Assembly: GCF_000025885.1 (NCBI RefSeq)
Contig: NC_014011.1
Location: 1,116,001 to 1,180,000, forward strand
From: Aminobacterium colombiense DSM 12261
GTDB lineage: Bacteria > Synergistota > Synergistia > Synergistales > Aminobacteriaceae
Direction: 5' to 3'
Length of the DNA: 64,000 nucleotides
How positions within the stretch are numbered: position 1 is the first letter of the stretch; each line of letters starts with the position of its first letter. This document shows, piece by piece, positions 1 to 64,000 of this stretch. Made by a program: the position numbers and the translations under genes. The notes beneath the pieces are model-generated. The model saw only the letters and a list, made by a program, of their open reading frames with translations, was not told the origin of the DNA and did not search any database.

Positions 1-644
<644 letters not shown>

Positions 645-661
645 CCCATAAATAATCAAGC

Positions 662-693
662 AAAAGGCCGTTCCTCAGCGGGCGGCCTTTTTT
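662..693 (+). terminator. Rho-independent terminator after the oxidoreductase
   Basis: AAAGGCCG and CGGCCTTT form the stem around a 12-base loop, followed by a T-run, 18 bases after the stop codon. Confidence 0.9.
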
Positions 694-776
694 ATTGCTT
701 TACAGAGAATGTATAATAGAAAGACGCCATGAAAGCTTGACCTTCACTGGTATATTAGGTAAAATACCCAAGTCAT

Positions 777-854
777 CGGGACGTAGCGCAGCCTGGCTAG
801 CGCACCTGCATGGGGTGCAGGTGGTCGGAGGTTCGAATCCTCTCGTCCCGACCA
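777..854 (+). tRNA. tRNA-Pro (anticodon GGG)
   Basis: The acceptor stem CGGGACG (777-783) pairs with CGTCCCG (844-850), followed by A and an encoded CCA. The anticodon arm is CCTGC-ATGGGGT-GCAGG, giving anticodon GGG. The T-arm carries GGTTCGAATCC. All arms fold normally. Confidence 0.95.
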
Positions 855-864
855 TGGATAAGTA

Positions 865-888
865 AGCGGGGTATTTACCCCGCTTTTT
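865..888 (+). terminator. Terminator after tRNA-Pro
   Basis: AGCGGGG and CCCCGCT form a 7-bp stem around a short AT loop, followed by TTTTTT, 10 bases past the tRNA. Confidence 0.88.
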
Positions 889-938
889 TGTTTTGTAGAC
901 ATTATGGTTTTTAGTTTAGAAAGGGCAACGAAAGTTAT

Positions 939-1769
939 ATGAAGGATCAAACATTTAAACACAAATCTAGTTTAGGGCAAAACTTTCTTACGGATAGAAA
1001 TATTCTAGGGCAGATAGTTAAATGGGCTGCCATAGATGAGTCTGACATTCTTTTGGAAATAGGGGCCGGTCAAGGGGTTTTAACAAGAGAGCTCGCTCTT
1101 TCTCCATGCAGCCGTATATTTGCCCTCGAAATCGATAAGACACTTCACACTCATCTCGACCCTCTAGAAGAAGAATTCAGACCGAGGCTTTCTATTATCT
1201 GGGATGACGCGGTTACTTTTGATTACGAAACCAAATTACCAGCTGCCCCAACTAAGGTTGTCGCCAATATCCCCTACAATATAACAACACCTCTTATCTG
1301 GAGGCTTCTAGAAGCCTTTGCTGGCAAAGGTTTACATTCGATGATCTTAATGGTTCAGCGAGAAGCTGCTCTTCGTTTAAACGCTTCCCCTAATACCAAG
1401 GATAGATATCCCCTTGGGATCACCCTTGAGATTATGGGAGAACGAAAAATATTAAGGAAGGTTCCGCCTCAGGCTTTTTATCCTCAACCTGCAGTAGATT
1501 CCGCTGTAATTGAGATAAAGGTACAAAGGAACTTTGATCTGCCCCGGCAGAAAAACTGGAGGACCCTCCTTCGGGCTTCCTTTGCCCAGAGGAGGAAAAC
1601 ACTGATTAACTCTGCCTCTCGAAATGGCGTCAGCAAAAACCACCTTATTGATGCCTTTTCTGCCCTCCATTTCAATCCCTCCCTTCGGGCAGAGAATCTT
1701 ACAGGAAAACAGTGGCTTGAACTCTGGCATATGTTAAATAGCATTGAAAAAGAGAGAGGCCCCTTTTAG
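939..1769 (+). CDS. rsmA: 16S rRNA dimethyladenosine transferase (RsmA/KsgA)
   Basis: 276 residues, the normal length of the family. It dimethylates two adjacent adenines near the 3' end of 16S rRNA using S-adenosylmethionine during small-subunit maturation. The N-terminus has the typical LGQNFL start (residues 12-17). The SAM-binding motif is EIGAGQG (40-46) and the catalytic motif NIPYN is at 110-114. The C-terminal helical domain, with FAQRRKTL, is complete. It is a single-gene unit between the tRNA-Pro terminator and a terminator that overlaps its own stop codon. Confidence 0.96.
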   Translation: MKDQTFKHKSSLGQNFLTDRNILGQIVKWAAIDESDILLEIGAGQGVLTRELALSPCSRIFALEIDKTLHTHLDPLEEEFRPRLSIIWDDAVTFDYETKLPAAPTKVVANIPYNITTPLIWRLLEAFAGKGLHSMILMVQREAALRLNASPNTKDRYPLGITLEIMGERKILRKVPPQAFYPQPAVDSAVIEIKVQRNFDLPRQKNWRTLLRASFAQRRKTLINSASRNGVSKNHLIDAFSALHFNPSLRAENLTGKQWLELWHMLNSIEKERGPF

Positions 1770-1779
1770 GGGCCTCTTC
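1754..1779. terminator. Bidirectional terminator between rsmA and the HU gene
   Basis: AGAGGCCCC and GGGGCCTCT form a 9-bp stem with a loop of about 5 bases containing part of the rsmA stop. T-runs follow on both strands (TTCTTT on plus; CTCTCTTTTT on minus), so it can serve both convergent genes. Confidence 0.85.
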
Positions 1780-1801
1780 TTTAATAATAAAACAAAAATT
1801 C

Positions 1802-2077
1802 CTATTCCACTTTTTCCTTAAGAGCCTTGCCTGGCCTAAAGACGGGAACCTTCTTCGCTGGAATCTTAATGACTTTTTTAGGATCCTGAGGGTTTCTTCC
1901 TTCTCTAGCCGCTCTTTCGCGAACCTCGAAGGTACCAAAACCAACAAGCTGTACTTTATCACCCTTGGCCAGAGAATTCTCAATAGCCTGCAGCACCGCA
2001 CCTACTGCGGCACCTGCCTCGCGCTTGTTCAGCCCTGTTGCTTTAGCTACTGCGTTAACAAGATCTGTCTTTGTCAC
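1802..2077 (-). CDS. hup: HU-family DNA-binding protein
   Basis: 91 residues, the full length of a bacterial histone-like HU protein, which bends and compacts DNA as a dimer. The HU signature [18 protein letters not shown] lies in the DNA-binding arm region and the C-terminus has the usual [12 protein letters not shown]. The start is GTG, preceded by GGAGG nine bases upstream. TTGTCA about 17 bases before TAAATT may form its promoter. It is convergent with rsmA and separated from der by an AT-rich gap. Confidence 0.96.
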
Positions 2078-2200
2078 CCTTAATTACCTCCTTTTCTTTT
2101 AATTTAATATAAAGGTATGTAATTGACAAGCTTCGCGTCGTTTTATTATTACCAGTAACTGGCACTGCGGTCAAGCCCTAATTTCACTATATTTATAGAA

Positions 2201-3511
2201 TTACTGCTTCACACGCCAGTAGAGACGCAAAGGGGTTCCATCAAAAGTATCCATTTCTCTTATTTTGTTCTCAATATGCTTGTTAAATGACTGACTGACA
2301 ATTTCTGGGTCATTTACAAAGAACACAAACGTAGGAGGCTCTATGCTCGTCTGAGTACAGTAATAAATTTTTAAGACTCTCCCTTTGCGGCTTGTGGGCA
2401 AAGTCTGAAAGGCCAGCACATCCCTTATAAGACGGTTCAGTTCAGTAGTCCCTATTCTTCTACTTCTATTTTCTTGAACGTTTTTAATTGTTTGTGTTAG
2501 TTTGTTTAGCCCTCTTTTTGTCAAAGCTGAAACAAACAGCAAGGGGGCATGGGAGAGAAAGGGCATTTCATCCCGTACTCTTTTTCTCATTTCATCCCCC
2601 AGCTTGTCTGCTGCTTCTAAGGTGTCCCATTTGTTAATAAGAAGGATTAACCCCTTCCCCTTCTCGATAACTTGAGCCGCCATTTTTTTATCCTGATCTG
2701 TTGTGGGTTCGGAAGCATCCATGACGAGCAGGGCGACATCACTCCGATCCACCGCCTGCAATGTTCTTACAAAAGAATAATATTCAATGTCGCTGTCAAT
2801 GCGGCTTTTCTTGCGAAGTCCAGCCGTATCTATAAAACGGAATTTACCCTCTTTCATCTCGATAACAGTGTCTGTGGCATCTCTCGTAGTTCCTGGGATA
2901 TCGCTTACTAAAACACGATCGCTCCCTGCTAATGCATTGACCAGGCTTGATTTCCCCACATTGGGACGGCCTACGATTGAAACTCTTATTTCCTCAGGAT
3001 CCCGTTCCTCCTCTTCATCTGAAGGAAGAAGAGACACAGCCATGTCCATAAGATCATCAATATAACGCTTGTGGAGCGCACTAATCCCCACCACATGCTC
3101 AAACCCAAGAGAATAGGCATCGTAGACCCTATCCTCATGAATGCCGTCATCCAGCTTGTTTGCAACCACAATAACAGGTTTGCCAGATCGCCTGAGAATA
3201 TGAGCTACGTCTTCATCCATCCAGTTGGGGCCATTGAAGCCATCAATAACAAACAATATGACGTGGCTTTCCTCAATAGCGAGAGTGGCTTGTTTTCTTA
3301 TACCTTCAACAAGAGGATGTTCATCTCGAACGAGAAGGCCTCCTGTGTCTACAATATAGAATTGTCTTCCTTTCCACTCAGTTTCTCCATAGATACGGTC
3401 GCGGGTAACTCCTGGCATATCATCCACGATTGCTTCCCGTCGTCCCAAGATTCTATTGAATAGCGAAGACTTCCCCACATTGGGTCTTCCCACTATAGCT
3501 ATTATGGGCAT
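2201..3511 (-). CDS. der: Ribosome-assembly GTPase Der (EngA)
   Basis: 436 residues with two tandem GTPase domains, the hallmark of Der, which acts in 50S subunit maturation. The first P-loop is GRPNVGKSS at residues 8-16 and a second copy lies near residue 180. Each domain also has a DxxG motif (DTGG; DTAG) and an N/TKxD-type motif (NKLD; NKWD). The C-terminal KH-like domain is complete. The ATG is well placed, and only a short gap separates it from priA upstream. Confidence 0.97.
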   Translation of the reverse strand: MPIIAIVGRPNVGKSSLFNRILGRREAIVDDMPGVTRDRIYGETEWKGRQFYIVDTGGLLVRDEHPLVEGIRKQATLAIEESHVILFVIDGFNGPNWMDEDVAHILRRSGKPVIVVANKLDDGIHEDRVYDAYSLGFEHVVGISALHKRYIDDLMDMAVSLLPSDEEEERDPEEIRVSIVGRPNVGKSSLVNALAGSDRVLVSDIPGTTRDATDTVIEMKEGKFRFIDTAGLRKKSRIDSDIEYYSFVRTLQAVDRSDVALLVMDASEPTTDQDKKMAAQVIEKGKGLILLINKWDTLEAADKLGDEMRKRVRDEMPFLSHAPLLFVSALTKRGLNKLTQTIKNVQENRSRRIGTTELNRLIRDVLAFQTLPTSRKGRVLKIYYCTQTSIEPPTFVFFVNDPEIVSQSFNKHIENKIREMDTFDGTPLRLYWRVKQ

Positions 3512-3553
3512 CGTCTTTGATTTCCTCCTTTAATGCATTTCTTCTCCATCATT

Positions 3554-5368
3554 TTAATCAATCCAAAGAGAGACACTTGGAAAACCTTCCCTAGACTTCG
3601 ATATATTGAACCATGGTTCAAGAGCTTTCTTTAATTTCTGAGGTCGCTGGATGAAAGCCCACAGTGAATTTTGTTCACCTCCAGGGTCCATAATAGTAAG
3701 GTTCTCGTCCACTAAATATTGAAGCAAAGCTTCCTTCTTCCCCGATGGTGGGGTAATTTCAGCTAACATATTAAAAGGCGGGAAACCATACTCTTCTCGT
3801 TCCTTCAGCTCTCTGCGCCAAAATGCTTTCCAACCATATTTTAGCCCTCTCTGCCAACCGCTTCCTGGCCTGCGAGATTGAATCACTACCTTGCGCTCTG
3901 AAGGATTGGTTCCGCGCCAGGCCGACTCTAACACCATTCGATAAGCATCAAACCTGGAGCGATATAAGATCTTGCGCGCTTCTGCATCTGCATCTATCCA
4001 TCCTACCATCCCGACATTCACAGCATCACAAAGAGAGATGGCAGCCCGTGATCCAACGACTATGCCCCCTCCTGCCAAAACTGTACAGACTTTTTGAAAG
4101 GCTTTCTTACTCGTATTTTTTTCTGCATGCCATTCTACCACTGGGAAAGCCTCTCCACATAGTGCCTGGGCTACTTTATAAACTATTTCCAGACCTGGGC
4201 GCTTCCCACTAAGCAGCAGCCCCCTGCATTTAGGGCATTCCCGAGGAAAAACCGTGCTATAGCCGCATAGAGGGCAAACAAGCCGGGATGCTTCTTCCTC
4301 AGCCCGCAAAGCTACCCCGCAAGAATGACAGATGAGAGTGCCACCGCACTCTTCGCAGGTGATTTCACCCGCGTACCCTTTCCGATCGAGAATCCACAAT
4401 GCAGCTTTTCTCTCTTTTAAACAGCTCATCGACTCTCGAACTAAAGCATCACTTAAGGGAAACGAGGAAGTTATGCCTGGAAAAGAGGGTCTCGAAGCTC
4501 GGTTCATATCTACGAATATAAGACGATTTCCCATGGAAGTACCGTGCTCTTCCGGCATTTTATAAAGAGATACCTTAGAAGATGGCAACCGCCCACAGAG
4601 AAATAGGGAACTGTTGGCTATGCGAGCCCGCTGCATGGCTATTGAGCGGATATGGAGCAACGGCGCAGCCTGCATACGATAGGCCGGGCTGCTCTCTTCA
4701 TCAACAAGTATAAGCTGGGGATCCGGCAAGGGGGCAAAGATGGCACCCGGTCCGCCGATGATGATCTTATGCTCTCCACTGCGGGTTCTATTCCACGCCT
4801 CCCATAATTTTTTACCCCCAACAGATGGCCAAAGAAAAATGTTTTCGACACCCTCCGTTTCCAGAAAAGAGTAAAAAAACTCGGCTAAAGCCCTTTCTGG
4901 AAAGAGCAGGATAGCCGGGCCGGGATGCTCCTGTAAAATTTTAAGGTATCTTGCATGTCTTTCCTGGTCTTCGGGGAAATAATAATAATTATCCTTAAAG
5001 GCTCTGCTCTCCCAAAGACATTCCCAAGGAGCTGCAGGAGGCACTTCTTCCCCCTTCATAAGCTGAGATGGGGACATAACGCGCAGAGCTTCGCCCTGTC
5101 CGCAATAAAAATTGACGCCTATCCAGCGGCTTAAAATCCAGAGGTCGCGGGGTAAGGGGGCCGCCGTATCAAGTACTTTATTGATCGTGCGAATACGATA
5201 TGCTCCACTCTTATTGGAAGTGACAGAGGAAACTCCCAGAGAAAAACCAACCCTTTTAGCAGGTCCTACTGGGACCTGTACACGATTTCCGGCAGGTACA
5301 GCTTCTTCATGTTCATAAGTTAGAGGATTCCACCATGGCCCAGGCACAATGACATCGATCAGTGTCAC
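3554..5368 (-). CDS. priA: Primosomal protein N' (PriA) without a Walker A motif
   Basis: 604 residues from a GTG that overlaps the coaBC stop as GTGA and has AGGAAG about 7 bases upstream; a GTG 21 bases earlier lacks this context. PriA recognises stalled forks and reloads the replisome. The N-terminal DNA-binding region and the paired zinc-finger block are present (CEECGGTLICHSCG, then CPLCG and CPKCRG). The helicase core is degenerate. The GxTGSGKT loop is not found before the ILLFPERALAE segment, and the usual DEEH box reads DEES. The protein is also shorter than the 732-residue E. coli PriA. It probably works as a loader without helicase activity, as reported for PriA of some other phyla. 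Confidence 0.9.
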   Translation of the reverse strand: MTLIDVIVPGPWWNPLTYEHEEAVPAGNRVQVPVGPAKRVGFSLGVSSVTSNKSGAYRIRTINKVLDTAAPLPRDLWILSRWIGVNFYCGQGEALRVMSPSQLMKGEEVPPAAPWECLWESRAFKDNYYYFPEDQERHARYLKILQEHPGPAILLFPERALAEFFYSFLETEGVENIFLWPSVGGKKLWEAWNRTRSGEHKIIIGGPGAIFAPLPDPQLILVDEESSPAYRMQAAPLLHIRSIAMQRARIANSSLFLCGRLPSSKVSLYKMPEEHGTSMGNRLIFVDMNRASRPSFPGITSSFPLSDALVRESMSCLKERKAALWILDRKGYAGEITCEECGGTLICHSCGVALRAEEEASRLVCPLCGYSTVFPRECPKCRGLLLSGKRPGLEIVYKVAQALCGEAFPVVEWHAEKNTSKKAFQKVCTVLAGGGIVVGSRAAISLCDAVNVGMVGWIDADAEARKILYRSRFDAYRMVLESAWRGTNPSERKVVIQSRRPGSGWQRGLKYGWKAFWRRELKEREEYGFPPFNMLAEITPPSGKKEALLQYLVDENLTIMDPGGEQNSLWAFIQRPQKLKKALEPWFNISKSREGFPSVSLWID

Positions 5369-6591
5369 CTGTTCTCTTCCTTTTGGCACATTTCACTAAC
5401 CGTATTCAAGACCCCCCAGGCAACTTCTTCTTTGGTGCCTACAAGTTCGTGCCAATCTCCAGCCTTTTTTATGATCTTTACCCTATTGGTATCAACGGCA
5501 AATCCGGCATCTGTTGCCGTAATATCGTTTGCTACTATAAGATCCAGATTCTTTCGTAACATTTTTTCCTTTGCATGTTCTACAAGATGGCTGCTCTCCG
5601 CGGCAAATCCCACAAGTATCTGGTCGGGAGATTTGCGGGCTCCTACTTCTGCGGCAATATCTGGATTTTGCACCAGATTAAGGGTCAAGGTATCTTTCCC
5701 TTCTCTTTTCATCTTTTCCATTTCAATAGAAGCAGCCCTGTAATCACTCACTGCGGCAGATTTTATGATAATTTTCGCGAAATCCATTTTTTCGATAACA
5801 GCCTTATACATGTCCATGGCAGATTTTACGGGACAGTACGTTATCCCATGGGGAGTCGGGAGGGAAACAGGTCCTGAAACAAGAGTTACATCGGCTCCTC
5901 GATACCATGCCGTTCTAGCAAGAGCAAAACCCATTTTCCCACTGCTTGGGTTACTTATAAAACGGACTGGGTCAATAAATTCCCATGTGGGGCCAGCCGT
6001 AACAAGAACAGAAACACCAGCAAAATCCTTTCGGGGAGAAAGAGCACGCCATGCTTCCTCAACAATAACAGAAGGGGCAGGCAGACGTCCCTTTCCTTCA
6101 TACCCACAGGCAAGGCTTCCTTCATCAGGATCAACAACCGTATAGCTCATGGCCCTTGCCTCTTTTATATTTCTCACTGTTGCTGGATGCTCAAGCATAT
6201 GGCTGTTCATAGCAGGAAAAAGAAGCACTGGAGCCTTCGTAGCGAGAACCGTAGCGTCAAGAAGGCTTTCCCCCCGCCCCTGAACAAGACGGGCAAGGGT
6301 TTCGGCAGTACAGGGTGCTATAATGACAAGCTCAGCCCAGTCCGCCAAATTTATGTGAGGTATTTCCCAACCCTTCTCCTGCGAAAGAAAATCGTCTTGG
6401 GTCCAAGTCCGTCTGCCGGCCAACGTGGAAAGCACCATTGGGCTGACAAAAGACTCGGCTCCTTCTGTCAATACCACTTCAACTTCACAACCTGCCCTTT
6501 GAAGGGCTCGAAGTATCTCTGGCCCCTTATATGCGGCAATACCGCCTGTAATTCCAAGAACTACTCGTCTTTTATTTTTCCACGTCAACAT
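5365..6591 (-). CDS. coaBC: Bifunctional CoaBC: phosphopantothenoylcysteine decarboxylase / phosphopantothenate-cysteine ligase
   Basis: 408 residues. The protein catalyses two consecutive steps of coenzyme A synthesis. The N-terminal flavin-dependent CoaC half starts RRVVLGITGGIAAYK, with the catalytic-region motif HINLADWAELVIIAPCT and substrate motif PAMNSHM. The C-terminal CoaB half has VTAGPTWEFIDPVRFISN and NPSSGKMG. The ATG at 6591 lies inside the end of rpoZ (20-base overlap). An upstream extension of the frame would overlap rpoZ far more and resembles no CoaC. Confidence 0.95.
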   Translation of the reverse strand: MLTWKNKRRVVLGITGGIAAYKGPEILRALQRAGCEVEVVLTEGAESFVSPMVLSTLAGRRTWTQDDFLSQEKGWEIPHINLADWAELVIIAPCTAETLARLVQGRGESLLDATVLATKAPVLLFPAMNSHMLEHPATVRNIKEARAMSYTVVDPDEGSLACGYEGKGRLPAPSVIVEEAWRALSPRKDFAGVSVLVTAGPTWEFIDPVRFISNPSSGKMGFALARTAWYRGADVTLVSGPVSLPTPHGITYCPVKSAMDMYKAVIEKMDFAKIIIKSAAVSDYRAASIEMEKMKREGKDTLTLNLVQNPDIAAEVGARKSPDQILVGFAAESSHLVEHAKEKMLRKNLDLIVANDITATDAGFAVDTNRVKIIKKAGDWHELVGTKEEVAWGVLNTVSEMCQKEENR

Positions 6592-6823
6592 CGTAGCCAC
6601 CGGGAAGCACTCCTTTAGCCCGTGATGCTGGGATTCTGAGCTTGACCCGTTCTTTCGCAATATCATCCATAGCAACCGACAGGTATTGCTCAAGATCTTC
6701 TTCGAGAACACGGCTTTTCTGTTCGCTAATATAGCGAGACCAATTTGCCACAATAACCGTCAATAGATATTTATTGGTAATGCCAGCTCTTTTTTCTAAA
6801 TAATCTATATCGTAAAATTTCAT
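6572..6823 (-). CDS. rpoZ: RNA polymerase omega subunit
   Basis: 83 residues. The order gmk-rpoZ-coaBC-priA seen here is a common bacterial cluster. The first third, DYLEKRAGITNKYLLTVIVA, matches the omega pattern in which the subunit latches onto the beta' C-terminus. Omega helps RNA polymerase assembly. The gene lies 15 bases after gmk and overlaps coaBC by 20 bases. Confidence 0.85.
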   Translation of the reverse strand: MKFYDIDYLEKRAGITNKYLLTVIVANWSRYISEQKSRVLEEDLEQYLSVAMDDIAKERVKLRIPASRAKGVLPGGYDVDVEK

Positions 6824-6838
6824 ACTTAAACCTCCATT

Positions 6839-7423
6839 CTATAAACAGCACTCAAGGTTGTAACTTGCAATAATACGTTTTATTTCCAGGGCCGCGCGAA
6901 GAACAGAATCATTTACTACAACATAATCATACATATGCATTTTTTCCATTTCTTTAAGGGCATTGCTCAGACGAAGCTGCACTGTATCCTCTTCTTCAGT
7001 CCCTCTGTTGCGAAGCCTCCGTTCCAGCTCCTCTTTAGATGGGGGCATGATAAATATAAGCACTGAGTCATCAAAAGCATTTTTTACCTGAAGAGCCCCT
7101 TGCACATCTATCTCCAAAACAACATCGACTCCAGCCTCAAGAACTTTTTCCACGTCAGACTTTAGAGTCCCGTACAAATGCTCATGAACAACTGCCCATT
7201 CAAGAAATTTTTTCTCTTCGACCAATTTTTTAAATTCTTCTTCACTCAAAAAACGATAATCCACACCATCCCTCTCCCCGTCCCTTGGTTGGCGGGTGGT
7301 GCATGAAATAGAATATACGAGATCTGGCATCTGTTCGAAAAGAGCTTTTCTCACTGTCCCCTTTCCTGCGCCACTTGGGCCGGAAATTACAAACAACTTC
7401 CCCCTCTTACTTGTTTTCTTCAT
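6839..7423 (-). CDS. gmk: Guanylate kinase
   Basis: 194 residues from the ATG at 7423, which has GAGGAAG upstream; a TTG 18 bases earlier is less likely. It phosphorylates GMP to GDP with ATP. The P-loop is [10 protein letters not shown] near the N-terminus. The GMP-binding segment reads [21 protein letters not shown], and [17 protein letters not shown] is the lid region. The start overlaps the end of the upstream remA-like gene by 17 bases. Confidence 0.96.
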
Positions 7424-7670
7424 TATCTGGCTCTTCCTCAAATCGATTTACAATGGTTTCAGGCTGAATGGCAGAAAGCACAACATGATTGCTATCTGTA
7501 ACAAGAATAGCACGCGTTTTTCTCCCCTGAGTCGCGTCGATCAGACGGCCCTGGTCTTTTGCTTCTTCTTTCAAGCGTTTGATCGGAGCAGAGTTTGGAT
7601 GGATAATCGCTACAATCCTTTCTGCCACAATCATATTACCAAACCCTATGTGAACTAAACGATAAGACAT
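7407..7670 (-). CDS. RemA-like regulator (DUF370)
   Basis: 87 residues from an ATG with GGAG eight bases upstream. The core ([24 protein letters not shown]) matches the RemA/DUF370 family. In Bacillus RemA is a DNA-binding activator of matrix genes that forms oligomeric rings. In many bacteria the gene lies, as here, between a yicC-like gene and gmk. The function in this host is not known; the family assignment is firm, the role is not. Confidence 0.85.
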
Positions 7671-7675
7671 CCCAA

Positions 7676-8560
7676 TCACTCCACATTCTGTACTTGTTCT
7701 CGTATTCGCTCTAGAGCTGTCTTAGCTTCCACCGCAAGCCATCGTATTTCTGCGTTCGTTACTTTAGATGCAACAGTGTTCACTTCTCTGTTCATTTCCT
7801 GAATCAAAAAATCCATTTTCCGTCCTTCTGAAGATGGGCTGTTCAACACTGTCTGGAATTTTTCAATATGGCTCTGTGCGCGAGCCAATTCTTCTGATAT
7901 GTCCCATTTATCAGCTATGAGAGCAATTTCCTGAGCTATCCTGCTTTCTTCAACCGCAGGGCCATTGTCTTCAAATATTTTTTTGATCCGTTCTCGCGTT
8001 TCTTCAACGGCACTATCTCGGGCCTTCTCCCATTGCTGTAAAATCTGGCCTGTCAAAGACGAGAAACTCTCTAAATTGGTTTTGATATCCAGTTCCAGAT
8101 CTTTCCCTTCGGTCTGACGCATCTTCTGCAAGGAATCCACTGCTTTTGCCACCATAGAATCAAGGGATTTCTCTATATCTTCCTCTAGAGATTCCCGCCC
8201 AGAAGCTGAATCAGTAACCCCCGGCAAATTAAGCAACGACTCTAGTCGTATAGCTTCTTGATTTCCCAATTTTTCCTGCAATCCCTTTATCTGATGATAG
8301 TAGTTTTCAAGAATTTGCCCGTCAAGAGAAACCGCACGAAGATCAGAAGACCATGTAACTTCTACACTAAGTCTTATCTTTCCCCGCCTTATAGATTGTC
8401 TTAATCTATTGTTCAGCGACGGCTCGCAATATGAAAGCTCCCTTGGCAGCCGTATGGAGATATCCTGATACCTATGATTAATTGTAGACATTTCCACTGA
8501 GAGCGTTCCCCATGAAAATGTCTGGCTTTCCCGGCTAAAACCTGTCATGCTCAACAGCAC
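7676..8560 (-). CDS. YicC family protein (putative endoribonuclease)
   Basis: 294 residues from a GTG with GGGAGGA six bases upstream, giving the typical N-terminus [10 protein letters not shown]; an ATG 15 bases upstream overlaps the ribosome-binding site. The N-terminal YicC domain has [20 protein letters not shown], and the C-terminus ends with the family pattern around [17 protein letters not shown]. YicC-family proteins have been linked to RNA turnover. It overlaps the next gene by no more than a codon and lies 26 bases after hflX. Confidence 0.9.
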
Positions 8561-8586
8561 TATAAATCCTCCCATCTATTTTGGAG

Positions 8587-9723
8587 CTACTTTGCCATCT
8601 TATTAAACAGCTGATACTCCACTTCTTGCAATAGTTCTGTTACGCCTACTCCTGACAGAGCGCAAATAGGAAGCACTTTAGCTTTGCTTCTGCCTTGAAG
8701 GCGAGTTTGAAGAAAAGGAATCAATGAAAGATCTATTTTGTCTATTTTATTCAAAACGATGAGGCGAGGTATGGCTCCTGCCCCAATATCAGACAAAGTT
8801 TCCTCCACCACATCAAGTGTTTCCATTACATCTGGCATACTCCCATCAAGAACGAGGAGAATGAGTGACGATACTGAAATTTCCTCAAGGGTTGTTCGGA
8901 AAGCAGCAATGAGAGCAGGAGGAAGGTCCCGTATAAACCCAACAGTGTCAGAAACAAGCACATCATGTCCATCTGAAAGTTCAACCTTGCGAACGTATGT
9001 GTCAAGAGTTGAAAAGAGCTGGTCCGCAACATACAAGTTTCGTCCATGACTCAATTGCTGTAAAAGAGTAGATTTCCCACTATTTGTATAACCGGTCAGT
9101 GCTACAGTCGGTATTCCCGCTTTTTCACGTCTATACCGTTGGAATGTCCTCCTCTTCCTAACCTTTACGAGCCTCTCGTTAATATCCCGCACCCGTCGTT
9201 CGAGTTTGCGGCGATGGCGCTCAAATTCCGTTTCGCCTGGGCCACGGGTACCTATGCCTGCTCCAAGCCGGGACATTTGGCGCCCTAAACCTTTCAGATG
9301 TGGTATTTCGTATTGGCACATGGCCAGCTCTATCTGCAAACGGGCCTCTGTTGTTCTCGCCCTTCTCTCAAATATTTTCATAATGACAAAAGGACGATCC
9401 CAGATCTCAATCCCTAATATTTGCTGCAAATTCAGCCGTTGTCCCGGAGTAAGCTGTTCGTTGCAAACGAACAGATCCGCCTTTACCTCTTTACAAAAGA
9501 GGGCGCTCTCTTCTGCCTTTCCCTTGCCCAGCATATAGGCTGGGTCAGGCTTGTCTCTTCTTTGAATAACCTCACCTGCCACATCTATGTTCAGATTTAC
9601 AAGAAGCATCTTCAGCTCGTCTAAAAGGATTCGCGGGGTATAGTCCTGGGCAGGTATATCGAGAGCAGCAACAACTGCTCGTTGATGACGCGCCCCGCCG
9701 TCTATGTCAATCACTCTTTTCAA
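8587..9723 (-). CDS. hflX: GTPase HflX
   Basis: 378 residues. HflX binds ribosomes and can split stalled 70S particles. The N-terminal HflX domain carries the family motifs PAYMLGKGKAEE, SRLGAGIGTRGPGETEFE and a basic coiled linker near the middle. The GTPase domain follows with P-loop GYTNSGKST, DTVGFIRDLP and NKID. The start overlaps plsC by 17 bases. Confidence 0.95.
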   Translation of the reverse strand: MKRVIDIDGGARHQRAVVAALDIPAQDYTPRILLDELKMLLVNLNIDVAGEVIQRRDKPDPAYMLGKGKAEESALFCKEVKADLFVCNEQLTPGQRLNLQQILGIEIWDRPFVIMKIFERRARTTEARLQIELAMCQYEIPHLKGLGRQMSRLGAGIGTRGPGETEFERHRRKLERRVRDINERLVKVRKRRTFQRYRREKAGIPTVALTGYTNSGKSTLLQQLSHGRNLYVADQLFSTLDTYVRKVELSDGHDVLVSDTVGFIRDLPPALIAAFRTTLEEISVSSLILLVLDGSMPDVMETLDVVEETLSDIGAGAIPRLIVLNKIDKIDLSLIPFLQTRLQGRSKAKVLPICALSGVGVTELLQEVEYQLFNKMAK

Positions 9724-10333
9724 GATTTTCTAAAGCCTCGTACACTCTATCCAAAAACTGTTGCCGGCTATCTTTGGCAGACAGGCCTGTCTCCAATTCC
9801 CTGGGGTAGATGGCCTCGCCGAAAGTCACTTGGATGCGGTTCGGCCGTACAAAACTCGCTCCGGGAGGCATGGACTCGAAGCTCCCTTTAATAAAGGCAG
9901 GGATAACTGGCGCACCGCTCTTCATGGCGATTAACGCTACCCCTCCTTGCAAGGGCTGAAGTTTGCCATTAAGGGATCTGGCTCCTTCTGGAAAAAGAAG
10001 CACATTTTCTCCTTTTTCCAATAAGTCCAAAAAGGCTTTCAGGGCTGCTCCTGCACTTTGCAGATCCTGTTTCTTTACAGGAATGGCCCCCAGTGTCCGT
10101 ATTAGCAGACTCATCCCCAAGGTTGAAAAAAGTTCTGATTTGGCCAGATATCGCAAGCGTCTTGGAAATAAAGCCCCTATTATGATTGGGTCAAGGTTGC
10201 TGCAATGGTTAGCCACTACAATTACAGGATCTTCTTTGGGCAAACTCGCGAGCCAGCGAACAGAAAGACGATTATAAAGCTTAAGAACAATAAAGCAGAA
10301 TATTTTTGTCAGTGTATAAAATAAGTGCCTCAT
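9707..10333 (-). CDS. plsC: 1-acyl-sn-glycerol-3-phosphate acyltransferase (PlsC)
   Basis: 208 residues. It transfers an acyl chain to lysophosphatidic acid to form phosphatidic acid at the inner membrane. The N-terminus is hydrophobic (LTKIFCFIVLKLY). The catalytic HX4D motif is NHCSNLDP, and the second block FPEGARS and the proline-rich block APVIPAFI are present. It overlaps the cmk stop as ATGA, which implies translational coupling. A general lysophospholipid acyltransferase is an alternative. Confidence 0.92.
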   Translation of the reverse strand: MRHLFYTLTKIFCFIVLKLYNRLSVRWLASLPKEDPVIVVANHCSNLDPIIIGALFPRRLRYLAKSELFSTLGMSLLIRTLGAIPVKKQDLQSAGAALKAFLDLLEKGENVLLFPEGARSLNGKLQPLQGGVALIAMKSGAPVIPAFIKGSFESMPPGASFVRPNRIQVTFGEAIYPRELETGLSAKDSRQQFLDRVYEALENLEKSD

Positions 10334-11007
10334 AGAACCACCTGATTGCTATTTTCCTTTACTAATCGAACAAGATAATCAACAACTTCATCCTCTGTCA
10401 TAGAAGACGTATCAACAAAAATTGCATCTGAAGCCTGGCACAATGGCGCTATTTCGCGATTTGAATCAAACTGGTCACGATTCTGGATCTGTCGCAGCAC
10501 CTCATCAAATGATACTTTTTCTCCCCGCTCTAACAGCTGCAAGTGCCGTCTTTTCGCACGGACGCTGTCACTGGCGGTAAGGTATATTTTAATAGTTGCG
10601 TCAGGGAAGACCACAGTACCCATATCTCTTCCATCAGCTACTAGCCCCCCTTCTTCTGCCTGCTCACGCTGAATGGAAAGCAGACAGCGCCTGACTGTCG
10701 GCAGAGCGGCATAGCTAGAAACAATACTATCAACCCTTGGAGAACGAATATGTTCAGTTACGTCTGCACCGTTAATATAAACACAGCCATCGCTCAGAGA
10801 AACTTTGATCTTAGAAAGAATTTCCGTCAGATAAGGGCTTTCTACTGGTTCGAAACCCATAGCGTTCAAATAAAAGGCCAATGCCCTGTAGATCGCGCCT
10901 GTGTCAAGATAATCCAACCCTAGAAGTTCTGCTACTTTTTTTGCAACAGAGCTTTTGCCTGCCCCCGCTGGTCCGTCAATCGCAACAACAAGATTTTTCA
11001 TTATCAT
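10330..11007 (-). CDS. cmk: Cytidylate kinase
   Basis: 225 residues from the ATG at 11007 (MIMKNLVVAIDG); the open frame extends further upstream but that part has no family resemblance. It phosphorylates CMP and dCMP. The P-loop is DGPAGAGKSS, followed by YLDTGAIYRA. The NMP-binding region and VADGRDMGTVVFPDA are all typical. The gene is coupled to plsC downstream. Confidence 0.95.
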   Translation of the reverse strand: MIMKNLVVAIDGPAGAGKSSVAKKVAELLGLDYLDTGAIYRALAFYLNAMGFEPVESPYLTEILSKIKVSLSDGCVYINGADVTEHIRSPRVDSIVSSYAALPTVRRCLLSIQREQAEEGGLVADGRDMGTVVFPDATIKIYLTASDSVRAKRRHLQLLERGEKVSFDEVLRQIQNRDQFDSNREIAPLCQASDAIFVDTSSMTEDEVVDYLVRLVKENSNQVVL

Positions 11008-11111
11008 TGATTGCAATTCTCCCATCTCTTCAAAGAAGCATACGCTGCAGCATATGTGCGCAGACATGAAATCCTTCATGTTGGAAAGTTTTCCCCATTT
11101 CATTACGAGAT

Positions 11112-11834
11112 TTAGACGATACCGCCACGCTCTATTTTCTTTAAAAGTTCGTCTTGAGAAAGCTTTACAGTTTGTCCTTTATTAAGATTTCGCAACTCCA
11201 TTCTACCAATTCTACGCCGAATAAGCACCATTACCTTATACCCTAGATGCTCAGCCATTAAACGAACCTCTCTTTTCTGACCCTCAGTGATCGATACTGT
11301 GACCCATCGGCCATAAGGTGGTCTGCAAAGTGGTTGGACGGAAAGGGGGCGTACAAATCCCCCTTCTATTTCAAAGCCCTTAAGCCACAACTTCATTTTT
11401 TCTACCGTCAACTCTTCGTTTAACAGTACCTCGTAATCTCTTTTTATATTTGACGAAGGGTGCATAAGAAAGTGAGCGAAATCCCCGTCGTTCGTTAAGA
11501 CGAGCAATCCTTCGCTTTCTTTATCAAGACGCCCTACCGGAAAAAGACGAAACTTTGAGTAGGCGGGGGGGAGAACATCGATCACTGTCATGTCAAAGCG
11601 GTCTTCCACCGCACAAACGACCCCCTGAGGTTTATTCATTACTATGTAGACCCTGCTCTCCGGAGATACTTCTTTTCCGTCAAGGGTTACTGTGTCCGTT
11701 TCTTCTACTGTGGTAGAGAGATCGCGGACAACCCTTCCATTCAAGGCTACGCGGCCTGATAAGACAAACTCTTCTACCTTTCTGCGGGATGCAAGGCCGC
11801 ATGAAGCAAGATACTTGTTCAATCTAATTGCCAT
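11112..11834 (-). CDS. rluB: Large-subunit rRNA pseudouridine synthase (RsuA/RluB family)
   Basis: 240 residues. An S4 RNA-binding domain (RLNKYLASCGLASRRK) is followed by the synthase domain, with the catalytic Asp in VGRLDKESEGLLVLTNDG. RluB modifies helix 80-90 region uridines of 23S rRNA. It lies directly after scpB, the standard neighbourhood of this gene in many bacteria. RsuA activity on 16S rRNA is less likely from that context. Confidence 0.92.
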   Translation of the reverse strand: MAIRLNKYLASCGLASRRKVEEFVLSGRVALNGRVVRDLSTTVEETDTVTLDGKEVSPESRVYIVMNKPQGVVCAVEDRFDMTVIDVLPPAYSKFRLFPVGRLDKESEGLLVLTNDGDFAHFLMHPSSNIKRDYEVLLNEELTVEKMKLWLKGFEIEGGFVRPLSVQPLCRPPYGRWVTVSITEGQKREVRLMAEHLGYKVMVLIRRRIGRMELRNLNKGQTVKLSQDELLKKIERGGIV

Positions 11835-11837
11835 TGG

Positions 11838-12380
11838 TTAGTGTTCGCTCTCCTCCACACTGTATTCTTCCACTTCTTCGAGAGTGGGAAGTTCCGCTAT
11901 TGACTCAAGACCAAAATGTTCAAGAAAAGTTTCGGTAGTCCTGTAAAGCAAGGGAGATCCTGTCCCTCGCCTTCGCCCCGCAATACGTATAAGGCCATGG
12001 GAAAGAAGGGTTTCAAGTACCCGTTCACACCTGACCCCTCTGATTTCTTCAATTTCCGCCCTCGTAACTGGCTGGTTATAGGCTATTACAGCAAGACTTT
12101 CAACAGCTGCGCGGCTTAACCGCACTTTTTGACGTAATGCCGTTTCTCTGAAAATAGCCACGGTTTCGGCAAACTCAGGGTCTGTGCATAGTTCCCAACC
12201 CTCTGCCACTTTTCGCAGGGTAATTCCATGATCCTGGGCATAATGGTCTGAAAGCTCTCCTAACGCTGAGCATACAGCTTCCAGAGATTCATCCAAATGC
12301 ATAGACAGTTCCTTCTCCGACACAGGTGTAACAGCGACAAAAAGGAGAACCTCAACGTGTTTGGCTAGAGATGATAACAT
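11838..12380 (-). CDS. scpB: Segregation and condensation protein B
   Basis: 180 residues from the ATG at 12380, giving the usual MLSSLAKHVEVLLFVA start; it overlaps the scpA end by 29 bases. ScpB dimerises through two winged-helix domains and binds ScpA in the SMC condensin. The motif LAVIAYNQPVTRAEIEEIRGV is diagnostic. Confidence 0.95.
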   Translation of the reverse strand: MLSSLAKHVEVLLFVAVTPVSEKELSMHLDESLEAVCSALGELSDHYAQDHGITLRKVAEGWELCTDPEFAETVAIFRETALRQKVRLSRAAVESLAVIAYNQPVTRAEIEEIRGVRCERVLETLLSHGLIRIAGRRRGTGSPLLYRTTETFLEHFGLESIAELPTLEEVEEYSVEESEH

Positions 12381-13125
12381 CTCCAAACAACTCCTTTTGT
12401 GTAATGGATATGAGTCCAGTCCTAGCCATTTCCAGAAGAGCCAGGATCGTAACCACAAGAACAGAACGAGTGGAAGTCCCTTTGAGAACGTGAGAAAGGG
12501 ATAAAGAGGAATGATCTTCTAAATACGCCCTGAGCTCTTCTATTTTTCTGTCGATTTGTATTTCTTCAGGCACTGCCGCAGGAATTCCCCGCCAGTTTCC
12601 AATGGATTGTTTTTCTATATTCGACATTGGCTCTTTTCTGCTATGGGCAGCGATCAGCTGCCACCAGAGATGGCTTAAACTGTAAAGATCTCCCAGGTCG
12701 TAAGATGGGACTTCCTCAACAGCAGCTGCTCTCTTAAAGAGATTGTCCTGCTCCTCTTTTTTTTCTATAAGGCGAAAAGCTGCCTCACGATAGGGTCTGT
12801 ACCGCAAAAGGTGCCCCAACAATTCTTCTTCAGAAATAGGATCTTCGGGAGGGGAGCTTTCTTCCCCATCAGTCTTATGCTGACCAGGCAATAGCGCCAT
12901 AATCTTTTCAAGAACCAGCCCTGCTGCAAGGGAAAGAAACTCTGCCACCACATATATAGACACCTTTTTAGAATGGGACAGATAGGCCCCGTAAATATTA
13001 ACCAGGTCTGAAACCTTTATCTGAGTGGCTTCAAACTGGCGACTCTCTACGAGATAACAAAGAAGATCTAAAGGCCCTGAAAATCCCTCTATCTCCACCT
13101 GGAGGGGGAAGGTCCCTTTTTCCAC
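12352..13125 (-). CDS. scpA: Segregation and condensation protein A
   Basis: 257 residues. ScpA is the kleisin bridging the SMC heads. The N-terminus has the family pattern EGFSGPLDLLCYLVES and the middle AEFLSLAAGLVLEKIMALLP. The C-terminal winged helix (FLALLEMARTGL-type, here ILALLEMARTGLISITQ) is complete. It lies 12 bases after trpS and overlaps scpB. Confidence 0.95.
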   Translation of the reverse strand: MEKGTFPLQVEIEGFSGPLDLLCYLVESRQFEATQIKVSDLVNIYGAYLSHSKKVSIYVVAEFLSLAAGLVLEKIMALLPGQHKTDGEESSPPEDPISEEELLGHLLRYRPYREAAFRLIEKKEEQDNLFKRAAAVEEVPSYDLGDLYSLSHLWWQLIAAHSRKEPMSNIEKQSIGNWRGIPAAVPEEIQIDRKIEELRAYLEDHSSLSLSHVLKGTSTRSVLVVTILALLEMARTGLISITQKELFGDVIISSQTR

Positions 13126-13137
13126 ACTCTATCTCCC

Positions 13138-14133
13138 CTATCCCCTGGGGACAAAACCAATAGAATTTACTATCTCGTCGATGGTTTGCTGAGCTAAAAT
13201 CTGTGCTCTTTCTGCGCCAGCCAGTATGATATTCCTCAAGTTCTCAGAATGGGATTCGTAATATCGGCGTCGCTCATGGATAGGTTCCATCACCCGCTTT
13301 ACATGCTCCATAAGCATTTTTTTACACTGAACGCACCCTATTCCCGCTGTAGTACATCCTTTTATAATTTCTTTATGCTGTTCCTTGTCATCATTAAAAA
13401 CTTTGTGCAGATCCCAGACTGGGCATTTTTCCGGATCCCCAGGATCTGTTCTGCGCTCTCTAGCGGGATCTGTAATCATGGTCCGAATCTTATTCCACAT
13501 TTCTTCTGGAGAGTCAGCTATATCTATGCTGTTTCCATAAGATTTGCTCATTTTTCGACCGTCTGTACCTGGTACCTTGGGAGTCGGTGTCAAAAGCATT
13601 TGCGGCTCAGGGAGTATTTCTCCATAAAAATTATTGAAACGACGGGCCAGCTCTCTACTGATCTCAAGATGGGCGCTCTGATCCTCCCCTACCGGAACCA
13701 TCTCTGCCTTGTAAAGAAGAATATCTGATGCCATAAGAACTGGATAACCCAAAAAAGCATAGGTACCTAAGTCTTTATTCTGTATGTTTAATATCTGCTC
13801 TTTGTAGGTTGGATTCCGCTGAAGCCAGCCAAGAGGGGTTATCATGGATAAAGCCAAATGGAGCTCAGCATGCTGGGGAACATGAGACTGCACAAAAATT
13901 GTACTCTTTTCAGGGTCAAGACCAGCCGCAAGCCAATCTAAAAGAACCTCCTTGCAGTTTTTTCGAATCCTGCTGCTATCTGCGTAATCAGACATCAAAG
14001 CATGCCAGTCAACAATACAGTAAAGACATTCGTATTCGTTCTGAAGGCGCACCCAATTTGTTAGAGCCCCGGCCAAATGGCCCAAATGAAGTTTTCCTGT
14101 AGGTCGCATGCCGCTGAAAACTCTTTTTGCCAT
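13138..14133 (-). CDS. trpS: Tryptophanyl-tRNA synthetase
   Basis: 331 residues from an ATG with AGGTGGAG six bases upstream. It charges tRNA-Trp. It is a class I synthetase with the HIGH-type motif HLGHLAGA near residue 20 and the KMSKS loop near residue 195. SGMRPTGKLHLGH and VGEDQSAHLE are TrpRS signatures. It leads the scpA-scpB-rluB string. Confidence 0.97.
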   Translation of the reverse strand: MAKRVFSGMRPTGKLHLGHLAGALTNWVRLQNEYECLYCIVDWHALMSDYADSSRIRKNCKEVLLDWLAAGLDPEKSTIFVQSHVPQHAELHLALSMITPLGWLQRNPTYKEQILNIQNKDLGTYAFLGYPVLMASDILLYKAEMVPVGEDQSAHLEISRELARRFNNFYGEILPEPQMLLTPTPKVPGTDGRKMSKSYGNSIDIADSPEEMWNKIRTMITDPARERRTDPGDPEKCPVWDLHKVFNDDKEQHKEIIKGCTTAGIGCVQCKKMLMEHVKRVMEPIHERRRYYESHSENLRNIILAGAERAQILAQQTIDEIVNSIGFVPRG

Positions 14134-14192
14134 GTTTCTCCACCTCATTTATTTGAAATAAAATTAAAAAATAATCTTTGACTACTGTTATT

Positions 14193-14969
14193 TTACTCGA
14201 TTTGAAGTCTGTTAGGGCCTTTATCTTTAAGTTGTACTACAGGAAGATTAGAGAGGGCCATCAGCCTGCAAAGGGCGGCCAACGAATATCGCTCCATTTC
14301 GCCGTGATCCACAACACAAAGGGCCATGCCCAAAGAGCATGCATCCAAGATCTGATGATACTTCATGTCAGCGGTAATATAGACGTCAGCGCCCTTATCA
14401 AGGGCGGCAGTCCAGAGATCACCACCGGATCCGCCGCAGAGGGCAGCAGTCTTCACAATTCTATCTGGTTCCCCATATCCGGTCACCCATGACAGATTCC
14501 AGTCATTGCGAAGCTTAACCATCAAATTTTGCAGGGAACAAGGTTTTAGCAAAGATCCCCATGCCCCAAGCCCCTCAGAGTTTTCCATTGGAAGCAAAGG
14601 GAGAAAGCTCTCTTTCAGCAAAGGTCTTGCAAGCTGTACATTAACGCCTTCACGCGCCTTGTCCCAGTTAGTGTGCACGCTGATGACAGCTATACCATAC
14701 TCAAGGGCCTTCTGAATAACCAGAGAGACAGGGCTTTCAAGATCGATAGTTTTCAGCGGCGAGAAAATAAGAGGGTGATGCACCACGAGACAATCACATT
14801 TTTCACCTCTAGCCTCTTCTAAAACATGTACGTCTGGATCCAGGGCCACTCCTATTTTTGAAGCCCTCCACTGCGAGCTTCCTACCATAAGACCAACATT
14901 ATCCCATGGTTCTGCAAGACTCAGGGGAGCAAAGGTATTGATATGATTTATAATATCAATTACTAGCAT
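14193..14969 (-). CDS. Nif3-family dinuclear metal-binding protein
   Basis: 258 residues. The N-terminal half carries LAEPWDNVGLMVG and the metal ligands VVHHP and HTNWD; the C-terminal half supplies CVVDHGEMER. These are the conserved metal motifs of the Nif3/YbgI family, which forms a hexameric toroid with two metal ions per subunit. The physiological reaction is uncertain (annotated elsewhere as GTP cyclohydrolase I type 2). It is the last chromosomal gene left of the prophage. Confidence 0.9.
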   Translation of the reverse strand: MLVIDIINHINTFAPLSLAEPWDNVGLMVGSSQWRASKIGVALDPDVHVLEEARGEKCDCLVVHHPLIFSPLKTIDLESPVSLVIQKALEYGIAVISVHTNWDKAREGVNVQLARPLLKESFLPLLPMENSEGLGAWGSLLKPCSLQNLMVKLRNDWNLSWVTGYGEPDRIVKTAALCGGSGGDLWTAALDKGADVYITADMKYHQILDACSLGMALCVVDHGEMERYSLAALCRLMALSNLPVVQLKDKGPNRLQIE

Positions 14970-15016
14970 CTTTTCACCTCCAAGTTCCTACTTTACGGCA
15001 ATCAAACTATATAAAA

Positions 15017-15045
15017 AATGCCGCTTCCTACAGGGAAACGGCATT
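15017..15045 (-). terminator. Former terminator of tRNA-Ile2, now cut off by the prophage
   Basis: On the minus strand AATGCCG and CGGCATT form a stem (partly extended by TTTCC/GGAAG) followed by TTTTTTATA. It lies 10 bases beyond the left attachment repeat. Before integration it would have been about 10 bases after the 3' end of the minus-strand tRNA-Ile2 gene. Confidence 0.75.
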
Positions 15046-15054
15046 AACCTTCAA

Positions 15055-15077
15055 TGGTGGGCCTACCTGGACTCGAA
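15055..15077. repeat. Left attachment site (attL core)
   Basis: TGGTGGGCCTACCTGGACTC followed by GAA is identical to 54131-54153; the sequences diverge right after (ATCTCC here, CCAGGA at the right). It is a partial copy of the tRNA-Ile2 3' end including CCA. Confidence 0.92.
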
Positions 15078-15120
15078 ATCTCCTATAAAATGCCATGAAT
15101 GCCCACTTTCTCGCTAGCCG

Positions 15121-15140
15121 TTATACGGTTTGTTATACGG
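15121..15140 (+). promoter_or_regulatory. Paired TTATACGG motifs, probable integrase arm sites (left)
   Basis: TTATACGG occurs at 15121-15128 and 15133-15140, a 12-bp period. The same pair with the same spacing lies at the other prophage end. This symmetry fits arm-type binding sites of the tyrosine integrase. Confidence 0.7.
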
Positions 15141-15335
15141 TCTTGACTATCATTGTAATAGAATTCATTTTAAGTATTTGCTAGATTTTAGCACAATTTA
15201 AGGGGGGCGTGTACTGTTTAGTCTTTTTTGTAGATTTGCAACCAAATAGAGCCGTAGTTGCCTTAGTATGACTTGGACGATGATTTATACCTATGAGCCA
15301 CAAATATATTCTTAAAACGCATTCTGGCGGGTCGT
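15141..15335. other. Left-end non-coding stretch
   Basis: AT-rich sequence between the arm sites and the last small late gene. I see no convincing gene, terminator or repeat in it. Confidence 0.5.
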
Positions 15336-15431
15336 TTATTTTGATTTTTTATCCCAGGGCCACTTTCCTTTTTTATCCTTATATATAAAGCTACCTATAA
15401 CTATCAAAGTAAAAATCAACCCCAAACTCAT
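15336..15431 (-). CDS. Tiny membrane protein (31 aa), end of the lysis region
   Basis: ATG with AGGAGGGG five bases upstream. The product MSLGLIFTLIVIGSFIYKDK... has one hydrophobic segment followed by a basic tail rich in Lys and Trp. It follows the 35-residue gene by 13 bases. I do not recognise a family. Location after holin and spanin-like genes suggests a lysis accessory role, as inference only. Confidence 0.55.
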   Translation of the reverse strand: MSLGLIFTLIVIGSFIYKDKKGKWPWDKKSK

Positions 15432-15444
15432 AAAATCCCCTCCT

Positions 15445-15552
15445 TTATGGATATCCCGGCATACCGTCTTTAAATGCCAATAGAAATAAAATAAACACGG
15501 TTACTATTGCTCCGCATGCCATTCCGCCAACAAAGGCCAAAAAGCTAGTCAT
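15445..15552 (-). CDS. Tiny membrane protein (35 aa), end of the lysis region
   Basis: ATG with AAGGAGG seven bases upstream, starting 12 bases after the preceding stop. The product MTSFLAFVGGMACGAIVTVF... is one long transmembrane segment with a short KDGMPGYP tail. No family recognised. Good ribosome-binding site and tight packing argue that it is translated. Confidence 0.6.
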   Translation of the reverse strand: MTSFLAFVGGMACGAIVTVFILFLLAFKDGMPGYP

Positions 15553-15564
15553 TTCGGAACCTCC

Positions 15565-15960
15565 TTAATTACCAGCCATATACCCTACGCCAAGGGCCAG
15601 TAAAATATAGAGTCTGTTTTTCGCTTGATCGCTTTGCATCTCTTTCTTCCAGGCGTTTCTTTCTGCATCTAGCTGCTTTTTGAGATCCTCTAGTTGCTCT
15701 TTTGTGCTTTCCTGATAACTAAGGATCTCGCCCCTAAGATTTTCGTAAGCTTTTTCCCAAGCTTGCGATTCTATCCTGTATGCTCGAATTGCTGTAAGAG
15801 TATCCCGACCGTCGGCCTCATTCCCCCAAAACCCCGCTTCAGGAGTCGTCCATCCTGCTGGAACGTACTCCCATGCCCCGAAACTTTGCGAGCTCATCAT
15901 TAAGCTCGTTAGCGATAGAACTGCCAGGAAGAGAACGAACTTCTTGCGCAGTTTTTTCAC
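15565..15960 (-). CDS. Exported coiled-coil protein, possible outer partner of a spanin-like pair
   Basis: 131 residues. The N-terminus is a signal sequence (KKLRKKFVLFLAVLSLTSLMM) with likely cleavage after SQSFGA. There is no lipobox Cys. The middle (about 50-115) is charged and predicted coiled coil, and the C-terminus RLYILLALGVGYMAGN is hydrophobic. Its first 122 bases overlap the end of the upstream gene in another frame, the arrangement seen in phage Rz/Rz1 pairs. A function in outer-membrane disruption is inferred from position only. Confidence 0.6.
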   Translation of the reverse strand: MKKLRKKFVLFLAVLSLTSLMMSSQSFGAWEYVPAGWTTPEAGFWGNEADGRDTLTAIRAYRIESQAWEKAYENLRGEILSYQESTKEQLEDLKKQLDAERNAWKKEMQSDQAKNRLYILLALGVGYMAGN

Positions 15961-16180
15961 GGATCACCCTCACCTCTTTTCGAGTGGCTGTTTCCAATTC
16001 GTTTATTTTTTCTCCCAAAGCTTCGATTTCTTTTTGTAGTTGATCAGCCTTTAAATCTGTATTTATTAGAGTCTTAGGCAACTTGGGAGTTTTAAAGAGC
16101 GGTGTAATTATCCAAACTGCCAAGAGAATGCCAACTAAAATTATTCCCCAAAAAACAAAGTTTATTTTCCGCTCGAACAT
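15839..16180 (-). CDS. Inner-membrane coiled-coil protein, spanin-like
   Basis: 113 residues. One N-terminal transmembrane segment (FVFWGIILVGILLAVWIITPL) is followed by a periplasmic-type coiled coil (LQKEIEALGEKINELETATRKE). This is the architecture of inner-membrane spanins (Rz). It follows the holin gene with a 19-base overlap and overlaps the next gene by 122 bases. The fold is generic, so the call rests on location and topology. Confidence 0.6.
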   Translation of the reverse strand: MFERKINFVFWGIILVGILLAVWIITPLFKTPKLPKTLINTDLKADQLQKEIEALGEKINELETATRKEVRVIREKTAQEVRSLPGSSIANELNDELAKFRGMGVRSSRMDDS

Positions 16181-16488
16181 TCTCTCTCAACCCTTCCTGC
16201 CAAAGATTTCAAAACCCGCTTCTTGAGAACTTGCAAAACTTCATGAGAGGAATATCCAGAAATAGCAATTGAGGCACTTTTGAATCCTTGAGGGATAGAG
16301 ACTCCATCGAGCACGTAAAACACACAGATGCCTACGAAAGCAGAGGTGATAATTCCTGTAAAAAAGAACCACCACGAAAATTCTTCTTGCTTGCAATTAA
16401 GCCCGTGAGCTATTCCTCCAAAAACAGCGAGTGCTACCGGCGTTAAGAGCCGCGTTATTTGCTCTGCAAGTTTTCCTTCGCCCAACAA
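16162..16488 (-). CDS. Putative holin
   Basis: 108 residues with two hydrophobic segments (LLTPVALAVFGGIAHGL and FFFTGIITSAFVGICVFYVL) and a charged C-terminus. It sits directly after the endolysin gene. Holins form the inner-membrane holes that release the endolysin. I infer the role from topology and neighbours. Confidence 0.7.
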   Translation of the reverse strand: MLGEGKLAEQITRLLTPVALAVFGGIAHGLNCKQEEFSWWFFFTGIITSAFVGICVFYVLDGVSIPQGFKSASIAISGYSSHEVLQVLKKRVLKSLAGRVERECSSGK

Positions 16489-16494
16489 ATTTTC

Positions 16495-16872
16495 TCACCC
16501 TCTCCACTGCCGCAAATGCCCGTCTTTAGGTTTGTGTACATCTACGTGTATACGACCGTTATAAAGCCCGAGTCCTCCCAATTCAGAAAGTTTCCCATCT
16601 TTGTATGCCCGAAGAACCTTTGAATGAAAAACATTGTTAGAATATTTTGCTTGGCGAATATCCGCGGCTACGCCCTGCGTGTGCCAGCTATTTGGAACCC
16701 CGCCAATGCGTTTGTTATGCGTAGGGCAACGGTAGCCGGAATTGATGAAGATTGGCGTTCCTACCAAGGAGCGGATTTTTTCTAAAAGGCTCAAGAGTTT
16801 CGGTTTGATATCGCACCTATCACACCCACAACGGCATGCAAGTTCAGTTCTGCTAAAGTGCTCTGAAAGCAT
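16495..16872 (-). CDS. Peptidase M15-type endolysin
   Basis: 125 residues from an ATG with GGAGGGAG a few bases upstream. The family motifs are INSGYRCPTHNKRIGG, SWHTQGVAADIR (His and Asp zinc ligands) and GRIHVDVH (third ligand region). M15 peptidases cleave the peptide bridges of peptidoglycan. N-terminal LSEHFSRTELACRC is typical of phage and prophage D,D-carboxypeptidase-like lysins. Confidence 0.9.
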   Translation of the reverse strand: MLSEHFSRTELACRCGCDRCDIKPKLLSLLEKIRSLVGTPIFINSGYRCPTHNKRIGGVPNSWHTQGVAADIRQAKYSNNVFHSKVLRAYKDGKLSELGGLGLYNGRIHVDVHKPKDGHLRQWRG

Positions 16873-16895
16873 GTGTCTCCCTCCTCTCCATAAAA

Positions 16896-16923
16896 AAAGA
16901 GGCTGCCGTGTGGGCAACCTCTT
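16896..16923 (-). terminator. Terminator between the tail-fibre block and the lysis block
   Basis: On the minus strand AAGAGGTTGCCC and GGCAGCCTCTT form a stem with one mismatch, followed by TTTTTTTA. Lysis genes beyond it may rely on readthrough or antitermination. Confidence 0.75.
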
Positions 16924-16946
16924 GAGTGTTTAATTTAGCTATTCTC

Positions 16947-17543
16947 TTACCACTTGATTAGATTCAGTTCCTCTTCTGTAGTAACTGCTTCTACTTGGGC
17001 TATCAATACGGCCTCTTTATCAAAACAGGCCTGAACATGTGCCCTTACAGCCTTTGCAACAGCTTTGATCTCGTCTGCGACAAGCGTCACAAAACCGCCT
17101 TCTGTTTTCCATTGACACGAGTACGTAGGGTCGTCGATTTCCTGCAGGGCTGCACCAGTGATCATTGCCTGGCTCTCTCTATCAGTTTTTATTTTTAGCC
17201 CGTTTACCGAGATACCGGCTGTTTCCTCTGCCCAACGTGCACTTGCTATCTCAAGTAGCTTTTTAGGCCTCATAAAGAGCAATACATCTTCTTCCGTTGC
17301 ATCTGTTATTTCATACCCTGTAATTTCATCTGCCGCAAAAATAACGTGTTTTCCAGTTTTGCCTGTGAGAAGCACTTCTAGAAGCTTCATTTCATCGGGT
17401 ATTCCAGTAGAGCAATTGCCTACGGAATCCACAACAATATATCTATTCGCTGCATAAAAAAGCGTGTACTCCCCCTGCTCGCTATAGGGGATTTCTATTT
17501 CCGCCGCAGGCATAGCGCCTGCTGGGATAATGATTCTCCTCAT
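16947..17543 (-). CDS. DUF4376-containing protein, probable tail-fibre accessory
   Basis: 198 residues. The C-terminal 110 residues (RWAEETAGISVNGLKIKTDR ... YSCQWKTEGGFVTL ... AHVQACFDKEA) match the pattern of the DUF4376 domain found next to phage tail-fibre genes. The N-terminal half is unassigned. It lies just after the fibre gene, where P2-type phages keep a fibre-assembly chaperone. Confidence 0.7.
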   Translation of the reverse strand: MRRIIIPAGAMPAAEIEIPYSEQGEYTLFYAANRYIVVDSVGNCSTGIPDEMKLLEVLLTGKTGKHVIFAADEITGYEITDATEEDVLLFMRPKKLLEIASARWAEETAGISVNGLKIKTDRESQAMITGAALQEIDDPTYSCQWKTEGGFVTLVADEIKAVAKAVRAHVQACFDKEAVLIAQVEAVTTEEELNLIKW

Positions 17544-17576
17544 TTTCGCTTTCTCCCTTCATAGTCAAGATATTTG

Positions 17577-17593
17577 AGCGCCGACATGGCGCT
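17577..17593. repeat. Small inverted repeat after the fibre gene
   Basis: AGCGCC and GGCGCT form a 6-bp stem around five bases, 33 bases upstream of the DUF4376 start. There is no T-run, so it is not an obvious terminator. Confidence 0.5.
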
Positions 17594-17624
17594 TCTCATG
17601 CTGTTGCAAAGATTTATACCGTTT

Positions 17625-17646
17625 ATTCTCCGCTATCGCGGAGAAT
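17625..17646. repeat. Perfect 9-bp hairpin with GATA loop after the variable region
   Basis: On the minus strand ATTCTCCGC and GCGGAGAAT flank a GATA loop, 30 bases after the fibre stop. Between stop and hairpin are two near-identical copies of TTTGAACxCTGAA. A stem of this size with a four-base loop just after a variable region resembles the target-recognition hairpin described for diversity-generating retroelements. Confidence 0.65.
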
Positions 17647-17676
17647 TCAGGGTTCAAATGTTCAGTGTTCAAAATT

Positions 17677-19362
17677 CTAAACCTTTGCGAGACGGCCACC
17701 GCTGATGCTGCTCGAATTCGACGCAGCGGTGCCCAAATTCAGGTAGAACAGGCCAGCCTGCGAGCCATAGTACCAGCCGCCGCCGTAGTAGCACACCTTT
17801 GTACCATCTTTTGTAATCCAGAAATAATCGCTGTATGTACCATTGTCTTGCGATGAAATAGTAGTCTTTGGAAGGTATAACGCGCTCAAATCAAAGTTGG
17901 CCCCAGAAGCAACATGCATCTCGGTTGGATACCCACTATTGGGAAAAACCTCCCCTGTGTTAACAAAAGATTTGCCCCCTCCCGAATCCCACACCCAAAT
18001 AGCTCCATCTCGATTTTCAAGCCCTTGCACCATGCACCACGTGTTTCCCCAAAGTTCGTGTATGCCTCGCCATATGGCATTTGTATATCCGGTGCTGAGC
18101 GCCCATCCGCCCGAGGCATAAGGCACTAGCGAATCGCAATTTCCCCTGCCGAAAACAGATTGTGAGTCTGTTGTTCCCATTTCTACATGCGCTAGCATTT
18201 GTATAGCAGCGATCTGATAGATGTTTATGAGTGAAAATCCCGTTACGCCACTCGCATTTCGTGCATTACACCGTGATACCATCGTTGGAAAATCTATGAT
18301 GACGAGAGGCGGTTTTTTTATGCTACTGCCTGCTTTTGTTCCGCCATCATCAAAAGCCTCATAAGCGCCTATATAAAAGGAACTTATTTCTACGCCACCG
18401 TTGAGAAAAGCTGGATGCAATTTTGCGCCAGAAAAAGCAGTTTTGTTGACAAATCGAGCCTGCTTGCCTGCATATGGCCCAGATGGCAACGTTTTTACCA
18501 GGAAATAAAACTGGGAAATTTCCACCATAGCCTGATCGTCGACCGTAGATACAGAGATCTGATATTCCGGCCGGCTTGAGAAATACCCAGGTGGTGGCAT
18601 TACAGGGTTACCGTCTAAATCCACCCAATCCCAAAAACCCGCTCCGCCGCCTGGTTCAACAAGGACAAGGCCAATAGGTTGTGTTGTCGAAGCTTTGTCT
18701 AGAAGGCGCCTGCCGTTCCAGTATGTCGCATTTACCGCAAGACTTGATGTGGCCGCATTGCCAGTAATGTCACCTGGGAGTTTCCCCGCCGCATCGAGCT
18801 TTAAAACCTTGTTCGGTTCTGGAGACACCACTACCTCGGAGGTTTTGAGGTAGGGCAAGTTATTGTGAGCTGAGGAGTCGATATTATGGGTTGAAATACT
18901 GTCATCGACATACCCACGCGTTGACAGCACAACAGCAGGGTCAATCTTCAACGTAATTGCAGACGCGTTCGACACCTCTAAAATCATCCGAATATAAAGA
19001 TCTTTTCCAGATCCCTCAGCCAAAGCTGGCTTGTATGTAGCCGGGTATTTGCCTATGGCAATAACATCGCCTTCCGAGTCAATAATTCCAGCTTCCCGAA
19101 CTGTAAAACCTCCCGTTGTCGTAGGAATCACAACTTCAACAACAATCCAGTTGGGATTTTCACTATCCGTTTTTATCTGATTTATTGCCCCACGCCACAC
19201 CTCATTTTTAAGGGCCGTTTGTGACTCAGTAGGGTCGTAATAATTTCCAGATCCATCTCCAACAGCTATGGAAGAAAACTGCACCGTCGTTCCAAGTGCT
19301 TGGGCGTTAGCCAGTTTAGCTTTTCCCGTATTTGTTAAAATCGTATAAAAGTTTTCAGCCAT
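17677..19362 (-). CDS. Tail fibre with C-terminal lectin-like (FGE/C-type lectin fold) domain
   Basis: 561 residues. The N-terminal 150 residues (TNTGKAKLANAQ, FSSIAVGDG, REAGIIDSEGDVI) match the P2-type tail-fibre attachment domain. The C-terminal 230 residues have the formylglycine-generating-enzyme/C-lectin pattern, ending in GGGWYYGSQAGLFYLNLG and GGRLAKV. This is the shape of known receptor-binding proteins diversified by diversity-generating retroelements. Product sits at the baseplate and contacts the host surface. The gene follows gpI and precedes DUF4376. Confidence 0.88.
   Translation of the reverse strand: MAENFYTILTNTGKAKLANAQALGTTVQFSSIAVGDGSGNYYDPTESQTALKNEVWRGAINQIKTDSENPNWIVVEVVIPTTTGGFTVREAGIIDSEGDVIAIGKYPATYKPALAEGSGKDLYIRMILEVSNASAITLKIDPAVVLSTRGYVDDSISTHNIDSSAHNNLPYLKTSEVVVSPEPNKVLKLDAAGKLPGDITGNAATSSLAVNATYWNGRRLLDKASTTQPIGLVLVEPGGGAGFWDWVDLDGNPVMPPPGYFSSRPEYQISVSTVDDQAMVEISQFYFLVKTLPSGPYAGKQARFVNKTAFSGAKLHPAFLNGGVEISSFYIGAYEAFDDGGTKAGSSIKKPPLVIIDFPTMVSRCNARNASGVTGFSLINIYQIAAIQMLAHVEMGTTDSQSVFGRGNCDSLVPYASGGWALSTGYTNAIWRGIHELWGNTWCMVQGLENRDGAIWVWDSGGGKSFVNTGEVFPNSGYPTEMHVASGANFDLSALYLPKTTISSQDNGTYSDYFWITKDGTKVCYYGGGWYYGSQAGLFYLNLGTAASNSSSISGGRLAKV
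17680..17796 (-). other. Candidate variable region of a diversity-generating retroelement
   Basis: Codons 523-561 of the fibre. Many surface positions use NNC or NNT codons (TGC TAC TAC, TGG TAC TAT, TTC TAC, AGC AGC ATC AGC), as expected when AAC/AAT codons of a template are mutated at A. The scaffold residues GG-W, AG-F, AS and GRLA are kept. No template copy or reverse transcriptase is visible in this window. Confidence 0.6.
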
Positions 19363-19373
19363 ATCACCACCTC

Positions 19374-20030
19374 CTAAAGCGGATAAACCGTAACAGTTTC
19401 AACAACTTGGGCTCCAATGCCCCATCGCCAAAATACTGCACTCTCAACTTCCGTCACGTTGTACGGATAAACTGTAATTTCTTCACCAAAGAGGCTTGCC
19501 ATTGCAACTTTAGGAACCACACCCCGTACAGTAAGATATACATTCAACTCGTCGAGCCACGAACGAACGTTCTTGTACTCATCTATTAGTCGCTCTAAAA
19601 GCACATAGGTCTGCTCATCAAGTCCACGCTCGCTAAGCTCAAGAATCTCTACCTTGAATTTGTACGGCTCCCCACCGTATTCATACCATTCGGAAATAAC
19701 TCCACACATGGAGAGCATTTCGAAAATGCGAAGCAGCGCCGCTTTCGTTCCTTTCAGACGATGTATCTCAACAGCCCTTCGAACAAGATCTCTTTTCTCT
19801 TCAACCGAAACGGCCACCCCCGCACCCTCATCAAGGGTGATATGAAACTCCCACAGTAATAAATCTAGAATCGCTTCAGACAACTCGTCGATGCGCGGCA
19901 AGATGATGGTTTGAATCAAATGGGAATTAATATCGGCAAGTTGGCCATCTAACGCTAAAACCGCGGCTTCCACCTGAGGATCTTCAGCAATGCTTCCAGG
20001 GATAAGATCTTTCAACCCGGCACTAACCAT
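19374..20030 (-). CDS. Phage tail protein I (P2 gpI-like)
   Basis: 218 residues. The N-terminal pattern (LKDLIPGSIAEDPQVEAAVLALDGQLADIN) and LLLWEFHI match the P2 gpI baseplate family, which links the wedge to the fibre. The start overlaps the gpJ-like stop by 8 bases. Confidence 0.88.
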   Translation of the reverse strand: MVSAGLKDLIPGSIAEDPQVEAAVLALDGQLADINSHLIQTIILPRIDELSEAILDLLLWEFHITLDEGAGVAVSVEEKRDLVRRAVEIHRLKGTKAALLRIFEMLSMCGVISEWYEYGGEPYKFKVEILELSERGLDEQTYVLLERLIDEYKNVRSWLDELNVYLTVRGVVPKVAMASLFGEEITVYPYNVTEVESAVFWRWGIGAQVVETVTVYPL

Positions 20031-21132
20031 CTTCGAGCCCTCCGTAATTGATGGTCACGCTGTTTTCTTTAGCTACTTGCCACGCTTCTAACGCTGTATA
20101 TATAGGGTTTGACACTTCGACCCGCTTTGCCCCGGCATCCATCACACGCTTGATAAGCGCCGAGGGGTTAATATCTCTGCCCAATTTCGCTTTCTGCCAT
20201 GCAATATATTCCCCTACGGCAGTTGCCACCTGAGCCTGTATCGCAGAAATAGAGATAGCTTCTACGCGATCTATGAAATATGTGCAGTCAACGGAATAGG
20301 TAATTTGCTCCGGGGCTAAAACGGTCACCTGATCTGTCAGCGGTCGCACATCGTCAGCTGAGCAAATACTCAAAACCTCATCAAGTATTTCGGAACTGGG
20401 GAGTTCCCCTCCCTCCATCAACGGCCTTATTTCAACTTCTCCCGCAGCAGGAGATCTTACCGACACGTCAATTATTCCCTGGTGTGCAGTACGTGCCCAG
20501 AAATCATAGGCAAGTCGAGGCCCTGCAACAGAGTACCTTTCCATAGCTTGCCTTATACGCAATCTAAAATTATCATCTGATTCTTCATCAACACCACCCG
20601 TGGAAGCAGTTATATTTTCCACTTTTGAGATATACGGAAGAGGATCCACCAGTTTACTGATCTGCCCTATTGCAAAACCATTCCCGATTGAACCGCTCTG
20701 GGTACAGGTAACGACAGCGTCAACATACGTTGCTCCTGGGGTTATTTCGAGGGCTTCCTGCGTTGCGAAAAAGACACTGCCACCCGAAGTGACGCGAGTT
20801 CCCTGAGGTATAGAAACGGCGAATGTTTGAGCTATGGGCAACGAAAAACGGACTGTGGCCATTGACGGCTGTTCAGGAAGCCTCACCACCCCCTGCCTGT
20901 CACCCAAATGATCGAGATAATCTCCTGTAGAATAAGCCAGCAAATTTTGCTTCGCTGAAAAATCAATGATTACACGCTGTTGCGCTATAACAGCCGCCAC
21001 AGCCTCCAAGAAAAGTCTGACCGGATCCCCCTTTGCGAGAATCCGGCCTGCTGTTTGTTCATATTTCGCAAAAACCTCAGCCTCTACCTCGGCTGTAGAT
21101 TTTTCCGTAAAATCTATGTTAGGTAGTGTCAC
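20023..21132 (-). CDS. Baseplate wedge protein J (P2 gpJ-like)
   Basis: 369 residues. Hallmarks are the N-terminal TAEVEAEVFAKYEQ region, the beta-rich middle with SLPIAQTFAVSIPQGTRVTS and GSIGNG, and the ESDDNFRLRIRQAMER motif of the Baseplate_J family. It forms the baseplate periphery of the contractile tail. Overlaps its neighbours W (14 bases) and I (8 bases). Confidence 0.92.
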   Translation of the reverse strand: MTLPNIDFTEKSTAEVEAEVFAKYEQTAGRILAKGDPVRLFLEAVAAVIAQQRVIIDFSAKQNLLAYSTGDYLDHLGDRQGVVRLPEQPSMATVRFSLPIAQTFAVSIPQGTRVTSGGSVFFATQEALEITPGATYVDAVVTCTQSGSIGNGFAIGQISKLVDPLPYISKVENITASTGGVDEESDDNFRLRIRQAMERYSVAGPRLAYDFWARTAHQGIIDVSVRSPAAGEVEIRPLMEGGELPSSEILDEVLSICSADDVRPLTDQVTVLAPEQITYSVDCTYFIDRVEAISISAIQAQVATAVGEYIAWQKAKLGRDINPSALIKRVMDAGAKRVEVSNPIYTALEAWQVAKENSVTINYGGLEDG

Positions 21133-21439
21133 GAATTCTCACCTTCACTTTCGGAATTAGAATGCCGTCATAATGGTCGCTTTCAACGAAACCTACAAAC
21201 GTTACTTTCGCTCTGGGTTCAAACTTTTGAATTGCGCTAACAATTTCAGCTGACAACGCCGCCTGAGCCTTGGGTATTGGCTCGTCAAGCATGGTTGCAC
21301 TGAGTCCAAATTCGCGATCAAGTGGAACAGAATATTTCATCGTAGTGAGGATAGTACGAATGTTTTGTAAAACTTCTGCAACCTCCGTTTTAGGCCCAAA
21401 ATCAATTGCACCTTGTGCTCCGATCACCTCATATTCCAT
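21119..21439 (-). CDS. Baseplate protein W (gp25-like)
   Basis: 106 residues. The pattern VLQNIRTILTTMKYSVPLDREFGL is the conserved EPR-type core of the gpW/T4 gp25 family, which starts sheath polymerisation at the baseplate. It sits in the U-W-J-I order typical of P2-type tails. Confidence 0.9.
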   Translation of the reverse strand: MEYEVIGAQGAIDFGPKTEVAEVLQNIRTILTTMKYSVPLDREFGLSATMLDEPIPKAQAALSAEIVSAIQKFEPRAKVTFVGFVESDHYDGILIPKVKVRIRDTT

Positions 21440-21442
21440 TGT

Positions 21443-21832
21443 TTATTCCTCCACATATTCGCGTAAAGTCAAATCAACAGTAGCCCGAAGTAAATGTCCA
21501 TGATTATCAATTTGTGACCATGTTTCGTTTATGCTCTCTATAACAAATGTCCCCAACGGTCTTCCAGCTAAAATGAGAGGTGCATAAATGCCATCGTCTC
21601 TCATGTCGCGCAACCTACCTATTTCACCCCGTGGATTTACACCTAGAGAGGCCCTAAGAGAAATTGTCATCGTAACTGAATCTAAACCTGGCCCCATAAA
21701 CTCCAATACAGGCTTTTGGCCTGCCACTTCGTGCGTGCCAAATCGCGCATCACCTTGCCTTTGAAAGTTTTCAGGGGTTCTCACTTTATCGGCTGACGTT
21801 TCAAAAACCACATCTCCAAGGTAGCCTATCAT
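21443..21832 (-). CDS. Tail protein U-like (P2 gpU family)
   Basis: 129 residues. The start IGYLGDVVFETS, the FMGPGLDSVTMTISLRASLGVNP middle and GTFVIESINETWSQIDNHG match the P2 GpU family. In contractile phages this protein associates with the tail tube or its hub. It starts 6 bases after the PAAR gene. Confidence 0.85.
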   Translation of the reverse strand: MIGYLGDVVFETSADKVRTPENFQRQGDARFGTHEVAGQKPVLEFMGPGLDSVTMTISLRASLGVNPRGEIGRLRDMRDDGIYAPLILAGRPLGTFVIESINETWSQIDNHGHLLRATVDLTLREYVEE

Positions 21833-21838
21833 TTAGAG

Positions 21839-22132
21839 TTACCCCCCTGCAAAAACGTTATTTGATCCTATAGCAACGGAAGATCCACACGCTATAGGAT
21901 CTCCAACTCTTCCGGCTTCTTTGCCATTTATAAACACAGACGAACTACCAGACGCCAACACAGACGCATGGCACTCTGGAATATCAGGGCAACAATGCTC
22001 AGCCCAAGCATCGCCTTGTCTATGCCATGCTTTGCCATTAACAAAAACATTAGGAGATCCTTCAACCGAAGGCCGAGATGGCCATCAGCCATGGCCGGTA
22101 CAAACATCTCCTAACCTAGTTGCAGCAGGCAC
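21839..22132 (-). CDS. PAAR spike-tip protein with in-frame TGA at codon 16: candidate selenoprotein
   Basis: 97 residues if the TGA is read. The start is GTG with AAGGAGG seven bases upstream. The product begins MPAATRLGDVCTGHG, then TGA, then WPSRPSVEGSPNVFVNG. It continues with HRQGDAW, AEHCCPDIPECH, SVFINGKEAGRVGDP, ACGSSVAIGS and NNVFAGG. These are the repeated motifs of the PAAR family, which caps the membrane-piercing spike of contractile tails and binds a metal ion. As I recall the family, the residue after GHG is Cys, so TGA stands where Sec would replace Cys. The rest of the frame is open and has no decay. It lies between spike protein V and gpU with 12-base and 6-base gaps, the expected place. 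An ordinary nonsense mutation is the alternative; the hairpin just after the TGA and host selA/selB favour selenocysteine. Confidence 0.82.
22059..22087 (-). promoter_or_regulatory. SECIS-like hairpin directly after the in-frame TGA
   Basis: The TGA is 22087-22085. Twelve bases later CCUUC (22072-22068) and GAAGG (22063-22059) form a perfect 5-bp stem closed by GGUU. The loop starts 17 bases after the TGA. In E. coli fdhF the GGUCU loop of the SECIS starts 18 bases after its UGA, and SelB contacts the loop G and U. Pairing below this stem is weak, and I cannot assign a bulged U. Confidence 0.6.
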
Positions 22133-22144
22133 ATCTTCACCTCC

Positions 22145-22597
22145 TTAAGGGTTTAAATCAATTCGAGGTGCCTGAAGCGTTATATAACTTTCGCTCTCAA
22201 TTACGATATCTCCTGTGGAATGCACCGTCGTAGCTCCACTGCTACGATCATGCTCAATCCATGTACCATCCTCAAAATCTATGCGGCGTTTATTGGGGTC
22301 ACCGATCGTTGGCTTGTCTTTTGCGTTATACATAGCCCCTAGACAGAAACCTTGTTCCATACCATTGGGCAAAAAAACGCATAACACTTGCTCTCCAACA
22401 TCGGGTATAAAATAGTCTTTATTGCGCAAGGTCTGCCTCACTAGAACAGGTAAATCGTAGCTTACCATGCTGTCTTTATCACGGAAAAGCACTCGAACGG
22501 TGCCTTCTTCGGCATTAGCTGATGAAATCGTCCCTACACGCAAAATATTATTTAGTCGTTCCTCTATATCCATGAGGGCTTGATAATAGTCGAACAT
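22145..22597 (-). CDS. Baseplate spike protein V (P2 gpV-like)
   Basis: 150 residues. The OB-fold part has GTVRVLFRDKDSMVSYDLPVLV and VGEQVLCVFLPNG, followed by EDGTWIEHDRSSGATTVHS and a beta-helical tail. This is the trimeric central spike of a contractile tail. Its C-terminus lies next to the PAAR gene, whose product would cap it. Confidence 0.9.
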   Translation of the reverse strand: MFDYYQALMDIEERLNNILRVGTISSANAEEGTVRVLFRDKDSMVSYDLPVLVRQTLRNKDYFIPDVGEQVLCVFLPNGMEQGFCLGAMYNAKDKPTIGDPNKRRIDFEDGTWIEHDRSSGATTVHSTGDIVIESESYITLQAPRIDLNP

Positions 22598-23610
22598 TAG
22601 TACCCCTCCAACACCCGGTGAGCTTCCAAAGCAGTTAAATAGCCTCCCTGTTGATATGAATGCACTGCTTTGTCAATAAAATATTTACCGTCGAAATGCC
22701 CCCAGCCACTAAATTCAACATTGATACCTGCGACAATGCGCGGATCTCCACCTAACGTAATACTGCTCGTTGCCTGCTTTTTATTTTTTTTCCTAAGCTC
22801 TTTTTGTGCCAAATCCATAGCCTCGGCTAAAGATTCGACACGCTTATTTATCACCAGCGTCTGGCCTTCTTCAGCATCTGGAACGGTGTATGTATAAGTT
22901 TGTTCTTCTTTCTTTACAGAGTCATAGTATTTCACAGTACATTTAGCGAAAATATCGACTAAACTCGATGAAAAGGAGTAACGCTCTACATAGCTAAGTT
23001 CGCTTTTAATAACTAGAGCCGCGTCTTTTTGCTCATATGCCTGCTCTTCGAAAATAACCACTTTCTCATCTGTTACCTTTAATAAACATCCGGCTTCTTC
23101 GCAAAGTCTCTGAAGAAAAGCTAGGTCAGATTCATCTCGCTGATCGCGTCTCTCATATAAAGAATCAACTGCATCGTATAAAAGCTCAACCCTATTATTT
23201 TTAGCGATATCTCCAGCAATGCCTGAAAGAGAAATGTTTTCCCATGATCGATTTTTCTTCTCATTTTGCAATGAACTTTTCCCAGGAATTGAAATAGCTT
23301 TTATTTCAACAACCCCAGGTGGACCAGATAATGTAATCTCATCAATAGAAAAAGAGCCGCAAGGAAGTATCTTTTCATCACCAACGGCTCTCCAATTTTT
23401 TGTCTTAAAAGATACATTAATAGTTGCTCCTTTTTGAGGCATCCACCCTCCTCTCCAAAGCTCCTTTTTATCTTGTAGGATAATTGTTATATCGTCAGCT
23501 TTTCCATGCGCATTGTCCGTATATGTAATTGAGAGAAGGAAGGCAGAAATGTCTGCGCTAATATCAGTACCTTCGTATAATAGGGAAACCGCTGTCCGTC
23601 GACTCTTCAT
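22597..23610 (-). CDS. Tail hub protein D (P2 gpD-like)
   Basis: 337 residues from an ATG coupled as ATGA to the X gene, with AAGGAAGAG upstream. The family pattern (SLLYEGTDIS, SITYTDNAHGKADDITI, DLAFLQRLCEEAGCLLKV) matches late control gene D, the hub that holds the spike. Extra N-terminal residues from an upstream start are less likely. Confidence 0.9.
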   Translation of the reverse strand: MKSRRTAVSLLYEGTDISADISAFLLSITYTDNAHGKADDITIILQDKKELWRGGWMPQKGATINVSFKTKNWRAVGDEKILPCGSFSIDEITLSGPPGVVEIKAISIPGKSSLQNEKKNRSWENISLSGIAGDIAKNNRVELLYDAVDSLYERRDQRDESDLAFLQRLCEEAGCLLKVTDEKVVIFEEQAYEQKDAALVIKSELSYVERYSFSSSLVDIFAKCTVKYYDSVKKEEQTYTYTVPDAEEGQTLVINKRVESLAEAMDLAQKELRKKNKKQATSSITLGGDPRIVAGINVEFSGWGHFDGKYFIDKAVHSYQQGGYLTALEAHRVLEGY

Positions 23611-23825
23611 AAAAGTCTCTTCCTTTTCCAAGGAGGCATAGAGTCTGGCAACCTGTATTTTTTACTGACGTCAGGTATTTTGATATCTACCCCCTCACTA
23701 AAAAAAACTGTTTCTCTATGTTGGGGATTAGCTTCGATAATATCTGACATAAAATGCTCGTCCCCACATGTCTTTAAGGCAATGAGGTCCCATGTGTCAC
23801 CCTGAACCGTCTTGTATTTAGACAT
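23607..23825 (-). CDS. Tail protein X (LysM-like)
   Basis: 72 residues. The N-terminal half, [20 protein letters not shown], is the LysM-like signature of P2 gpX; it lies between tape measure and D. In contractile tails this protein binds peptidoglycan or packs at the baseplate. It overlaps the tape-measure stop by 8 bases. Confidence 0.9.
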
Positions 23826-26250
23826 AACTTAGCCTCCTCTCGTTATCAAACATCTTTCGCATCTTTTCAAGTAAATCGTCGTTACCAGAGGCAACAGCTC
23901 TTTCAACATCTTGCCGGGTGTCTCGCGTTTCACTCGTTGAGATACGAATGACAGGCGAATAGTTTATCGTTATGTTGTTATGAGATCCTCCATCGCGCAT
24001 TGTCGGTGCTGATGCCGCATCCCCTAAAAAACCTTTCATGCTATCGCTGAATGAACGGCCAAGTGTTGCTTCTAATGGGGTGCTCAAGGTGCTTTGAGGA
24101 ACAGACCTGGCACCCTGGGCTAGTGTTTTCATTATCGCTTGCCCAGATTCCGTTAGGTGAGATAAAGGTCCTTCCTTAGCGTCGGAAAATGGCAGAAGCT
24201 TCCGGACACGAGAAAGCACCCCTTTAACAGCTTCGACCGGCGCTGAGGCCGCGCTCTTTACGCCTGCGACAAAAGTCTGTATCAAGGCCCTTCCAGACTC
24301 AGATAGGTCAAAGTTGAAAATACTAAGGATTTTTGCTGGGATTGATTTTATGAAACTTACAAGAGCTGCACATTTTTCTCTTATACCATTTGCAAAAGCT
24401 CCAAACTTAGCGGCTATGACATCCCAGTTTTTATATAAGATGACCCCAGCAGCTACTAACGCAGTAACACCCATAATCAACAAGCCTATTGGATTTGCAT
24501 TCATCGCCGCATTCAATAACCACTGGGCGCCTGACCAAGCTTTAGTAGCAATAGTAACTAGCTTCATCTTAACCTGAGATGAGGTTAAAAGAGCTTGAAG
24601 AGTCTGCAATGCTAGTTTCCCCTGTAAGAAACCTCCGTACAAAAGAGACCAAGCATAAGAAGTGCCTATAGTAATAATTCGTAATGCCATGAGCCCCGCA
24701 ACCAGGCCCACAACAACTTTAGTAAGGGTAGGAAATTTTTCTGCCCCCATAGAAACAAACGAAACAACAGTAGCAGCTCTAGATGCCAAAGCTGCTATTG
24801 TCGGTAAAAGAGTATTTCCAACAGAAATTGAAATAGACTCCATAGCAGATCTAAATTTTGTTATAGCCCCCTTGGCATTGCTAGTAAATGTTTTTGCCAT
24901 CTTTTGCGCCGCGCCTTCTGCGTTTTGAATTTGCAAGATATATTCATCCAAGGCTCCGGCTCCGGTCGATGATTGTTTAATAAGCTCTGTCATGCCAGCG
25001 ACTGCTTCCTGACCAAATAAAGTAGCTATAAAAGCAGCTCTCTGAGCACTCCCCATCCCTTCTGTTTTTTGTGCAATATCTTTCAAAATAGCCGGGAGTG
25101 ATCGCAAATTCCCCTGAGCATCCATTGTCGATAGGCCAAGTGATTCCAATGCATCAGACGCTTCTTTTGATGGTTTTGCGATCTTTACAATAGCTGATCT
25201 TAGCGTTGTTCCGGCTTGCGACCCCTGAATACCAACGTTTCCGAGCAGTCCTACCATCGCCGAAGATTCTTCCATAGAGATTCCCATAGCAGAAGCAACT
25301 GGAGCTATGTATTTCATAGCATCGCCTAGTTGGATAATGTTAGTGTTTGATGTTGTGGCTGTTTTCGCTAAAACATCGCCCACTCGACCCATTTCTTTTG
25401 CCTTAAGACTAAATCCTGACAATATGTTTGATGCGATATCAGCAGTTTGCGCTAAATCGAGTTGGCCTGCAGAAGCCAAATCCAGCATACCAGGCATGGC
25501 TGCTAATACTTCATTTACCTTGAATCCTGCCATGCCTAAAAATTTCATGCCCTCGCCAGCTTGAGATGCAGAAAAAACAGTATCCCGCCCTAACCGTTTA
25601 GCCTCAACACTAAGAGCCTGCATTTCCTGGGCGGATGCATCCATAATGCCTCCCACCTCAGACATGGTAGCCTCAAAATTCATCGCGACACGCACAGGTG
25701 CTCCTACTGCAATTGCCATTGCCGTAGCGTCAAAAAGCTGACCTCGAAGTTTTGATGTTCTTTCACGGTTTGCTTCTATTGCTCCCCTTGTGGCTTGGAG
25801 GTTTTTTTGTGCCCGAGTAGCCTTCTCTATTTGAGCCGCTAGTTTAGCGGTATCTGCGCTCAAGTTCTTTGTAGATATTCCAGCAGCTTTCATAGATTCA
25901 GCCGAGCACTTAAAATCTTCTTTCTGCCCTTTAAGCTTTGTACTTAATTCAGAAACCTTTTTTTTCGCCCGTTCATAATCTTGCGTGAGTGCCTTGCTAG
26001 GGTTTTGGGTGTTTTTTATTTCGCGTGCGAGACGCTCTAAATCTGCCTTCGCATTACGAAATTGCAAAGAGGTTTCTGTCACCTGAGATCCAAGCTTTTT
26101 AAAGTTACCTATTTCCGCTTGAACCTTGTTAAGAACAGAAACCTCTTTGTTAAGATTTTGCAAAGCCCCAGTTGCTGTCAGCATAGACTTATTAAACGAG
26201 CTTTTTAGCTTCCCATCTAACTGAAAAGCTAACTCATAAATTTTTGCCAT
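23818..26250 (-). CDS. Tail tape measure protein
   Basis: 810 residues. The N-terminal 170 residues are coiled coil. The centre carries the TP901-type core ([56 protein letters not shown]). It is followed by hydrophobic segments ([20 protein letters not shown]). Its length sets tail length and it exits the tube at injection. It starts 5 bases after the E' stop. Confidence 0.93.
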
Positions 26251-26254
26251 GCTA

Positions 26255-26682
26255 TCACACCCTTGGCAGTGCTTTTTTTAATGATTCAGCCCATGCTGGT
26301 AGTTCACGAAGGGGGACATTGAGCCAAAATGCTATAGAAGTTGAAGATGATATGGCAAGTTGAGTTACAATATCGCGGATCTGGTTGCTGGCGTTCTTGG
26401 CTAGTCCTGCATTAGCAAAAAATTCTGCACCTGCAATGTTATAGCCGTAAAATCCTTAGCTCCTAGAGAAAGGATGAGCTCAACTGGAACCTTCGCTGCC
26501 CTTGCTGCCACATAAGCCTGAAAAGCCTTTGATGTCTCTGCAACTCCAGCAGCATTACCCGTGGCCACAAACTCCCTCTCCGCCACAACAATATCATCAC
26601 CGGTTAGGGATTCTAGGGGAACATTGATATCTTTATATTCTTTCCCCTCAAATGTAAGAGGCTTATTCAATTCATGTTTCAT
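26255..26682 (-). CDS. E+E' fusion by -1 programmed frameshift
   Basis: The slippery heptamer T TTT TTG lies in the zero frame at 26422-26416, five codons before the E stop. A -1 shift gives ...[20 protein letters not shown]... and continues to TGA at 26255-26257. The extension ends [20 protein letters not shown], the pattern of P2 E'. In P2 the same heptamer drives the E/E' shift. The longer product is thought to bring tape measure and tube together. Confidence 0.85.
26401..26682 (-). CDS. Tail assembly chaperone E (zero-frame product)
   Basis: 93 residues from an ATG with AAGGAG nine bases upstream; a GTG two codons earlier sits too close to that site. The sequence ([27 protein letters not shown]) matches the P2 gpE / tail-assembly chaperone family. 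The stop TAG follows a slippery site, so the protein is made alone or as an E+E' fusion. Confidence 0.85.
   Translation of the reverse strand: MKHELNKPLTFEGKEYKDINVPLESLTGDDIVVAEREFVATGNAAGVAETSKAFQAYVAARAAKVPVELILSLGAKDFTAITLQVQNFLLMQD
26416..26422 (-). promoter_or_regulatory. Slippery heptamer TTTTTTG
   Basis: Reads T TTT TTG in the E frame, the classical -1 slippage site; after slipping, the next codon is GCT and the -1 frame stays open for about 55 codons. Confidence 0.85.
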
Positions 26683-26695
26683 ATTCACCCACTCC

Positions 26696-27220
26696 TTACA
26701 GACCTAAATCTTCTCTCACAGAAGCTAGGTAGTCTTCTTCATCTATTACACAAATATAGTTAAACTTATCGATTTCTATTCGAGGAACCCCGTCATACCA
26801 AAGCTTAAGGTATACGACTTCAAATTCAACACTAGAATCAGAAGTTGTTCCAACGTCAAACTTTCCCAAACCGATAGTTTTAGGAATACCTCTGATGGCT
26901 AACTTTATAGGTGTTGTTTTGTATTCTCCTGAGGCAGCATTATAAACCTGAACAGATCCACGTAAATCTAGCGCATGCGCTCTTTGTTTTGCTAGGGTAG
27001 TTGCTTTCTCTGTAAGAGTCCTCCAGTTTAAGGTAACGCCCATAGAGCCAAAGTGCCCGAGCACTGGTGAATCTACCTCTCCGGCAATGCCTGCGCCCTT
27101 AACAGTCTCTGTCATGGCTTCTAGCGATGGTAGTTCAACATCCGCAACGCCAAGTAAATCAATTGAACCTTCTAGATACACTCTAAAATTTATTAGTTTT
27201 TCAGGTACTGGGTTACTCAT
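26696..27220 (-). CDS. Major tail tube protein (P2 FII-like)
   Basis: 174 residues, the usual size. The pattern LINFRVYLEGSIDLLGVADVELPSLEAM and GSVQVYNAASGEYKTTPIKLAIRGIPKTIGLGKFD matches the FII family. It builds the inner tube beneath the sheath. AGGAGG lies before the ATG. Confidence 0.93.
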   Translation of the reverse strand: MSNPVPEKLINFRVYLEGSIDLLGVADVELPSLEAMTETVKGAGIAGEVDSPVLGHFGSMGVTLNWRTLTEKATTLAKQRAHALDLRGSVQVYNAASGEYKTTPIKLAIRGIPKTIGLGKFDVGTTSDSSVEFEVVYLKLWYDGVPRIEIDKFNYICVIDEEDYLASVREDLGL

Positions 27221-27232
27221 TTATCTGACCTC

Positions 27233-28681
27233 CTAAGCAAACAGTGTTTGTAAATATGCCGGGTCATATTCAAGAAGGAAATCTATTTCACGGGCAGGAG
27301 TAGGAGGTGTGATGTAAACGTGGAATTTCACTATACCGTCCATGAGGTCCGTAGTAGGGTTTTCTTCTTGCAAAAACTCTACTCGCCCACCCAAAATAAA
27401 TTGCCGCGCAGACAATCCGTTTAACCAGATGTTCGCTGAATCGACTATTGTTTCTATTAGCCGCTTGTTGATGGGATAATCCACCTTCTGCCAAAAGGTT
27501 TGAACTAACGTATTCCCTATCCAGTTAAACATGCGTCGTAGTGGTATAAATGCATCTTTGGGATCTGTTACAGAGGGGTAAACACCAGTTCTATTTCCCC
27601 AACACTTCCAACCGCCAATAAAGTTTAATCCTGTCACAACACCTTGCCCATTTAAATAGGCTGCCTGGTCTGGCCCAAGCCAAACTTCTTCCCCAGAGTC
27701 CAAAACAACACTATTTGCTTGGAAAGACTTATTAGATGGGCTCATGTACGGAATGTCTTCGTTATCTGCGTCTGTTTTGCAAATAACACCAGCTACATGA
27801 GTGCTCATGTGGAAAGTCTTGTCTCCTAATTTGAGCTTTGGCCAACATACAACTTGAAGCTTGTCCATATAATTGTTCGTGTTCTTCCATGCAGCAACAT
27901 CTGTATATAGAGTTACCTCATCTGTCGGGATATCCGTTATAGCAATGGCTTTGAAGTGTTCGTTAATATTGCTTGCCTTTGCCGTCATGACTGCTGCAAC
28001 AACGGGATCATCGCTCCAACCAGGAGCGACAATCTGACCAGGTATTAATCTAAATCGAGGGAATATCTCATTAATAAGCTCAAGGCCTTTCTTTTTACCT
28101 GTCGCTATGTCTACTCCTCCAACAATATCCGTCGAAGCAACAGCAGAAGGGTCAAGATAATCGTACTCAACTGTAAGAGTAGCTCCTTCGGTGATTGTTC
28201 CTGTAGGTATACGGGAAATAACACACTCTTCTTCATTATTAAATGATAAAACGTAATCCGTATTAAGCTTATTTGTTGTGGCATCGGTTTTAATAACAAC
28301 AGAAGACAAGAGAACGCCTTTATTTTTCAAAATGGCTTCGCCGTCTGCATTTAATGTTACAGATTCTGTTGGCACTGAAGATTTATGGGTCACTGGGTCT
28401 AGCACGTTTATAAGCACAACTGGCCCAACGGCGTATAAGGCAAACTGCGAATATATAAACTCACAGAGCGTGTAATCTTTCCAGTTTGCAGAATAGCCTA
28501 ATGCTTGCACAGCTTCTTGATAAGAGTAGCAAAGAACCGGCTCGTTTACCTTACCCTTGCCATCTAAAGATAAATTCACTGGAGCTGAGCCAATAACGAC
28601 AGGCAGAGCCGCATCGCTTCTTACTGGTGGAACAATGGCAGTTGGAATCTCAGAAACATAAACGCCATGTTTATACGACAT
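27233..28681 (-). CDS. Tail sheath protein (P2 FI-like)
   Basis: 482 residues from an ATG with GAGAGGTG upstream. Diagnostic parts are YKHGVYVSEI at the start, VIGSAPV, the LEVV-like middle, and the C-terminal RRMFNWIGNTLVQTFWQKVD and GRVEFLQEENPTTDLMDG. It contracts to drive the tube through the envelope. Confidence 0.95.
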   Translation of the reverse strand: MSYKHGVYVSEIPTAIVPPVRSDAALPVVIGSAPVNLSLDGKGKVNEPVLCYSYQEAVQALGYSANWKDYTLCEFIYSQFALYAVGPVVLINVLDPVTHKSSVPTESVTLNADGEAILKNKGVLLSSVVIKTDATTNKLNTDYVLSFNNEEECVISRIPTGTITEGATLTVEYDYLDPSAVASTDIVGGVDIATGKKKGLELINEIFPRFRLIPGQIVAPGWSDDPVVAAVMTAKASNINEHFKAIAITDIPTDEVTLYTDVAAWKNTNNYMDKLQVVCWPKLKLGDKTFHMSTHVAGVICKTDADNEDIPYMSPSNKSFQANSVVLDSGEEVWLGPDQAAYLNGQGVVTGLNFIGGWKCWGNRTGVYPSVTDPKDAFIPLRRMFNWIGNTLVQTFWQKVDYPINKRLIETIVDSANIWLNGLSARQFILGGRVEFLQEENPTTDLMDGIVKFHVYITPPTPAREIDFLLEYDPAYLQTLFA

Positions 28682-28955
28682 CCTCATCACCTCTCATATG
28701 AGCTTTTGCCTGTCTGTATAGAAGATTTTCTTTTGTCCCTTGTTCATTGATTTTTTTTCGAGTGTTGCTCAAATCTTTGATTGGAACAATAAGAGCTCCA
28801 ATCGCTGGAGTTTTTTCTACCATTTTTTTTACATGGGGAGGTATTCCACCTTGAAACACTGTAAATTGAGCTAGGCTACCTCCTGGTAAGTTCGGCCCGC
28901 AATAAACAACTGAATCAATTTCAGGTAGAGTTTTCTTGTCTCGTTTTTTTGACAT
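28671..28955 (-). CDS. Uncharacterised phage protein (Mu-type tail region)
   Basis: 94 residues. Basic at both ends, with a central VVYCGPNLPGGSLAQFTVFQ stretch. It sits between tail terminator and sheath, where Mu-like phages keep a small unassigned gene. It overlaps the sheath start by 11 bases. The function is unknown. Confidence 0.75.
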   Translation of the reverse strand: MSKKRDKKTLPEIDSVVYCGPNLPGGSLAQFTVFQGGIPPHVKKMVEKTPAIGALIVPIKDLSNTRKKINEQGTKENLLYRQAKAHMRGDEDVV

Positions 28956-29399
28956 TTACATCACCTCGGTTATTTCCTGTGGAAGTGGCACAACCCACGT
29001 TGTTGTAATTTCACCAGCCCATTCAGGATATGGCTGGTCATCAAACAACCGCCACGAAAAAGGGTATTCCATCCTATATTTTTTCTCTAAAACACGCTGC
29101 TCTCCAAATGCAATGCGAATTCGTTCCATGATGTTCAGAACATCCCGGAATCCGTTCGGATCTTCCGCATATGTGCCAACCAGTATTTTTACCGTAACAG
29201 TGGCCATTTCTTCAGAGTCTTTGCCTTCTGAAGCTCGTACAATGACATAAGGGAAATCGGGGATGTCGCTCGATCTTTTGGAAGGAAGCCAACCAGCGAC
29301 GACTTGCGGAGCCTTTGTGGTTTTTTGGTTTGTTTCAAGTGAATAATTTTTAATGACAGCACCTAGAAACGCACAAATTGAATCTACAAGATCGTTCAT
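28956..29399 (-). CDS. Probable tail terminator/completion protein
   Basis: 147 residues. The pattern with RSSDIPDFPYVIVRASEG, ATVTVKILVGTYAEDPNGFRDVLNIMERIRIAF and final WAGEITTTWVVPLP resembles the tail-completion (Mu gp37-type) proteins found directly before the sheath gene. Call is from pattern and position. Confidence 0.65.
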   Translation of the reverse strand: MNDLVDSICAFLGAVIKNYSLETNQKTTKAPQVVAGWLPSKRSSDIPDFPYVIVRASEGKDSEEMATVTVKILVGTYAEDPNGFRDVLNIMERIRIAFGEQRVLEKKYRMEYPFSWRLFDDQPYPEWAGEITTTWVVPLPQEITEVM

Positions 29400-29954
29400 T
29401 TAACGGCCTCCTTCCATTAAGTAGATGATTTGATGGTCGAGCTCTTTTTCAAAACGTCGCAAGGCATTTTCTTCTATAGACGTACGAACTGCTTCTGAGC
29501 CAATCATTGTCGGAGCAGCCGGACCTGTTAGGGCGACTATTGGAAGTTGCTTTTTCCCGACACGCTCGAAAATGCTGGTATGGCCACTTTTCATAGTCGC
29601 AACAAAAGCTCGGAACAAAGGCTTCATGGTTCCATCGTTTTTAACTTGCACCATCACCGGCCGTTTTTGTTTTGCGTTCTGTTTACGGATCTTGAACTTG
29701 TAAAGGTCAATCCGCTGGCCTCTTGAGACTGCGCTAACTCTTAACGTATTAGGTTTTGAGCTTGAAAGACGAATCGTACTCCGTATATCTTTTGCCTTAG
29801 CAACATATTCTTCTCGCGCCGACCGAACAGCGTCCGTTCTAATTCCTTTTACTGCCTTATTCAAAGAGCGGGAAAGGGCCTTTTCGGCCCCTCCCTTAAT
29901 TCCCGCTAATGCTTTTTTTGCATGCTCTACATTTTCTGCGTTTAAATCGATCAT
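29400..29954 (-). CDS. Minor tail protein Z-like (tail completion)
   Basis: 184 residues. ALSRSLNKAVKGIRTDAVR and the basic beta-rich middle KFKIRKQNAKQKRPVMVQ, then KSGHTSIFERVGKKQLPI, match the prophage minor tail protein Z family of lambda-type and Mu-type phages. It overlaps the preceding gene as ATGA. Confidence 0.78.
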   Translation of the reverse strand: MIDLNAENVEHAKKALAGIKGGAEKALSRSLNKAVKGIRTDAVRSAREEYVAKAKDIRSTIRLSSSKPNTLRVSAVSRGQRIDLYKFKIRKQNAKQKRPVMVQVKNDGTMKPLFRAFVATMKSGHTSIFERVGKKQLPIVALTGPAAPTMIGSEAVRTSIEENALRRFEKELDHQIIYLMEGGR

Positions 29955-30277
29955 GATTCATTCGCCACCAATGTAATCTCTAAAACACCGCCAATATGCC
30001 CGACTTCCTCTACAAAAAAAAGAGATCCGTCCAGCCTGAACTCTTCTCCTCGTAAGGGTTCACATTCAATGTCAACAGTTTTAACATAAAGAATTATCTC
30101 TTTAGAAAAAACGCCGTCTACAGCTTCTGCTCTTGACTGTAGGCGGCGCTCGTGTATGAGGCTTTCATCAATCACGCAAAGTATTTCTTTGCCATTTATT
30201 GCATGGGACGTTGCGAACTCTGAGGAATTGAAGAAAGTAGATAAATCACTCTGGACAAAATCTTTAAATCCAGACAC
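29951..30277 (-). CDS. Head-tail joining protein
   Basis: 108 residues. It occupies the slot of the lambda FII-type head-tail connector, between the capsid decoration gene and Z. Sequence such as FFNSSEFATSHAINGKEILCVID and GSLFFVEEVGHIGGVLEITL fits that small beta-barrel family. The assignment depends partly on context. Confidence 0.65.
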   Translation of the reverse strand: MSGFKDFVQSDLSTFFNSSEFATSHAINGKEILCVIDESLIHERRLQSRAEAVDGVFSKEIILYVKTVDIECEPLRGEEFRLDGSLFFVEEVGHIGGVLEITLVANES

Positions 30278-30280
30278 CGT

Positions 30281-30616
30281 TTATCCCAGCTTTACTAGTG
30301 CAGTTTCTGTAGAATCGTTCTTAGGCTCGACACATATACCAGCATACACATTTGCAGTATCAGTTTTTGTGAGATTTCCGGCAGTGGCATCCCAATATAG
30401 TTTGTCTCCTACAGCAAACGTTGTTGTTTTATCTGCTGGCATTTGGTAAATGCCTTCCAAAGATACCGCTCCGATAGCTCCAATCGGAATGTTGGTCACA
30501 GCAACCCCAACAATACTTGTAAGAGGTATAACTTCACCTACCGCGACATTAGCTTCGGTACTATTAGTCCAATTTATCACCTTTCCCGCTTGCAAAAACG
30601 TAGCCTCTTTACTCAT
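30281..30616 (-). CDS. DUF2190 capsid decoration-type protein
   Basis: 111 residues. EATFLQAGKVINWTN, GEVIPLTSIVGVAVTNIPIGAIGAVSLEG and AVGDKLYWDATAGNLTKT are the typical DUF2190 pattern. Proteins of this family sit next to major capsid genes and are thought to stabilise the head. It follows the capsid gene by 15 bases. Confidence 0.85.
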   Translation of the reverse strand: MSKEATFLQAGKVINWTNSTEANVAVGEVIPLTSIVGVAVTNIPIGAIGAVSLEGIYQMPADKTTTFAVGDKLYWDATAGNLTKTDTANVYAGICVEPKNDSTETALVKLG

Positions 30617-30631
30617 GAGAACACCCCCTAT

Positions 30632-32566
30632 CTACGCGCCAGGATTTTTAACAAGGCCACGCCAATCAACAGCTTTCGCGCCAGCTTCTATGCGTACCTT
30701 GTACTCTGTACCATCAACCGACCAACCGTATCTTTGCTCTAGGTATGGGGCCTTCACACCGTTCAAAAAGTACATGCGAACGGATTTCCCTTTACGGGCC
30801 GCCAAATACCATGCGTTTGCGCTTGCATCATCAAGCCTCGGATCAAACACCAAGGTAAAGTAATCTTTGGCATACGGATTTGCGCCATTCCCCATCGCTA
30901 CACTTGCCCCAGTATCTAACGTAATCGTCATTGGGGATTGTTCCTGGGCAAAGAACCTCCGTGCAGTTGCCTCTAGAGCCACAGGTGCTATGAAAAATGT
31001 CGGCCTGATGTTGAGACTCTGCTTGCCGCCAACGTCTTTTTGCCCCTTCATGGCTGCAATAGCTAGGCCAAGTGCCTCAATTGTGGTTTCGAAATTCGTA
31101 AAGCTAATAGTTGCCGCTGTCATAAGGTTGCCATGGTCTAAATGGAAGAGGGTTTTTCCATCACCCATCTTTGGATTACTGGTCAGCGCTGTATATGCAA
31201 TATCACCCAGTTTACGACGTGCTGATTCCCCCATCTGTCGAGGAATATCTGTAAGGGCTGCGATATCGTCATTTACAATAGCTTCTCGCGTAACGGCGAA
31301 CAACTTCCCAAACTTTGCTACCTGATACTGTTCGAAGGTCTCAGCTCGTTCGCCATACCTGTATTCCCCGCCTTCAGGAATTTCATCCAGCTCAGATAAT
31401 TCACCAACTCGGGCCGCTGTGTGTATCTTAAAGTCGCTGACGACACCAGTATCATCAACCCAGACAGGCCAAGTTTCTTCTTCGTTCTCCCAGCCCTCCA
31501 TAAGACTTAAATTGGCCGTATTGCCCAAAATAACAGGTAAATCAGAAGTGGTGAGAGCCCTGCCTATCATCTCCATCATGTCGCCCTTAGTGCTCTCCCC
31601 AGCCCTAGCCAGAGCCTCACGCGCAAGCTCTCGCAAAGAAAAACTCCTGAGCTCTTTCGCGCCTGGCGCAAGGTCGCTTTCAAATTTGACACCACCGCGA
31701 ATGCACAGTGCATCTTGTGCTGCAGCTCTGAACTTTTCTTTTTCATCTAAGGTAACAACGGCAGGCGTTACTGCTTTTCTTTCTTCTGCGAGCTTATCCA
31801 TGACTATCTTCCGAACCATTTCCACCGAATCGCCAGATCGGATATGCTCGCTGAGATCCATTTCAAATCTTTGCCCCATCGCCAATATTTCCGCAGTGCG
31901 AACACGCTCATCTCTTGTTACGCGGTCTATATCTTCTGGTGAGACTCTCTCTACTACATCCGCTCTCTCGTTAGGCTTTGGCATTGCGTTATCCCCCTCC
32001 TCATCTAAACTTCTACCTACACCAACAGTTGCATCTGCTGGAACAGACACTATGCTGATTTCGAGCGGTTCCCACTTTCTCGCTATCTCGCAAGGCCCTG
32101 TGAATCGGCCACATGTGCTTGTTCCACCTTCATCAACTATTTCCCAATTTGTTACACGGTAACCGACAGAAACACCTTTAAGGGTATTGTTTACGACCTT
32201 CCTAAAAATTTTTTCACTTTCCTCGTCATCATCAAAGCAAACCTTGGCTCTGCACTTGCGGTCATTTTTATCATGCCACGCAGACTCTATTGCACCTATA
32301 GGAACGTCGCTCCTATGATTCCACAACAACACCCCCATTTCGTTTATGCGTGTTAAGTCAACATTGTCTTCATCATGTCCCAACACTTCACGCCATGAAG
32401 AAAACCATCCCTTTCTAATCACTATTGCCTCAGACGAAAATGAGAGTTCTACCGTCCGAGAGCTCTCATCAATGTTGCTTTCTTCGATTAAACATTCTCT
32501 ATACAACGAAGTTTCTTTTAACCGTTCTTTTTCTTGTCTATTTGCTAATTTTGGCAACCGAGCCAC
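30632..32566 (-). CDS. Prohead protease fused to major capsid protein
   Basis: 644 residues in two parts. Residues 1-190 are an HK97-type (U35) protease with the catalytic-type His in LLWNHRSDVPIG and Ser in LKGVSVGYRV. A charged scaffold-like region (190-330) follows. The C-terminal 310 residues form the capsid shell protein (TARVGELSELDEIPEGGEYRYG ... ALTSNPKMGDGKTLFHLDHGN). The fusion means shell protein must be released by self-cleavage. It overlaps the portal stop by 29 bases. Confidence 0.88.
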   Translation of the reverse strand: MARLPKLANRQEKERLKETSLYRECLIEESNIDESSRTVELSFSSEAIVIRKGWFSSWREVLGHDEDNVDLTRINEMGVLLWNHRSDVPIGAIESAWHDKNDRKCRAKVCFDDDEESEKIFRKVVNNTLKGVSVGYRVTNWEIVDEGGTSTCGRFTGPCEIARKWEPLEISIVSVPADATVGVGRSLDEEGDNAMPKPNERADVVERVSPEDIDRVTRDERVRTAEILAMGQRFEMDLSEHIRSGDSVEMVRKIVMDKLAEERKAVTPAVVTLDEKEKFRAAAQDALCIRGGVKFESDLAPGAKELRSFSLRELAREALARAGESTKGDMMEMIGRALTTSDLPVILGNTANLSLMEGWENEEETWPVWVDDTGVVSDFKIHTAARVGELSELDEIPEGGEYRYGERAETFEQYQVAKFGKLFAVTREAIVNDDIAALTDIPRQMGESARRKLGDIAYTALTSNPKMGDGKTLFHLDHGNLMTAATISFTNFETTIEALGLAIAAMKGQKDVGGKQSLNIRPTFFIAPVALEATARRFFAQEQSPMTITLDTGASVAMGNGANPYAKDYFTLVFDPRLDDASANAWYLAARKGKSVRMYFLNGVKAPYLEQRYGWSVDGTEYKVRIEAGAKAVDWRGLVKNPGA

Positions 32567-34022
32567 CCTCCTTTTTTAACCCTATTTTTTCTACGTATTC
32601 CTGCTCACGGCATATCTGGTCAAGTATTTCTTGCCAATCCTTACCTCTGGCTGCACATATTTCAGATAACGATGTGATACCCATATCAAGCTCTTTCTGA
32701 GTTCCTGCGGCCTCTTTTAGAGGGTCTACCCACTGCCAGCCTGGGGTAATCCATACAGACTTTGTGTATCGGCTCATGTTCGAAAAATAATCAGGAATAC
32801 GTACCTTGCCAGCTAATACACAAGCGGTTACAAATTCTGGCCATATCGGCCTACAGAAATGATCTTTTATAAATTGCTGTAAGACCCTAAAGCCTTGTCT
32901 ATCTTCAAGGTGCGCTTGCCGGGCACTGGAATAATTCACCTGCGATACATCGCGCGAGATCATCTCGTATGACTGACCGACCCCCGCACCGGAAAGGCGC
33001 AGTTGCATCTGAATAAATTCATTTGCTTTTGTGTTTGGTCGTGGCGGATCAGAAAAAGAAACGTCTTCGCCGGGAAGCAGATATTCCATAATTCCAGGCT
33101 CTAAAGTTTCTCTGCGCTTTCCATCAACTGTTTTTGACTGTCTGCCTATCCGATCCCCAGGAGCTTTTGTTTTAATAAAAGCTGCGAAACATGCCGCTAT
33201 TCGACTAGCCATAAGCTCAGCATCGAGATATTCATCCATATCGCGTACACGTCCCATAATCGGCGCAAAATACGACATGCCTCTGACCTGCTGAGGGCGT
33301 TTCTTAATGAACAAGTGTAAAATACGATCAGCCGGAATACGCTTAGAAGTAAAGTTTCGTCCTCTTAAAGGCAGGGAAAGCTCGTCTTCATAGATCCAAT
33401 AGGCTAAGGGCTTGTACTGAGCGTTAACTTCTACCCCAGAAAAGACACGTTTGTTTTTTGCATAAGAGTGGAAGGTGTCGAGAGCATCAGATTCAAGCAT
33501 CTGCAATTTAAACGGGAAATCGCTCGTATCATAAACATTTAAGGCCAACGTGTCGCCGTCTACGATCATGCGCCTAAGTGCCATGTTTTGTAATTCGTAA
33601 AATGTGTTTTGTCCTGTAACCTCACATTTATAAGCCCATTCTTCCCAAAGATCTTCAAGGCGCTTATTCAGATCTTCATTGTCTGAACCATCTTCGTTTT
33701 TTATTCGGGCTTGGGGGCGTATCCCCTGTCCTATCACGTTCCGCTCAAGAGCAAGCAACACACTATTCCCAATTTCGCTATTGCGTTCAAGATCTCTTGC
33801 CCTTGCCTTTATTCGGTCTCGAAAAGCTGCATCTGTTTCTTCTGGCTTTTGGTTTACTGGTTCCCAGCCACTGCCGAAACGATCTCGCCTTGCTGCATTG
33901 TAGTTGCGCATCTCTTGTTCAGCATGTCTATAGGCCATACGATAATATGCCTTTTCAGGGCTAAACCACGATATAACGCGATCTACTAAATTAGGTTTTA
34001 TTTCTTCAGCCTTTCTTACCAT
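32538..34022 (-). CDS. Portal protein (lambda gpB family)
   Basis: 494 residues. The family pattern NAARRDRFGSGW, EIGNSVLLALERNVIGQGIRPQ and QQVRGMSYFAPIMGRVRDMDEYLDAELMASRIAACFAAF is clear. The ring it forms is the DNA entry port and joins head and tail. It overlaps the gpW-like gene and the capsid gene. Confidence 0.95.
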   Translation of the reverse strand: MVRKAEEIKPNLVDRVISWFSPEKAYYRMAYRHAEQEMRNYNAARRDRFGSGWEPVNQKPEETDAAFRDRIKARARDLERNSEIGNSVLLALERNVIGQGIRPQARIKNEDGSDNEDLNKRLEDLWEEWAYKCEVTGQNTFYELQNMALRRMIVDGDTLALNVYDTSDFPFKLQMLESDALDTFHSYAKNKRVFSGVEVNAQYKPLAYWIYEDELSLPLRGRNFTSKRIPADRILHLFIKKRPQQVRGMSYFAPIMGRVRDMDEYLDAELMASRIAACFAAFIKTKAPGDRIGRQSKTVDGKRRETLEPGIMEYLLPGEDVSFSDPPRPNTKANEFIQMQLRLSGAGVGQSYEMISRDVSQVNYSSARQAHLEDRQGFRVLQQFIKDHFCRPIWPEFVTACVLAGKVRIPDYFSNMSRYTKSVWITPGWQWVDPLKEAAGTQKELDMGITSLSEICAARGKDWQEILDQICREQEYVEKIGLKKEGGSVAKISK

Positions 34023-34204
34023 GACACGTATGTCCTTGACCCTGTAGACTGCATCGCAACTTGCTGGCGTAAGTAGTCAATTCTATTCTGCACATAATCA
34101 ATATTTGCCCTTTTAAGCCGCATAGTTCCTATTTGGTACTCTTGCCCTGCCAGTATCGCGCGCAAAGCGGCTTCATAAAGAGCAAGCTCCTCTTCATACG
34201 TCAT
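34016..34204 (-). CDS. Small gpW-like head-tail joining protein
   Basis: 62 residues, helical, with YEEELALYEAALRAILAGQEYQIG and YVQNRIDYLRQQVA. Size and place between large terminase and portal match lambda gpW, which plugs the portal. Overlaps the portal start by 7 bases. Confidence 0.75.
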   Translation of the reverse strand: MTYEEELALYEAALRAILAGQEYQIGTMRLKRANIDYVQNRIDYLRQQVAMQSTGSRTYVSW

Positions 34205-34222
34205 GGACGCCCTCCTTTCTAC

Positions 34223-36097
34223 TTAAACTCGTAACCATCCCCCCTCGGTTCGCGGGATCCATTCGTCGGGTTGTCTATTGCTTTCTTGCTCGTAGTGCGA
34301 GAACTCGAGAAAACCCTCCCTTTCCTCTGCTGATAAATAACGAACACCCAACACATCTGCTGCAACGGCAGCATAAACTTCAGCATCTAAAAAGTGGTTT
34401 TGTGCGTGTTGAGAAATAGGCTCCCACACCTCCCGGGTTCGTTTCGTTCTCTGGTCATAGAGCGTAATTTTACGCTCAGCACAAATCTGATCAGCATATT
34501 CGCGAGGACAGTTTTTAAAGATCATCCAAGATCCATAGCTACCAGGCTCTTTTCGCAACCTCCCATGAATCAGACTCTTGTAGTAATCTCCATCTGCTAT
34601 CCAAAGCTTTAAGCCACCGAATTCATCTTTATCTATGGTTGAAACAGAATAAGGAGCTCGAAGTGGCTTGGAAGATCCCTTTACCGGCTTGCACACATCG
34701 GAAAATATCGCACAAAAGTCATAAACTTCATCCGTTCTGTAGCCACTATCTATCATGGCAAGTTTTACCTGAAACGGGTCTCCTCTGTCTTCAGCTCTAT
34801 ATTGCCTGTTTACCACAACGTCTTCTACCTCGCGCCAATTTTCGCACCGACCATAATCAACGAGCCATGAAGTAAGGCGTTCTCCCCATGCTCGAACAAC
34901 GTAAAACATATGCCCTTTTTGAATGTCTACACCAGCTGTAAGAACAAGGGTCCCCTTCGGAACAATCCCTCTGGAGTGAGTCCATGCAGCTTTCAACACA
35001 ACATCGCTTTTAAGGGCTGCTGCTTTTTCTTCCCATGGTTCTGCCAGCCATGAGTTGACAAAGTTCATAAGGGTTTCAGATAAATTTTTACTACTCATGA
35101 ACTCGGCGGCGACATCTCCAAATGTAAGCATTGGTGCATATAGGGAATTCCAATGAAAAGCGACTCTTCGCACCGGACCAGTCGCTTTTTCATCTGGGCG
35201 CCACTTTCCTTTCAATAACATTTCGGGTTTATTTTTGTCATATATAGGCTTCGTGCAATGCTCACATTCATACCAGGCTGAGTCTCTAATCTGTTGACCT
35301 ATTCTCCGACGCTCTTCAAGATTGTCACCAAGCTTGTCATATGTTTTCGTTAGTTCTTCAGGCCATTTTATTTGAGGAAAACGAAGCTTTTGGAGGTGCC
35401 CGCAATGAGGGCATGGCACGTAATAACGCAAAATTAAATCGCTGGATCTCATGTATAGCCAGATTCCCTTATTACTCAAAGTAGGAGTAGAAATATAAAG
35501 TATCTTTCTGTTGCTACTGAAAGATTTCGTCCTCTCCTTGCCAAGCTTCAGGGGACTTGCTTCTTTTCCGCTAAAAGGCGGGTATTTATCAATTTCATCG
35601 AAGATAAGATATCTAACTGGCCGGCTAGCCAAACTTGCAGCACTATTTGCGCCGGCCAACACGAGGTACATTCCTGGGAACTGCAGCTCCAAGCGATCTG
35701 ATTCATGATGCAAATACTTCTCACGCAGCCGAGCTGAGGCTTCAACCATCGGCTGAATACGATTTTCACTCGTCCACTCCGCAATTTCAAGAGAAGGGTA
35801 AACGATTAGTGCGGAGCTTGGATCTTGGTCTATTGAATATCCTAAGCAATTTAGAGCGGCTTCAGTACCGCCGCTTTGGGCTGCTTTACAGATCACTATT
35901 TCTTCTATTTCTGGATTGGTCCAGTAATCCATAACATCTTTCAAATATGGAGTAAAGCTAGTGCGCCACGGTCCTGGCTTAGCAGATATTCGGCGATCTA
36001 AAACCCTAAAACGGTCTGCCCATTCCGAAACCGTCATTCGTTCAGGGGGCCGAGCTACTGATAATTCTTGATATGACCAATTAGGCAACGCTCTCAC
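34223..36097 (-). CDS. Terminase large subunit (GpA family)
   Basis: 624 residues. The ATPase part has VICKAAQSGGTEAALN in the Walker A position and YLIFDEIDKYP as Walker B. The nuclease part has LVLTAGVDIQ and the late HFLDAEVYAAVAADVLG. It cuts and packages phage DNA. The likely start is a GTG overlapping the small subunit by 17 bases. Confidence 0.94.
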   Translation of the reverse strand: MRALPNWSYQELSVARPPERMTVSEWADRFRVLDRRISAKPGPWRTSFTPYLKDVMDYWTNPEIEEIVICKAAQSGGTEAALNCLGYSIDQDPSSALIVYPSLEIAEWTSENRIQPMVEASARLREKYLHHESDRLELQFPGMYLVLAGANSAASLASRPVRYLIFDEIDKYPPFSGKEASPLKLGKERTKSFSSNRKILYISTPTLSNKGIWLYMRSSDLILRYYVPCPHCGHLQKLRFPQIKWPEELTKTYDKLGDNLEERRRIGQQIRDSAWYECEHCTKPIYDKNKPEMLLKGKWRPDEKATGPVRRVAFHWNSLYAPMLTFGDVAAEFMSSKNLSETLMNFVNSWLAEPWEEKAAALKSDVVLKAAWTHSRGIVPKGTLVLTAGVDIQKGHMFYVVRAWGERLTSWLVDYGRCENWREVEDVVVNRQYRAEDRGDPFQVKLAMIDSGYRTDEVYDFCAIFSDVCKPVKGSSKPLRAPYSVSTIDKDEFGGLKLWIADGDYYKSLIHGRLRKEPGSYGSWMIFKNCPREYADQICAERKITLYDQRTKRTREVWEPISQHAQNHFLDAEVYAAVAADVLGVRYLSAEEREGFLEFSHYEQESNRQPDEWIPRTEGGWLRV

Positions 36098-36605
36098 CCT
36101 CTGCGTTTCGAGGTGTGAACGGCCCCTCTCGGTAGTATTGTTCCCATAGTAAATATGTTTCGTCGTAGATTATTTTCTCTATTTCGCGCAAACTACGACC
36201 AATCACTATAGGAGCAAGTGTACGTGACCATGTAAACATATTTGCCTTGCAAACAGCTAATCTATTAGCCCACTCCAAATAGACTTCTTCTTTTTTCATG
36301 TAAAGACCCTTCAGCTCTTGCAGCCGAATTTCTTCTTGTGAAGCCTTTGCCTGTTTATATAAGGCATCTGCTTTTGTTTTTAATGCGACCCAATTCTCTT
36401 CTTCAACTTCACCATCTTTAGACGTTACTTGCGTCCTCCAACGCAACACTGCTTCAGGATCCCACCATCCCCTAGATCTTTGAGGACACCCCATCTTTCG
36501 CCATTCAAGCAGGGTTTTTGGTGAAACGCCAAAAAAGGCCGAACAGCGTTTTGTCGAAAGCAAGATTTCATCATCATTAAGAACCTTAATGTTGGCTTTT
36601 GGCAT
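36081..36605 (-). CDS. Terminase small subunit
   Basis: 174 residues. The N-terminal helix-turn-helix (STKRCSAFFGVSPKTLLEWRKMGCPQ) resembles Nu1-type DNA-binding domains; the rest is helical and contacts the large subunit. GGAGGTG lies ten bases before the ATG. It is the first gene of the late packaging operon. Confidence 0.82.
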   Translation of the reverse strand: MPKANIKVLNDDEILLSTKRCSAFFGVSPKTLLEWRKMGCPQRSRGWWDPEAVLRWRTQVTSKDGEVEEENWVALKTKADALYKQAKASQEEIRLQELKGLYMKKEEVYLEWANRLAVCKANMFTWSRTLAPIVIGRSLREIEKIIYDETYLLWEQYYREGPFTPRNAEGESVA

Positions 36606-36963
36606 TTTATTTGTACACCTCCACCCAACTGTAAACTTTAGTTTAATGACCCTAAAAATATTTAATGATTAAGTTATCGTTGTTTTACATTTAACCCCTT
36701 TTTCATAATTTTACCAAGGGAATCATCGCGGTCGGTTACCCGCCTTAGTCTTTTTCTCCAGGAAGGACCCAAAACCCCCTAAACCTGCTCAACAACGGGC
36801 TTTACGAAGGCCTTAAAGTTTCAGAAGTCCTCTTATATGAATCTGACATAACTTATGTTCTGTAACATTCGCCAACTACAACTTCGAGCCGCATGAACAC
36901 AGGCTTTGTTGCCAGTTATAAATGCCTTAATTTTGCGTTTATTAAAAAACTTATTTATATCGC
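36606..36963. other. Non-coding stretch upstream of the terminase genes; candidate packaging/operator region
   Basis: No gene seen. A palindrome TAAACT-TT-AGTTTA lies at 36632-36645, just before the terminase ribosome-binding site, and could be an operator. A GC-rich patch (GCGGTCGGTTACCCGC, about 36729-36744) has partial dyad symmetry in an otherwise AT-rich area. This is where cos-type phages keep the cohesive-end site. Both assignments are guesses. Confidence 0.35.
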
Positions 36964-37572
36964 TTATTTAATTCCCTGGAAGGTAACACTTTCATAGATA
37001 AAATCCTTCTGGACTTGATCAACGCAAATGTAGCGAAGCGTGTCCTTTGCTGAGTTGTGGCCATATATCTCTTGTATGGCAGCTATATCTTTTGTAGTTT
37101 TATAAGCCCAGTATCCCCATGTTTTACGTATAGTGTGTGTTCCTACTGATTCTTCTATTCCGCAGGCCTCTTTTGCCTCTTTAAGAATTGCGTACGCTGT
37201 TTGCCTGGTGATGCTTCTAAGACTTCCATCTTTGTTTCTCTTGCGTGAAATAAAAAGAGGATATTCCATCTCAGCTTCTTTAAAAGGTGTTAGATATTCT
37301 CTTAAAAAATCTCTGACGGGATTATTTATCTTTATGAGACGGGTTTTTCTTGTCTTGTTTTCTTTTATGTTTATGTGTGTTCGAATCTGCCTTCTGCCCC
37401 CAGGCTTTTCAACAAGAACATCTTTCACTTTTAGTTTTAGAAGATCCGTTATCCGCAACCCAACGTGTATTCCCATAAAAACCCAACCGTAATCTCTAAA
37501 ATTTTTCTTATGAAGATATTTGAGCATCGCTTTGATTTGTTTTCGATCTTTAAGCGGTTGAACTGTGTTCAT
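36964..37572 (-). CDS. Small tyrosine recombinase lacking the arm-binding domain
   Basis: 202 residues from an ATG coupled as ATGA to the gene upstream. The catalytic core is complete: Arg in GIHVGLRITDLL, HxxR as HTIRKTWG, His in IYGHNS and Tyr in TLRYI. The N-terminal DNA-binding domains of normal integrases are missing. Short recombinases of this kind are found next to terminase genes in several phage groups. Possible roles are dimer resolution or a switch in late expression; neither is shown here. Confidence 0.85.
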   Translation of the reverse strand: MNTVQPLKDRKQIKAMLKYLHKKNFRDYGWVFMGIHVGLRITDLLKLKVKDVLVEKPGGRRQIRTHINIKENKTRKTRLIKINNPVRDFLREYLTPFKEAEMEYPLFISRKRNKDGSLRSITRQTAYAILKEAKEACGIEESVGTHTIRKTWGYWAYKTTKDIAAIQEIYGHNSAKDTLRYICVDQVQKDFIYESVTFQGIK

Positions 37573-37772
37573 CGCCCACCACACGCCTGCCTTATTTTTT
37601 CTATTGACCACCTTCGTTTCGCCCTTCGTTCACACCACCGCCTCATCAATCGCACATCGCAAGGCTCTACAAGGGCAATAATCTCAGCACCAAAGGGGAT
37701 AGAGGAAATACGCGCGTTCGAAACTCCAATCCTTACGCGTTTGTGTTCAGGTATTCCCCATATGGCGAACAT
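37569..37772 (-). CDS. Small basic phage protein
   Basis: 67 residues from an ATG with GAGGTG six bases upstream. Arg-rich C-terminus (MRRWCERRAKRRWSIEKIR). It is translationally coupled to the recombinase. No family recognised. Confidence 0.6.
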   Translation of the reverse strand: MFAIWGIPEHKRVRIGVSNARISSIPFGAEIIALVEPCDVRLMRRWCERRAKRRWSIEKIRQACGGR

Positions 37773-37793
37773 CAGGCTCACCTCTCAATAAAA

Positions 37794-37822
37794 AAGGCCC
37801 CGACAGTTTCTGCCAGGGCCTT
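37794..37822 (-). terminator. Terminator between early and recombinase/late genes
   Basis: On the minus strand AAGGCCC and GGGCCTT form a stem around 15 bases that can pair further, followed by TTTTTATTG. Confidence 0.8.
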
Positions 37823-37927
37823 CCGTATTTATTTCCATACTACCATTTTAACAGTGTTTAAAAGATTATCAGCGGAACATCAAGGGAATATCAACGGATT
37901 ATCAGGGACTTTGAGTTCAAGGAATTA

Positions 37928-38164
37928 TTAGAGTTTTTGTTTTTTCTTTTCCTCCATCATCTTCTTTACTTTGTATTTTGCTATGAGTAGGTTGTGGGAA
38001 TAGTTAATTATTTTCCAGCACGTACGCACCGAACAGCTTACTGAGGCATACAAAGACACCCCAAACAAAAGGTGTAACGATGGGATATTGATCAAATCTA
38101 TTAATCCTATTCCTGCAACCCCCCATAATACGAGAAAGGTGTACTTTGTATTAAAAATCTCCAA
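37928..38164 (-). CDS. Small membrane protein
   Basis: 78 residues with two hydrophobic stretches (TFLVLWGVAGIGLIDLI and SLHLLFGVSLYASVSCS) and a Lys-rich tail. It overlaps the end of the previous gene by 14 bases. No family recognised. Confidence 0.6.
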   Translation of the reverse strand: MEIFNTKYTFLVLWGVAGIGLIDLINIPSLHLLFGVSLYASVSCSVRTCWKIINYSHNLLIAKYKVKKMMEEKKKQKL

Positions 38165-38645
38165 ACAACGCTATCTGGAAACCTCCTATCGCTTCGCGGG
38201 CTATCGTTACAGGCACCAATTTGCGACGACGCGTCACAGTTTTTGCATCAACTCCGTATTTACTTGCAATACGACACAACATGCTATCGTGAAGCCTTGA
38301 AGCTAGAGGGTTTGATACAAAGCGGATATGCTCAACAAATAGATTCCAATCTGACGGGAAAATTCTTCGAAAAGACTGAACTGCCTCGACAACGACATCC
38401 CACGACCCTAGTTTTTCTATAAACGAAATGATTGAATCTCCAACCGCTACCTGGTTGAAGAACCCATCGATGTTAACGCTCGCATCGACTCTTTCTATAT
38501 CTGGCACAGCCTGGATTGACTGGACTAGGCTCGCCCATTGCTGGGCGCTCAGAGGGGGCCGTTCGCCCAGGAGAATCATTAAACCTGACGGATGGTAGCT
38601 GACGAGTAGCTCTACTATAGCTGCGAGTTTATCTACTTCGTTCAT
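38151..38645 (-). CDS. Uncharacterised phage protein with C-terminal HTH-like motif
   Basis: 164 residues from an ATG with GGAGGG upstream; the open frame extends further back without a ribosome-binding site. The C-terminal part ASKYGVDAKTVTRRRKLVP looks like a helix-turn-helix. The rest is acidic and helical. Function unknown. Confidence 0.7.
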   Translation of the reverse strand: MNEVDKLAAIVELLVSYHPSGLMILLGERPPLSAQQWASLVQSIQAVPDIERVDASVNIDGFFNQVAVGDSIISFIEKLGSWDVVVEAVQSFRRIFPSDWNLFVEHIRFVSNPLASRLHDSMLCRIASKYGVDAKTVTRRRKLVPVTIAREAIGGFQIALFGDF

Positions 38646-38680
38646 ATTGGCCCTCCTCTGGTTTGTATTTGATTTATTTT

Positions 38681-38740
38681 TTAGCTGACTAGAGCCCACA
38701 AAGCGGCAAAGATAGGCGTTAAAACACTTGCAAGCTTCAT
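38681..38740 (-). CDS. Possible 19-residue hydrophobic peptide
   Basis: MKLASVLTPIFAALWALVS is a single hydrophobic segment. It starts 2 bases after the previous small gene stops. The Shine-Dalgarno is weak, so this could be chance. Confidence 0.25.
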   Translation of the reverse strand: MKLASVLTPIFAALWALVS

Positions 38741-38742
38741 GC

Positions 38743-38844
38743 CTAGGAAAATGTTGCCTTATGATCATAAATAGTTCCAATGACAGTGTAAGCAATACTT
38801 AAACTTGCCCATGACTTTAGCATGATGATTAAAACCTTAGCCAT
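38743..38844 (-). CDS. Small hydrophobic protein (33 aa)
   Basis: ATG with AGGAGGG six bases upstream. The product MAKVLIIMLKSWASLSIAYT... has one membrane-like segment. It overlaps the end of the Lar-like gene by 8 bases. No family recognised. Confidence 0.45.
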   Translation of the reverse strand: MAKVLIIMLKSWASLSIAYTVIGTIYDHKATFS

Positions 38845-39028
38845 TTCCAGCCCTCCTATCCCAGAGACTCCATGCTATATCGTATTCTTTGGCAGCCTTA
38901 ATTCTGGCCTTACAAGCCATACAGTAGACATTAAAAACACAGTACTCTTCCACTTTGCTCAGAGATATTTTTTGTTTGCAAATTTTTGCCTCCCCCCCGC
39001 AGAACGGGCAGGGTTTGTGGTCACTCAT
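38837..39028 (-). CDS. Lar-like zinc-ribbon protein
   Basis: 63 residues from an ATG with GAGGTG upstream. The start HKPCPFCGGEAKICKQ, followed by a second Cys pair (CMACKARIKA) and WDRRAG end, is the Lar/restriction-alleviation zinc-ribbon pattern common in phages. Lar proteins can modulate host restriction; the function here is not shown. Confidence 0.75.
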   Translation of the reverse strand: MSDHKPCPFCGGEAKICKQKISLSKVEEYCVFNVYCMACKARIKAAKEYDIAWSLWDRRAGNG

Positions 39029-39033
39029 CGTTC

Positions 39034-39252
39034 TCACCTCACTATTCCATTTCGCCACGCCCAGACCGCCAGCTCAAACCGAGACGTGATCTCAAGTTTT
39101 ACTAGAATCTGACAGGCATGATGTTTCACTGTTTTATACGAAATGCCCAACATTGTAGCTATGTCTACATACAACAGCCCTTGTTTTGTGATGAGAAAAA
39201 ATATTTCTTTCTCGCGTGGTGTGAGCTCAAAAAGGGGATCACGTCTACGCAT
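39034..39252 (-). CDS. LuxR-type HTH regulator
   Basis: 72 residues, essentially a lone GerE domain: LTPREKEIFFLITKQGLLYVDIATMLGISYKTVKHHA. It overlaps the DnaC-like stop by 8 bases. It may control phage gene expression. No receiver or sensor domain is attached. Confidence 0.85.
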   Translation of the reverse strand: MRRRDPLFELTPREKEIFFLITKQGLLYVDIATMLGISYKTVKHHACQILVKLEITSRFELAVWAWRNGIVR

Positions 39253-40177
39253 TGCGATTTCTTCCTACAGGCAGCTTCTGCTGAACGTTTTTACGCGTTC
39301 TGAAATCCCGTGCCTTGATAAACAGGGGCTGCGCCATCTCTGTAAGCCTGGAAACGATTCTCGTACCGTGTTCTCCTAACATTTCTTTCAGCTGCGACAT
39401 TGAACATGCATTTGTAGTAATAATCGTTTGCTTTCCAGACCTGTATCGAGCGTCGATGAGGGAAAAAAGTCGCTCGTCTACCCAGCTTTTATCTTTTCGT
39501 TGTGCCCCTAAATCATCGATGGCCACACAATCGGCATCTTTTACGGCCTGCTGAATCTTGTACGCCGTTCCTTCGTCAAACCCCGCTCGAATTTCGTCTA
39601 GAATTTCAACCACTGGCACAAAAACAGCGCTTTTTCCCTTGGCGGTAAGCTCTTGAATCATTGCAATGGCCAGGTGTGTCTTCCCTACTCCTGTTCCCCC
39701 GCCTAAAATAAGAGAGCTTCCATCTTCCACGCACGCCATGGCTAGGCCCTTTGCCGTTCTGATCACAGGATCGCCAACAGTCTGGAATGTCTCGAAACTG
39801 CAGCGCTCCATGGCATCTGGAATCTTGCTCGTCTTAATCAGCTGCTCTGTCTTTTTCTGCAGCTCATGTTTCTCACGATCGCTGCAGTTTCCAATCCCTG
39901 CCACCAAAACCTGCCGGCCGAAGAGACTTTCCCCCGAAACAGCCCAGCGCAGCCCGCGGTATTTGCATGCGCCAAGGCCAGGACAATTTGCGCAGTAGCC
40001 CTCTTGCTCCATCGCAGCTAGAAAATCAACTGTTGAGCCGTATAAATCTGACTGTTTTAAAAATGGGTCATTGAGAAGGCGGCGAACGTAATCAAGGGCT
40101 CTTTCTCGCGACTGCTCTAAGGCGTGGGGCTGGTACGCTGACAAAAGAACATCGATACTCCTTGCCGCTTCCGTCAT
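39245..40177 (-). CDS. DnaC-like helicase-loading ATPase
   Basis: 310 residues. A Cys cluster (CANCPGLGACKYRG) precedes an AAA+ domain with P-loop GGGTGVGKTHLA and Walker B VAIDDLGAQ. Similar to DnaC/DnaI-type loaders of phages. It follows the replication-initiator gene with a 4-base overlap, the usual arrangement. Confidence 0.9.
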   Translation of the reverse strand: MTEAARSIDVLLSAYQPHALEQSRERALDYVRRLLNDPFLKQSDLYGSTVDFLAAMEQEGYCANCPGLGACKYRGLRWAVSGESLFGRQVLVAGIGNCSDREKHELQKKTEQLIKTSKIPDAMERCSFETFQTVGDPVIRTAKGLAMACVEDGSSLILGGGTGVGKTHLAIAMIQELTAKGKSAVFVPVVEILDEIRAGFDEGTAYKIQQAVKDADCVAIDDLGAQRKDKSWVDERLFSLIDARYRSGKQTIITTNACSMSQLKEMLGEHGTRIVSRLTEMAQPLFIKARDFRTRKNVQQKLPVGRNRNA

Positions 40178-41052
40178 GGCTCAGGCTCACCTCCATATTT
40201 TTCAATAAGAGCTGCCTGTTGCTGTTTTTCCCACTCTTTGAGATCCGCTGCCCGTTGCTCTTCGTAGGGATCTTTGACTTGTGTTTTTCGTGCCTTTGAT
40301 TTGCTTTTCCCCGAAGTCTGGTATTTCAAACTCTCGTAGATATATTCAAGAGTGAGAGTGCTCAGCAGCCTTTTCTTTTTCTCGTACCTGGCAACAGCCT
40401 TCCCAATCTCTTGGTTCACCCGCGCGGGGACATGGATTTTTTCGAGGGTTTTGACTGCGAAAAGCTCTCCTGAAGTGATTCCCTTTCTGCCCGTTTTGAG
40501 CAAGAAATATTCCACGGACGGGCGCATCACCTGTGGAACATCGTCAATATCAACGAATTCTGTATTTTCCTGCTCTGCTATTTCGTTGTTTTCCTGTGAC
40601 GGAAGATCCTCGTCAGAGGGCTTTTCTTCCTTCTCTGAAAGAGAAGTATATAGTTCATATGGTTCTAGTTCCGGTACTACGTTTGGTGCACCCCCCTGGT
40701 GCACCTCCTGCACCCCTGCATGTGGTGCACCCCTTCTATGACCGATAATGACATATTCCGAAGACAACTGCTGCTTCTCTTTATATCGAGCGTTACGTTC
40801 TAAATACCCTTTCGCCTCAAGAGTTTTCAGGCTCTCTTGTACTGCACGAATCGAGCACCCCGCATTTTCTGCTATAGTGGCCACTTTCGGAAAGCACTTC
40901 CTGCCATTTACAGAGGCAAAGGTGCAAAGAACCGCGTAAACTGTCTTGTCAACAGGGGAAAGGTTTTTATCTTGAATAACGCAAATATCTACACAAGCCC
41001 ACCAAAAATCACGGCCATCATTCAGCAGTGTTTGATCTGCCACTTTCTTCAC
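40174..41052 (-). CDS. Phage replication initiator (winged helix)
   Basis: 292 residues. The N-terminal winged-helix (LSPVDKTVYAVLCTFASVNGRKCFPKVATIAENAGCSIRAVQESLKTLEAKGYL) matches HTH_36 domains of phage replisome organisers. The C-terminal part is charged and helical. It likely binds the phage origin, which may be inside its own gene. Confidence 0.82.
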   Translation of the reverse strand: MKKVADQTLLNDGRDFWWACVDICVIQDKNLSPVDKTVYAVLCTFASVNGRKCFPKVATIAENAGCSIRAVQESLKTLEAKGYLERNARYKEKQQLSSEYVIIGHRRGAPHAGVQEVHQGGAPNVVPELEPYELYTSLSEKEEKPSDEDLPSQENNEIAEQENTEFVDIDDVPQVMRPSVEYFLLKTGRKGITSGELFAVKTLEKIHVPARVNQEIGKAVARYEKKKRLLSTLTLEYIYESLKYQTSGKSKSKARKTQVKDPYEEQRAADLKEWEKQQQAALIEKYGGEPEP

Positions 41053-41072
41053 CTCTTCTTTTGCATGTTTCC

Positions 41073-41510
41073 TTACTCGCCCCTCACCCCTGTACTGCCA
41101 AAACCGCCCTCTCCACGCTCGGTTTCATCCAGTGCATCTACAACTACAAAGCCGGGCAGTTTCACTTTGAGAATAACAAGCTGAGCTAGCCGATCTCCAC
41201 GCTGTATGGCAAAGGGTTTCATACCATCGTTCCGAAGAGGAAGCATTACTTCCCCACGATACTGGTGATCTATAACGCCTACTCCGTTACAGAGGCGTAT
41301 TCCGTGCTTATAGGCCAAACCGCTCCTGGGAAAAATAAAACCTCCATATTGATACGGAATGGCGATCTTAAAGCCTGCCGGAATGTTGCAAGCTTCCCCG
41401 GGTTGAATAACAACATCTACAGCACTTTTAATGTCTGCACCAGCGTCGCCGGTATTTTTTCTTTTTGGTATAAAAAGTTCGTCCTCAACAACGATTCTAA
41501 GATTGTCCAT
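41073..41510 (-). CDS. dut: dUTPase
   Basis: 145 residues, the usual trimeric dUTPase length. The motifs are present in order: GDAGADIKSA (I), PRSGLAYKHG (II), GVGVIDHQYRGEV (III), RGDRLAQLVI (IV) and RGEGGFGSTG (V). It hydrolyses dUTP and keeps uracil out of phage DNA. Confidence 0.95.
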   Translation of the reverse strand: MDNLRIVVEDELFIPKRKNTGDAGADIKSAVDVVIQPGEACNIPAGFKIAIPYQYGGFIFPRSGLAYKHGIRLCNGVGVIDHQYRGEVMLPLRNDGMKPFAIQRGDRLAQLVILKVKLPGFVVVDALDETERGEGGFGSTGVRGE

Positions 41511-41522
41511 AGTTAAACCTCC

Positions 41523-41612
41523 TCAGGCTTTACGCATCTCAAGAAAAGTTTGGCCAGTTTTGTCTTTATATTTCCCTACGGCAGCGAAAATTTCATATTC
41601 TACGCTAGGCAT
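41523..41612 (-). CDS. Possible 29-residue protein
   Basis: Product MPSVEYEIFAAVGKYKDKTG... starts inside the end of the deoxyribosyltransferase-like gene, with AAAGGA nine bases upstream, and ends 12 bases before dut. No family recognised. Confidence 0.4.
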   Translation of the reverse strand: MPSVEYEIFAAVGKYKDKTGQTFLEMRKA

Positions 41613-41959
41613 TCGTACAAATCCTTTGTTTCGCTGCCATGAAAGATAATGGGGATATTCAACTTCTTAGCATGTTCTATCTCAATTTTGCAGCCTTCGG
41701 AGTTTTCCCAGTCGCCGAATACCCAAATCTCATCTGCCAAAGACAGCATCTTGCGACACTGGCCTAAAACCCATTTTTGATCTCCAACGGCTGAAACAAA
41801 ACTAAAGGCGTGGACTGGAGAAAGAATCAGAATATCTTTGTTTTCTACAATCGCAGAGAGGTTCTGGCATATGGTGTCTACAGTGATGTTGTTCTCAAAA
41901 ACAGTTTCTATATCAGCGTTTTTACCTCGCAGTGGATGAGCTATATAAATTTTTTTCAT
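41600..41959 (-). CDS. Nucleoside 2-deoxyribosyltransferase-like protein (DUF4406 type)
   Basis: 119 residues. It has KKIYIAHPLRG at the start, ILSPVHAFSF, and SLADEIWVFGDWENSEGCKIEIEHAKKLNIPI. This pattern is shared by the DUF4406 / nucleoside deoxyribosyltransferase-like fold. Next to dut it probably acts in nucleotide metabolism, as inference. Confidence 0.75.
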   Translation of the reverse strand: MKKIYIAHPLRGKNADIETVFENNITVDTICQNLSAIVENKDILILSPVHAFSFVSAVGDQKWVLGQCRKMLSLADEIWVFGDWENSEGCKIEIEHAKKLNIPIIFHGSETKDLYECLA

Positions 41960-41969
41960 GTGATCACCT

Positions 41970-42113
41970 TTACCCTAACCATTGTTGTTGTTTTATTTCC
42001 CCTATCTGGGGAAGCTTTGTTTTCTGCTCAAACACACCTTCTCTTACAAGGCACGTGAAAACACCTGCTATAAAAGCGAGTAATAGAACAAGCTTTTTTA
42101 TGCCTGGCCTCAT
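41970..42113 (-). CDS. Small single-pass membrane protein (47 aa)
   Basis: ATG with AAGGAAGTG upstream. MRPGIKKLVLLLAFIAGVFT carries one hydrophobic segment followed by a polar tail rich in Gln. No family recognised. Confidence 0.5.
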   Translation of the reverse strand: MRPGIKKLVLLLAFIAGVFTCLVREGVFEQKTKLPQIGEIKQQQWLG

Positions 42114-42178
42114 ATCGTCACTTCCTTATGCTAAAATGAGGCCGGGAGTTGCTGCTCCCAGCCTTGAGCTTCGCGATG

Positions 42179-42196
42179 CCCGACCGAAAGGTCGGG
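42179..42196. repeat. Perfect 7-bp hairpin
   Basis: CCCGACC-GAAA-GGTCGGG lies between two phage genes. There is no T-run, so this is not a standard terminator. It may be a structural RNA element or operator. Confidence 0.5.
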
Positions 42197-42216
42197 TCTA
42201 TTTATTTGCAAGTTTC

Positions 42217-42990
42217 TCATGCCGACACCTCGTTCAGAAATATATTTGCAAAGTATATTTGCCCCTTCCCGGTTACCTTTGGCGTTCTGGTAATTCTCAC
42301 GCTCCCATCAGGATTATTAATGGTTCGCTCTTTGATCTCAAACAGCCCCAGCTCCATGGCCCGTTGGGTAGGCATGTTTCTGCTGCTTCCGGACTTTATG
42401 AGATAGCCTCTGCGTCTCAGCCAATCAAACAACCTGTTCTGCCCCATCTGAATGCCGTTTTGACGTAATAATTTAGCTAGATCTCCTACAAGAATTGACG
42501 TATGTGACGCCGAAACACTCTCAGCAAAGATCACTTTTGGAGCATCTTCCCTCACCTTCGAAGCAAGTCGCAACCGTTGCTCACGTTCTTTTTTAAGGTC
42601 AGTCGCCAACCGGATAATCGTGTCAGGGTTGCATAAAACTTCTTCTATTTTTTGTGGAGTTAGGTAGGCGCTATGCTTGCGTATGGCGGGAAGAACTTCT
42701 TCTGTAACCCAGTCTTGAAACCTTACGGCCGAAGGAAGCTTTGAACGTAATACCAGGGAATAAAGACCTGGCTCAGATATAACCGAGGTAAGTTGATTTC
42801 GTCCCATGGCGTCGGGAATTGCGACAGCATCTCTATGTTTAATTCTGACGTGATTGTTTACAGCGTCCCTTGCATTGCTGTATCCCAACACATCACATAC
42901 GTCCCTGGCAACCCACCACGGATTCCCCGCCTCATCAATGCGCACCCGCACATCTTGATTCTCGAACTCAAAGATCTGTAGCCCCTTCAT
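42217..42990 (-). CDS. Phage antirepressor (Bro-N + KilAC)
   Basis: 257 residues. The N-terminal Bro-N domain has WWVARDVCDVLGYSNARDAV and SEPGLYSLVLRSKLPSAVRFQDWVTEEVLPAIR. The C-terminal KilAC part has LLRQNGIQMGQNRLFDWLRRRGYL. Such proteins oppose the lysogeny repressor. The start is coupled as ATGA to the small gene upstream. Confidence 0.93.
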   Translation of the reverse strand: MKGLQIFEFENQDVRVRIDEAGNPWWVARDVCDVLGYSNARDAVNNHVRIKHRDAVAIPDAMGRNQLTSVISEPGLYSLVLRSKLPSAVRFQDWVTEEVLPAIRKHSAYLTPQKIEEVLCNPDTIIRLATDLKKEREQRLRLASKVREDAPKVIFAESVSASHTSILVGDLAKLLRQNGIQMGQNRLFDWLRRRGYLIKSGSSRNMPTQRAMELGLFEIKERTINNPDGSVRITRTPKVTGKGQIYFANIFLNEVSA

Positions 42991-43142
42991 CCACTCACCT
43001 CCTTACGGAGTATTGCGCAAGCTTCTGATATGGCTGCTCTTGCCCTGGCGTTCTCTTCGGTTCGTTGTAAAATTACCCCCTTAAGTTTTTGGCCTCGATA
43101 ATTTAACAATCTAACGACGGCTTCATTGACTTCTAGCTTCAT
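42987..43142 (-). CDS. Small phage protein (51 aa)
   Basis: MKLEVNEAVVRLLNYRGQKL... runs to a TGA that overlaps the antirepressor ATG, and its own start overlaps the upstream stop. The chain of ATGA junctions argues for real translation. Helical; no family recognised. Confidence 0.65.
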   Translation of the reverse strand: MKLEVNEAVVRLLNYRGQKLKGVILQRTEENARARAAISEACAILRKEVSG

Positions 43143-43339
43143 GCCTGACACACCTTCACCGCCTTGGCTTCGAGGTAAATCAGGTGGAGGATCTCCTTCC
43201 TGATTCTCCGTTTGCTTTCAAGGTCATTGAATCTCTTGTGGTTCCTGGAAGCATGGTCAACGTGAGCTCGTTGAAGCTCTATGGCATCGCTTAAATCTGT
43301 CAAATTTCTTTCTTTCGAAAGCCACACCACCTCAACCAT
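43139..43339 (-). CDS. Small phage protein (66 aa)
   Basis: Helical and charged (RAHVDHASRNHKRFNDLESKRRIRKEIL). It is coupled to neighbours by 4-base overlap downstream and a 2-base gap upstream. No family recognised. Confidence 0.65.
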   Translation of the reverse strand: MVEVVWLSKERNLTDLSDAIELQRAHVDHASRNHKRFNDLESKRRIRKEILHLIYLEAKAVKVCQA

Positions 43340-43341
43340 TG

Positions 43342-43566
43342 CTATGCCTCTTCCACGAAAGCTGAAAGTTTTTGAACGTCTCTGATTGATATATCTTGAT
43401 ATCTTGCGCTGAGCCTTTTCCGCTCATCAGCCCCGCAAATGGCGCTGAGAAGACTGGATGCCTCCCTTTTCGCGAACCAGATTCCCTTGAAATAATATGG
43501 ACCGCTGACTACTCCAGACTTAGCGAGCAGTTCAAAAAACTTTCTTGTTGAATGTTTAAGAAACAT
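43342..43566 (-). CDS. Small phage protein (74 aa)
   Basis: ATG with GGGAGGG upstream. MFLKHSTRKFFELLAKSGVV... is basic and helical. It overlaps the previous gene by 11 bases. An extended reading from an upstream start would overlap that gene by 83 bases and is unlikely. No family recognised. Confidence 0.65.
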   Translation of the reverse strand: MFLKHSTRKFFELLAKSGVVSGPYYFKGIWFAKREASSLLSAICGADERKRLSARYQDISIRDVQKLSAFVEEA

Positions 43567-43831
43567 TTTCTTCTGCCCTCCCAAATTTTGTTTTCCATCT
43601 GTAACGCACCATGCGCCCTCCGCCATACAAAACATCAACGCGATCTTGTTCTTTCATACGTTGCAAGGTGGAACGCGCAACCCCGTAATACGCACAAAAG
43701 TCTTTTGCAGTAAGCCAGGTTGGTTCTATTTTTTCAGTTGGAGGCTCCGGCTGTAGTTTTGAAACAGCCGCGCTGACAGCCTTCTGCACTTCGACCTGTA
43801 CAAGCTTTTTTATGTGCTCATCTATGCCCAC
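43556..43831 (-). CDS. Small HTH (excisionase/MerR-like) protein
   Basis: 91 residues from a GTG with GGGAGGGGG upstream. WLTAKDFCAYYGVARSTLQRMKEQDRVDVLYGGGRMVRY is the pattern of single-domain helix-turn-helix proteins such as excisionases. It could direct excision or early control. Confidence 0.72.
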   Translation of the reverse strand: MGIDEHIKKLVQVEVQKAVSAAVSKLQPEPPTEKIEPTWLTAKDFCAYYGVARSTLQRMKEQDRVDVLYGGGRMVRYRWKTKFGRAEENVS

Positions 43832-44021
43832 GCCACAACCCCCTCCCTTCTCTTATCGCACACCATCTTGGCGATCGTAGGGGCCTCATGGCGAACTCGC
43901 GCTACTCCCCTTCCGCTCGGTATGCCGTCTCTCTATTGCAGGCCTGAAACGGTTCGGCCTCCGAATTGTCAAGGTGCCTACCTATATCAGTGTGCTGATG
44001 TCGCTCAAAAAACAAAAAGTG
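43832..44021. other. Region with weak small open frames
   Basis: On the minus strand two very short frames (about 28 and 23 codons) are chained by ATGA overlaps, the first from a poorly placed TTG. I see no strong ribosome-binding site or recognisable product. Confidence 0.3.
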
Positions 44022-44318
44022 TTAAATATTTTCTGCCCGCTTTACTTTTATTCTTGAAAGAATCTCAATGTACTTCCCGAGAGCGCATATAGCGTTTATA
44101 AACTGAATACCTTTCTCTGAGTTTGCTTCTCCATTTGCTAAAAGGTCTTGAAATATTACTGTTACCTCTTCCGGGGTGTCACAGGTTTTATAAAGTATCT
44201 GAACTGCTTGGATTGCCTCCGCAAGATCATTTATTCGATGGAAGCTGAAGCCGCTGAGCTCTCTTTCCTGCGGAGGGGTGTAGGGTTTCCGTATAAAATG
44301 GAGTAAAGATATCCGGTC
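44022..44318 (-). other. Open frame of 98 codons without a standard start, overlapping the XRE gene
   Basis: The frame reads ...ELSGFSFHRINDLAEAIQ, then AVQILYKTCDTPEEVTVIFQ and on to KVKRAENI. It looks protein-like (helical, balanced composition) yet contains no ATG, GTG or TTG. It is the -1 frame of the XRE gene. A sequence A AAC CCT in the XRE frame (near codons 70-71) would allow a -1 shift into it. It could be a frameshifted tail, an AUA start or a relic. Confidence 0.4.
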
Positions 44319-44491
44319 TCAAAACCAAGTGTTTGTTCAAGTGCAGCTATATTTTTAGCATCTGTAGGAGGATACTTTTCTTTTTCCCAATCACACACGG
44401 TAGTTCGTGTACACCCTACTTTTCTACTCAAACCCTCTTGAGTTAGCCCCATACGCAACCTAGATGTCTTTATTATTTCACCAAATCCCAT
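44231..44491 (-). CDS. XRE-family regulator (Cro-like)
   Basis: 86 residues. The helix-turn-helix is IIKTSRLRMGLTQEGLSRKVGCTRTTVCDWEKEK. It is the first gene of the leftward early operon and faces the repressor gene across the 150-base control region, the position of Cro. AAGGAGG precedes the ATG. Confidence 0.85.
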   Translation of the reverse strand: MGFGEIIKTSRLRMGLTQEGLSRKVGCTRTTVCDWEKEKYPPTDAKNIAALEQTLGFETGYLYSILYGNPTPLRRKESSAASASIE

Positions 44492-44641
44492 ATCCTCACC
44501 TCCTTTTGTTCTAGTCTGCTTGAATATTATATTAATTATCGTGAAAAGTCAAGTGTAGGCAACTAATATATTCAATATAACTTGTCTTGACTTAATTTAA
44601 TTTTATAAGTAGCCTGTACTTGACATAAAGGAGGTGATCGG
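44492..44641. promoter_or_regulatory. Divergent early/repressor control region with operators
   Basis: Leftward promoter: TTGACT (minus strand, 44552-44547) and TAATAT (44529-44524) with a 17-base spacer. Rightward candidate: CTTGTC at 44581 then TATAAG 17 bases on. An inverted pair GTCAAGTGTAGGC (44548-44560) and GCCTGTACTTGAC (44612-44624) matches at 11 of 13 positions; a third related TTGACTTAA lies between. These are probable operators of the two regulators. Confidence 0.7.
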
Positions 44642-45322
44642 ATGATCTCAGGAGAAGAAATACGCCGTCTACGTAAGGCAAAAGGATGGACACAACAGCA
44701 ACTAGCAGATAACGTCGGAGTTGCGAAGACAACAATTGTAGATTGGGAGAAAGATCGCTATTTCCCTACTGGAGAAAATGTACATAAACTTTCCAGAAGC
44801 CTTGAGGTTTCCATAGCCTACCTTATGGGTGAAACAGATAATCCAATCCAAATAGGAAAAGACAACATTTTTAAAGACTACGACCTAATCCCTGTTGCTT
44901 TGATCTCTCCTGAGCAAACAGCTTGTTGTGGAGCTGGCATGATCGACATGGATACTACTTGCGAACCTGAAAAAATACTTGTTTTATCTAGGCGGGAAAT
45001 AGGCGAATACGATCCTAATCGTCCCCCCTACGCAATTCACACGGATGGTGTTTCCATGGAAGGATTTGGAATTCCTAGCGGTTCAGTCGTTTTTATTAAT
45101 CCACGGGAACATCTTGAGTCTTTTGATGTTTGCCTGATTTGTTACTATGGCCGATTAGCTATCAAGAAAGTTATTTTCAAACCCAATGGGAACTTTGAAA
45201 TATTCTCTGATTCAGAAGACGACAATCGGGAAATTTCTAAAGAGGAGTTTGATAGCGGACTCTTTGAAATTAGAGGGAAGGTTATCGCAATTCATAGTAC
45301 GCCGGGACATGGAAGGTTTTAA
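44642..45322 (+). CDS. CI-like lysogeny repressor (XRE + S24 peptidase)
   Basis: 226 residues. The N-terminal helix-turn-helix is LRKAKGWTQQQLADNVGVAKTT. The C-terminal S24 domain has the catalytic Ser138 (VSMEG) and Lys175 (LAIKKVIF), with a possible self-cleavage Ala-Gly at 98-99. Such repressors self-cleave with RecA after DNA damage. AAGGAGG lies upstream of the ATG. Confidence 0.92.
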   Translation: MISGEEIRRLRKAKGWTQQQLADNVGVAKTTIVDWEKDRYFPTGENVHKLSRSLEVSIAYLMGETDNPIQIGKDNIFKDYDLIPVALISPEQTACCGAGMIDMDTTCEPEKILVLSRREIGEYDPNRPPYAIHTDGVSMEGFGIPSGSVVFINPREHLESFDVCLICYYGRLAIKKVIFKPNGNFEIFSDSEDDNREISKEEFDSGLFEIRGKVIAIHSTPGHGRF

Positions 45323-45393
45323 AACAGCAGCTCCAAGGAGAGGAATTTAAAGCATCATGACTTAATATTTTTATAAAAAACAAGGAGGATATT

Positions 45394-46812
45394 ATGTCGG
45401 TTAATAGCGAGTATCTTGAAAACGAACTACGTAAGATAGGAGCTTGGGATGCTTTTAAAAATAAAAAGGAAATTAAAGCACTAGAAGAAATCCTTTCAGA
45501 AAATGAACCCCTTTGGGCAATATCAAAAGCAGCTTATGAAAATAATTTAGGTACTTTGGTCGTCTCACCACGTAGAATAATTTTCCTTCGCAAAACTATA
45601 ACTTCCAAAATTATTACAAATGAGATTTTGATAGAAAAAATAGACTCTGTAGGCCCCGTGAAGGGGATGCTCACGGGCTCTATAGATATTTATATAAGCG
45701 GTAAGAAACAAAAAATAACTAACATAATAACGAATGCCACTAATATTAAAGACGCTATTGAGCATGCCATGAGGAAAGAAGAATACACTCCCCCACAACC
45801 TAAATCCGATATAGAAGTATCCATAAATACAGAACAGCCAAATATACCCCGACCTTCGCAAAACCAAAAGGAATCCCCCCAAAAATCGAAAAAGAAATGG
45901 TTAGTTGTTGCCATCATTGTTTTGTTTGCATTCACCGCTTTAGTTTCACTAATCCCTGATGCACCTAAAGAAAATTACGAGTTGCTGGCAATTAGTAATG
46001 CCGATATGCCTACTTACTCAAGACGTGCAGTAAAAATTACCGTTCCGCTTGGGCTTACGAAAGAGCAGCTAACGGAAGTTATGACGGATGTTGCCAAGAA
46101 GGTAAAGAAGGATGAAAAAGTTGATAGAGTGTGGGTGCACGCATATCATGACAAAACTGAAGATTATAGCGTTGTAACCGCCGCAACTATTGACATTGAC
46201 GATAAAGGAAATGGAAGCGGTGAAGTTGAGTTTGCTCCTTTTTATTTTTCTGATCCGGAAAAGTACACCGTTAATAAGTTGCCGGAGAACAAGCGAAAAG
46301 AATATTATTCCAACAAAGTTCTGATAGAACGTATGTTTCTAGAGGACACACCCGGCAAGGAAGATAAAGCCATTGAAAGCCTACGAAAAGAATATGGTAT
46401 TTCAGAAAAAGAAGAGGCGGATATACTCTTTGAGGCAAACATCATGGGCTGGAGAGGCCCCAATGAGGAGAAATACGCCAAGGACGGCTATTATATCCCC
46501 AAGGAAGAGGTCGGCAAGGAATGGTATCAGTGCGGCACACTTCACTCTTCATCTTCCGATGAATGGCTGGAAGCTTCTCACCAGAACAGGATAGCAACTT
46601 GCGCCGACTATCTTTTAAAGCTTTACGAAGACGACACGTTGAATATTAGCCTTCCTCCCAAGAAGAATATGCCATCTTTGCTCCATGAGGTAAAAAAATA
46701 CGCTGAAGAAATGGCGGTGGCCATAGATGAAGTGTTCCGTTCCAGCGAAGAAAAACTCAGTGTTTCGGAAACGGCGGCATTGCTGATGGTTCAAGCCGGG
46801 TGGCTAGATTAA
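45394..46812 (+). CDS. PH-domain protein with transmembrane segment, probable lysogenic accessory gene
   Basis: 472 residues. The N-terminal 130 residues look like a bacterial PH domain (LVVSPRRIIFLRK, ISGKKQKITNI). A Pro/Gln/Lys linker leads to one transmembrane segment (KKWLVVAIIVLFAFTALVSL, about 168-188). The remaining 280 residues would lie outside the membrane and end in an Ala/Glu-rich helical part. It is in the rightward operon after the repressor, a place for genes expressed in the lysogen. Function unknown; superinfection exclusion is one possibility. Confidence 0.7.
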   Translation: MSVNSEYLENELRKIGAWDAFKNKKEIKALEEILSENEPLWAISKAAYENNLGTLVVSPRRIIFLRKTITSKIITNEILIEKIDSVGPVKGMLTGSIDIYISGKKQKITNIITNATNIKDAIEHAMRKEEYTPPQPKSDIEVSINTEQPNIPRPSQNQKESPQKSKKKWLVVAIIVLFAFTALVSLIPDAPKENYELLAISNADMPTYSRRAVKITVPLGLTKEQLTEVMTDVAKKVKKDEKVDRVWVHAYHDKTEDYSVVTAATIDIDDKGNGSGEVEFAPFYFSDPEKYTVNKLPENKRKEYYSNKVLIERMFLEDTPGKEDKAIESLRKEYGISEKEEADILFEANIMGWRGPNEEKYAKDGYYIPKEEVGKEWYQCGTLHSSSSDEWLEASHQNRIATCADYLLKLYEDDTLNISLPPKKNMPSLLHEVKKYAEEMAVAIDEVFRSSEEKLSVSETAALLMVQAGWLD

Positions 46813-47148
46813 GGAGCAATTTCTGTAGATGCCGATAAACATCCTTTTGCCGTCTTTGTAGAGGGGGACTCTATGGAAGGCGCAGGAATTCCCGACAGAA
46901 GTACAGTCGTCGTGAATCCTGCAGAAGAAGTTTATGACGGTGATACGGCATTAGTGTGTTTTGGCCGCCAAAACGAATGGGCAATAAAGTGGGTGTATTT
47001 TAATAAGGCTGACGGTTCTGTTGAAATCCGTTCAGCAGCCCCTCAGTATAAGCCTATGGTTTTTACAAAAGAAGATATAGAGCTCGGGCTCTTTTGCATA
47101 GTAGGGAAGGTGACACGTTTAACAGCAGAACCAAGAAAGGGGATCTAA
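46813..47148 (+). pseudogene. Remnant of an S24 (LexA/CI-type) peptidase domain
   Basis: Directly after the PH gene stop, in the same frame, the DNA reads GAISVDADKHPFAVFVEGDS-MEGAGIPDRSTVVVNP and on to IKWVYF and GLFCIVGKV. This is the catalytic half of an S24 repressor with both Ser and Lys. The first ATG comes right after the Ser, and no ribosome-binding site is seen, so an intact product is unlikely. It seems to be a second, diverged repressor from which the DNA-binding half was lost. Confidence 0.65.
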
Positions 47149-47177
47149 TAGATTTTTAGCGAAAGGAGTTTTTATTA

Positions 47178-47717
47178 ATGTCTAAAAAGAAAAAATGGTT
47201 ATTCATTTTTCTAGGCTTAGTATTCCTTGCTATTTTCACTACTGCAATGTTGCCAGAAGAAAAGAACCAAGAAAGATCTAAACAAGAGCAAACTGTACCA
47301 CTAGAAGTTGCTTCAGAGCTACCTAAAGCTCCTACACCTACCAGGGAACCTATAATAACTATCGACCCAGACCTTTTTAACTCTATGCTTACAGAAAGAG
47401 CACATAAGTTGCCATACTTCCCTAAAGGAACAATCGAAATCGAAGAAATAAAAAATGATGTTATTCGCATGTGGTTTTATTTTGACGAAATGCCAACATC
47501 TACCAATGTTATTGAGATAACGGGGAAAAGAATAGTAAAAACGGCAATAGATATTTTAATGGAAAATGAAATCGATCCTTGTGATCCATCTGTTTTTATA
47601 CGAACAGTAGTAGCTAAAAAAGAAAAAGGCGTAACAGGCAAAAACCTTGTTCGTATCTTTGGGAAAGCACATTACGATAGACTTACTGATTCTATTAAAT
47701 GGGAGATAAGGAAATAA
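47178..47717 (+). CDS. Membrane-anchored phage accessory protein
   Basis: 179 residues. A Lys-rich start and hydrophobic segment (WLFIFLGLVFLAIFTTAML) are followed by a Pro/Thr linker and a compact domain of about 120 residues. GAAAGGAG lies upstream. The layout resembles the membrane-proximal half of the 45394 product. No family recognised. Confidence 0.65.
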   Translation: MSKKKKWLFIFLGLVFLAIFTTAMLPEEKNQERSKQEQTVPLEVASELPKAPTPTREPIITIDPDLFNSMLTERAHKLPYFPKGTIEIEEIKNDVIRMWFYFDEMPTSTNVIEITGKRIVKTAIDILMENEIDPCDPSVFIRTVVAKKEKGVTGKNLVRIFGKAHYDRLTDSIKWEIRK

Positions 47718-47793
47718 TTTAGAAACTTACAACACAAAAATATTACAAAGGGGCCTGATCATAATTCGAATTCGAATTCGTATTCGTTCTATC

Positions 47794-48873
47794 GTGACCA
47801 GTGTTCTTGCAGTAGTTTTTTTAAGTATCGCCAGTCAAGCAATGGCACTTTCAATAGGGACCTTCAATATCGAGTATTTCAACGTTTCGGGTAAAAATGC
47901 CTACTCGCCCTCCCACTGCTCCTCTCTCGCCAAAACCATAACTACATCTCAAGCGAATGTCTTAGCCCTTCAAGAGATTGAAGGGGATGCTACTATGCGG
48001 TTTTTTGTAACCAAATTTCTGCCTGGATGGAAATATGCAGGAAACGACACCGGAGGAAGACAAAACCTCTATTTTCTTTGGGACACCGCAACCATAAAGC
48101 TATTAGATGGGCCATCAGCCTATGGAGCAAATGCCTCTTTCCGTTTCGAAGGGAAAAGCTACAGGTTAAATGACCGGCCCCACCTTGTGGGCACATTTTT
48201 AGATAAAGAGGGAAACCGTCGGTTCACCCTGGTAAACGTTCATCTCAAAAGCCAGAGCATCAGGGGCAAAGATGATAAAGAGCGGGCAGAACGATACAAC
48301 AAAGCGAAGCGTCAAGCCCAGATAGCTGGAATCAACAAACTTGTTACAACTCTAAAAGGCCCCGTATTCATCCTTGGAGACTACAATACCAACACCCCTT
48401 CCGGAACATCTTTCCCCTTATCAGGCCTTGGCGAAGGTCATTACAGCTACGACAATATGAATAGCAACCTTGATTACATCGGATTCACTAATGTGGGAAA
48501 AACTGCATCGTGGACCTTATATAAAGTAGAAACTGCTATTGCTTCACGCTCGACAAAAAGCACCCAGCACCCTGACCACGATATAGTCGTGCTTTCCCTT
48601 GATGGGCAAATGCCTTCTGTAGCTGTAGGGGGAATTATCGCACCCCAAGTGGTAAAACGACAGAAAGTACTCGCCTCAGACTCTGCTGGAAGCTACTCTA
48701 TCGCTGAAGCCTCTCCTCTGTCAGGCAACACTATCGTTTACATCACGAAAACAGGCAAAAAATACCATACATCAGGATGTTCAAGTCTTAGAAAGAGTAA
48801 AATTCCGATTACCTTGGCTGAGGCGAAAGCGAAAGGCTATACACCATGTTCAAGGTGCCGCCCGCCAAGGTAA
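47794..48873 (+). CDS. Secreted endonuclease/exonuclease/phosphatase-family nuclease
   Basis: 359 residues from GTG at 47794. A signal sequence (VLAVVFLSIASQAMA) precedes an EEP domain: IGTFNIEYF, LALQEIEGD (catalytic Glu), VNVHLKSQS, ILGDYNTN and HPDHDIVV. The C-terminus has the Cys-rich tail YHTSGCSSLRKSK...PCSRCRPP seen on secreted nucleases. The frame is open upstream through four ATTCGA/T hexamers (coding Ile-Arg repeats) to an AAAGGGG site at about 47746, but no standard start lies there. The true start may be ATA or ATT near 47761. An exported nuclease may benefit the lysogen or act against other DNA. Confidence 0.82.
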   Translation: MTSVLAVVFLSIASQAMALSIGTFNIEYFNVSGKNAYSPSHCSSLAKTITTSQANVLALQEIEGDATMRFFVTKFLPGWKYAGNDTGGRQNLYFLWDTATIKLLDGPSAYGANASFRFEGKSYRLNDRPHLVGTFLDKEGNRRFTLVNVHLKSQSIRGKDDKERAERYNKAKRQAQIAGINKLVTTLKGPVFILGDYNTNTPSGTSFPLSGLGEGHYSYDNMNSNLDYIGFTNVGKTASWTLYKVETAIASRSTKSTQHPDHDIVVLSLDGQMPSVAVGGIIAPQVVKRQKVLASDSAGSYSIAEASPLSGNTIVYITKTGKKYHTSGCSSLRKSKIPITLAEAKAKGYTPCSRCRPPR

Positions 48874-48992
48874 TGAGTAAACGCATATATTATGAAAACA
48901 TGTTATTAGGACAATATATATAATTTATTAAAAAATAAGTCTGTTTAAATTTCTAGAGCAGTTGAATCAACATACGAGCAGGAGTGATATCT

Positions 48993-50684
48993 ATGGTTAA
49001 ACAAATAGATATAAGAAAATATCGAAAAATGGAAGATCTGTCTCTTGTTTTCTCTCAAGGTATCAATATTCTTTCAGGAACAAATGGCACTTGCAAAACA
49101 TCCTTACTGCATATAGTTAGCAACTCTTTCCAAGAGGTAAACAAGGGATGCCCCTGGGTTACTGATGCTTCTTGTCTAACAGCGATAAAAAAAGTTAACA
49201 AATTAATTAATCCTAAAATAGAAACATTAACTAAAGGTGATAAAACGTATAATGATCCTGCCAACCAAGTAAAAGGAACTTTATTTACTGTAGAATATTA
49301 CGATCATCCCTCTTTAGAATTTAGAAAACACAACTCTAAAGCAAATAACAGGTATGCAATAAAACCCTACTATGGGAAAAATCGAGGTGATACTCTTCCC
49401 TTTTGCCCTGTCATCTACTTAGGGTTAGGACGCTTATTCCCATTCGGGGAGTTCCAGAATGATGAAGCAATTAGAGGAGTTAAAGGAGAACTTCCTTCTA
49501 CTTATCAAGATGAAATAAAGACTTTTTATGAAGATTTTACTGGAATTTCTATAGAATCATCCTCCCCTCAACAAATGGGCGATTTCAAAACAAGAGCGGA
49601 TTTTATAAGCGACGTAGAAGGAATTGATTCTAATACTATTTCGGCAGGAGAAGACAATCTTTTTATATTGCTTACTGCCATTATTTCACTGAAATATTAT
49701 TATGAAGCTACAGCTCTTTCACATGAGGTAACCAGTATACTTTTAGTAGATGAGATCGACGCAACATTACACCCCTCTATTTTATATAAACTTTTAAAGC
49801 TCTTCGAAGACTACTCAAATAGATACAAGATACAAATTATATGTACTTCTCATAGTCTGTCCTTAATTGAGTTCGCCCTAGCAAGAAAATATAATGTTAT
49901 TTATTTATTAGATAATATTGAAAGCGTTTTTAATATGGAAACGCCTGATATATACAAAATAAAGATGTACCTTCACAACATCTCTGAAAATGAAATATAC
50001 TTAGGGAAGAAAATCCCTGTATTTACAGAAGACGAAGAAGCTAAAACATTCCTAAAGATTCTTTTTGAGTATTTAGCAGAAAACGAAGAAACTCAATCAT
50101 TTGAAGCAATTAGAAATTACTTTCATTTAGTGGAAGCTTGCTTAGGAGCAAAGGATTTAAAGAACATATTTAATGATAACTATTTGCTTAAATCTACATT
50201 GCAATCGATCTGCATATTAGACGGAGATCAAAACGGTTCTGCTGGAATGAATCAAAATATAATCTGCTTGCCAGGGGAAAAATCACCTGAAAAAATGGCA
50301 ATGACATATGCCATTCAACTCTATGAAAATAACGATTCCTTTTTTGCAGATAATGGAACCCCTGTAAACTTAGGCTACACTAGACTTTATTTTAGAGAGA
50401 ACATTCTCCATGATATTGGCAATATTCAAACTACGATAAATGAACATAGAGCTGGAGGCAAAAGCATACATGGGGTAGAAAGAGCGTTAAACAAAAAAGT
50501 ATTTTCGAGACATGAAACCTTTTTTAATTTAATTTTTAGACACTGGCTACATGATGATAATAACAGAGCCCAAATACTAACATTTTATGATAATTTAATC
50601 TCTATGTATAAGAAAACCGCACCTTTTCACGGATTAAATCCAAACAAAATAGAAAGAATTAATGCATTATCAAGAACAAGGTAG
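48993..50684 (+). CDS. OLD-like ATPase with TOPRIM-like region
   Basis: 563 residues from an ATG with AGGAG eight bases upstream. The P-loop is GTNGTCKT (29-36), with Cys where Gly is usual. Walker B is LLVDEIDATLHPSI, followed by the switch His in CTSHSLSL. The C-terminal third has FTEDEEAKTF and CILDGDQNG, the Glu and Asp motifs of a TOPRIM nuclease. This is the architecture of OLD-family defence proteins. It is paired with the methylase downstream. Base composition is AT-rich relative to the late genes. Confidence 0.8.
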   Translation: MVKQIDIRKYRKMEDLSLVFSQGINILSGTNGTCKTSLLHIVSNSFQEVNKGCPWVTDASCLTAIKKVNKLINPKIETLTKGDKTYNDPANQVKGTLFTVEYYDHPSLEFRKHNSKANNRYAIKPYYGKNRGDTLPFCPVIYLGLGRLFPFGEFQNDEAIRGVKGELPSTYQDEIKTFYEDFTGISIESSSPQQMGDFKTRADFISDVEGIDSNTISAGEDNLFILLTAIISLKYYYEATALSHEVTSILLVDEIDATLHPSILYKLLKLFEDYSNRYKIQIICTSHSLSLIEFALARKYNVIYLLDNIESVFNMETPDIYKIKMYLHNISENEIYLGKKIPVFTEDEEAKTFLKILFEYLAENEETQSFEAIRNYFHLVEACLGAKDLKNIFNDNYLLKSTLQSICILDGDQNGSAGMNQNIICLPGEKSPEKMAMTYAIQLYENNDSFFADNGTPVNLGYTRLYFRENILHDIGNIQTTINEHRAGGKSIHGVERALNKKVFSRHETFFNLIFRHWLHDDNNRAQILTFYDNLISMYKKTAPFHGLNPNKIERINALSRTR

Positions 50685-50792
50685 ACACAAAACGACCAAA
50701 CGTCCACGCTCTTTTCAAAGGAAATAAGTACTGGCCAAAATTTTACATTTCATATATGATGTTCGTGATTAATTTTTTAGGAAGGTGGTTAC

Positions 50793-51695
50793 TTGGCCTT
50801 TTACACACCCCTTCGCTATCCTGGAGGGAAACGCAAACTTATTAAGTTCATGAAAAATCTTTTAGAGGTTAACAATCTCAAAGGATGCCACTATATCGAA
50901 CCCTATGCCGGGGGTGCCGGACTTGCTCTCCAATTACTTTTTGAAGAGCACGCTTCTTGTATTCATATAAATGACCTAAACGCTTCAATATACAGTTTCT
51001 GGCATGCTGTCTTGAATAATACAGATAACTTTTGCCGCTTAGTACAAGACACTCCTATTACCATTGGAGAGTGGCATAGACAAAAGGCTATTCAATCTCA
51101 TGCAGAAGATCTTTCTGGTTCTCTAGAGCTTGCTTTCTCAACGTTCTTTCTTAATCGAACAAACCGTTCAGGTATCATTAAGGGCGGTGTTATTGGAGGG
51201 AAAAATCAATCTGGGGAATGGAAGTTAAATGCACGCTTCCAAAAAAAGAATCTCATTAATCGCATCCAAAGAATTGCAAATCGAAGAGATCAAATAACCC
51301 TTTCCCGCATGGATGCGGTAGAGCTCCTTAAAACATTTAAACATAAGAAGGATTCTGAACCTTATTTTTTCTATTTAGACCCCCCATATTATGAAAAAGG
51401 TGCCGGACTTTACGACAATTTTTATCAGCCAGAAGATCATGCTATGTTGTCTAATTACATTCATAAACTAAAATACCCGTGGATTATATCTTATGACAAC
51501 GTTCCTGAAGTTCGTAAGCTTTATAGCAACTATCGGGCAATTACATATTCCCTTAACTATACAGCGCAGATAAAAGAAGTTGGCCATGAATTTATGGCTT
51601 TTTCTAATGGGCTTACTCTACCTAATGACATTCGTCAAAAAGAATCTTCCTTTGGCTGCATGAGAAATGTTATAGCTGCAAACCATTGCAACTAG
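50793..51695 (+). CDS. DNA adenine methylase (Dam-type)
   Basis: 300 residues from a TTG with GGAAGGTGG four bases upstream. The motifs are PLRYPGGKRKL (SAM-binding start, 6-16), YIEPYAGGAG and the catalytic FFYLDPPYYEKG. It methylates adenine N6. It follows the OLD-like gene by 108 bases and could protect DNA from it or act as an orphan phage methylase. Confidence 0.9.
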   Translation: MAFYTPLRYPGGKRKLIKFMKNLLEVNNLKGCHYIEPYAGGAGLALQLLFEEHASCIHINDLNASIYSFWHAVLNNTDNFCRLVQDTPITIGEWHRQKAIQSHAEDLSGSLELAFSTFFLNRTNRSGIIKGGVIGGKNQSGEWKLNARFQKKNLINRIQRIANRRDQITLSRMDAVELLKTFKHKKDSEPYFFYLDPPYYEKGAGLYDNFYQPEDHAMLSNYIHKLKYPWIISYDNVPEVRKLYSNYRAITYSLNYTAQIKEVGHEFMAFSNGLTLPNDIRQKESSFGCMRNVIAANHCN

Positions 51696-51785
51696 TTTTT
51701 ATTTCAATTCCTCCACTACTTTTTTAGAATTTCAATTCGTTACTAAACTAAATGTAGCCATTTATTAATGATCTCTAGTTTAAAT

Positions 51786-52211
51786 CTATTTTTTGTGAGA
51801 TGGGCAAACTTCATGATTCGAATCCCACCAAAGAACTTGAAAAACATATCTATCTCTTACTCCTATTAAACGCGACTTCCCACCAATATGTAGAGAACAA
51901 ATACCATCTATGTCATCTCGTTCGAGTTCTTCTAACCTTTTTACTGCTCTATTGCTAAGTGCATCTATTGAAATACTGTGGTCCCGATCATCCAATATTT
52001 CTGCCCATGTTTTTCTGTCCCATTCCTTCATGACTGACAATATTTTCGCCCATGTCTCAGGACGTAGACCGCAGAATTTGAAAGGTCCATCAAGATCCAT
52101 TGTAGAAAACTGCCAGCATATTCTTTCAGAGGAGTAACTATAAGCTTTTGAGCGAACTTCTTTGGGGTAACGCGATACACTTTGAGTTTTAATCTTTTTT
52201 TCTTTTGCCAT
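51786..52211 (-). CDS. Putative toxin of a Panacea toxin-antitoxin pair
   Basis: 141 residues. The C-terminal part HIGGKSRLIGVRDRYVFQVLWWDSNHEVCPS resembles RelE/ParE-like mRNA interferase ends. It starts 9 bases after the Panacea gene. The exact toxin family is uncertain. Confidence 0.65.
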   Translation of the reverse strand: MAKEKKIKTQSVSRYPKEVRSKAYSYSSERICWQFSTMDLDGPFKFCGLRPETWAKILSVMKEWDRKTWAEILDDRDHSISIDALSNRAVKRLEELERDDIDGICSLHIGGKSRLIGVRDRYVFQVLWWDSNHEVCPSHKK

Positions 52212-52220
52212 GATTTTATG

Positions 52221-52652
52221 TTACAGGCTACTATAATACTCTGCCATTGACTCTTTTGAGATAATTCTAGAGCCACGCTCTCTTTCTTCGAGCCCAAACC
52301 TTGCGTCCTTCCAGGGTCCTTCTTGGTGGGTCATATCGCTAAGTTCCTGAGCATTTTTCTTGTTATAAAAGTCACAGACGATATTAATAGTATCTTTTTC
52401 ATTGTCTGTAAGATTGCCAGAACAACCAGACATCATGTCAACGTGAACCTTAAATATTCCTCTATGTTTTTCATATAATTCCCGCACAACAGGACCATTG
52501 GCCCAAGCTTCAATCTCTTCGTCAAAAAGAGGGTCATCGTCCCAAACAAGACTCCATGCTTGAGAATAATACACGAGCTTCTGCAGCTTCATAGCAGAAA
52601 CCGCCCCGTATTTTTCTAAAATATACTTTGCAACATCAAAAACTGAAGCCAT
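52221..52652 (-). CDS. Panacea (DUF4065/SocA-like) antitoxin
   Basis: 143 residues from an ATG with GGAAGGGGGG upstream. FDVAKYILEKYGAVSAMKLQKLVYYSQAWSLV and EAWANGPVVRELYEKHRGIF are the diagnostic pattern. These domains neutralise diverse toxins. The pair can stabilise the prophage or defend against other phages. Confidence 0.88.
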   Translation of the reverse strand: MASVFDVAKYILEKYGAVSAMKLQKLVYYSQAWSLVWDDDPLFDEEIEAWANGPVVRELYEKHRGIFKVHVDMMSGCSGNLTDNEKDTINIVCDFYNKKNAQELSDMTHQEGPWKDARFGLEERERGSRIISKESMAEYYSSL

Positions 52653-52836
52653 TAGGAATCCCCCCTTCCCTCTGTAAGAAAGACAAAATAAGCCCAAATA
52701 ATACTCAAAATACAACTCAACTGATATAAACTCGCAAGATGTTTATGTGTATAGTTACATATTATCCCTATATTAAAGAAGAAGTCAAACCCTATTAGAC
52801 CGCATTAGTCCCCAATGTACCCCCTTGGGCTCTCAC

Positions 52837-53964
52837 TCAACTTAACTCTTCCAACCAGTCCCCCCACCACTGCATCATCTCGCGACGCTGATCCAAATAC
52901 TCGGCGTGGTTGTACGCTGCCCGCACCGCATTCCGTTCTATATGGGCTAACTGGCGCTCAATTACATCAGATGGCCAGCCATTTTCATTTAAAATCGTAC
53001 TGGCCATTCCCCTGAATCCATGCGGCGTTATATCTTCGTTTTCAAACCCCATTGTTCTGAGGGCAATTCTTACCGTATTTTCACTCATGCAACGCCCATC
53101 GTTGCGAGCGGAAGGGAATAACCACTTCTGGTGGCCTGTAAATTGCTTGAGGCTTTCTATAGTTTCAATGCACTGACTGCAAAGAGGAACAATGTGCGGA
53201 CGTTTCATTTTCATCTTTTCCCCAGGGATTCTCCATTCGCTTTTATCCCAGTCTATTTCTGACCATTCCGCTGATCTTACCTCACCAGGGCGACAAAAGG
53301 TGTAAATTGAAAAGAAGAGCGCATGACGCACCACAATGCCACTGTACGCTTTCATACCTTGAATTAGGGCTCTTATACCTTCTTTGTCAGTTATCGTTGC
53401 ATGGTGGCGTACTGGGGCCTGTTTTAGCGCACCAGTAAGAGCTGAGGTGAGATCATTTTCGGCTCGACCTGTTGCAATAGCGTAACGAAAGACCTGCCCA
53501 ATTATTTGACGTACTCTGTGGGCCGTCTCAATTATTCCTGTTTCTTCGATGGATCGGCAAACGGAAAGTATTTTTGCAGAGGAAATATCCGATATGGAGA
53601 GATTACCCAAGGAAGGCCGTATAAATTTATTCAATCGCAACCGTATAACGCGGGCATACCCGGGAGCAAGCCGCCCATCAACCCTGTTTTCGAGCCATTC
53701 ATCTATTACAGTGTTGAAAGAATCTTCTGAAGAGGGGGTAAAGGAGGTTCGTAACTCAATATTTCTTAGACGGGCCTCACGTGCTGAAGTATCAGGGAAA
53801 CTGCCAAGAGATCTTCTTCTCTCTTTTCCATTCTCCCAAATGCGAGAAATCCAATATTTTTTCCCGCTTGGGCGGATTTCAAGAATCAGCCCATTGCCAT
53901 CAGAGATAGTATAAATCTTCTCTCTCGGCTTTGCCTGCCTGCATTGAAGCTCTGTTAATGCCAT
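52837..53964 (-). CDS. int: Prophage tyrosine integrase (P4 type)
   Basis: 375 residues from an ATG with GAGGTG six bases upstream. The N-terminal DUF4102-type domain has TISDGNGLILEIRPSGKKYW. Catalytic residues are Arg in TFCRPGEVRSAEW, HxxR in TPHGFRGM and Tyr in YNHAEYLDQRR. It lies beside attR, with arm-type motifs just upstream, and would direct integration into tRNA-Ile2. Confidence 0.95.
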   Translation of the reverse strand: MALTELQCRQAKPREKIYTISDGNGLILEIRPSGKKYWISRIWENGKERRRSLGSFPDTSAREARLRNIELRTSFTPSSEDSFNTVIDEWLENRVDGRLAPGYARVIRLRLNKFIRPSLGNLSISDISSAKILSVCRSIEETGIIETAHRVRQIIGQVFRYAIATGRAENDLTSALTGALKQAPVRHHATITDKEGIRALIQGMKAYSGIVVRHALFFSIYTFCRPGEVRSAEWSEIDWDKSEWRIPGEKMKMKRPHIVPLCSQCIETIESLKQFTGHQKWLFPSARNDGRCMSENTVRIALRTMGFENEDITPHGFRGMASTILNENGWPSDVIERQLAHIERNAVRAAYNHAEYLDQRREMMQWWGDWLEELS

Positions 53965-53977
53965 TTTGGTCACCTCA

Positions 53978-54017
53978 CCGTATAACAAAACTACGTTTTA
54001 TACGGTTCATTATACGG
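53978..54017. promoter_or_regulatory. Integrase arm-type motifs (right)
   Basis: TTATACGG at 53998-54005 and 54010-54017 (12-bp period, as at the left end) and an inverted copy at 53978-53985, all just upstream of int. They may also let the integrase control its own promoter. Confidence 0.7.
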
Positions 54018-54069
54018 TATTGATAAGAATAGATATAGGTTTATCGTATTATGAGAAGGTGCCAGAAAC

Positions 54070-54102
54070 AAGAAGAACCCCGTATTTTACGGGGTTCTTC
54101 TT
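54070..54102 (-). terminator. Phage-borne terminator after tRNA-Ile2
   Basis: A perfect 15-bp stem with a 3-base loop (AAGAAGAACCCCGTA / TACGGGGTTCTTCTT), 28 bases beyond the tRNA 3' end. The T-tract is weak (TTGTTTC). It separates the tRNA transcript from int. Confidence 0.7.
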
Positions 54103-54130
54103 CTCTATGAATACTTGATACTAATAGTCT

Positions 54131-54153
54131 TGGTGGGCCTACCTGGACTCGAA
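54131..54153. repeat. Right attachment site (attR core) inside the tRNA gene
   Basis: Identical to 15055-15077. It covers the CCA end, acceptor strand and part of the T-arm of tRNA-Ile2, so the tRNA stays whole after integration. Confidence 0.92.
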
Positions 54154-54207
54154 CCAGGAACCTTCCGGTTATGAGCCGGTGGCTCTAGCCACTTGAGCTA
54201 TAGGCCC
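54131..54207 (-). tRNA. tRNA-Ile2 (anticodon CAT, C34 modified to lysidine)
   Basis: The acceptor stem GGGCCTA pairs with TAGGCCC, with encoded CCA. The anticodon arm reads CCGGC-TCATAAC-CGG-type with anticodon CAT. C4-G69 and C5-G68 pairs are those used by TilS, so this is isoleucine rather than elongator methionine. tRNA-Met remains a weaker option. Confidence 0.88.
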
Positions 54208-54223
54208 TAAAAGAACGCTGACC

Positions 54224-54253
54224 ATTATACGCCCCTTCCCCCTCTAATTGCAA
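54224..54253 (-). promoter_or_regulatory. Promoter of tRNA-Ile2
   Basis: On the minus strand TTGCAA (54253-54248), an 18-base GC-rich spacer and TATAAT (54229-54224), ending 16 bases before the tRNA. Confidence 0.75.
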
Positions 54254-54314
54254 CCCCTGCTTCGTCAAAATTACCCTTTAGCAATTAAAAAGGGGGATTC
54301 CAGCCAAAGAGAAT

Positions 54315-54506
<192 letters not shown>

Positions 54507-54576
54507 TCACCTCCTCCTGAAGCAGGATTTTATATCAGGTCGATGCATGAGTCAAACTTTGTCCTCAAACTTATTT

Positions 54577-55368
54577 TCAAAAAGCCACTTCCGGAGTAGA
54601 CTTACCCATACTTTTCAGGCTGAATAAAGCTGTATAGTCAGACACAGCCTTTATCTCTGGTTCCGCAGAAGCAAGGAAAACTCCTATGCCGCATACTTCT
54701 GCGCCAAATTCTTTGGCAACAAGCAGCATCCCCGCCGCTGTGCTTCCGCCCCTCATAAAATCGTCAACTATCAAGACTCTGCTGCCACGTTCCAGTTGCT
54801 TTGTTCCCATATACATTGCTCTCACTTCCCCTGTTTTTGTCGGGAAATGAACGGCTACGGCAGAACCATCACTGGGACGGTTGCGGAACCGGCAAACTGC
54901 AAGGGGAACGCCGAGAGCATGGGCAGTAAAGAGCCCCAGAGGAATTCCCTTAACTTCAGTTGTCATAACGATATCAGGTTTCGTTGCCTGGAAATACGTC
55001 GCCATAATAAGCCCAAGACGTGACGCATAATAGGGATTAAACAGAATATCGCTGTAATAAATAAGCCCGCCGGGTAAAATTCGATCCTCTTGGGAAAGCA
55101 GGTCTTTGATCTCCAAAAAAAGCTGGCCTTTTACATTTTCAGACATAGAGGGGATAAATGAAGCTCCGCCTGTACGGCCTCTGTCTACCTGTATGCCCCC
55201 AAGACCTTCCTGGGTCAGCGCCGAATCAATCAGTACCACGTCATCACTTATAACAGTTTTTGAAACGCCAAAATCGTTCGAAAGAGCTGTGAGTGAAATT
55301 TGCCGAGACGGCGTTGTCAAAAAACGGCATACAGTCCTGATGAGACGTTCCGTTCTCTGTCCTTTCAA
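54577..55368 (-). CDS. purR: Purine regulator PurR (Bacillus type)
   Basis: 263 residues. A winged helix (ISLTALSNDFGVSKTVISDDV) precedes a phosphoribosyltransferase-like domain with the PRPP loop VLIVDDFMRGGSTAAGM. In Bacillus, PurR represses purine genes and PRPP relieves it. It overlaps the ispE stop as ATGA. The order veg-ispE-purR is the same as in Bacillus, which supports the call. Confidence 0.93.
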   Translation of the reverse strand: MKGQRTERLIRTVCRFLTTPSRQISLTALSNDFGVSKTVISDDVVLIDSALTQEGLGGIQVDRGRTGGASFIPSMSENVKGQLFLEIKDLLSQEDRILPGGLIYYSDILFNPYYASRLGLIMATYFQATKPDIVMTTEVKGIPLGLFTAHALGVPLAVCRFRNRPSDGSAVAVHFPTKTGEVRAMYMGTKQLERGSRVLIVDDFMRGGSTAAGMLLVAKEFGAEVCGIGVFLASAEPEIKAVSDYTALFSLKSMGKSTPEVAF

Positions 55369-56240
55369 CGATCATCACTCCAAAATAAGATTTGTTGGAT
55401 CCATTCCATCTTTTCAAATTGTGAGAGCTTAACCGGTTTACCATTTGCCGGGAACAAGGCGAAAACACTGCTTCCGCTGCCAGACAACCCATAGCCCAAT
55501 GCATTGGAACTCTCACATTCATTAAAAAAAGCTTCATATTCAGGATGTTGTTCCGCCAGCCAAGGATAAAAATCATTGGGTAGAAACCCTACATTTTCTC
55601 CCCTCAGAAGACTTTGGTAGATTTTTTCCACCTCTGCCAGGCCAGTCCACTCATTACAGGGGAAACTGCCCCCCTTATCCACTCCGTAAAAGGCATCTAC
55701 ACCTGCGTAGGCAAGGGACGTAGACACCCCCCACCCAGGGATGGCGACAACTATCTGCATGGGCGGCAACGGCCCTCTGCAAGCTGATTTTTCTCCTTTT
55801 CCCACAACAAGGGAAAGGAAAGATCTGCTGTAAAGGAAGGAAACATCTGAACCGATCTTTTCAAGAATATCGGAAGTCACTTCGCTTCCTTCGAAAAGCC
55901 GAGCCCATCGCAAGAAAGAAGCCGCATTGCCGCTTCCAGCCCCCAACCCTGTTCCAGGCGGGATCTGCTTAGCGAGGGCAACATGTAAACCAGGAAGACT
56001 CCATCCTTTACTTTCAAGACACTCTATTGTCTTTTCTACAATATTTTTCCCATCTATGACGATATGGCCAGTTGTGGCAATTTCCCTGACATTATTATCT
56101 TTATATGTAGAAATTGTCAATGACTCCATCGCCGGTAAACGTAAAAACAGGGAGACCAGGTTATGATAGCCATCTCCCCTTTTTTCTGTAATTCTCAAGG
56201 TGAGGTTTAATTTCCCATCAGAAGAAAGGGTATATTGCAT
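55365..56240 (-). CDS. ispE: 4-diphosphocytidyl-2-C-methyl-D-erythritol kinase
   Basis: 291 residues from an ATG with GGAGG eight bases upstream; the upstream frame would run through the veg terminator. It acts in the MEP pathway of isoprenoid synthesis. GHMP-kinase motifs are KLNLTLRITEKRGDGYHNL and PPGTGLGAGSGNAA (ATP loop), and GYGLSGSGSSVFALF near the end. Confidence 0.94.
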   Translation of the reverse strand: MQYTLSSDGKLNLTLRITEKRGDGYHNLVSLFLRLPAMESLTISTYKDNNVREIATTGHIVIDGKNIVEKTIECLESKGWSLPGLHVALAKQIPPGTGLGAGSGNAASFLRWARLFEGSEVTSDILEKIGSDVSFLYSRSFLSLVVGKGEKSACRGPLPPMQIVVAIPGWGVSTSLAYAGVDAFYGVDKGGSFPCNEWTGLAEVEKIYQSLLRGENVGFLPNDFYPWLAEQHPEYEAFFNECESSNALGYGLSGSGSSVFALFPANGKPVKLSQFEKMEWIQQILFWSDDR

Positions 56241-56278
56241 ATTATCGACCTCCATATCCCACAGCAGGCAAAAAAATA

Positions 56279-56301
56279 CCCCGGCGTGTTGAACGCCAGG
56301 G
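56279..56301 (-). terminator. Terminator after veg
   Basis: On the minus strand CCCTGGCGT and ACGCCGGGG pair around TTCAAC with one mismatch, followed by TATTTTTTT. Confidence 0.85.
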
Positions 56302-56323
56302 TTTTGTTGCATTACAAGGTTTA

Positions 56324-56563
56324 TTATGTATTGTTACCGGACATAGGCTCTAATTCTACTTCTTTTGTTAGTAGTTCCGCATAACTGAACGAAACCTTAC
56401 TGTCTTGAGACTCCACATAGAGGGTAAATAGATTCGGATAAACCTCAAGAACAACTCCCTGTTTCTCTTCAATTTTGCGACGTCCTTTGGATGTCCGGTA
56501 CTTCACGCGCATTCCCTTGTACAATGCTACTTGCTCACGAATTGAGGCAAGATTTCCAGCCAT
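56324..56563 (-). CDS. veg: Veg-like protein
   Basis: 79 residues. SIREQVALYKGMRVKYRTSKGRRKIEEKQGVVLEVYPNLFTLYV matches the Veg family, a small SH3-like protein tied to biofilm gene control in Bacillus. It is followed by ispE and purR as in Bacillus. It has its own terminator. Confidence 0.9.
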   Translation of the reverse strand: MAGNLASIREQVALYKGMRVKYRTSKGRRKIEEKQGVVLEVYPNLFTLYVESQDSKVSFSYAELLTKEVELEPMSGNNT

Positions 56564-56659
56564 CCAGGGTCACCTCTATTATAAATAAGTTTCACGAATT
56601 ATAACACAAAAATGCAAAAAACACAAACAATATGGCTGGAGTCTTGCAATTTTGTTACC

Positions 56660-58600
56660 TTATTTTTGACTTTTTTGTTCCAGTTTATGAAGAAGCAAGA
56701 CTCGTTTCTCCCCCACTCGACGAGTATACCCCCTGGCATCCAAATACTCGAGAAGGGGAAGAACGAATTTTCTGCTGCTTCCAGTTATATCACGAACTGC
56801 AGCGATAGTGATGTCATCTTTGATCTCTTTAACAATTGTAATAAACTTCTCCTCTACATCTTTCGCCAAAACAAACTTTCCGCCAATAACGAAGGCCTCC
56901 CCCCGTTCCCGTAAATCCTTCAAGAAAAGAGAGAATTCCTTTTCTCCCATGGAAAGACCATGCTGCAGCTCATCTATAAGGGGCAGCTGAAATTCAAGGT
57001 TCCCGCAAAAAATCTTGAACTCGTCAAGCTTTTTAAAGAAAGCGCTGTCGTCCTGAGGAACAAAATCAGGCAAGCGCATCATGTTGCTATCAATAACAAA
57101 AATATTTTTCTGCGCCATGAAGTCGATCAACAAACGAGCCGTTTTTCTCTCTATACTTTTAAGGGGGCCAGTAAGTATATCGTCGATCATTGCGCCAGCC
57201 TGGTGAGGGCGTTCTTCGTGAAATGCTTTCAAGAAGGCAGCAATATCATGCTGGTAGTGGGCGAAGGTATCCTGAGACATATAGCAATCCACCCCCGAGG
57301 CCAGCAGAACTATCTTGTTATCCTTTTGCAGCTGACGAGCCATTTCGTCCACATCAGCGGGAAGTTCCTGCAAATCCACAAGGATATTTTCTCTGGAAAT
57401 GCTTCCATGGAAACGCACCAGAATTTCCATTCTTTCTTTTGGCCCCTTTGCGTCACGCAACTCTTCAAGACACTGTTTATAAGCACCTTTAGCCCCTTTC
57501 CCCTTGGGTTTTTTACCGTAAGCAAAGAGGATTCTTCCGCCGCCGATGGTTACCAGCGGACTGTAGAAACGAATGACAAATCGCTGATCTATGGTGGCCA
57601 CAACGCCTTCTTCCATAACCAATTGAGCAACAGCTGATTCCCCAGGTAAAAGAGACGTTTTATCAAAAAGTGAAACCCGGGCAATCACATCAGCCGTCCC
57701 AACATGAAGGCGTACCCGCTGCCAATGCTTTAAGGGTTCCGAAAAGGAGGTGAGAAGAGAAAGTTCAACATCGAAACATCTGGTCTCTCTGTAAACATCA
57801 CGGGCACAAACTACATCTCCACGAATCAGCTCATCTAAAGAAACGCCCGACAGACTCATGGCTACACGCTGGCCAGCCCAGGCAACATCCACAGTATGAC
57901 TGTGCACCTGTACACTTCGAACCCGTACATCCTGATCTGCGGGAAGAATTGAAACTTCCATCCCGGGCCCTACTTGCCCCTTATAGGCCGTACCGGTAAC
58001 GACCGTTCCAAAGCCTGAAATGGGAAAGGCCCTGTCTATGGGCATAAAAAAAGGTCCCCGCCTTGTACGAGGCTGAACCCTATCTATTAATTTAGCTAAT
58101 TCCTCCATAAGAAGGGGAATATTTTTATTTGTCACTGATGAAACGGGGACTACCACCTTCCCCTCAAGAAAAGTACCTTGCACAAAATCAGTAACGTCGG
58201 CAATAGCAAGCTCCAAAAGCTCTTCATCAACCAGATCAGCCTTAGAAATGACAATGACTCCGTCATGCACTCCAAGAAGATTGAGAATGGCCAAATGCTC
58301 TCGTGTCTGGGGCATAACTCCCTCATCTGCAGCCACAACAAGCATAACGGCATCAATGCCTGACGCGCCGGCCACCATTTGACGAATAAACTTCTCATGT
58401 CCTGGCACATCTACTATGCTCACAACGCGGCCATCATGAAGCTTAAGAGGGGCAAAGCCCAATTCTATGGTTATGCCTCTCTTTTTCTCTTCGTTCAGCC
58501 TATCACAACTTACCCCCGTCAGCGCCTTTACCAGAGTAGTCTTTCCGTGATCGATATGGCCGGCTGTCCCTAGAACGAGAGATATTTCCTTCTCATTCAC
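56660..58600 (-). CDS. selB: Selenocysteine-specific elongation factor SelB
   Basis: 646 residues. GTPase motifs are GHIDHGKT (14-21), RGITIELGF, DVPGHEKF and SKAD. EF-Tu-like beta domains follow (PIDRAFPISGFGTVVTGTAY). The last 250 residues are the winged-helix repeats that bind the SECIS hairpin. It delivers Sec-tRNA to UGA. It overlaps selA by 8 bases, so the two are co-translated. Confidence 0.97.
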   Translation of the reverse strand: MNEKEISLVLGTAGHIDHGKTTLVKALTGVSCDRLNEEKKRGITIELGFAPLKLHDGRVVSIVDVPGHEKFIRQMVAGASGIDAVMLVVAADEGVMPQTREHLAILNLLGVHDGVIVISKADLVDEELLELAIADVTDFVQGTFLEGKVVVPVSSVTNKNIPLLMEELAKLIDRVQPRTRRGPFFMPIDRAFPISGFGTVVTGTAYKGQVGPGMEVSILPADQDVRVRSVQVHSHTVDVAWAGQRVAMSLSGVSLDELIRGDVVCARDVYRETRCFDVELSLLTSFSEPLKHWQRVRLHVGTADVIARVSLFDKTSLLPGESAVAQLVMEEGVVATIDQRFVIRFYSPLVTIGGGRILFAYGKKPKGKGAKGAYKQCLEELRDAKGPKERMEILVRFHGSISRENILVDLQELPADVDEMARQLQKDNKIVLLASGVDCYMSQDTFAHYQHDIAAFLKAFHEERPHQAGAMIDDILTGPLKSIERKTARLLIDFMAQKNIFVIDSNMMRLPDFVPQDDSAFFKKLDEFKIFCGNLEFQLPLIDELQHGLSMGEKEFSLFLKDLRERGEAFVIGGKFVLAKDVEEKFITIVKEIKDDITIAAVRDITGSSRKFVLPLLEYLDARGYTRRVGEKRVLLLHKLEQKSQK

Positions 58601-60026
58601 CTTTCTTCACCTCCAGCAGCCACGCCAGCCCCTGAAGAATCCGCTCATCATCTTTGTCCATCAGAGTCCTCACATGAAAGATCAGAGAGTCTTCACTGGC
58701 TCCCGCAACTATAGGCATCTCTGCCTGACGCAACAGGGTCTGAAGAGTGCCGGCACTTCCAATGTGTTGAATTTTCAATGCCACCCCATATCCTTTAAGC
58801 CTGGTTACCGGGAAGGCCCCCCCGCCAACAGCATCGTTTACTTCGACCACGGCTGGCTCCAGATGGGGAAAGGTTTTTTTGATCTTACGGCGTAGAGCCT
58901 GGGCTTTTTTCCTGAGATCTTCCACCTTTAATGTAAGCATGCTCAATGTGGGAATTTCATTCCATCGCCCCTGCAAATACATTCGAAGAACTTTTTCAAA
59001 GGCGGCCAGCGTCATCTTGTCTACACGCAACGCACGCAAAAGAGGATAGGTGCGAAGTCTGTCAATGAGGCTTTTTTTGCCCACAACCGCTCCTATTTGG
59101 GGACCTCCCAGCATCTTGTCTCCTGAAAAGGTGACGAGATCCACTCCCGCCATAATACAATCCTTTACAGTGGGTTCTCCGCAAAGTCCCCACGGAGAAA
59201 GGTCTATAAGAACCCCGCTTCCCAAATCCTCCATAAAGATTACGTTTTTTTCCTGGGCCAAATGGCTCAGTTCTTCCCGAGGCACAGAGGAAGTGAACCC
59301 CTCGATTCTGAAGTTTGAAGGGTGCACCTTCAGTACCATGGATGTTTCATCTGTAAATGCCTGCCCATAGTCTTTCAGATGGGTACGGTTTGTAGCGCCA
59401 ACTTCTACTAACCTAGCCCCTGAAAAGGCCATAATATCCGGGATTCTGAAGGAACCACCTATCTCCACCAGTTCTCCCCGTGAAACAATAACTTCTTTTT
59501 CCCTTGCCAGAGCCGCCAGGCATAAAAGGACAGCTCCCGCATTATTATTCACAACAACAGCAGCTTCTGCGCCTGTAAACTGACAAAGGAGCCATTCTAC
59601 ATGGGCGTTACGCTGCCCTCTTTTGCCTTCTTTTAGATCAAACTCAAGGGTGTTATAGCGCGCCGCAACCTGACAAACTGCTTCCACGGCCTCAATAGGC
59701 AGGCAGGAGCGTCCCAGATTAGTGTGCACAACCACCCCAGTGGCGTTCACTATAGGCTGTAAACTGAGAGCAACTCGCCCTTTCAAAACAGCAATTGCTC
59801 TTTGATTAATTCCGTCTATGGATGTTTCTACTGCTTCGTCATGGAGAACGGCTTTTCGCGTTTCCGCCAAAATAGAAGAAAACACATTTTTAACCATTTC
59901 TCGCCCCAGCTGCTCCTCGTAAAAAAGAACCCATGGCTCACTCAGCAACTCGTCCATTGCGGGAAGATTTTTTAAAATTTTGTTCTTATTTGATTCCACC
60001 GCAGCTCCCTGCCTTCCTAATGGCAT
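58593..60026 (-). CDS. selA: L-seryl-tRNA(Sec) selenium transferase
   Basis: 477 residues. PLP enzyme that turns seryl-tRNA(Sec) into selenocysteyl-tRNA using selenophosphate. The lysine for PLP is K304 in TFSGDKMLGGPQIG. LQPIVNATGVVVHTNLGRS is another family signature. The start has AAAGG upstream. Divergent from yedF across 198 bases with no tRNA-Sec seen there. Confidence 0.97.
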   Translation of the reverse strand: MPLGRQGAAVESNKNKILKNLPAMDELLSEPWVLFYEEQLGREMVKNVFSSILAETRKAVLHDEAVETSIDGINQRAIAVLKGRVALSLQPIVNATGVVVHTNLGRSCLPIEAVEAVCQVAARYNTLEFDLKEGKRGQRNAHVEWLLCQFTGAEAAVVVNNNAGAVLLCLAALAREKEVIVSRGELVEIGGSFRIPDIMAFSGARLVEVGATNRTHLKDYGQAFTDETSMVLKVHPSNFRIEGFTSSVPREELSHLAQEKNVIFMEDLGSGVLIDLSPWGLCGEPTVKDCIMAGVDLVTFSGDKMLGGPQIGAVVGKKSLIDRLRTYPLLRALRVDKMTLAAFEKVLRMYLQGRWNEIPTLSMLTLKVEDLRKKAQALRRKIKKTFPHLEPAVVEVNDAVGGGAFPVTRLKGYGVALKIQHIGSAGTLQTLLRQAEMPIVAGASEDSLIFHVRTLMDKDDERILQGLAWLLEVKKGE

Positions 60027-60224
60027 CGTCTATGCCTTTCATCTATAAACTAGAAAAAAACAAGAGAATGGGATACATTATAATTATTATTCCTAAAAAC
60101 TGTATCGCTCTCTATATAGGCACTATTCTAACCGATAATGAAGATTAACCGCGCAAGGAGGCAAACATAAATTCATAAAGCTTCCCTTGCCGCAGCCCAT
60201 ATAACAAGAATGGAGGAAACAACA

Positions 60225-60812
60225 ATGACAAAGAAAATTGATGCCCGAGGAAAAGCATGCCCCCAGCCGGTCATGATGACTAAGGAGGCCGTAGAAAAAG
60301 GAGAAAGGGACCTTGTTATTTATCTTGACAACCCTGTAGCCGCATCGAATGTACAGCGTTTTCTTTCAAAACAGGGATTTTCCATGTCCCTCCGGGATGA
60401 AGAAGGCCACATAATTATAGAAGCCAAGGCACAGGGGAACCTTTCTCCTGTTCCTACCCTAGTACAAGCCCAGGACAACAAAACAGCGATTTTGATCACC
60501 CGAATCATTCTGGGCGGAAAAGACGCAGAGCTTGGAGAAGTTCTCATCAAAGGCTTTTTAGGAACTCTTGCCCAGCTCGAAGTTCCACCTGCATCCATAG
60601 CCCTTATGAACGAAGGCGTTAAGCTTGCCAACAAAGGAACACCCACATGCGAGCACCTTCAAGAAATAGCAGCAAAGGGAACGACAGTGCTCGTGTGCGG
60701 CACATGTACCAATCATTTTGGAATAACGGATAACGTTGGCGTAGGCACTATTTCAAACATGTTTGAAATCACTGACACTCTGCTTAAAGCCGCAAAAGTA
60801 ATATCCTTTTAG
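60225..60812 (+). CDS. yedF: Selenium metabolism protein YedF
   Basis: 195 residues from an ATG with GGAGG eight bases upstream. The TusA-like domain (IDARGKACPQPVMMTKEA, Cys12) is followed by a DsrE-like domain with VLVCGTCTNHFGI. This two-domain form occurs in selenium-using bacteria next to sel genes. It probably handles reactive selenium or sulfur; the exact reaction is unknown. It is divergent from selA. Confidence 0.92.
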   Translation: MTKKIDARGKACPQPVMMTKEAVEKGERDLVIYLDNPVAASNVQRFLSKQGFSMSLRDEEGHIIIEAKAQGNLSPVPTLVQAQDNKTAILITRIILGGKDAELGEVLIKGFLGTLAQLEVPPASIALMNEGVKLANKGTPTCEHLQEIAAKGTTVLVCGTCTNHFGITDNVGVGTISNMFEITDTLLKAAKVISF

Positions 60813-60837
60813 AGTTGCCTGATCATCCAGCATTGCT

Positions 60838-61410
60838 TTAGAGCCGTAACGGAAGAGAGCTGAACACCATGTTTAAAAGAAGGGACGCGGCCTCTTCCGT
60901 ATTTTTTTCTGGAGTGAGAGCTTCAAATAAATCTTTGTACTTCTCGACCTCCGGAACATAAACGATCTCGAAATCTTCACCAGTCTCGTCTCTGCTCGTA
61001 TGAGGGGCTGTTTCATCAAAAATAACCAGCCAGCCGGGAAAGGTTATGCCCATAACCGCCCAATCCATTTCGGGAACTTCTGTCAATGGGCCCAACACTG
61101 TGGATGATTTATGGACAAGCTCGTCGTTCTCCAGCCATACTCCTAGTTTTTCCGCTTCATTCCCCACCAATAGAACGAGGAGTCCACTTTGATCATCCGC
61201 CGCATAAACTCTCAACATGTTTTTTATGCAATACACATAGGATGATGACACCTCAGATACGTAATCGAGATAGTTCCTGAGATCTTTCTCCACTTCCAAC
61301 TCATAGCCTTTGGGCGGCCTGGTTTTTTCTGCATAAAACCGGGGGATCTCAAATAAGAGATGTTGAAATAAGTCTTCGTTAGCGTTAGAAAATTTCAGCA
61401 ACCAATACAC
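60838..61410 (-). CDS. Uncharacterised cytosolic protein
   Basis: 190 residues, acidic, no signal or membrane segment. Segments such as GPLTEVPEMDWAVMGITFPGWLVIFDE suggest a mixed alpha/beta fold. It follows hemW by 41 bases and is convergent with yedF. I do not recognise a family. Confidence 0.75.
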   Translation of the reverse strand: MYWLLKFSNANEDLFQHLLFEIPRFYAEKTRPPKGYELEVEKDLRNYLDYVSEVSSSYVYCIKNMLRVYAADDQSGLLVLLVGNEAEKLGVWLENDELVHKSSTVLGPLTEVPEMDWAVMGITFPGWLVIFDETAPHTSRDETGEDFEIVYVPEVEKYKDLFEALTPEKNTEEAASLLLNMVFSSLPLRL

Positions 61411-61451
61411 TGTCCTCTTCCTTCCTTCCTAAACTTATTGTATTTTTGGAG

Positions 61452-62564
61452 CTAGATAATGAGCGACCATATAGCGTTGGCCACTCTCATACCCTTTCTG
61501 GAGAGAGCCAGAGACGTCCCGTTCATGAGAAGGCAATCTTCTGGCACATTTTGCAGATCACTGAGGATGCTATTAAAGAGTTTATCCCCAAACCGCTGTG
61601 TAAAAAGAGAGATATCAATACCCTGAGAAGTTCGCAAAGCTAGTACAGCAAATTCTCTACCCCTTTTTTCTAAGTCGAGGCACTCTTTCCCCTCTACTGC
61701 AGATTTATCTTGAGATATCCTGTCCACGTACTCAGCTAGGGTTCTTACATTCCAGAAACGGACCCCATCATTATAGCCCCACGCCGAAGGGCCGAGGGGC
61801 AATACGTTCTTTTGGAACCAGTACGCTTGATTGTGACGACACTCACAGCCAGGTTTGGCAAAGCTCGCAATCTCATATTGAGAAAAGCCTTTTTCTTCCA
61901 GATACCACTGAGACCATCGATAATGACCATATCCATTCTGCAGACCGGAAGGAGGCATTTTCCCCCAGACAGAGCCCTCTTCTATAGAAAGCTGGTAGAT
62001 CGAAAGGTGCGATACTCCTGAATGGACCAGACCAGAAAGGGAGTGATGCCATTTTTTAAGAGACTGGCCTGCAAGTCCGAACATGAGGTCGCCGCTTACA
62101 TTAAAACCATATTTCAAAAGCTGATCAACAGCCCATAGAGCCCGTGTTGCGGTATGATGCCTTTTTAGCCATAGAAGTTCATCGTCCCATAGACTTTGTA
62201 TCCCTAGACTAACCCTTGTTACACCCCAATCCTTCCACAAAGCCATATGCTCCACTGAGAGAGATTCAGGATTGGCCTCGATTGAAATTTCTGTATCCAA
62301 ACAACGTTCAAGGTGGGTCACAAGGGATTCTATAAGTCTCTGCCACTGCAATACCGAAAGGCACGTGGGAGTGCCCCCCCCTACATATAAAGTATGGATA
62401 AGGGGCTTTTCGCCATATTGGCGATCCCACCACCGCAACTCCTTCTCTATAGATCGAACATAAGCATCTTTTTCATCGTCTGTCCCTCTCTGGCTATAAA
62501 AAGCACAATAGGGACATTTTACAGAACAAAAAGGAACATGAAGATAAACAGAAAGGGGGTCTAT
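61452..62564 (-). CDS. hemW: HemW-like radical SAM protein, apparent AUA start
   Basis: 370 residues if it starts at ATA 62564, which has GAGGAGG seven bases upstream and overlaps the lepA stop. The radical SAM cluster CSVKCPYC (13-20) lies in YLHVPFCSVKCPYCAF, followed by YVGGGTPTCL and GIQSLWDDEL. The C-terminal HemW domain is present. No ATG, GTG or TTG precedes the Cys motif in frame; the first TTG (62438) would delete the catalytic cluster. HemW is a haem chaperone; true coproporphyrinogen dehydrogenase is less likely. Confidence 0.88.
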   Translation of the reverse strand: MDPLSVYLHVPFCSVKCPYCAFYSQRGTDDEKDAYVRSIEKELRWWDRQYGEKPLIHTLYVGGGTPTCLSVLQWQRLIESLVTHLERCLDTEISIEANPESLSVEHMALWKDWGVTRVSLGIQSLWDDELLWLKRHHTATRALWAVDQLLKYGFNVSGDLMFGLAGQSLKKWHHSLSGLVHSGVSHLSIYQLSIEEGSVWGKMPPSGLQNGYGHYRWSQWYLEEKGFSQYEIASFAKPGCECRHNQAYWFQKNVLPLGPSAWGYNDGVRFWNVRTLAEYVDRISQDKSAVEGKECLDLEKRGREFAVLALRTSQGIDISLFTQRFGDKLFNSILSDLQNVPEDCLLMNGTSLALSRKGMRVANAIWSLII

Positions 62565-64000
62565 TGTTCATCCTCCTCATCAACCTTGAGAAAAGCAAGG
62601 AACGCTTCCTGAGGAATTGAAACCTTCCCCAACTGCTTCATTCGTTTTTTTCCTTCCTTCTGTTTTTCAAGCAGTTTTCTCTTTCGAGAAATATCTCCGC
62701 CATAACATTTAGCCAAAACATCTTTACGAAGGGCTTTAACATTCTGCCGAACGATAACTCTTCGTCCTACAGACGCCTGGATCGGCACCTCAAAAAGCTG
62801 TCGTGGAATAAGCTCTTTCAGTTTTCTTACCACTGCCTGTCCCCGATGAAATGCCGCATCTTTGTGACAAATAAATGAAAAGGCATCGGCTGCTTCTCCG
62901 CTGATAAGCACGTCTACGCGCACCAGGTCTGCCGCACTATACCCGCGATAGTCGTAATCGAGTGATGCAAAACCCCGAGTTTGTGATTTTAGTTTATCAT
63001 GAAAATCAAGTATAAATTCGGCTAAGGGCAAATCATAGACTAAACGAACCCTCTCCGGGGAAAGATAATCCATGGATACGTAGTTTCCACGCTTATCCTG
63101 GCAAAGCTGCATAGCTTTCCCTACAAACTCTGAGGGCAAAAAGGTTGTAAGGCGAATAATGGGCTCGCGCACCTCTTCAATTTCTGATATGTCGGGAAAA
63201 TCCGAAGGTCGGTGGGCCTCTATAATATCTCCCTCTTTTGTAGTTATTTCATATAGAACGTTAGGAGCGGTAGCCACAAGATCTACGCCAAATTCTCTGT
63301 GCAGACGCTCTTTCGCCACGTCCATGTGCAATAGTCCCAGAAAGCCGCATCTGAAGCCAAATCCAAGGGCCTCGGAAGATTCTGGCTCGAAGGTAATGGA
63401 TGAGTCGTTTAGGGTCAGTTTTTCAAGGGCATCACGAAGCTGAGGATAATCATCTCTCTCCACAGGGTAAAATCCGCAGAAAACAACTGGCTTTACCTTC
63501 TTGTACCCTGGCAATTGTTTGACCGCTGGTTTCTCATAATCAGTAATAGTATCTCCCACATGGGCCTCAGCTACTGTTTTGATATTGGCTATGACATACC
63601 CCACTTCCCCGGCTGAAAGGGTTTCCACAGGTTCGAAAAGAGGTCTGAAAACTCCCACTTCCTCTATTTGATAAGACGAGCCCGTCACCATGAAACGAAC
63701 ATTCTGACCAGCCGTAATGGTGCCATTTACAACCCTGACATAACAGATAACACCACGATAATTGTTATAAACGGAGTCGAAGATCAACGCCTGAAGGGGG
63801 GCTTCCGTATCTCCTTCTGGTGCCGGAACCTGGGCTACAATCCGTTCAAGAATATCCTGTATGCCTATTCCTTCCTTGGCGCTTGCTAAAATAGCGCCAT
63901 CAGCGTCTATACCGACAACTTCCTCTATTTCTTTTTGAACCGATTCCGGGTGGGCTGATGGAAGGTCAATTTTGTTGATGACCGGTATTATTTCAAGCCC
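62561..64000 (-). CDS. lepA: Elongation factor 4 (LepA), 5' end outside the window
   Basis: 480 codons visible, entering in frame at the right edge ([19 protein letters not shown]). Family motifs are NKID, [23 protein letters not shown]-type (here [20 protein letters not shown]) and the end [11 protein letters not shown]. It is a ribosomal back-translocase-like GTPase; the P-loop lies outside. It overlaps hemW by 4 bases. Confidence 0.96.
   Translation of the reverse strand, partial: [479 protein letters not shown]

Follow-up and report, generated by a model that had tools for sequence, protein, structure and literature searches.

A prophage tail-fibre tip in Aminobacterium colombiense that is probably an orphaned client of a diversity-generating retroelement

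Surveys detect diversity-generating retroelements (DGRs) through their reverse transcriptase (RT) and a variable region (VR) lying nearby. One large survey states that remote targets are invisible to it (PMC8144416). In phages, DGR targets carry a hairpin with a 7-10 bp stem and a GRNA loop, and efficient homing depends on this structure (Guo et al., PMC3240598). Among DGR variable proteins, TaqVP (structure 5VF4) has the FGE-subtype CLec fold (PMC6328139). DGR fragments that have no RT were described in Nanoarchaeota as fossils or remote targets (PMC4372165). The locus compared here with these systems belongs to Aminobacterium colombiense ALA-1T, whose genome is one closed contig of 1,980,592 bp and was published as one replicon with no extrachromosomal elements (PMC3035294). 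The window, that is, the whole 64-kb stretch of DNA that was analysed, contains a prophage and, within it, a fibre gene and its neighbour:

15055-54153, no strand assigned: prophage, its ends being a 23-bp direct repeat at 15055-15077 and 54131-54153
17677-19362, minus strand: tail-collar fibre gene, 561 aa, with a phage_tail_fib N-terminus and a C-terminal DGR client domain
16947-17543, minus strand: DUF4376 gene (PF14301, E=2e-24), the next gene after the fibre gene

The right-hand repeat (54131-54153) lies where a tRNA-Met gene ends. An element of about 39 kb had been proposed in the initial annotation, which was made from the sequence alone, and the direct repeats give about 39.1 kb. No relative was found in Phage GenBank records by either DNA or protein, and a scan of genome contigs with the domain alignment also found none. 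In Aminobacterium sp. MB27-C1, a CRISPR spacer (L155 2519-2556) matches the prophage (window positions 21426-21463), and also the sister phage L047, at 38/38 nucleotides, which is evidence of attacks on the genus by phages of this kind.

The fibre protein is composed of two parts. Its N-terminus is a collar-fibre domain (PF12571, aa 1-149, E=2.3e-66), and its C-terminus, which ends in ...CYYGGGWYYGSQAGLFYLNLGTAASNSSSISGGRLAKV, lacks a dedicated Pfam family and matches phrog_5302 (aa 276-559, E=5e-28). The C-terminal part corresponds to the following features:

17677-18670, minus strand: exchangeable tip module, homologous to DGR client fibres; upper limit approximate
17686-17784, minus strand: VR core, from codon alignment with the template repeats (TRs) of L051, L010 and L012

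The tip module is 39-50% identical to the client fibres of L009, L010, L051, L012 and a plasmid of Ideonella dechloratans. Among the homologous fibres in IMG/VR contigs are those of L051 (IMGVR_UViG_3300005909_000008) and L010 (3300043120_000159), each accompanied by a VR, an Avd-like gene, a TR and an RT; the Avd-like gene of L010 matches PF22296 (E=1.9e-27). The fibres of L009 and L010 are near-identical, yet their VRs are strongly different. When compared with 5VF4, a profile of the narrow family (A1) gave E=3.2e-4 and a wider profile (A3) gave E=2e-61, and related clients match PF03781 (FGE-sulfatase). By profile, the tip domain thus appears to be an FGE-subtype CLec domain related to TaqVP. 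AlphaFold2 models of the tip with 7 and 11 homologues reached pLDDT values of 38 and 32, too poor for use as fold evidence.

The initial annotation placed a DGR-type VR at 17680-17796 and noticed many NNC and NNT codons there. This is a real DGR variable region, with the alignable core 17686-17784 inside it, and the codon bias holds when counted: NNY occurs at 13 of the 14 candidate VR codons against 53% across the fibre gene (p=0.002). Codons were then classed by whether the homologous TR has an A at position 1 or 2, and the amino-acid differences of the fibre VR were counted in each class. Against the TR of L051, amino-acid changes fall on 10 of 14 A-codons versus 1 of 18 others (p=1.4e-4). 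The corresponding numbers are 11/13 versus 2/19 for the TR of L010 (p=3.9e-5) and 9/13 versus 1/19 for that of L012 (p=2.2e-4); all three TRs come from homologues and none is cognate. For DNA, the A-bias is modest with TRs this distant (p about 0.002-0.013), as divergence has affected other sites too. The best matches to the fibre VR among all fetched loci are TRs, with 73, 71 and 71 of 99 positions identical, and any VR reaches at most 67, as expected for a VR descended from a TR-like sequence. The silent sites of the fibre VR differ from every known TR, so that no available TR can be its direct template. We infer past mutagenesis of exactly the region 17686-17784 from relatives that are 39-50% identical in protein, since a cognate TR was found nowhere in the searches. 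As the outcome that would speak against a DGR target, the initial annotation had named a genome lacking both RT and TR together with ordinary, codon-wide divergence. The first part was indeed observed, as described below, but the second was not: homologous VRs differ from their own TRs almost only at adenines.

The signals used for homing also seem to be present:

17686-17700, minus strand: IMH-like invariant 3' end of the VR (GGTGGCCGTCTCGCA), compared with the TR 3' ends of L012 and Ideonella
17625-17646, minus strand: hairpin with a 9-bp stem and a GATA (GRNA) loop, past the fibre stop codon and downstream of the VR

The TR of L012 ends in GGCGGTCGCCTCGCA and that of Ideonella in GGTGGCCGCCTCGCA. 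The hairpin, ATTCTCCGC-GATA-GCGGAGAAT, which the initial annotation had overlooked, is the sole stem of at least 9 bp with a GRNA loop in the 64-kb window, and its region folds better as DNA than 200 of 200 shuffled sequences (z=-3.36). It starts 39 nt past the VR core; for L010, L051 and L012, whose loops are GAGA, GATA and GATA, the spacing amounts to 41, 41 and 34 nt, respectively. The hairpin position and the loop class are common to L009, L010, L012 and L051. Rfam gave no match within 15000-20000. An intrinsic terminator at 17625-17646 was considered and ruled out; the T-run is absent, and a terminator scan gives only another site. Elsewhere in the window, another perfect 9-bp hairpin, with the 4-nt loop ATTT (864-885), adjoins a tRNA-Pro gene (777-854) and is probably the terminator of that gene. 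Judged by their sequences, both homing elements of the fibre VR, the IMH-like end and the GRNA hairpin, appear intact.

It may be argued that the domain merely resembles DGR clients, and that it was shaped by ordinary selection, no RT having ever mutagenized it in this lineage. FGE and CLec folds do occur in proteins that have no DGR, the fibre now stands without a cassette, and its silent sites match no known TR, as mentioned above. However, such a coincidence would have to bring together changes at TR-adenine codons, an NNY bias and a GRNA hairpin at the right position in one gene whose closest sequences are TRs and whose homologues are nearly all linked to a DGR. We therefore regard mere resemblance as very unlikely, and the combined signature argues that the fibre tip is a genuine DGR target, or client.

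The cassette that should accompany such a client was sought in the whole genome. The 1,980,592 bp contain no RVT_1 protein, and the RT of a homologous DGR used as a query found nothing there at E <= 10; as a positive control, this query does retrieve RTs from 47 of 185 Synergistota genomes. A BLAST search with the VR at E <= 10 over the whole genome gave no TR, just chance matches of 14-17 nt, and a degenerate VR pattern allowing 3 mismatches found the VR itself only. A purpose-written detector of TR/VR pairs, which recovers the pairs in nine loci (L010, L051, L047, L058, L060, L061, L014, L017 and L020), found no pair in the 64-kb window. PF05635 (Avd-like) has no match in three Aminobacterium genomes, although known Avds match PF22296 (bAvd) better, and no Avd-type ORF adjoining the fibre gene was seen. 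Other Synergistota genomes yielded short DNA matches to the VR, the best three of which are due to chance, with 47-53 of 114 positions identical over the full length. In IMG/VR, exact patterns derived from the silent positions of the VR and from its 3' end retrieved the same prophage only, and no contig with a compatible TR. The view in the initial annotation that neither RT nor TR is visible in the 39-kb element thus agrees with the RT searches and the pair detector, and the genome-wide check for a DGR RT and a near-copy TR proposed there, now run, found neither. There the fibre had been called either an orphan or the remote target of a retroelement residing at another place in its host's genome. 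The orphan stands, and the remote target in its own genome fails because the genome has no RT and no TR; within their reach, the RT and TR searches exclude a cassette at another host locus. Any assembly may collapse or drop repeats, and RT and TR might have been lost or broken in this way. This is extremely improbable for a closed, single-contig chromosome that is 99.9% complete and a prophage bounded by its 23-bp repeats; moreover, the IMG/VR copy of the same prophage likewise has no RT. No remnant of Avd, TR or RT lies beside the fibre gene, so the separation left no direct trace there.

Separation of clients from their cassettes is seen in relatives. In L012, one TR serves two clients: the one adjoining the cassette has 12 of 12 mismatches at TR adenines, and a second client, about 30 kb away, has 8 of 8 (L012 9568-10686; L169 1472-2420). 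The L012 contig is possibly permuted, in which case the distance to the second client would shrink to about 10 kb; it also holds a Mu-like transposase ORF, as read by eye. In the Ideonella dechloratans plasmid, a client of the same fibre family lies 64 kb from its TR and has 11 of 11 mismatches at TR adenines (L167 and L170; NZ_CP088082.1 628371-629348 and 563375-566774). The Ideonella TR adjoins two tandem RT-avd cassettes and an integrase. From the arrangement of these two loci, clients and cassettes do separate in this fibre family. Within Synergistota, matches to the phrog_5302 VR end adjoin an RT in all loci except this genome and the draft genome G109. In G109 (L059 3870-5250), an Avd truncated to 92 aa comes after the VR, with a tail-sheath-like gene (by eye) next, and the locus has no TR and no DGR RT. 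The single RT match of this draft sits in a neighbourhood that is cas1/cas10-like and CRISPR-cas-like by eye. The G109 VR looks like a second, visibly decaying orphan in Synergistota.

Given such remote clients, the fibre tip might still be served in trans by a DGR on an element outside the sequenced genome, such as a co-infecting phage, a plasmid or another strain. The cis elements that look intact, the fully adenine-directed mismatches of the clients at 30 kb and 64 kb, the demonstration in E. coli of a DGR that functions when carried on a second plasmid (PMC12875486) and the existence of a sister phage with a full DGR (L047) all speak for this possibility. It is nevertheless unlikely, because the closed genome has neither RT nor TR and its publication reports no extrachromosomal element (PMC3035294), a TR that fits the silent sites of the VR occurs in no IMG/VR contig, and L047 has a different type of TR, with an NGFRLA end instead of GGRLAKV and a poor match to the fibre VR.

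The sister phages illustrate the exchange of tips. L047 is 95.5% identical to positions 18749-30542 of the window (11.8 kb), and its homology to the fibre gene stops at fibre nt 614. At the same locus (L047 12431-15255) it has an FGE-type client and a complete DGR with a different tip, consisting of a VR (13420-13528), a TR (13934-14042), an RT and a bAvd (E=2.9e-33). In L046 and L154 (prophage of Aminobacterium sp. MB27-C1), homology to the fibre gene stops at nt 524 and the tips are non-DGR. Since the siblings carry differing tips past the shaft, the tip is an exchangeable module that comes with or without a cassette. The DUF4376 gene occupies the spot held by avd-TR-RT in L010, L051 and L047, and L046 and L154 have a gene of similar kind there, as judged by eye.

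Taken together, the VR signature, the hairpin, the homology to cassette-bearing DGR clients, the absence of RT and TR and the variable tips of siblings are best explained by a DGR client that was probably orphaned through tip swapping or cassette loss, with its cis elements apparently intact. In an ancestor, an avd-TR-RT cassette would have copied the TR and put in random bases at adenines, and the resulting cDNA would have taken the place of the VR in the 3'-terminal part of the fibre gene, at a site marked by the IMH-like end and the GRNA hairpin. The tip module may then have come in by recombination at the boundary of fibre shaft and tip, without the cassette, or the cassette may have been deleted. 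Capture without the cassette is estimated to be slightly the likelier route because the genes behind the tip are ordered as in cassette-free siblings, although the data do not separate the two. An orphaned tip would now be fixed in A. colombiense ALA-1T and bound to one receptor specificity, and its homing signals could be reused if a cassette whose TR matches were supplied in trans. As a more speculative idea, to which we give little credence, the tip might be a mobile client moving between phages apart from mutator cassettes and keeping its homing signals through trans diversification by the DGRs of co-resident phages. If true, one phage would borrow the mutator of another.

Compared with known systems, the prophage is not a complete DGR, since both a DGR-type RT and a near-identical TR are absent. 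It shares with the DGR of Bordetella phage BPP-1 and its tail fibre Mtd a 3'-terminal VR in a CLec-fold tip (assigned by profile in A. colombiense), an IMH-type end and a downstream GRNA hairpin (PMC3240598); unlike BPP-1, the A. colombiense phage and its host genome have no TR or RT. With TaqVP of a Thermus aquaticus prophage (5VF4, PMC6328139) it shares an FGE-subtype CLec client, with a profile match over the whole domain, but TaqVP belongs to a complete DGR, whereas the A. colombiense tip is joined in one protein with a PF12571 collar-fibre N-terminus and lacks a cassette. The DGRs of L051 and L010 have the same client domain (46-49% identical) and the same hairpin position, and there an Avd-like gene, a TR and an RT lie within about 2 kb of the VR, in contrast to none in A. 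colombiense. The RT-less fragments of Nanoarchaeota (PMC4372165) are likewise sites with a DGR history and no RT, but those genomes hold other DGRs and the whole genome of A. colombiense has none. A closed genome that holds a client with apparently intact cis signals and no cassette, beside varied siblings and clients 30-64 kb from their cassettes, shows that clients part from their cassettes in the course of evolution, and the A. colombiense fibre offers a clean natural orphan for testing DGR supply in trans between phages.

Follow-up and report, generated by a model that had tools for sequence, protein, structure and literature searches.

Does the in-frame TGA in the PAAR gene of an Aminobacterium colombiense DSM 12261 prophage encode selenocysteine (Sec), and, if so, what would selenium do at the tip of a phage tail spike? 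The gene, whose product is expected to sharpen the tip of the cell-puncturing spike, lies in a stretch of 64,000 nucleotides (contig NC_014011.1, positions 1,116,001 to 1,180,000), hereafter the window, to which all coordinates below refer. The original prediction, made from the letters of the window, held that a clean PAAR frame is broken by a single UGA which the host reads as Sec.

A prophage spike-tip gene interrupted by one TGA

The first part of this prediction is confirmed. The 97-codon PAAR frame, on the minus strand and preceded by a ribosome-binding site, is open throughout except for TGA at codon 16 (Table 1). With this codon read as Cys, the product scores 69.8 bits against the Pfam PAAR_motif profile PF05488 (cut-off 27) and also matches PHROG 281. 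Its score against NF033420, the NCBIfam equivalog profile for type VI secretion system (T6SS) PAAR proteins, is 86.9 bits; because this is below the cut-off of 124, we regard the protein as a phage PAAR and not as the T6SS equivalog. No selenoprotein PAAR was matched among the NCBIfam profiles. An AF2 model in which Cys replaces Sec (pLDDT 97.5) has the conical PAAR fold, with a TM-score of 0.91 to T4 gp5.4. Four PAAR tips of contractile phages and T6SS, namely T4 gp5.4, P1 UpfC, V. cholerae VCA0105 and E. coli c1882, belong to the same family, PF05488, and the predicted fold of the window PAAR aligns to such tips with TM-scores of 0.86–0.92. The window PAAR also shares with such tips the His3Cys metal-site residues and a gene position beside the spike gene.

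Table 1. Features of the prophage PAAR locus and of the host selenocysteine genes in the window
Feature	Start	End	Strand	Remarks
PAAR spike-tip gene	21839	22132	-	GTG start (22132), 97 codons plus TAA (21839), TGA at codon 16
In-frame TGA, codon 16, proposed Sec codon	22085	22087	-	context CTGHG-TGA-WPSRP
Ribosome-binding site GGAGGTG	22138	22144	-	precedes PAAR GTG start
bSECIS-like hairpin CCUUC-GGUU-GAAGG	22059	22072	-	apical loop begins 17 nt past UGA, G in first loop positions
His14, predicted metal ligand	22091	22093	-	near-invariant column
His46, predicted metal ligand	21995	21997	-	near-invariant column
Cys47-Cys48	21989	21994	-	covariation; Cys48 proposed partner of Sec16, Cys47 of Cys54
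Cys54 (Sec in some relatives), proposed partner of Cys47	21971	21973	-	covariation
His55, predicted metal ligand	21968	21970	-	near-invariant column
Cys82, predicted metal ligand	21887	21889	-	near-invariant column
gpU-like tail protein	21443	21832	-	PF06995
Baseplate assembly protein V / spike, capped by PAAR	22145	22597	-	TIGR01644, 68.1 bits
Baseplate hub gpD	22597	23631	-	PF05954
SelB, Sec-specific elongation factor (host)	56660	58600	-	TIGR00475, 362 bits
SelA, Sec synthase (host)	58593	60026	-	TIGR00474, 573 bits
YedF selenium-metabolism protein (host)	60210	60812	+	TIGR03527, 183 bits

In the tail module the PAAR gene sits between the genes for the spike (baseplate assembly protein V) and gpU, and its neighbourhood also contains a gp25-like wedge gene and gpJ. 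The prophage has genes for terminase, portal, capsid, sheath, tape measure, hub, baseplate and tail fibre, and the frames of its tail and head module other than PAAR are all open. A tyrosine integrase gene (52837–54207) adjoins a tRNA-Met gene, a site that probably marks the attachment end of the prophage; no direct repeats of at least 25 bp were found between positions 10000 and 56000. The A. colombiense genome is a single contig of 1,980,592 bp, finished for the type strain with 85x 454 plus Illumina coverage (PMC3035294), which makes a base-call error at the TGA unlikely. The TGA is also retained in a second genome (L010/L139), although six differences are found downstream of it.

TGA recurs at three Cys columns of the PAAR family

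Relatives were collected by a protein search of viral contigs and 188 Synergistota genomes, the matches being read codon by codon, and the set was enlarged by scanning viral and genome collections for patterns and by protein searches of two other phyla. In total, 21 distinct phage or prophage PAAR genes contain an in-frame TGA. They come from at least three bacterial phyla, comprising three families of Synergistota, a Bacillota MAG, a Desulfobacterota-type phylum and metagenomic phages. Ten of these genes have TGA at column 16, ten at column 48 and four at column 54, and three genes carry two such codons (L143 at 16 and 54; L173 and L249 at 48 and 54). Placement of Sec at column 16, as originally predicted, is supported, with the same codon recurring in other Synergistota families, in the Bacillota MAG and in viral contigs; however, columns 48 and 54 are used as well.

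Across the 21 genes TGA is confined to these three Cys columns, with the sole exception of a third TGA at Arg75 in L249 (G913:C23); the genes around L249 are fragmented, and it therefore looks like a decayed prophage. The genome that contains L249 also holds a second, all-Cys PAAR gene (L232). No internal TAA or TAG was found in the homologue set, pattern scans for TGA at Cys11 or Cys47 returned no PAAR, and looser patterns (GHx-TGA) added no further members. The expectation that homologues would have Cys after GHG was borne out: in 102 distinct homologues, nearly all of them collected without searching for TGA, column 16 is Cys in 85 and TGA in 5. Columns H14, H46, H55 and C82 are conserved in 101–102 of the 102, and TGA was never seen at any of them among the homologues.

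The homologue sets collected without a TGA pattern contain 13 in-frame stops. Of these, 12 lie at columns 16, 48 or 54, columns that supply 13.6% of the codons lying a single substitution away from TGA (binomial p about 4e-10, with the rows partly related and one of them, L226, reached via the pattern match L198). Downstream of the TGA, purifying selection acts on the sequence, with dN/dS of about 0–0.32 in every computable pair. The relatives' PAAR genes have spike or tail genes as neighbours, apart from those of L143, L066 and L072, whose neighbours were not recognised as tail genes. L143, whose PAAR gene (776–1063) has TGA at Cys columns 16 and 54, is a viral contig of 275 kb, and the ORFs adjoining this gene all end in TAA. 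On the tree we count 7 changes to Sec at column 16, 4 at column 48 and 3 at column 54, a rough tally of independent gains because a tree built on 97 columns is poorly resolved.

Cys and proposed Sec columns vary as two pairs beside the predicted metal site

H14, H46, H55 and C82 align with the metal site of solved PAAR structures, in which three His and one Cys hold the tip zinc (PMC10715212). The Sec columns lie outside this set and covary in two pairs. Among 111 distinct domains, columns 47 and 54 both hold Cys or Sec in 66 and neither does in 45, with no domain having one alone; columns 16 and 48 are both occupied in 99 and both empty in 8, and the 4 discordant domains have Cys at 17 in place of 16. 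No coupling was found between other pairs of Cys columns in the same domains. The two pairs are lost independently of each other: 60 domains have both, 39 only 16–48, 6 only 47–54, and 6 neither. Wherever the partner of a Sec can be read it is Cys, for Sec16 with Cys48 in 10/10, for Sec48 with Cys16 in 9/9 and for Sec54 with Cys47 in 4/4; Sec–Sec pairs are absent, as would be expected from the counts anyway. These pair statistics take no account of kinship. For 47/54 the tree offers five supported independent contrasts, every one concordant (the best tree, which lacks support, gives 15); the two for 16/48 are too few.

In the AF2 model, strands 42–47 and 54–59 are of equal length; paired as a hairpin, they would set residue 47 opposite 54 and His46 opposite His55. 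Since the Cys columns covary as 16–48 and 47–54 and Sec always faces Cys, we infer that two disulfides flank the metal site and that one of their atoms has repeatedly been replaced by selenium. Formation of paired bridges by the Cys/Sec columns at the spike tip is, on this pattern, fairly likely. A single four-Cys metal site is disfavoured by the independent loss of the pairs. Francisella IglG (DUF4280) resembles the window PAAR as a Cys-rich PAAR-like tip and binds iron or zinc; unlike the window PAAR, it contains no Sec, and its four Cys are proposed as metal ligands (PMC5014421).

Could Sec instead serve as a ligand, binding the tip metal or a second metal site through its selenolate, rather than as one half of a selenylsulfide? 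Solved PAARs do hold their zinc by His and Cys, a Cys outside the main set can replace a His ligand in the EAEC protein (PMC10715212), and columns 16, 48 and 54 sit only one or two residues from ligand histidines. Yet the canonical ligand Cys82 is never Sec, and two independent chalcogen pairs suit two bridges better than one four-ligand site, so that we consider this reading unlikely. The expectation that Sec would lie near the metal site therefore stands as far as its place beside the ligands is concerned, whereas the covariation points to Sec–Cys bridges beside the site rather than to Sec as a ligand.

A redox-active Sec16 that attacks disulfides of the target envelope, or acts as a switch opening the tip on contact, appears less probable still. 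A redox role is presumed for most known selenoproteins (PMC13188914), and Sec/Cys pairs are characteristic of redox motifs; however, the PAAR protein has no enzymatic domain, its Sec shifts among three positions within a structural cone, and close relatives manage without the pairs, in D16/N48 and S16/S48 forms.

Host machinery and a downstream hairpin support decoding as Sec

As originally noted, the window encodes SelA and SelB, and a YedF gene lies close by (Table 1); the host tRNA-Sec (73 bits) is located in the genome outside the window. The host genes for the glycine-reductase proteins GrdA and GrdB contain one in-frame TGA each, which together with SelA, SelB and tRNA-Sec indicates that the host itself uses Sec. 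All eight genomes that carry a TGA-containing PAAR gene have tRNA-Sec. Among 40 Synergistota genomes with a PAAR match, TGA occurs in 5 of the 21 with tRNA-Sec and in none of the 19 without it (one-sided p 0.031).

We compared the sequence downstream of the TGA with a model of the bacterial SECIS element (bSECIS) that allows a loop of 3–9 nt, a stem of 4–16 bp and a spacing of 16–37 nt, with G in the first two loop bases and an MFE of at most -7.5 (PMC13188914). The window PAAR gene shares with bacterial selenoprotein genes a hairpin with G in its loop at 16–37 nt downstream. This hairpin fits the rules for loop, stem, G and spacing, but its energy is modest, -4.6 kcal/mol against the limit of -7.5, a value reached at 12 of 23 scored TGA sites. 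A different hairpin, overlapping the UGA, is preferred in the minimum-energy fold of the region. A hairpin with a stem of 5 bp or more, a loop that begins 17–18 nt past the TGA and G in the first two bases of that loop is present in 7 of 8 genes with TGA at column 16 and in 2 of 76 with Cys there (p 6e-8). When these proteins are recoded at random with synonymous codons, seven such hairpins seldom arise (p 6e-6); both p values are somewhat optimistic because the position rule was set after the hairpins had been seen. Hairpin energies also differ between TGA and Cys genes, at column 16 (p 5e-5), column 48 (p 3e-4) and column 54 (p 1e-3). The signal is a pooled one, as most single sites were not significant in synonymous tests (p 0.26 for the window hairpin). 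Stem covariation among the column-16 hairpins (six sequences) was not above the shuffle control. L143 has no model SECIS hairpin after its first TGA, at column 16. In L173 and L249 one hairpin lies 17–18 nt past the second TGA and 29–30 nt past the first; being at SECIS distance from both, it might serve both codons.

Column specificity, host machinery and the SECIS-like hairpin together argue for the second part of the original prediction, and UGA16 of the prophage PAAR gene is very probably decoded as Sec. If a near-cognate or suppressor tRNA for Trp or Cys read the UGA, or if TGA were reassigned in these phages, no selenium would be involved. Four carriers (L143, L072, L275 and L278) have no TGA stop among their long ORFs, as such a reading would allow, but TGA is an ordinary stop for neighbouring genes in most carrier contigs, it falls on Cys columns and never on Trp columns, and it is associated with both tRNA-Sec and the hairpin, which leaves this explanation very improbable overall, though less clearly so for reassignment in those four. 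It is hardly credible that the TGA arose by nonsense mutation as the prophage gene decayed, or by a sequencing error: L249 shows that decayed copies exist, but independent genomes repeatedly have TGA at the same columns, which refutes pseudogene or error as a general explanation, and the finished, deep-coverage genome, the purifying selection downstream and the intact tail module speak against it here.

A proposed selenylsulfide staple at the puncturing tip

The best explanation as a whole, a selenoprotein PAAR tip with paired Sec–Cys bridges, we regard as likely from comparative sequence evidence. Host SelB and tRNA-Sec would decode UGA16 as Sec, guided by the short downstream hairpin. The tip of this PAAR subfamily would carry up to two chalcogen pairs, 16–48 and 47–54, beside the His3Cys site, and in anaerobic hosts that use Sec, one residue of a pair would repeatedly have become Sec, giving U16–C48 in the window PAAR and C16–U48 or C47–U54 elsewhere; proteins with two Sec would carry one in each pair. 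The most likely role of such a bridge would be that of a selenylsulfide staple, closed in the reducing anaerobic cytoplasm and stiffening the puncturing tip. Selenylsulfides resist reduction better than disulfides do, a property that would suit a spike put together inside a strict anaerobe, where the cytoplasm is reducing. The benefit of Sec for redox behaviour and stiffness at the tip is speculative. We lean, with less assurance than for the bridges themselves, towards the broader proposal that phages of Sec-using anaerobes have repeatedly turned one half of either of two spike-tip disulfides into Sec, yielding non-enzymatic, mechanical selenylsulfide staples that keep the tip closed in reducing cytoplasm and tying infectivity to host selenium. 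Were the staple role correct, phage infection in strict anaerobes would depend on host selenium.

Like bacterial selenoproteins that use SelB and bSECIS, the window PAAR has its UGA aligned with Cys and a Sec-using host; unlike the known ones, it is a phage virion protein and has no redox-enzyme fold. Aligned PAAR chains in the PDB, unlike the window PAAR, lack the Cys pairs 16/48 and 47/54, and none is a selenoprotein. The original remark that no selenoprotein is known among phage PAAR proteins agrees with a 2026 inventory of 119 prokaryotic selenoprotein families and subfamilies (PMC13188914), which makes no mention of phage, PAAR, tail, spike, virus or PF05488. The literature that we searched likewise contained no PAAR or phage selenoprotein, with a mention in the new-selenoprotein papers of Haft and co-workers being possible. 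Poxvirus glutathione peroxidase is a precedent for viral use of host Sec decoding (PMC8310308), but it is an enzyme, relies on a eukaryotic SECIS and is not part of a virion puncturing device. If our reading is true, the PAAR tip would be, within the literature searched, the first selenoprotein among PAARs and the first in a phage virion, and one of few apparently structural uses of Sec.

Automated selenoprotein finders appear to have missed the family: in Aminobacterium sp. MB27-C1, a probable carrier, deep-Sep lists 13 selenoprotein genes that were already known and none that is new. Tip proteins containing TGA are liable to be misannotated as truncated. The natural series of Cys–Cys, Sec–Cys, Cys–Sec and no pair lets one ask what Sec buys in the bridge. 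In L095, L099, L109, L113, L123 and other Synergistota PAARs the 16/48 Cys pair is replaced by Asp/Asn, and in L070, L131, L133 and L227 the first Cys is shifted by one residue.

Follow-up and report, generated by a model that had tools for sequence, protein, structure and literature searches.

A prophage spike-tip gene of Aminobacterium colombiense that is very probably a selenoprotein gene

The PAAR gene of a contractile-tail prophage in Aminobacterium colombiense DSM 12261 is, as judged from comparison with its homologues, very probably a selenoprotein gene, in which the UGA of codon 16 is decoded as selenocysteine (Sec) by the host. The gene occupies positions 21839-22132 on the minus strand of the window, which is the whole stretch of 64,000 nucleotides that was analysed; it begins with GTG, carries an in-frame TGA as codon 16 (22085-22087, minus strand, the next base being 22084) and ends with TAA. 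This candidate Sec codon aligns with a conserved cysteine, Cys16, and reading it as U yields a protein of 97 residues, VPAATRLGDVCTGHGUWPSRPSVEGSPNVFVNGKAWHRQGD...CGSSVAIGSNNVFAGG. A ribosome-binding site, AAGGAGG, lies 5' of the GTG start at approximately 22137-22147 on the same strand, and apart from the in-frame UGA the gene is intact. According to the mechanism that we propose, SelA, SelB and tRNA-Sec of the host would read UGA16 as Sec, and a hairpin starting 12 nt downstream would direct the insertion, its GGU loop being presented at a distance of 17 nt. Sec would then take the place of one member of a Cys pair, 16/48, beside the metal-binding residues at the membrane-piercing tip of the spike, where a selenenyl-sulfide (Se-S) bond might staple the tip; under anaerobic, strongly reducing conditions such a bond would form more easily than a disulfide. 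When selenium is absent, translation would end after 15 residues.

The 97-residue protein matches the Pfam model PAAR_motif (PF05488) at 2.3e-19 with 69.8 bits, against a cut-off of 27, and PHROG 281 at 7.7e-37. Its AlphaFold2 model (pLDDT 97.9) resembles gp5.4 of phage T4 (4ku0) with a TM-score of 0.91, and further fold matches were P1 UpfC (9vyi), c1882 (4jiw) and VCA0105 (4jiv), with TM-scores ranging overall from 0.86 to 0.92. With the T6SS PAAR equivalog NF033420, the protein scored 86.9 bits, below the curated cut-off of 124, and the gene sits in the tail operon of a prophage, not in a T6SS. The minus strand of this operon encodes a gpD-like baseplate hub (22597-23631; PF05954, 4.1e-12), the gpV-like spike or baseplate assembly protein V (22145-22597; TIGR01644, 7e-19, over the cut-off), the PAAR protein, a gpU-like tail protein (21443-21832; PF06995, 2.4e-27), a gp25/gpW-like baseplate wedge protein (21119-21439; PF04965, 4.8e-8) and a Baseplate J-like protein (20023-21132; PF04865, 1.9e-57). 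Judged by ORF lists and resemblance to the window proteins, the order hub, gpV, UGA-containing PAAR, gpU and gp25 recurs in L043, L044 and L074. The prophage also has sheath, terminase and integrase genes and adjoins a tRNA-Met gene (54131-54207); an Rfam scan of the whole window returned tRNAs alone at the gathering threshold. On the minus strand at 26250-26700, two overlapping frames 5' of the tape measure gene resemble the gpE/gpE' tail chaperone pair with its programmed frameshift.

In the host genome, which is a single contig of 1,980,592 bases, SelA, SelB and a tRNA-Sec with anticodon UCA were all found. The genes selB (56660-58600, minus strand; TIGR00475, 4.3e-108) and selA (58593-60026, minus strand; TIGR00474, 4e-172) both score over their cut-offs and lie in the window outside the prophage, while tRNA-Sec is encoded elsewhere in the genome. 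The GrdB gene of this genome contains an in-frame UGA. Together with the gene of a YedF-like selenium protein, selB and selA occupy 56660-60812, about 2.5 kb past the tRNA-Met that borders the prophage. TGA is the ordinary stop of 7 of the 32 genes in the window, so the genetic code is not altered; other window genes with an in-frame TGA and a long reading on both sides were rejected as unsupported chance cases. The Synergistetes have been described as a selenoprotein-rich phylum (PMC5029168).

For the comparison across genomes, 252 distinct PAAR homologues were assembled from whole genomes and viral contigs, part of them retrieved by patterns that required UGA at position 16. Thirteen of these genes contain 14 in-frame stops, all of them TGA and none TAA or TAG, and all 14 align with Cys columns: eleven at column 16, one at 48 (L042) and two at 54 (L041 and L062, of which L062 has UGA at both 16 and 54). 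A scan of the phylum that used no pattern found five genomes with an internal TGA in a PAAR gene, all at Cys sites, and an ordinary protein search yielded the UGA homologue L279. The flanks of the UGA are conserved on both sides in the eleven distinct UGA16 proteins, whose genes were found not only in further Synergistota but also in several viral contigs and a MAG of the Bacillota (L074). The PAAR gene with two UGA codons (L062, 776-1048; L336, on the 275-kb viral contig IMGVR_UViG_3300028886_000036) has them at Cys16 and Cys54, one per Cys pair; a weak tRNA-Sec match in the 275-kb contig turned out to be tRNA-Leu, and a code with TGA as sense codon was rejected there, the neighbouring genes being open without internal TGA. 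The genomes of L041 (996-1295, G067; UGA at column 54) and L042 (2127-2414, G020; UGA at column 48) both contain SelB and tRNA-Sec. In seven viral records, no phage-encoded tRNA-Sec scored over the cut-off. A DNA pattern scan of genome contigs returned 49 stretches, of which that in L074 alone was a PAAR gene, the others being chance matches.

The hairpin of the window gene (22059-22072, minus strand) follows the UGA in the order TGA UGGCCAUCUCGG CCUUC GGUU GAAGG. Its geometry was as the sequence-only reading had described it, with CCTTC (22072-22068) and GAAGG (22063-22059) forming a 5-bp stem that begins 12 nt after the TGA and the GGTT loop (22064-22067) beginning 17 nt after it. The RNA of 22073-22046 folds into this hairpin alone (-5.9 kcal/mol, 93% of the ensemble), and the hairpin by itself has -4.6 kcal/mol, with a z-score of -4.0 against shuffles. 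The folding expected from the letters was obtained for this region, but not for the naked 45-nt RNA from the UGA onwards, which prefers a competing fold of GGCC, nt 2-5 pairing with nt 11-14, at -10.9. A ribosome with UGA in its A site would cover about the first 11 nt downstream and make the GGCC fold unavailable; the CCUUC/GAAGG hairpin would win only with these nucleotides held by the ribosome. Because of the GGCC alternative, the window gene gains nothing from a most-stable-fold statistic over the whole post-UGA region (p 0.40 when compared with synonymous variants), and the informative tests are those of the ribosome-excluded region and of the fixed register. With the peptide fixed and the codons drawn synonymously, a stem of at least 5 bp arose at the window register in 36% of the draws, and the energy of the window hairpin was not unusual among synonymous variants (p 0.28). 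As the stem owes much to the peptide itself, we do not claim significance for the window hairpin alone.

The earlier claim that such a hairpin is not expected by chance is overstated for the window gene taken singly, and its significance derives from the homologues. When these were aligned on codon 16, nine of ten distinct UGA16 sequences and none of 241 non-UGA homologues, including 173 with Cys, had at least 5 bp closing a 4-nt loop that starts at +17 precisely (Fisher 1e-15, a value uncorrected for kinship of the sequences), and no other register approached +17. The sequence-only reading had named UGA homologues without the hairpin, or an equally frequent stem in Cys homologues, as observations that would speak against it. 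Neither occurred, since nine of the ten UGA16 sequences have the hairpin in the same register, L062 being the exception, and none of the 173 Cys homologues does. In L062, no hairpin follows UGA16, but the second UGA (54) is followed by a strong one whose loop is AGGU; in L041, a hairpin with a GGC loop lies 21 nt 3' of the UGA. For the nine UGA sequences, RNAalifold predicted the same 5-bp hairpin and no other (-7.16), and all 45 base-pair cells (100%) are kept, compared with 37.9% in 28 Cys homologues. Six of their loops read GGU(U/C), two GGCG and one AGUG, and in L015 all five pairs are kept despite a change of the peptide from PSVEG to SSVGG. Compensatory changes, which had been proposed as a check, were seen at one pair that varies on both sides (18-27; C-G in four sequences, U-A in three, U-G in two), but 56 of 500 shuffles reached the same covariation score, so that covariation among the UGA homologues is modest. 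Given the peptide, 13-36% of synonymous draws produce the stem, and selection is therefore visible mainly through its repetition over homologues, which are partly related to each other. The nearest Cys relative, L341 (3043-3087), keeps PSVE and a GGUC loop with two pairs broken, and in L028 (PAAR gene at 1501-1788), which codes for Cys and groups as sister to the UGA-bearing L035 and L059 (L035/L059), one pair is broken. Both look like hairpins decaying after Cys took over from Sec, and SECIS-like remnants in Cys genes are known from other families (PMC1794560).

Measured against the bSECISearch model (PMC13188914), which demands an apical loop of 3-9 nt, an upper stem of 4-16 bp, G in loop position 1 or 2, 16-37 nt from UGA to loop and a minimum free energy of at most -7.5 kcal/mol, the window hairpin lies within the limits for loop (4 nt, GGUU with its G), stem (5 bp) and spacing (17 nt), but its -4.6 (alone) to -5.9 kcal/mol (with flank) misses the energy threshold. 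Among the homologue hairpins, those of L279, L015, L074, L035, L059 and L416 reach -7.5, whereas L115 and L167 fall short. We suggest that the window hairpin works like a bSECIS, although it falls outside strict bSECISearch membership.

What Sec might contribute to the spike tip can be approached through the residues around it. The metal-site residues of the family are nearly invariant, with H14 in 248, H46 and H55 in all and C82 in 231 of 249 sequences, and residue matching via alignments places them on the zinc site of three His and one Cys known in VCA0105, c1882 and gp5.4 (PMC10715212). Cys16 and Cys48 occur together in 180 of 249 sequences, with Sec counted as Cys, and Cys16 without Cys48 in none, while Cys47 and Cys54 are both present in 121 of 249. 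The covariation is strong within the pairs (Fisher 4e-47 for 16/48 and 7e-66 for 47/54), whereas the crosswise combinations are independent, and in the AlphaFold2 model residues 47 and 54 lie on adjacent strands (42-48 and 53-59). In L021, L030, L034, L027 and others, Cys16 is usually lost jointly with Cys48 (D/N, S/N, S/L). Each UGA substitutes exactly one partner of a Cys pair, and this, together with the pairwise covariation, favours an Se-S staple beside the metal as the role of Sec, which we propose tentatively, at a little short of an even chance. It is also conceivable, with a probability somewhat under one half, that Sec is decoded but serves to bind a metal, to sense redox state or to make virion production conditional on selenium: position 16 follows the metal-site His14 at a distance of two residues, extra Cys residues serve zinc binding in the PAAR protein of EAEC (PMC10715212), and the gene ends early without Sec. 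However, three His and one Cys are already conserved as the metal site, as in VCA0105, c1882 and gp5.4, and columns 16 and 48 change jointly, as a bonded pair would. Extending the staple to the wider group, phages of selenium-using anaerobes may have made the spike tip a selenoprotein more than once, with Sec in one or both of the Cys pairs beside the metal site (16-48, 47-54), Se-S cross-links making the tip harder where the habitat is reducing, and virions dependent on host selenium for their assembly; to this broader proposal we likewise assign not quite an even probability.

A decayed prophage gene or a sequencing error, by which a Cys codon became TGA and the PAAR protein died, is very unlikely, although TGC or TGT turns into TGA by one mutation and decay is frequent in prophage genes. 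The same codon is shared by independent genomes at 55 to 99% identity, including two complete single-contig genomes (that of the window and G031); the UGA16 gene L015 lies in a complete genome of 2,427,830 bases. If the window gene is given a Cys codon at 16, just 3 of its 34 one-step nonsense mutations hit that codon. The homologues show neither TAA nor TAG and no further stops. Codons 3' of the UGA are under purifying selection, with dN/dS of about 0.06 for L011/L015 and L167/L074 and of 0.24 for L035/L059, the +17 stem is confined to UGA homologues, and neighbouring genes, start codon and ribosome-binding site are all intact. Resolution is poor in the tree built from 97 PAAR columns; its best topology requires seven changes for UGA16, and the starred branches force at least two, the UGA sequences being few and partly related.

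Readthrough of another kind, in which near-cognate tRNAs misread UGA as Trp or Cys and which might serve to keep expression deliberately low, is similarly improbable. UGA is the leakiest stop codon, and with one tip copy per particle a low level could suffice, but plain readthrough predicts neither UGA at Cys columns only and, for known host genomes, in hosts with SelB and tRNA-Sec, nor a GGU-loop hairpin at SECIS distance that is linked to UGA. SelB and tRNA-Sec scored over the cut-off in all six host genomes with a UGA-containing PAAR gene, and among PAAR-bearing Synergistota such genes occur in 5 of 23 genomes with SelB and in none of 16 without it (p about 0.06), an association across the phylum that is no more than suggestive. 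A functional 15-residue peptide or a restart past the UGA, for which the strong ribosome-binding site and start codon upstream might speak, has a negligible probability, as no restart ORF of at least 60 residues follows and the near-invariant H14, H46, H55 and C82 lie on both sides of the UGA.

The principle of Sec decoding is the ordinary one here; the unexpected part is the protein, the tip of a phage spike. A search of the open-access literature, with supplements and the work of Haft and co-workers (2023, 2025) outside its scope, returned no report that links PAAR or phage with selenoproteins or selenocysteine, nor does either PAAR or phage appear in a review of prokaryotic selenoproteins from 2026. 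For Aminobacterium sp. MB27-C1, the deep-Sep study lists 13 known selenoprotein genes and no new one, its main text being silent on PAAR, and no selenoprotein-specific PAAR model in NCBIfam (June 2026) matches the window protein. As far as the searched literature shows, a Sec-containing structural part of a phage is unreported. Known bacterial selenoproteins are mostly cellular redox enzymes. If true, Sec in the spike tip would be a structural, probably non-catalytic use that is spread by phages and makes phage particles directly dependent on host selenium. Gene callers would then truncate or miss the UGA-containing PAAR gene of genomes like this one, an error that can be put right, and as cultured hosts with complete genomes exist, the Sec claim is directly testable.

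Like the bSECIS elements of E. coli fdhF and of GrdB in the same genome, the window hairpin is a hairpin in the coding sequence just 3' of a UGA with a G-rich GGU loop; in GrdB, the hairpin CGUUGC-GGU-GCAACG presents its loop 18 nt after the UGA. The window hairpin differs from both by its short 5-bp stem, its weak energy and the rival fold in naked RNA. Viral genes that use host Sec decoding are known from poxviruses, in the form of glutathione peroxidase; this enzyme of an animal virus depends on a eukaryotic SECIS and is unrelated to PAAR, so that host Sec decoding is what the two have in common. The known selenoproteins of Synergistota (PMC5029168) share with the UGA-containing PAAR the hosts, the SelA/SelB/tRNA-Sec machinery and the replacement of a conserved Cys by Sec, but their families are mostly host enzymes, whereas the PAAR protein is a structural protein of a phage. 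With the known PAAR tips, namely gp5.4 of T4, UpfC of P1 and the T6SS proteins VCA0105 and c1882, the window protein shares the fold and the conserved His and Cys residues of the metal site, and its gene has the position of known PAAR tips between gpV and gpU/gpW of the tail operon. In the alignments, gp5.4, VCA0105, c1882 and UpfC are without the 16/48 Cys pair, whereas residue 16 of the window protein is encoded by UGA.
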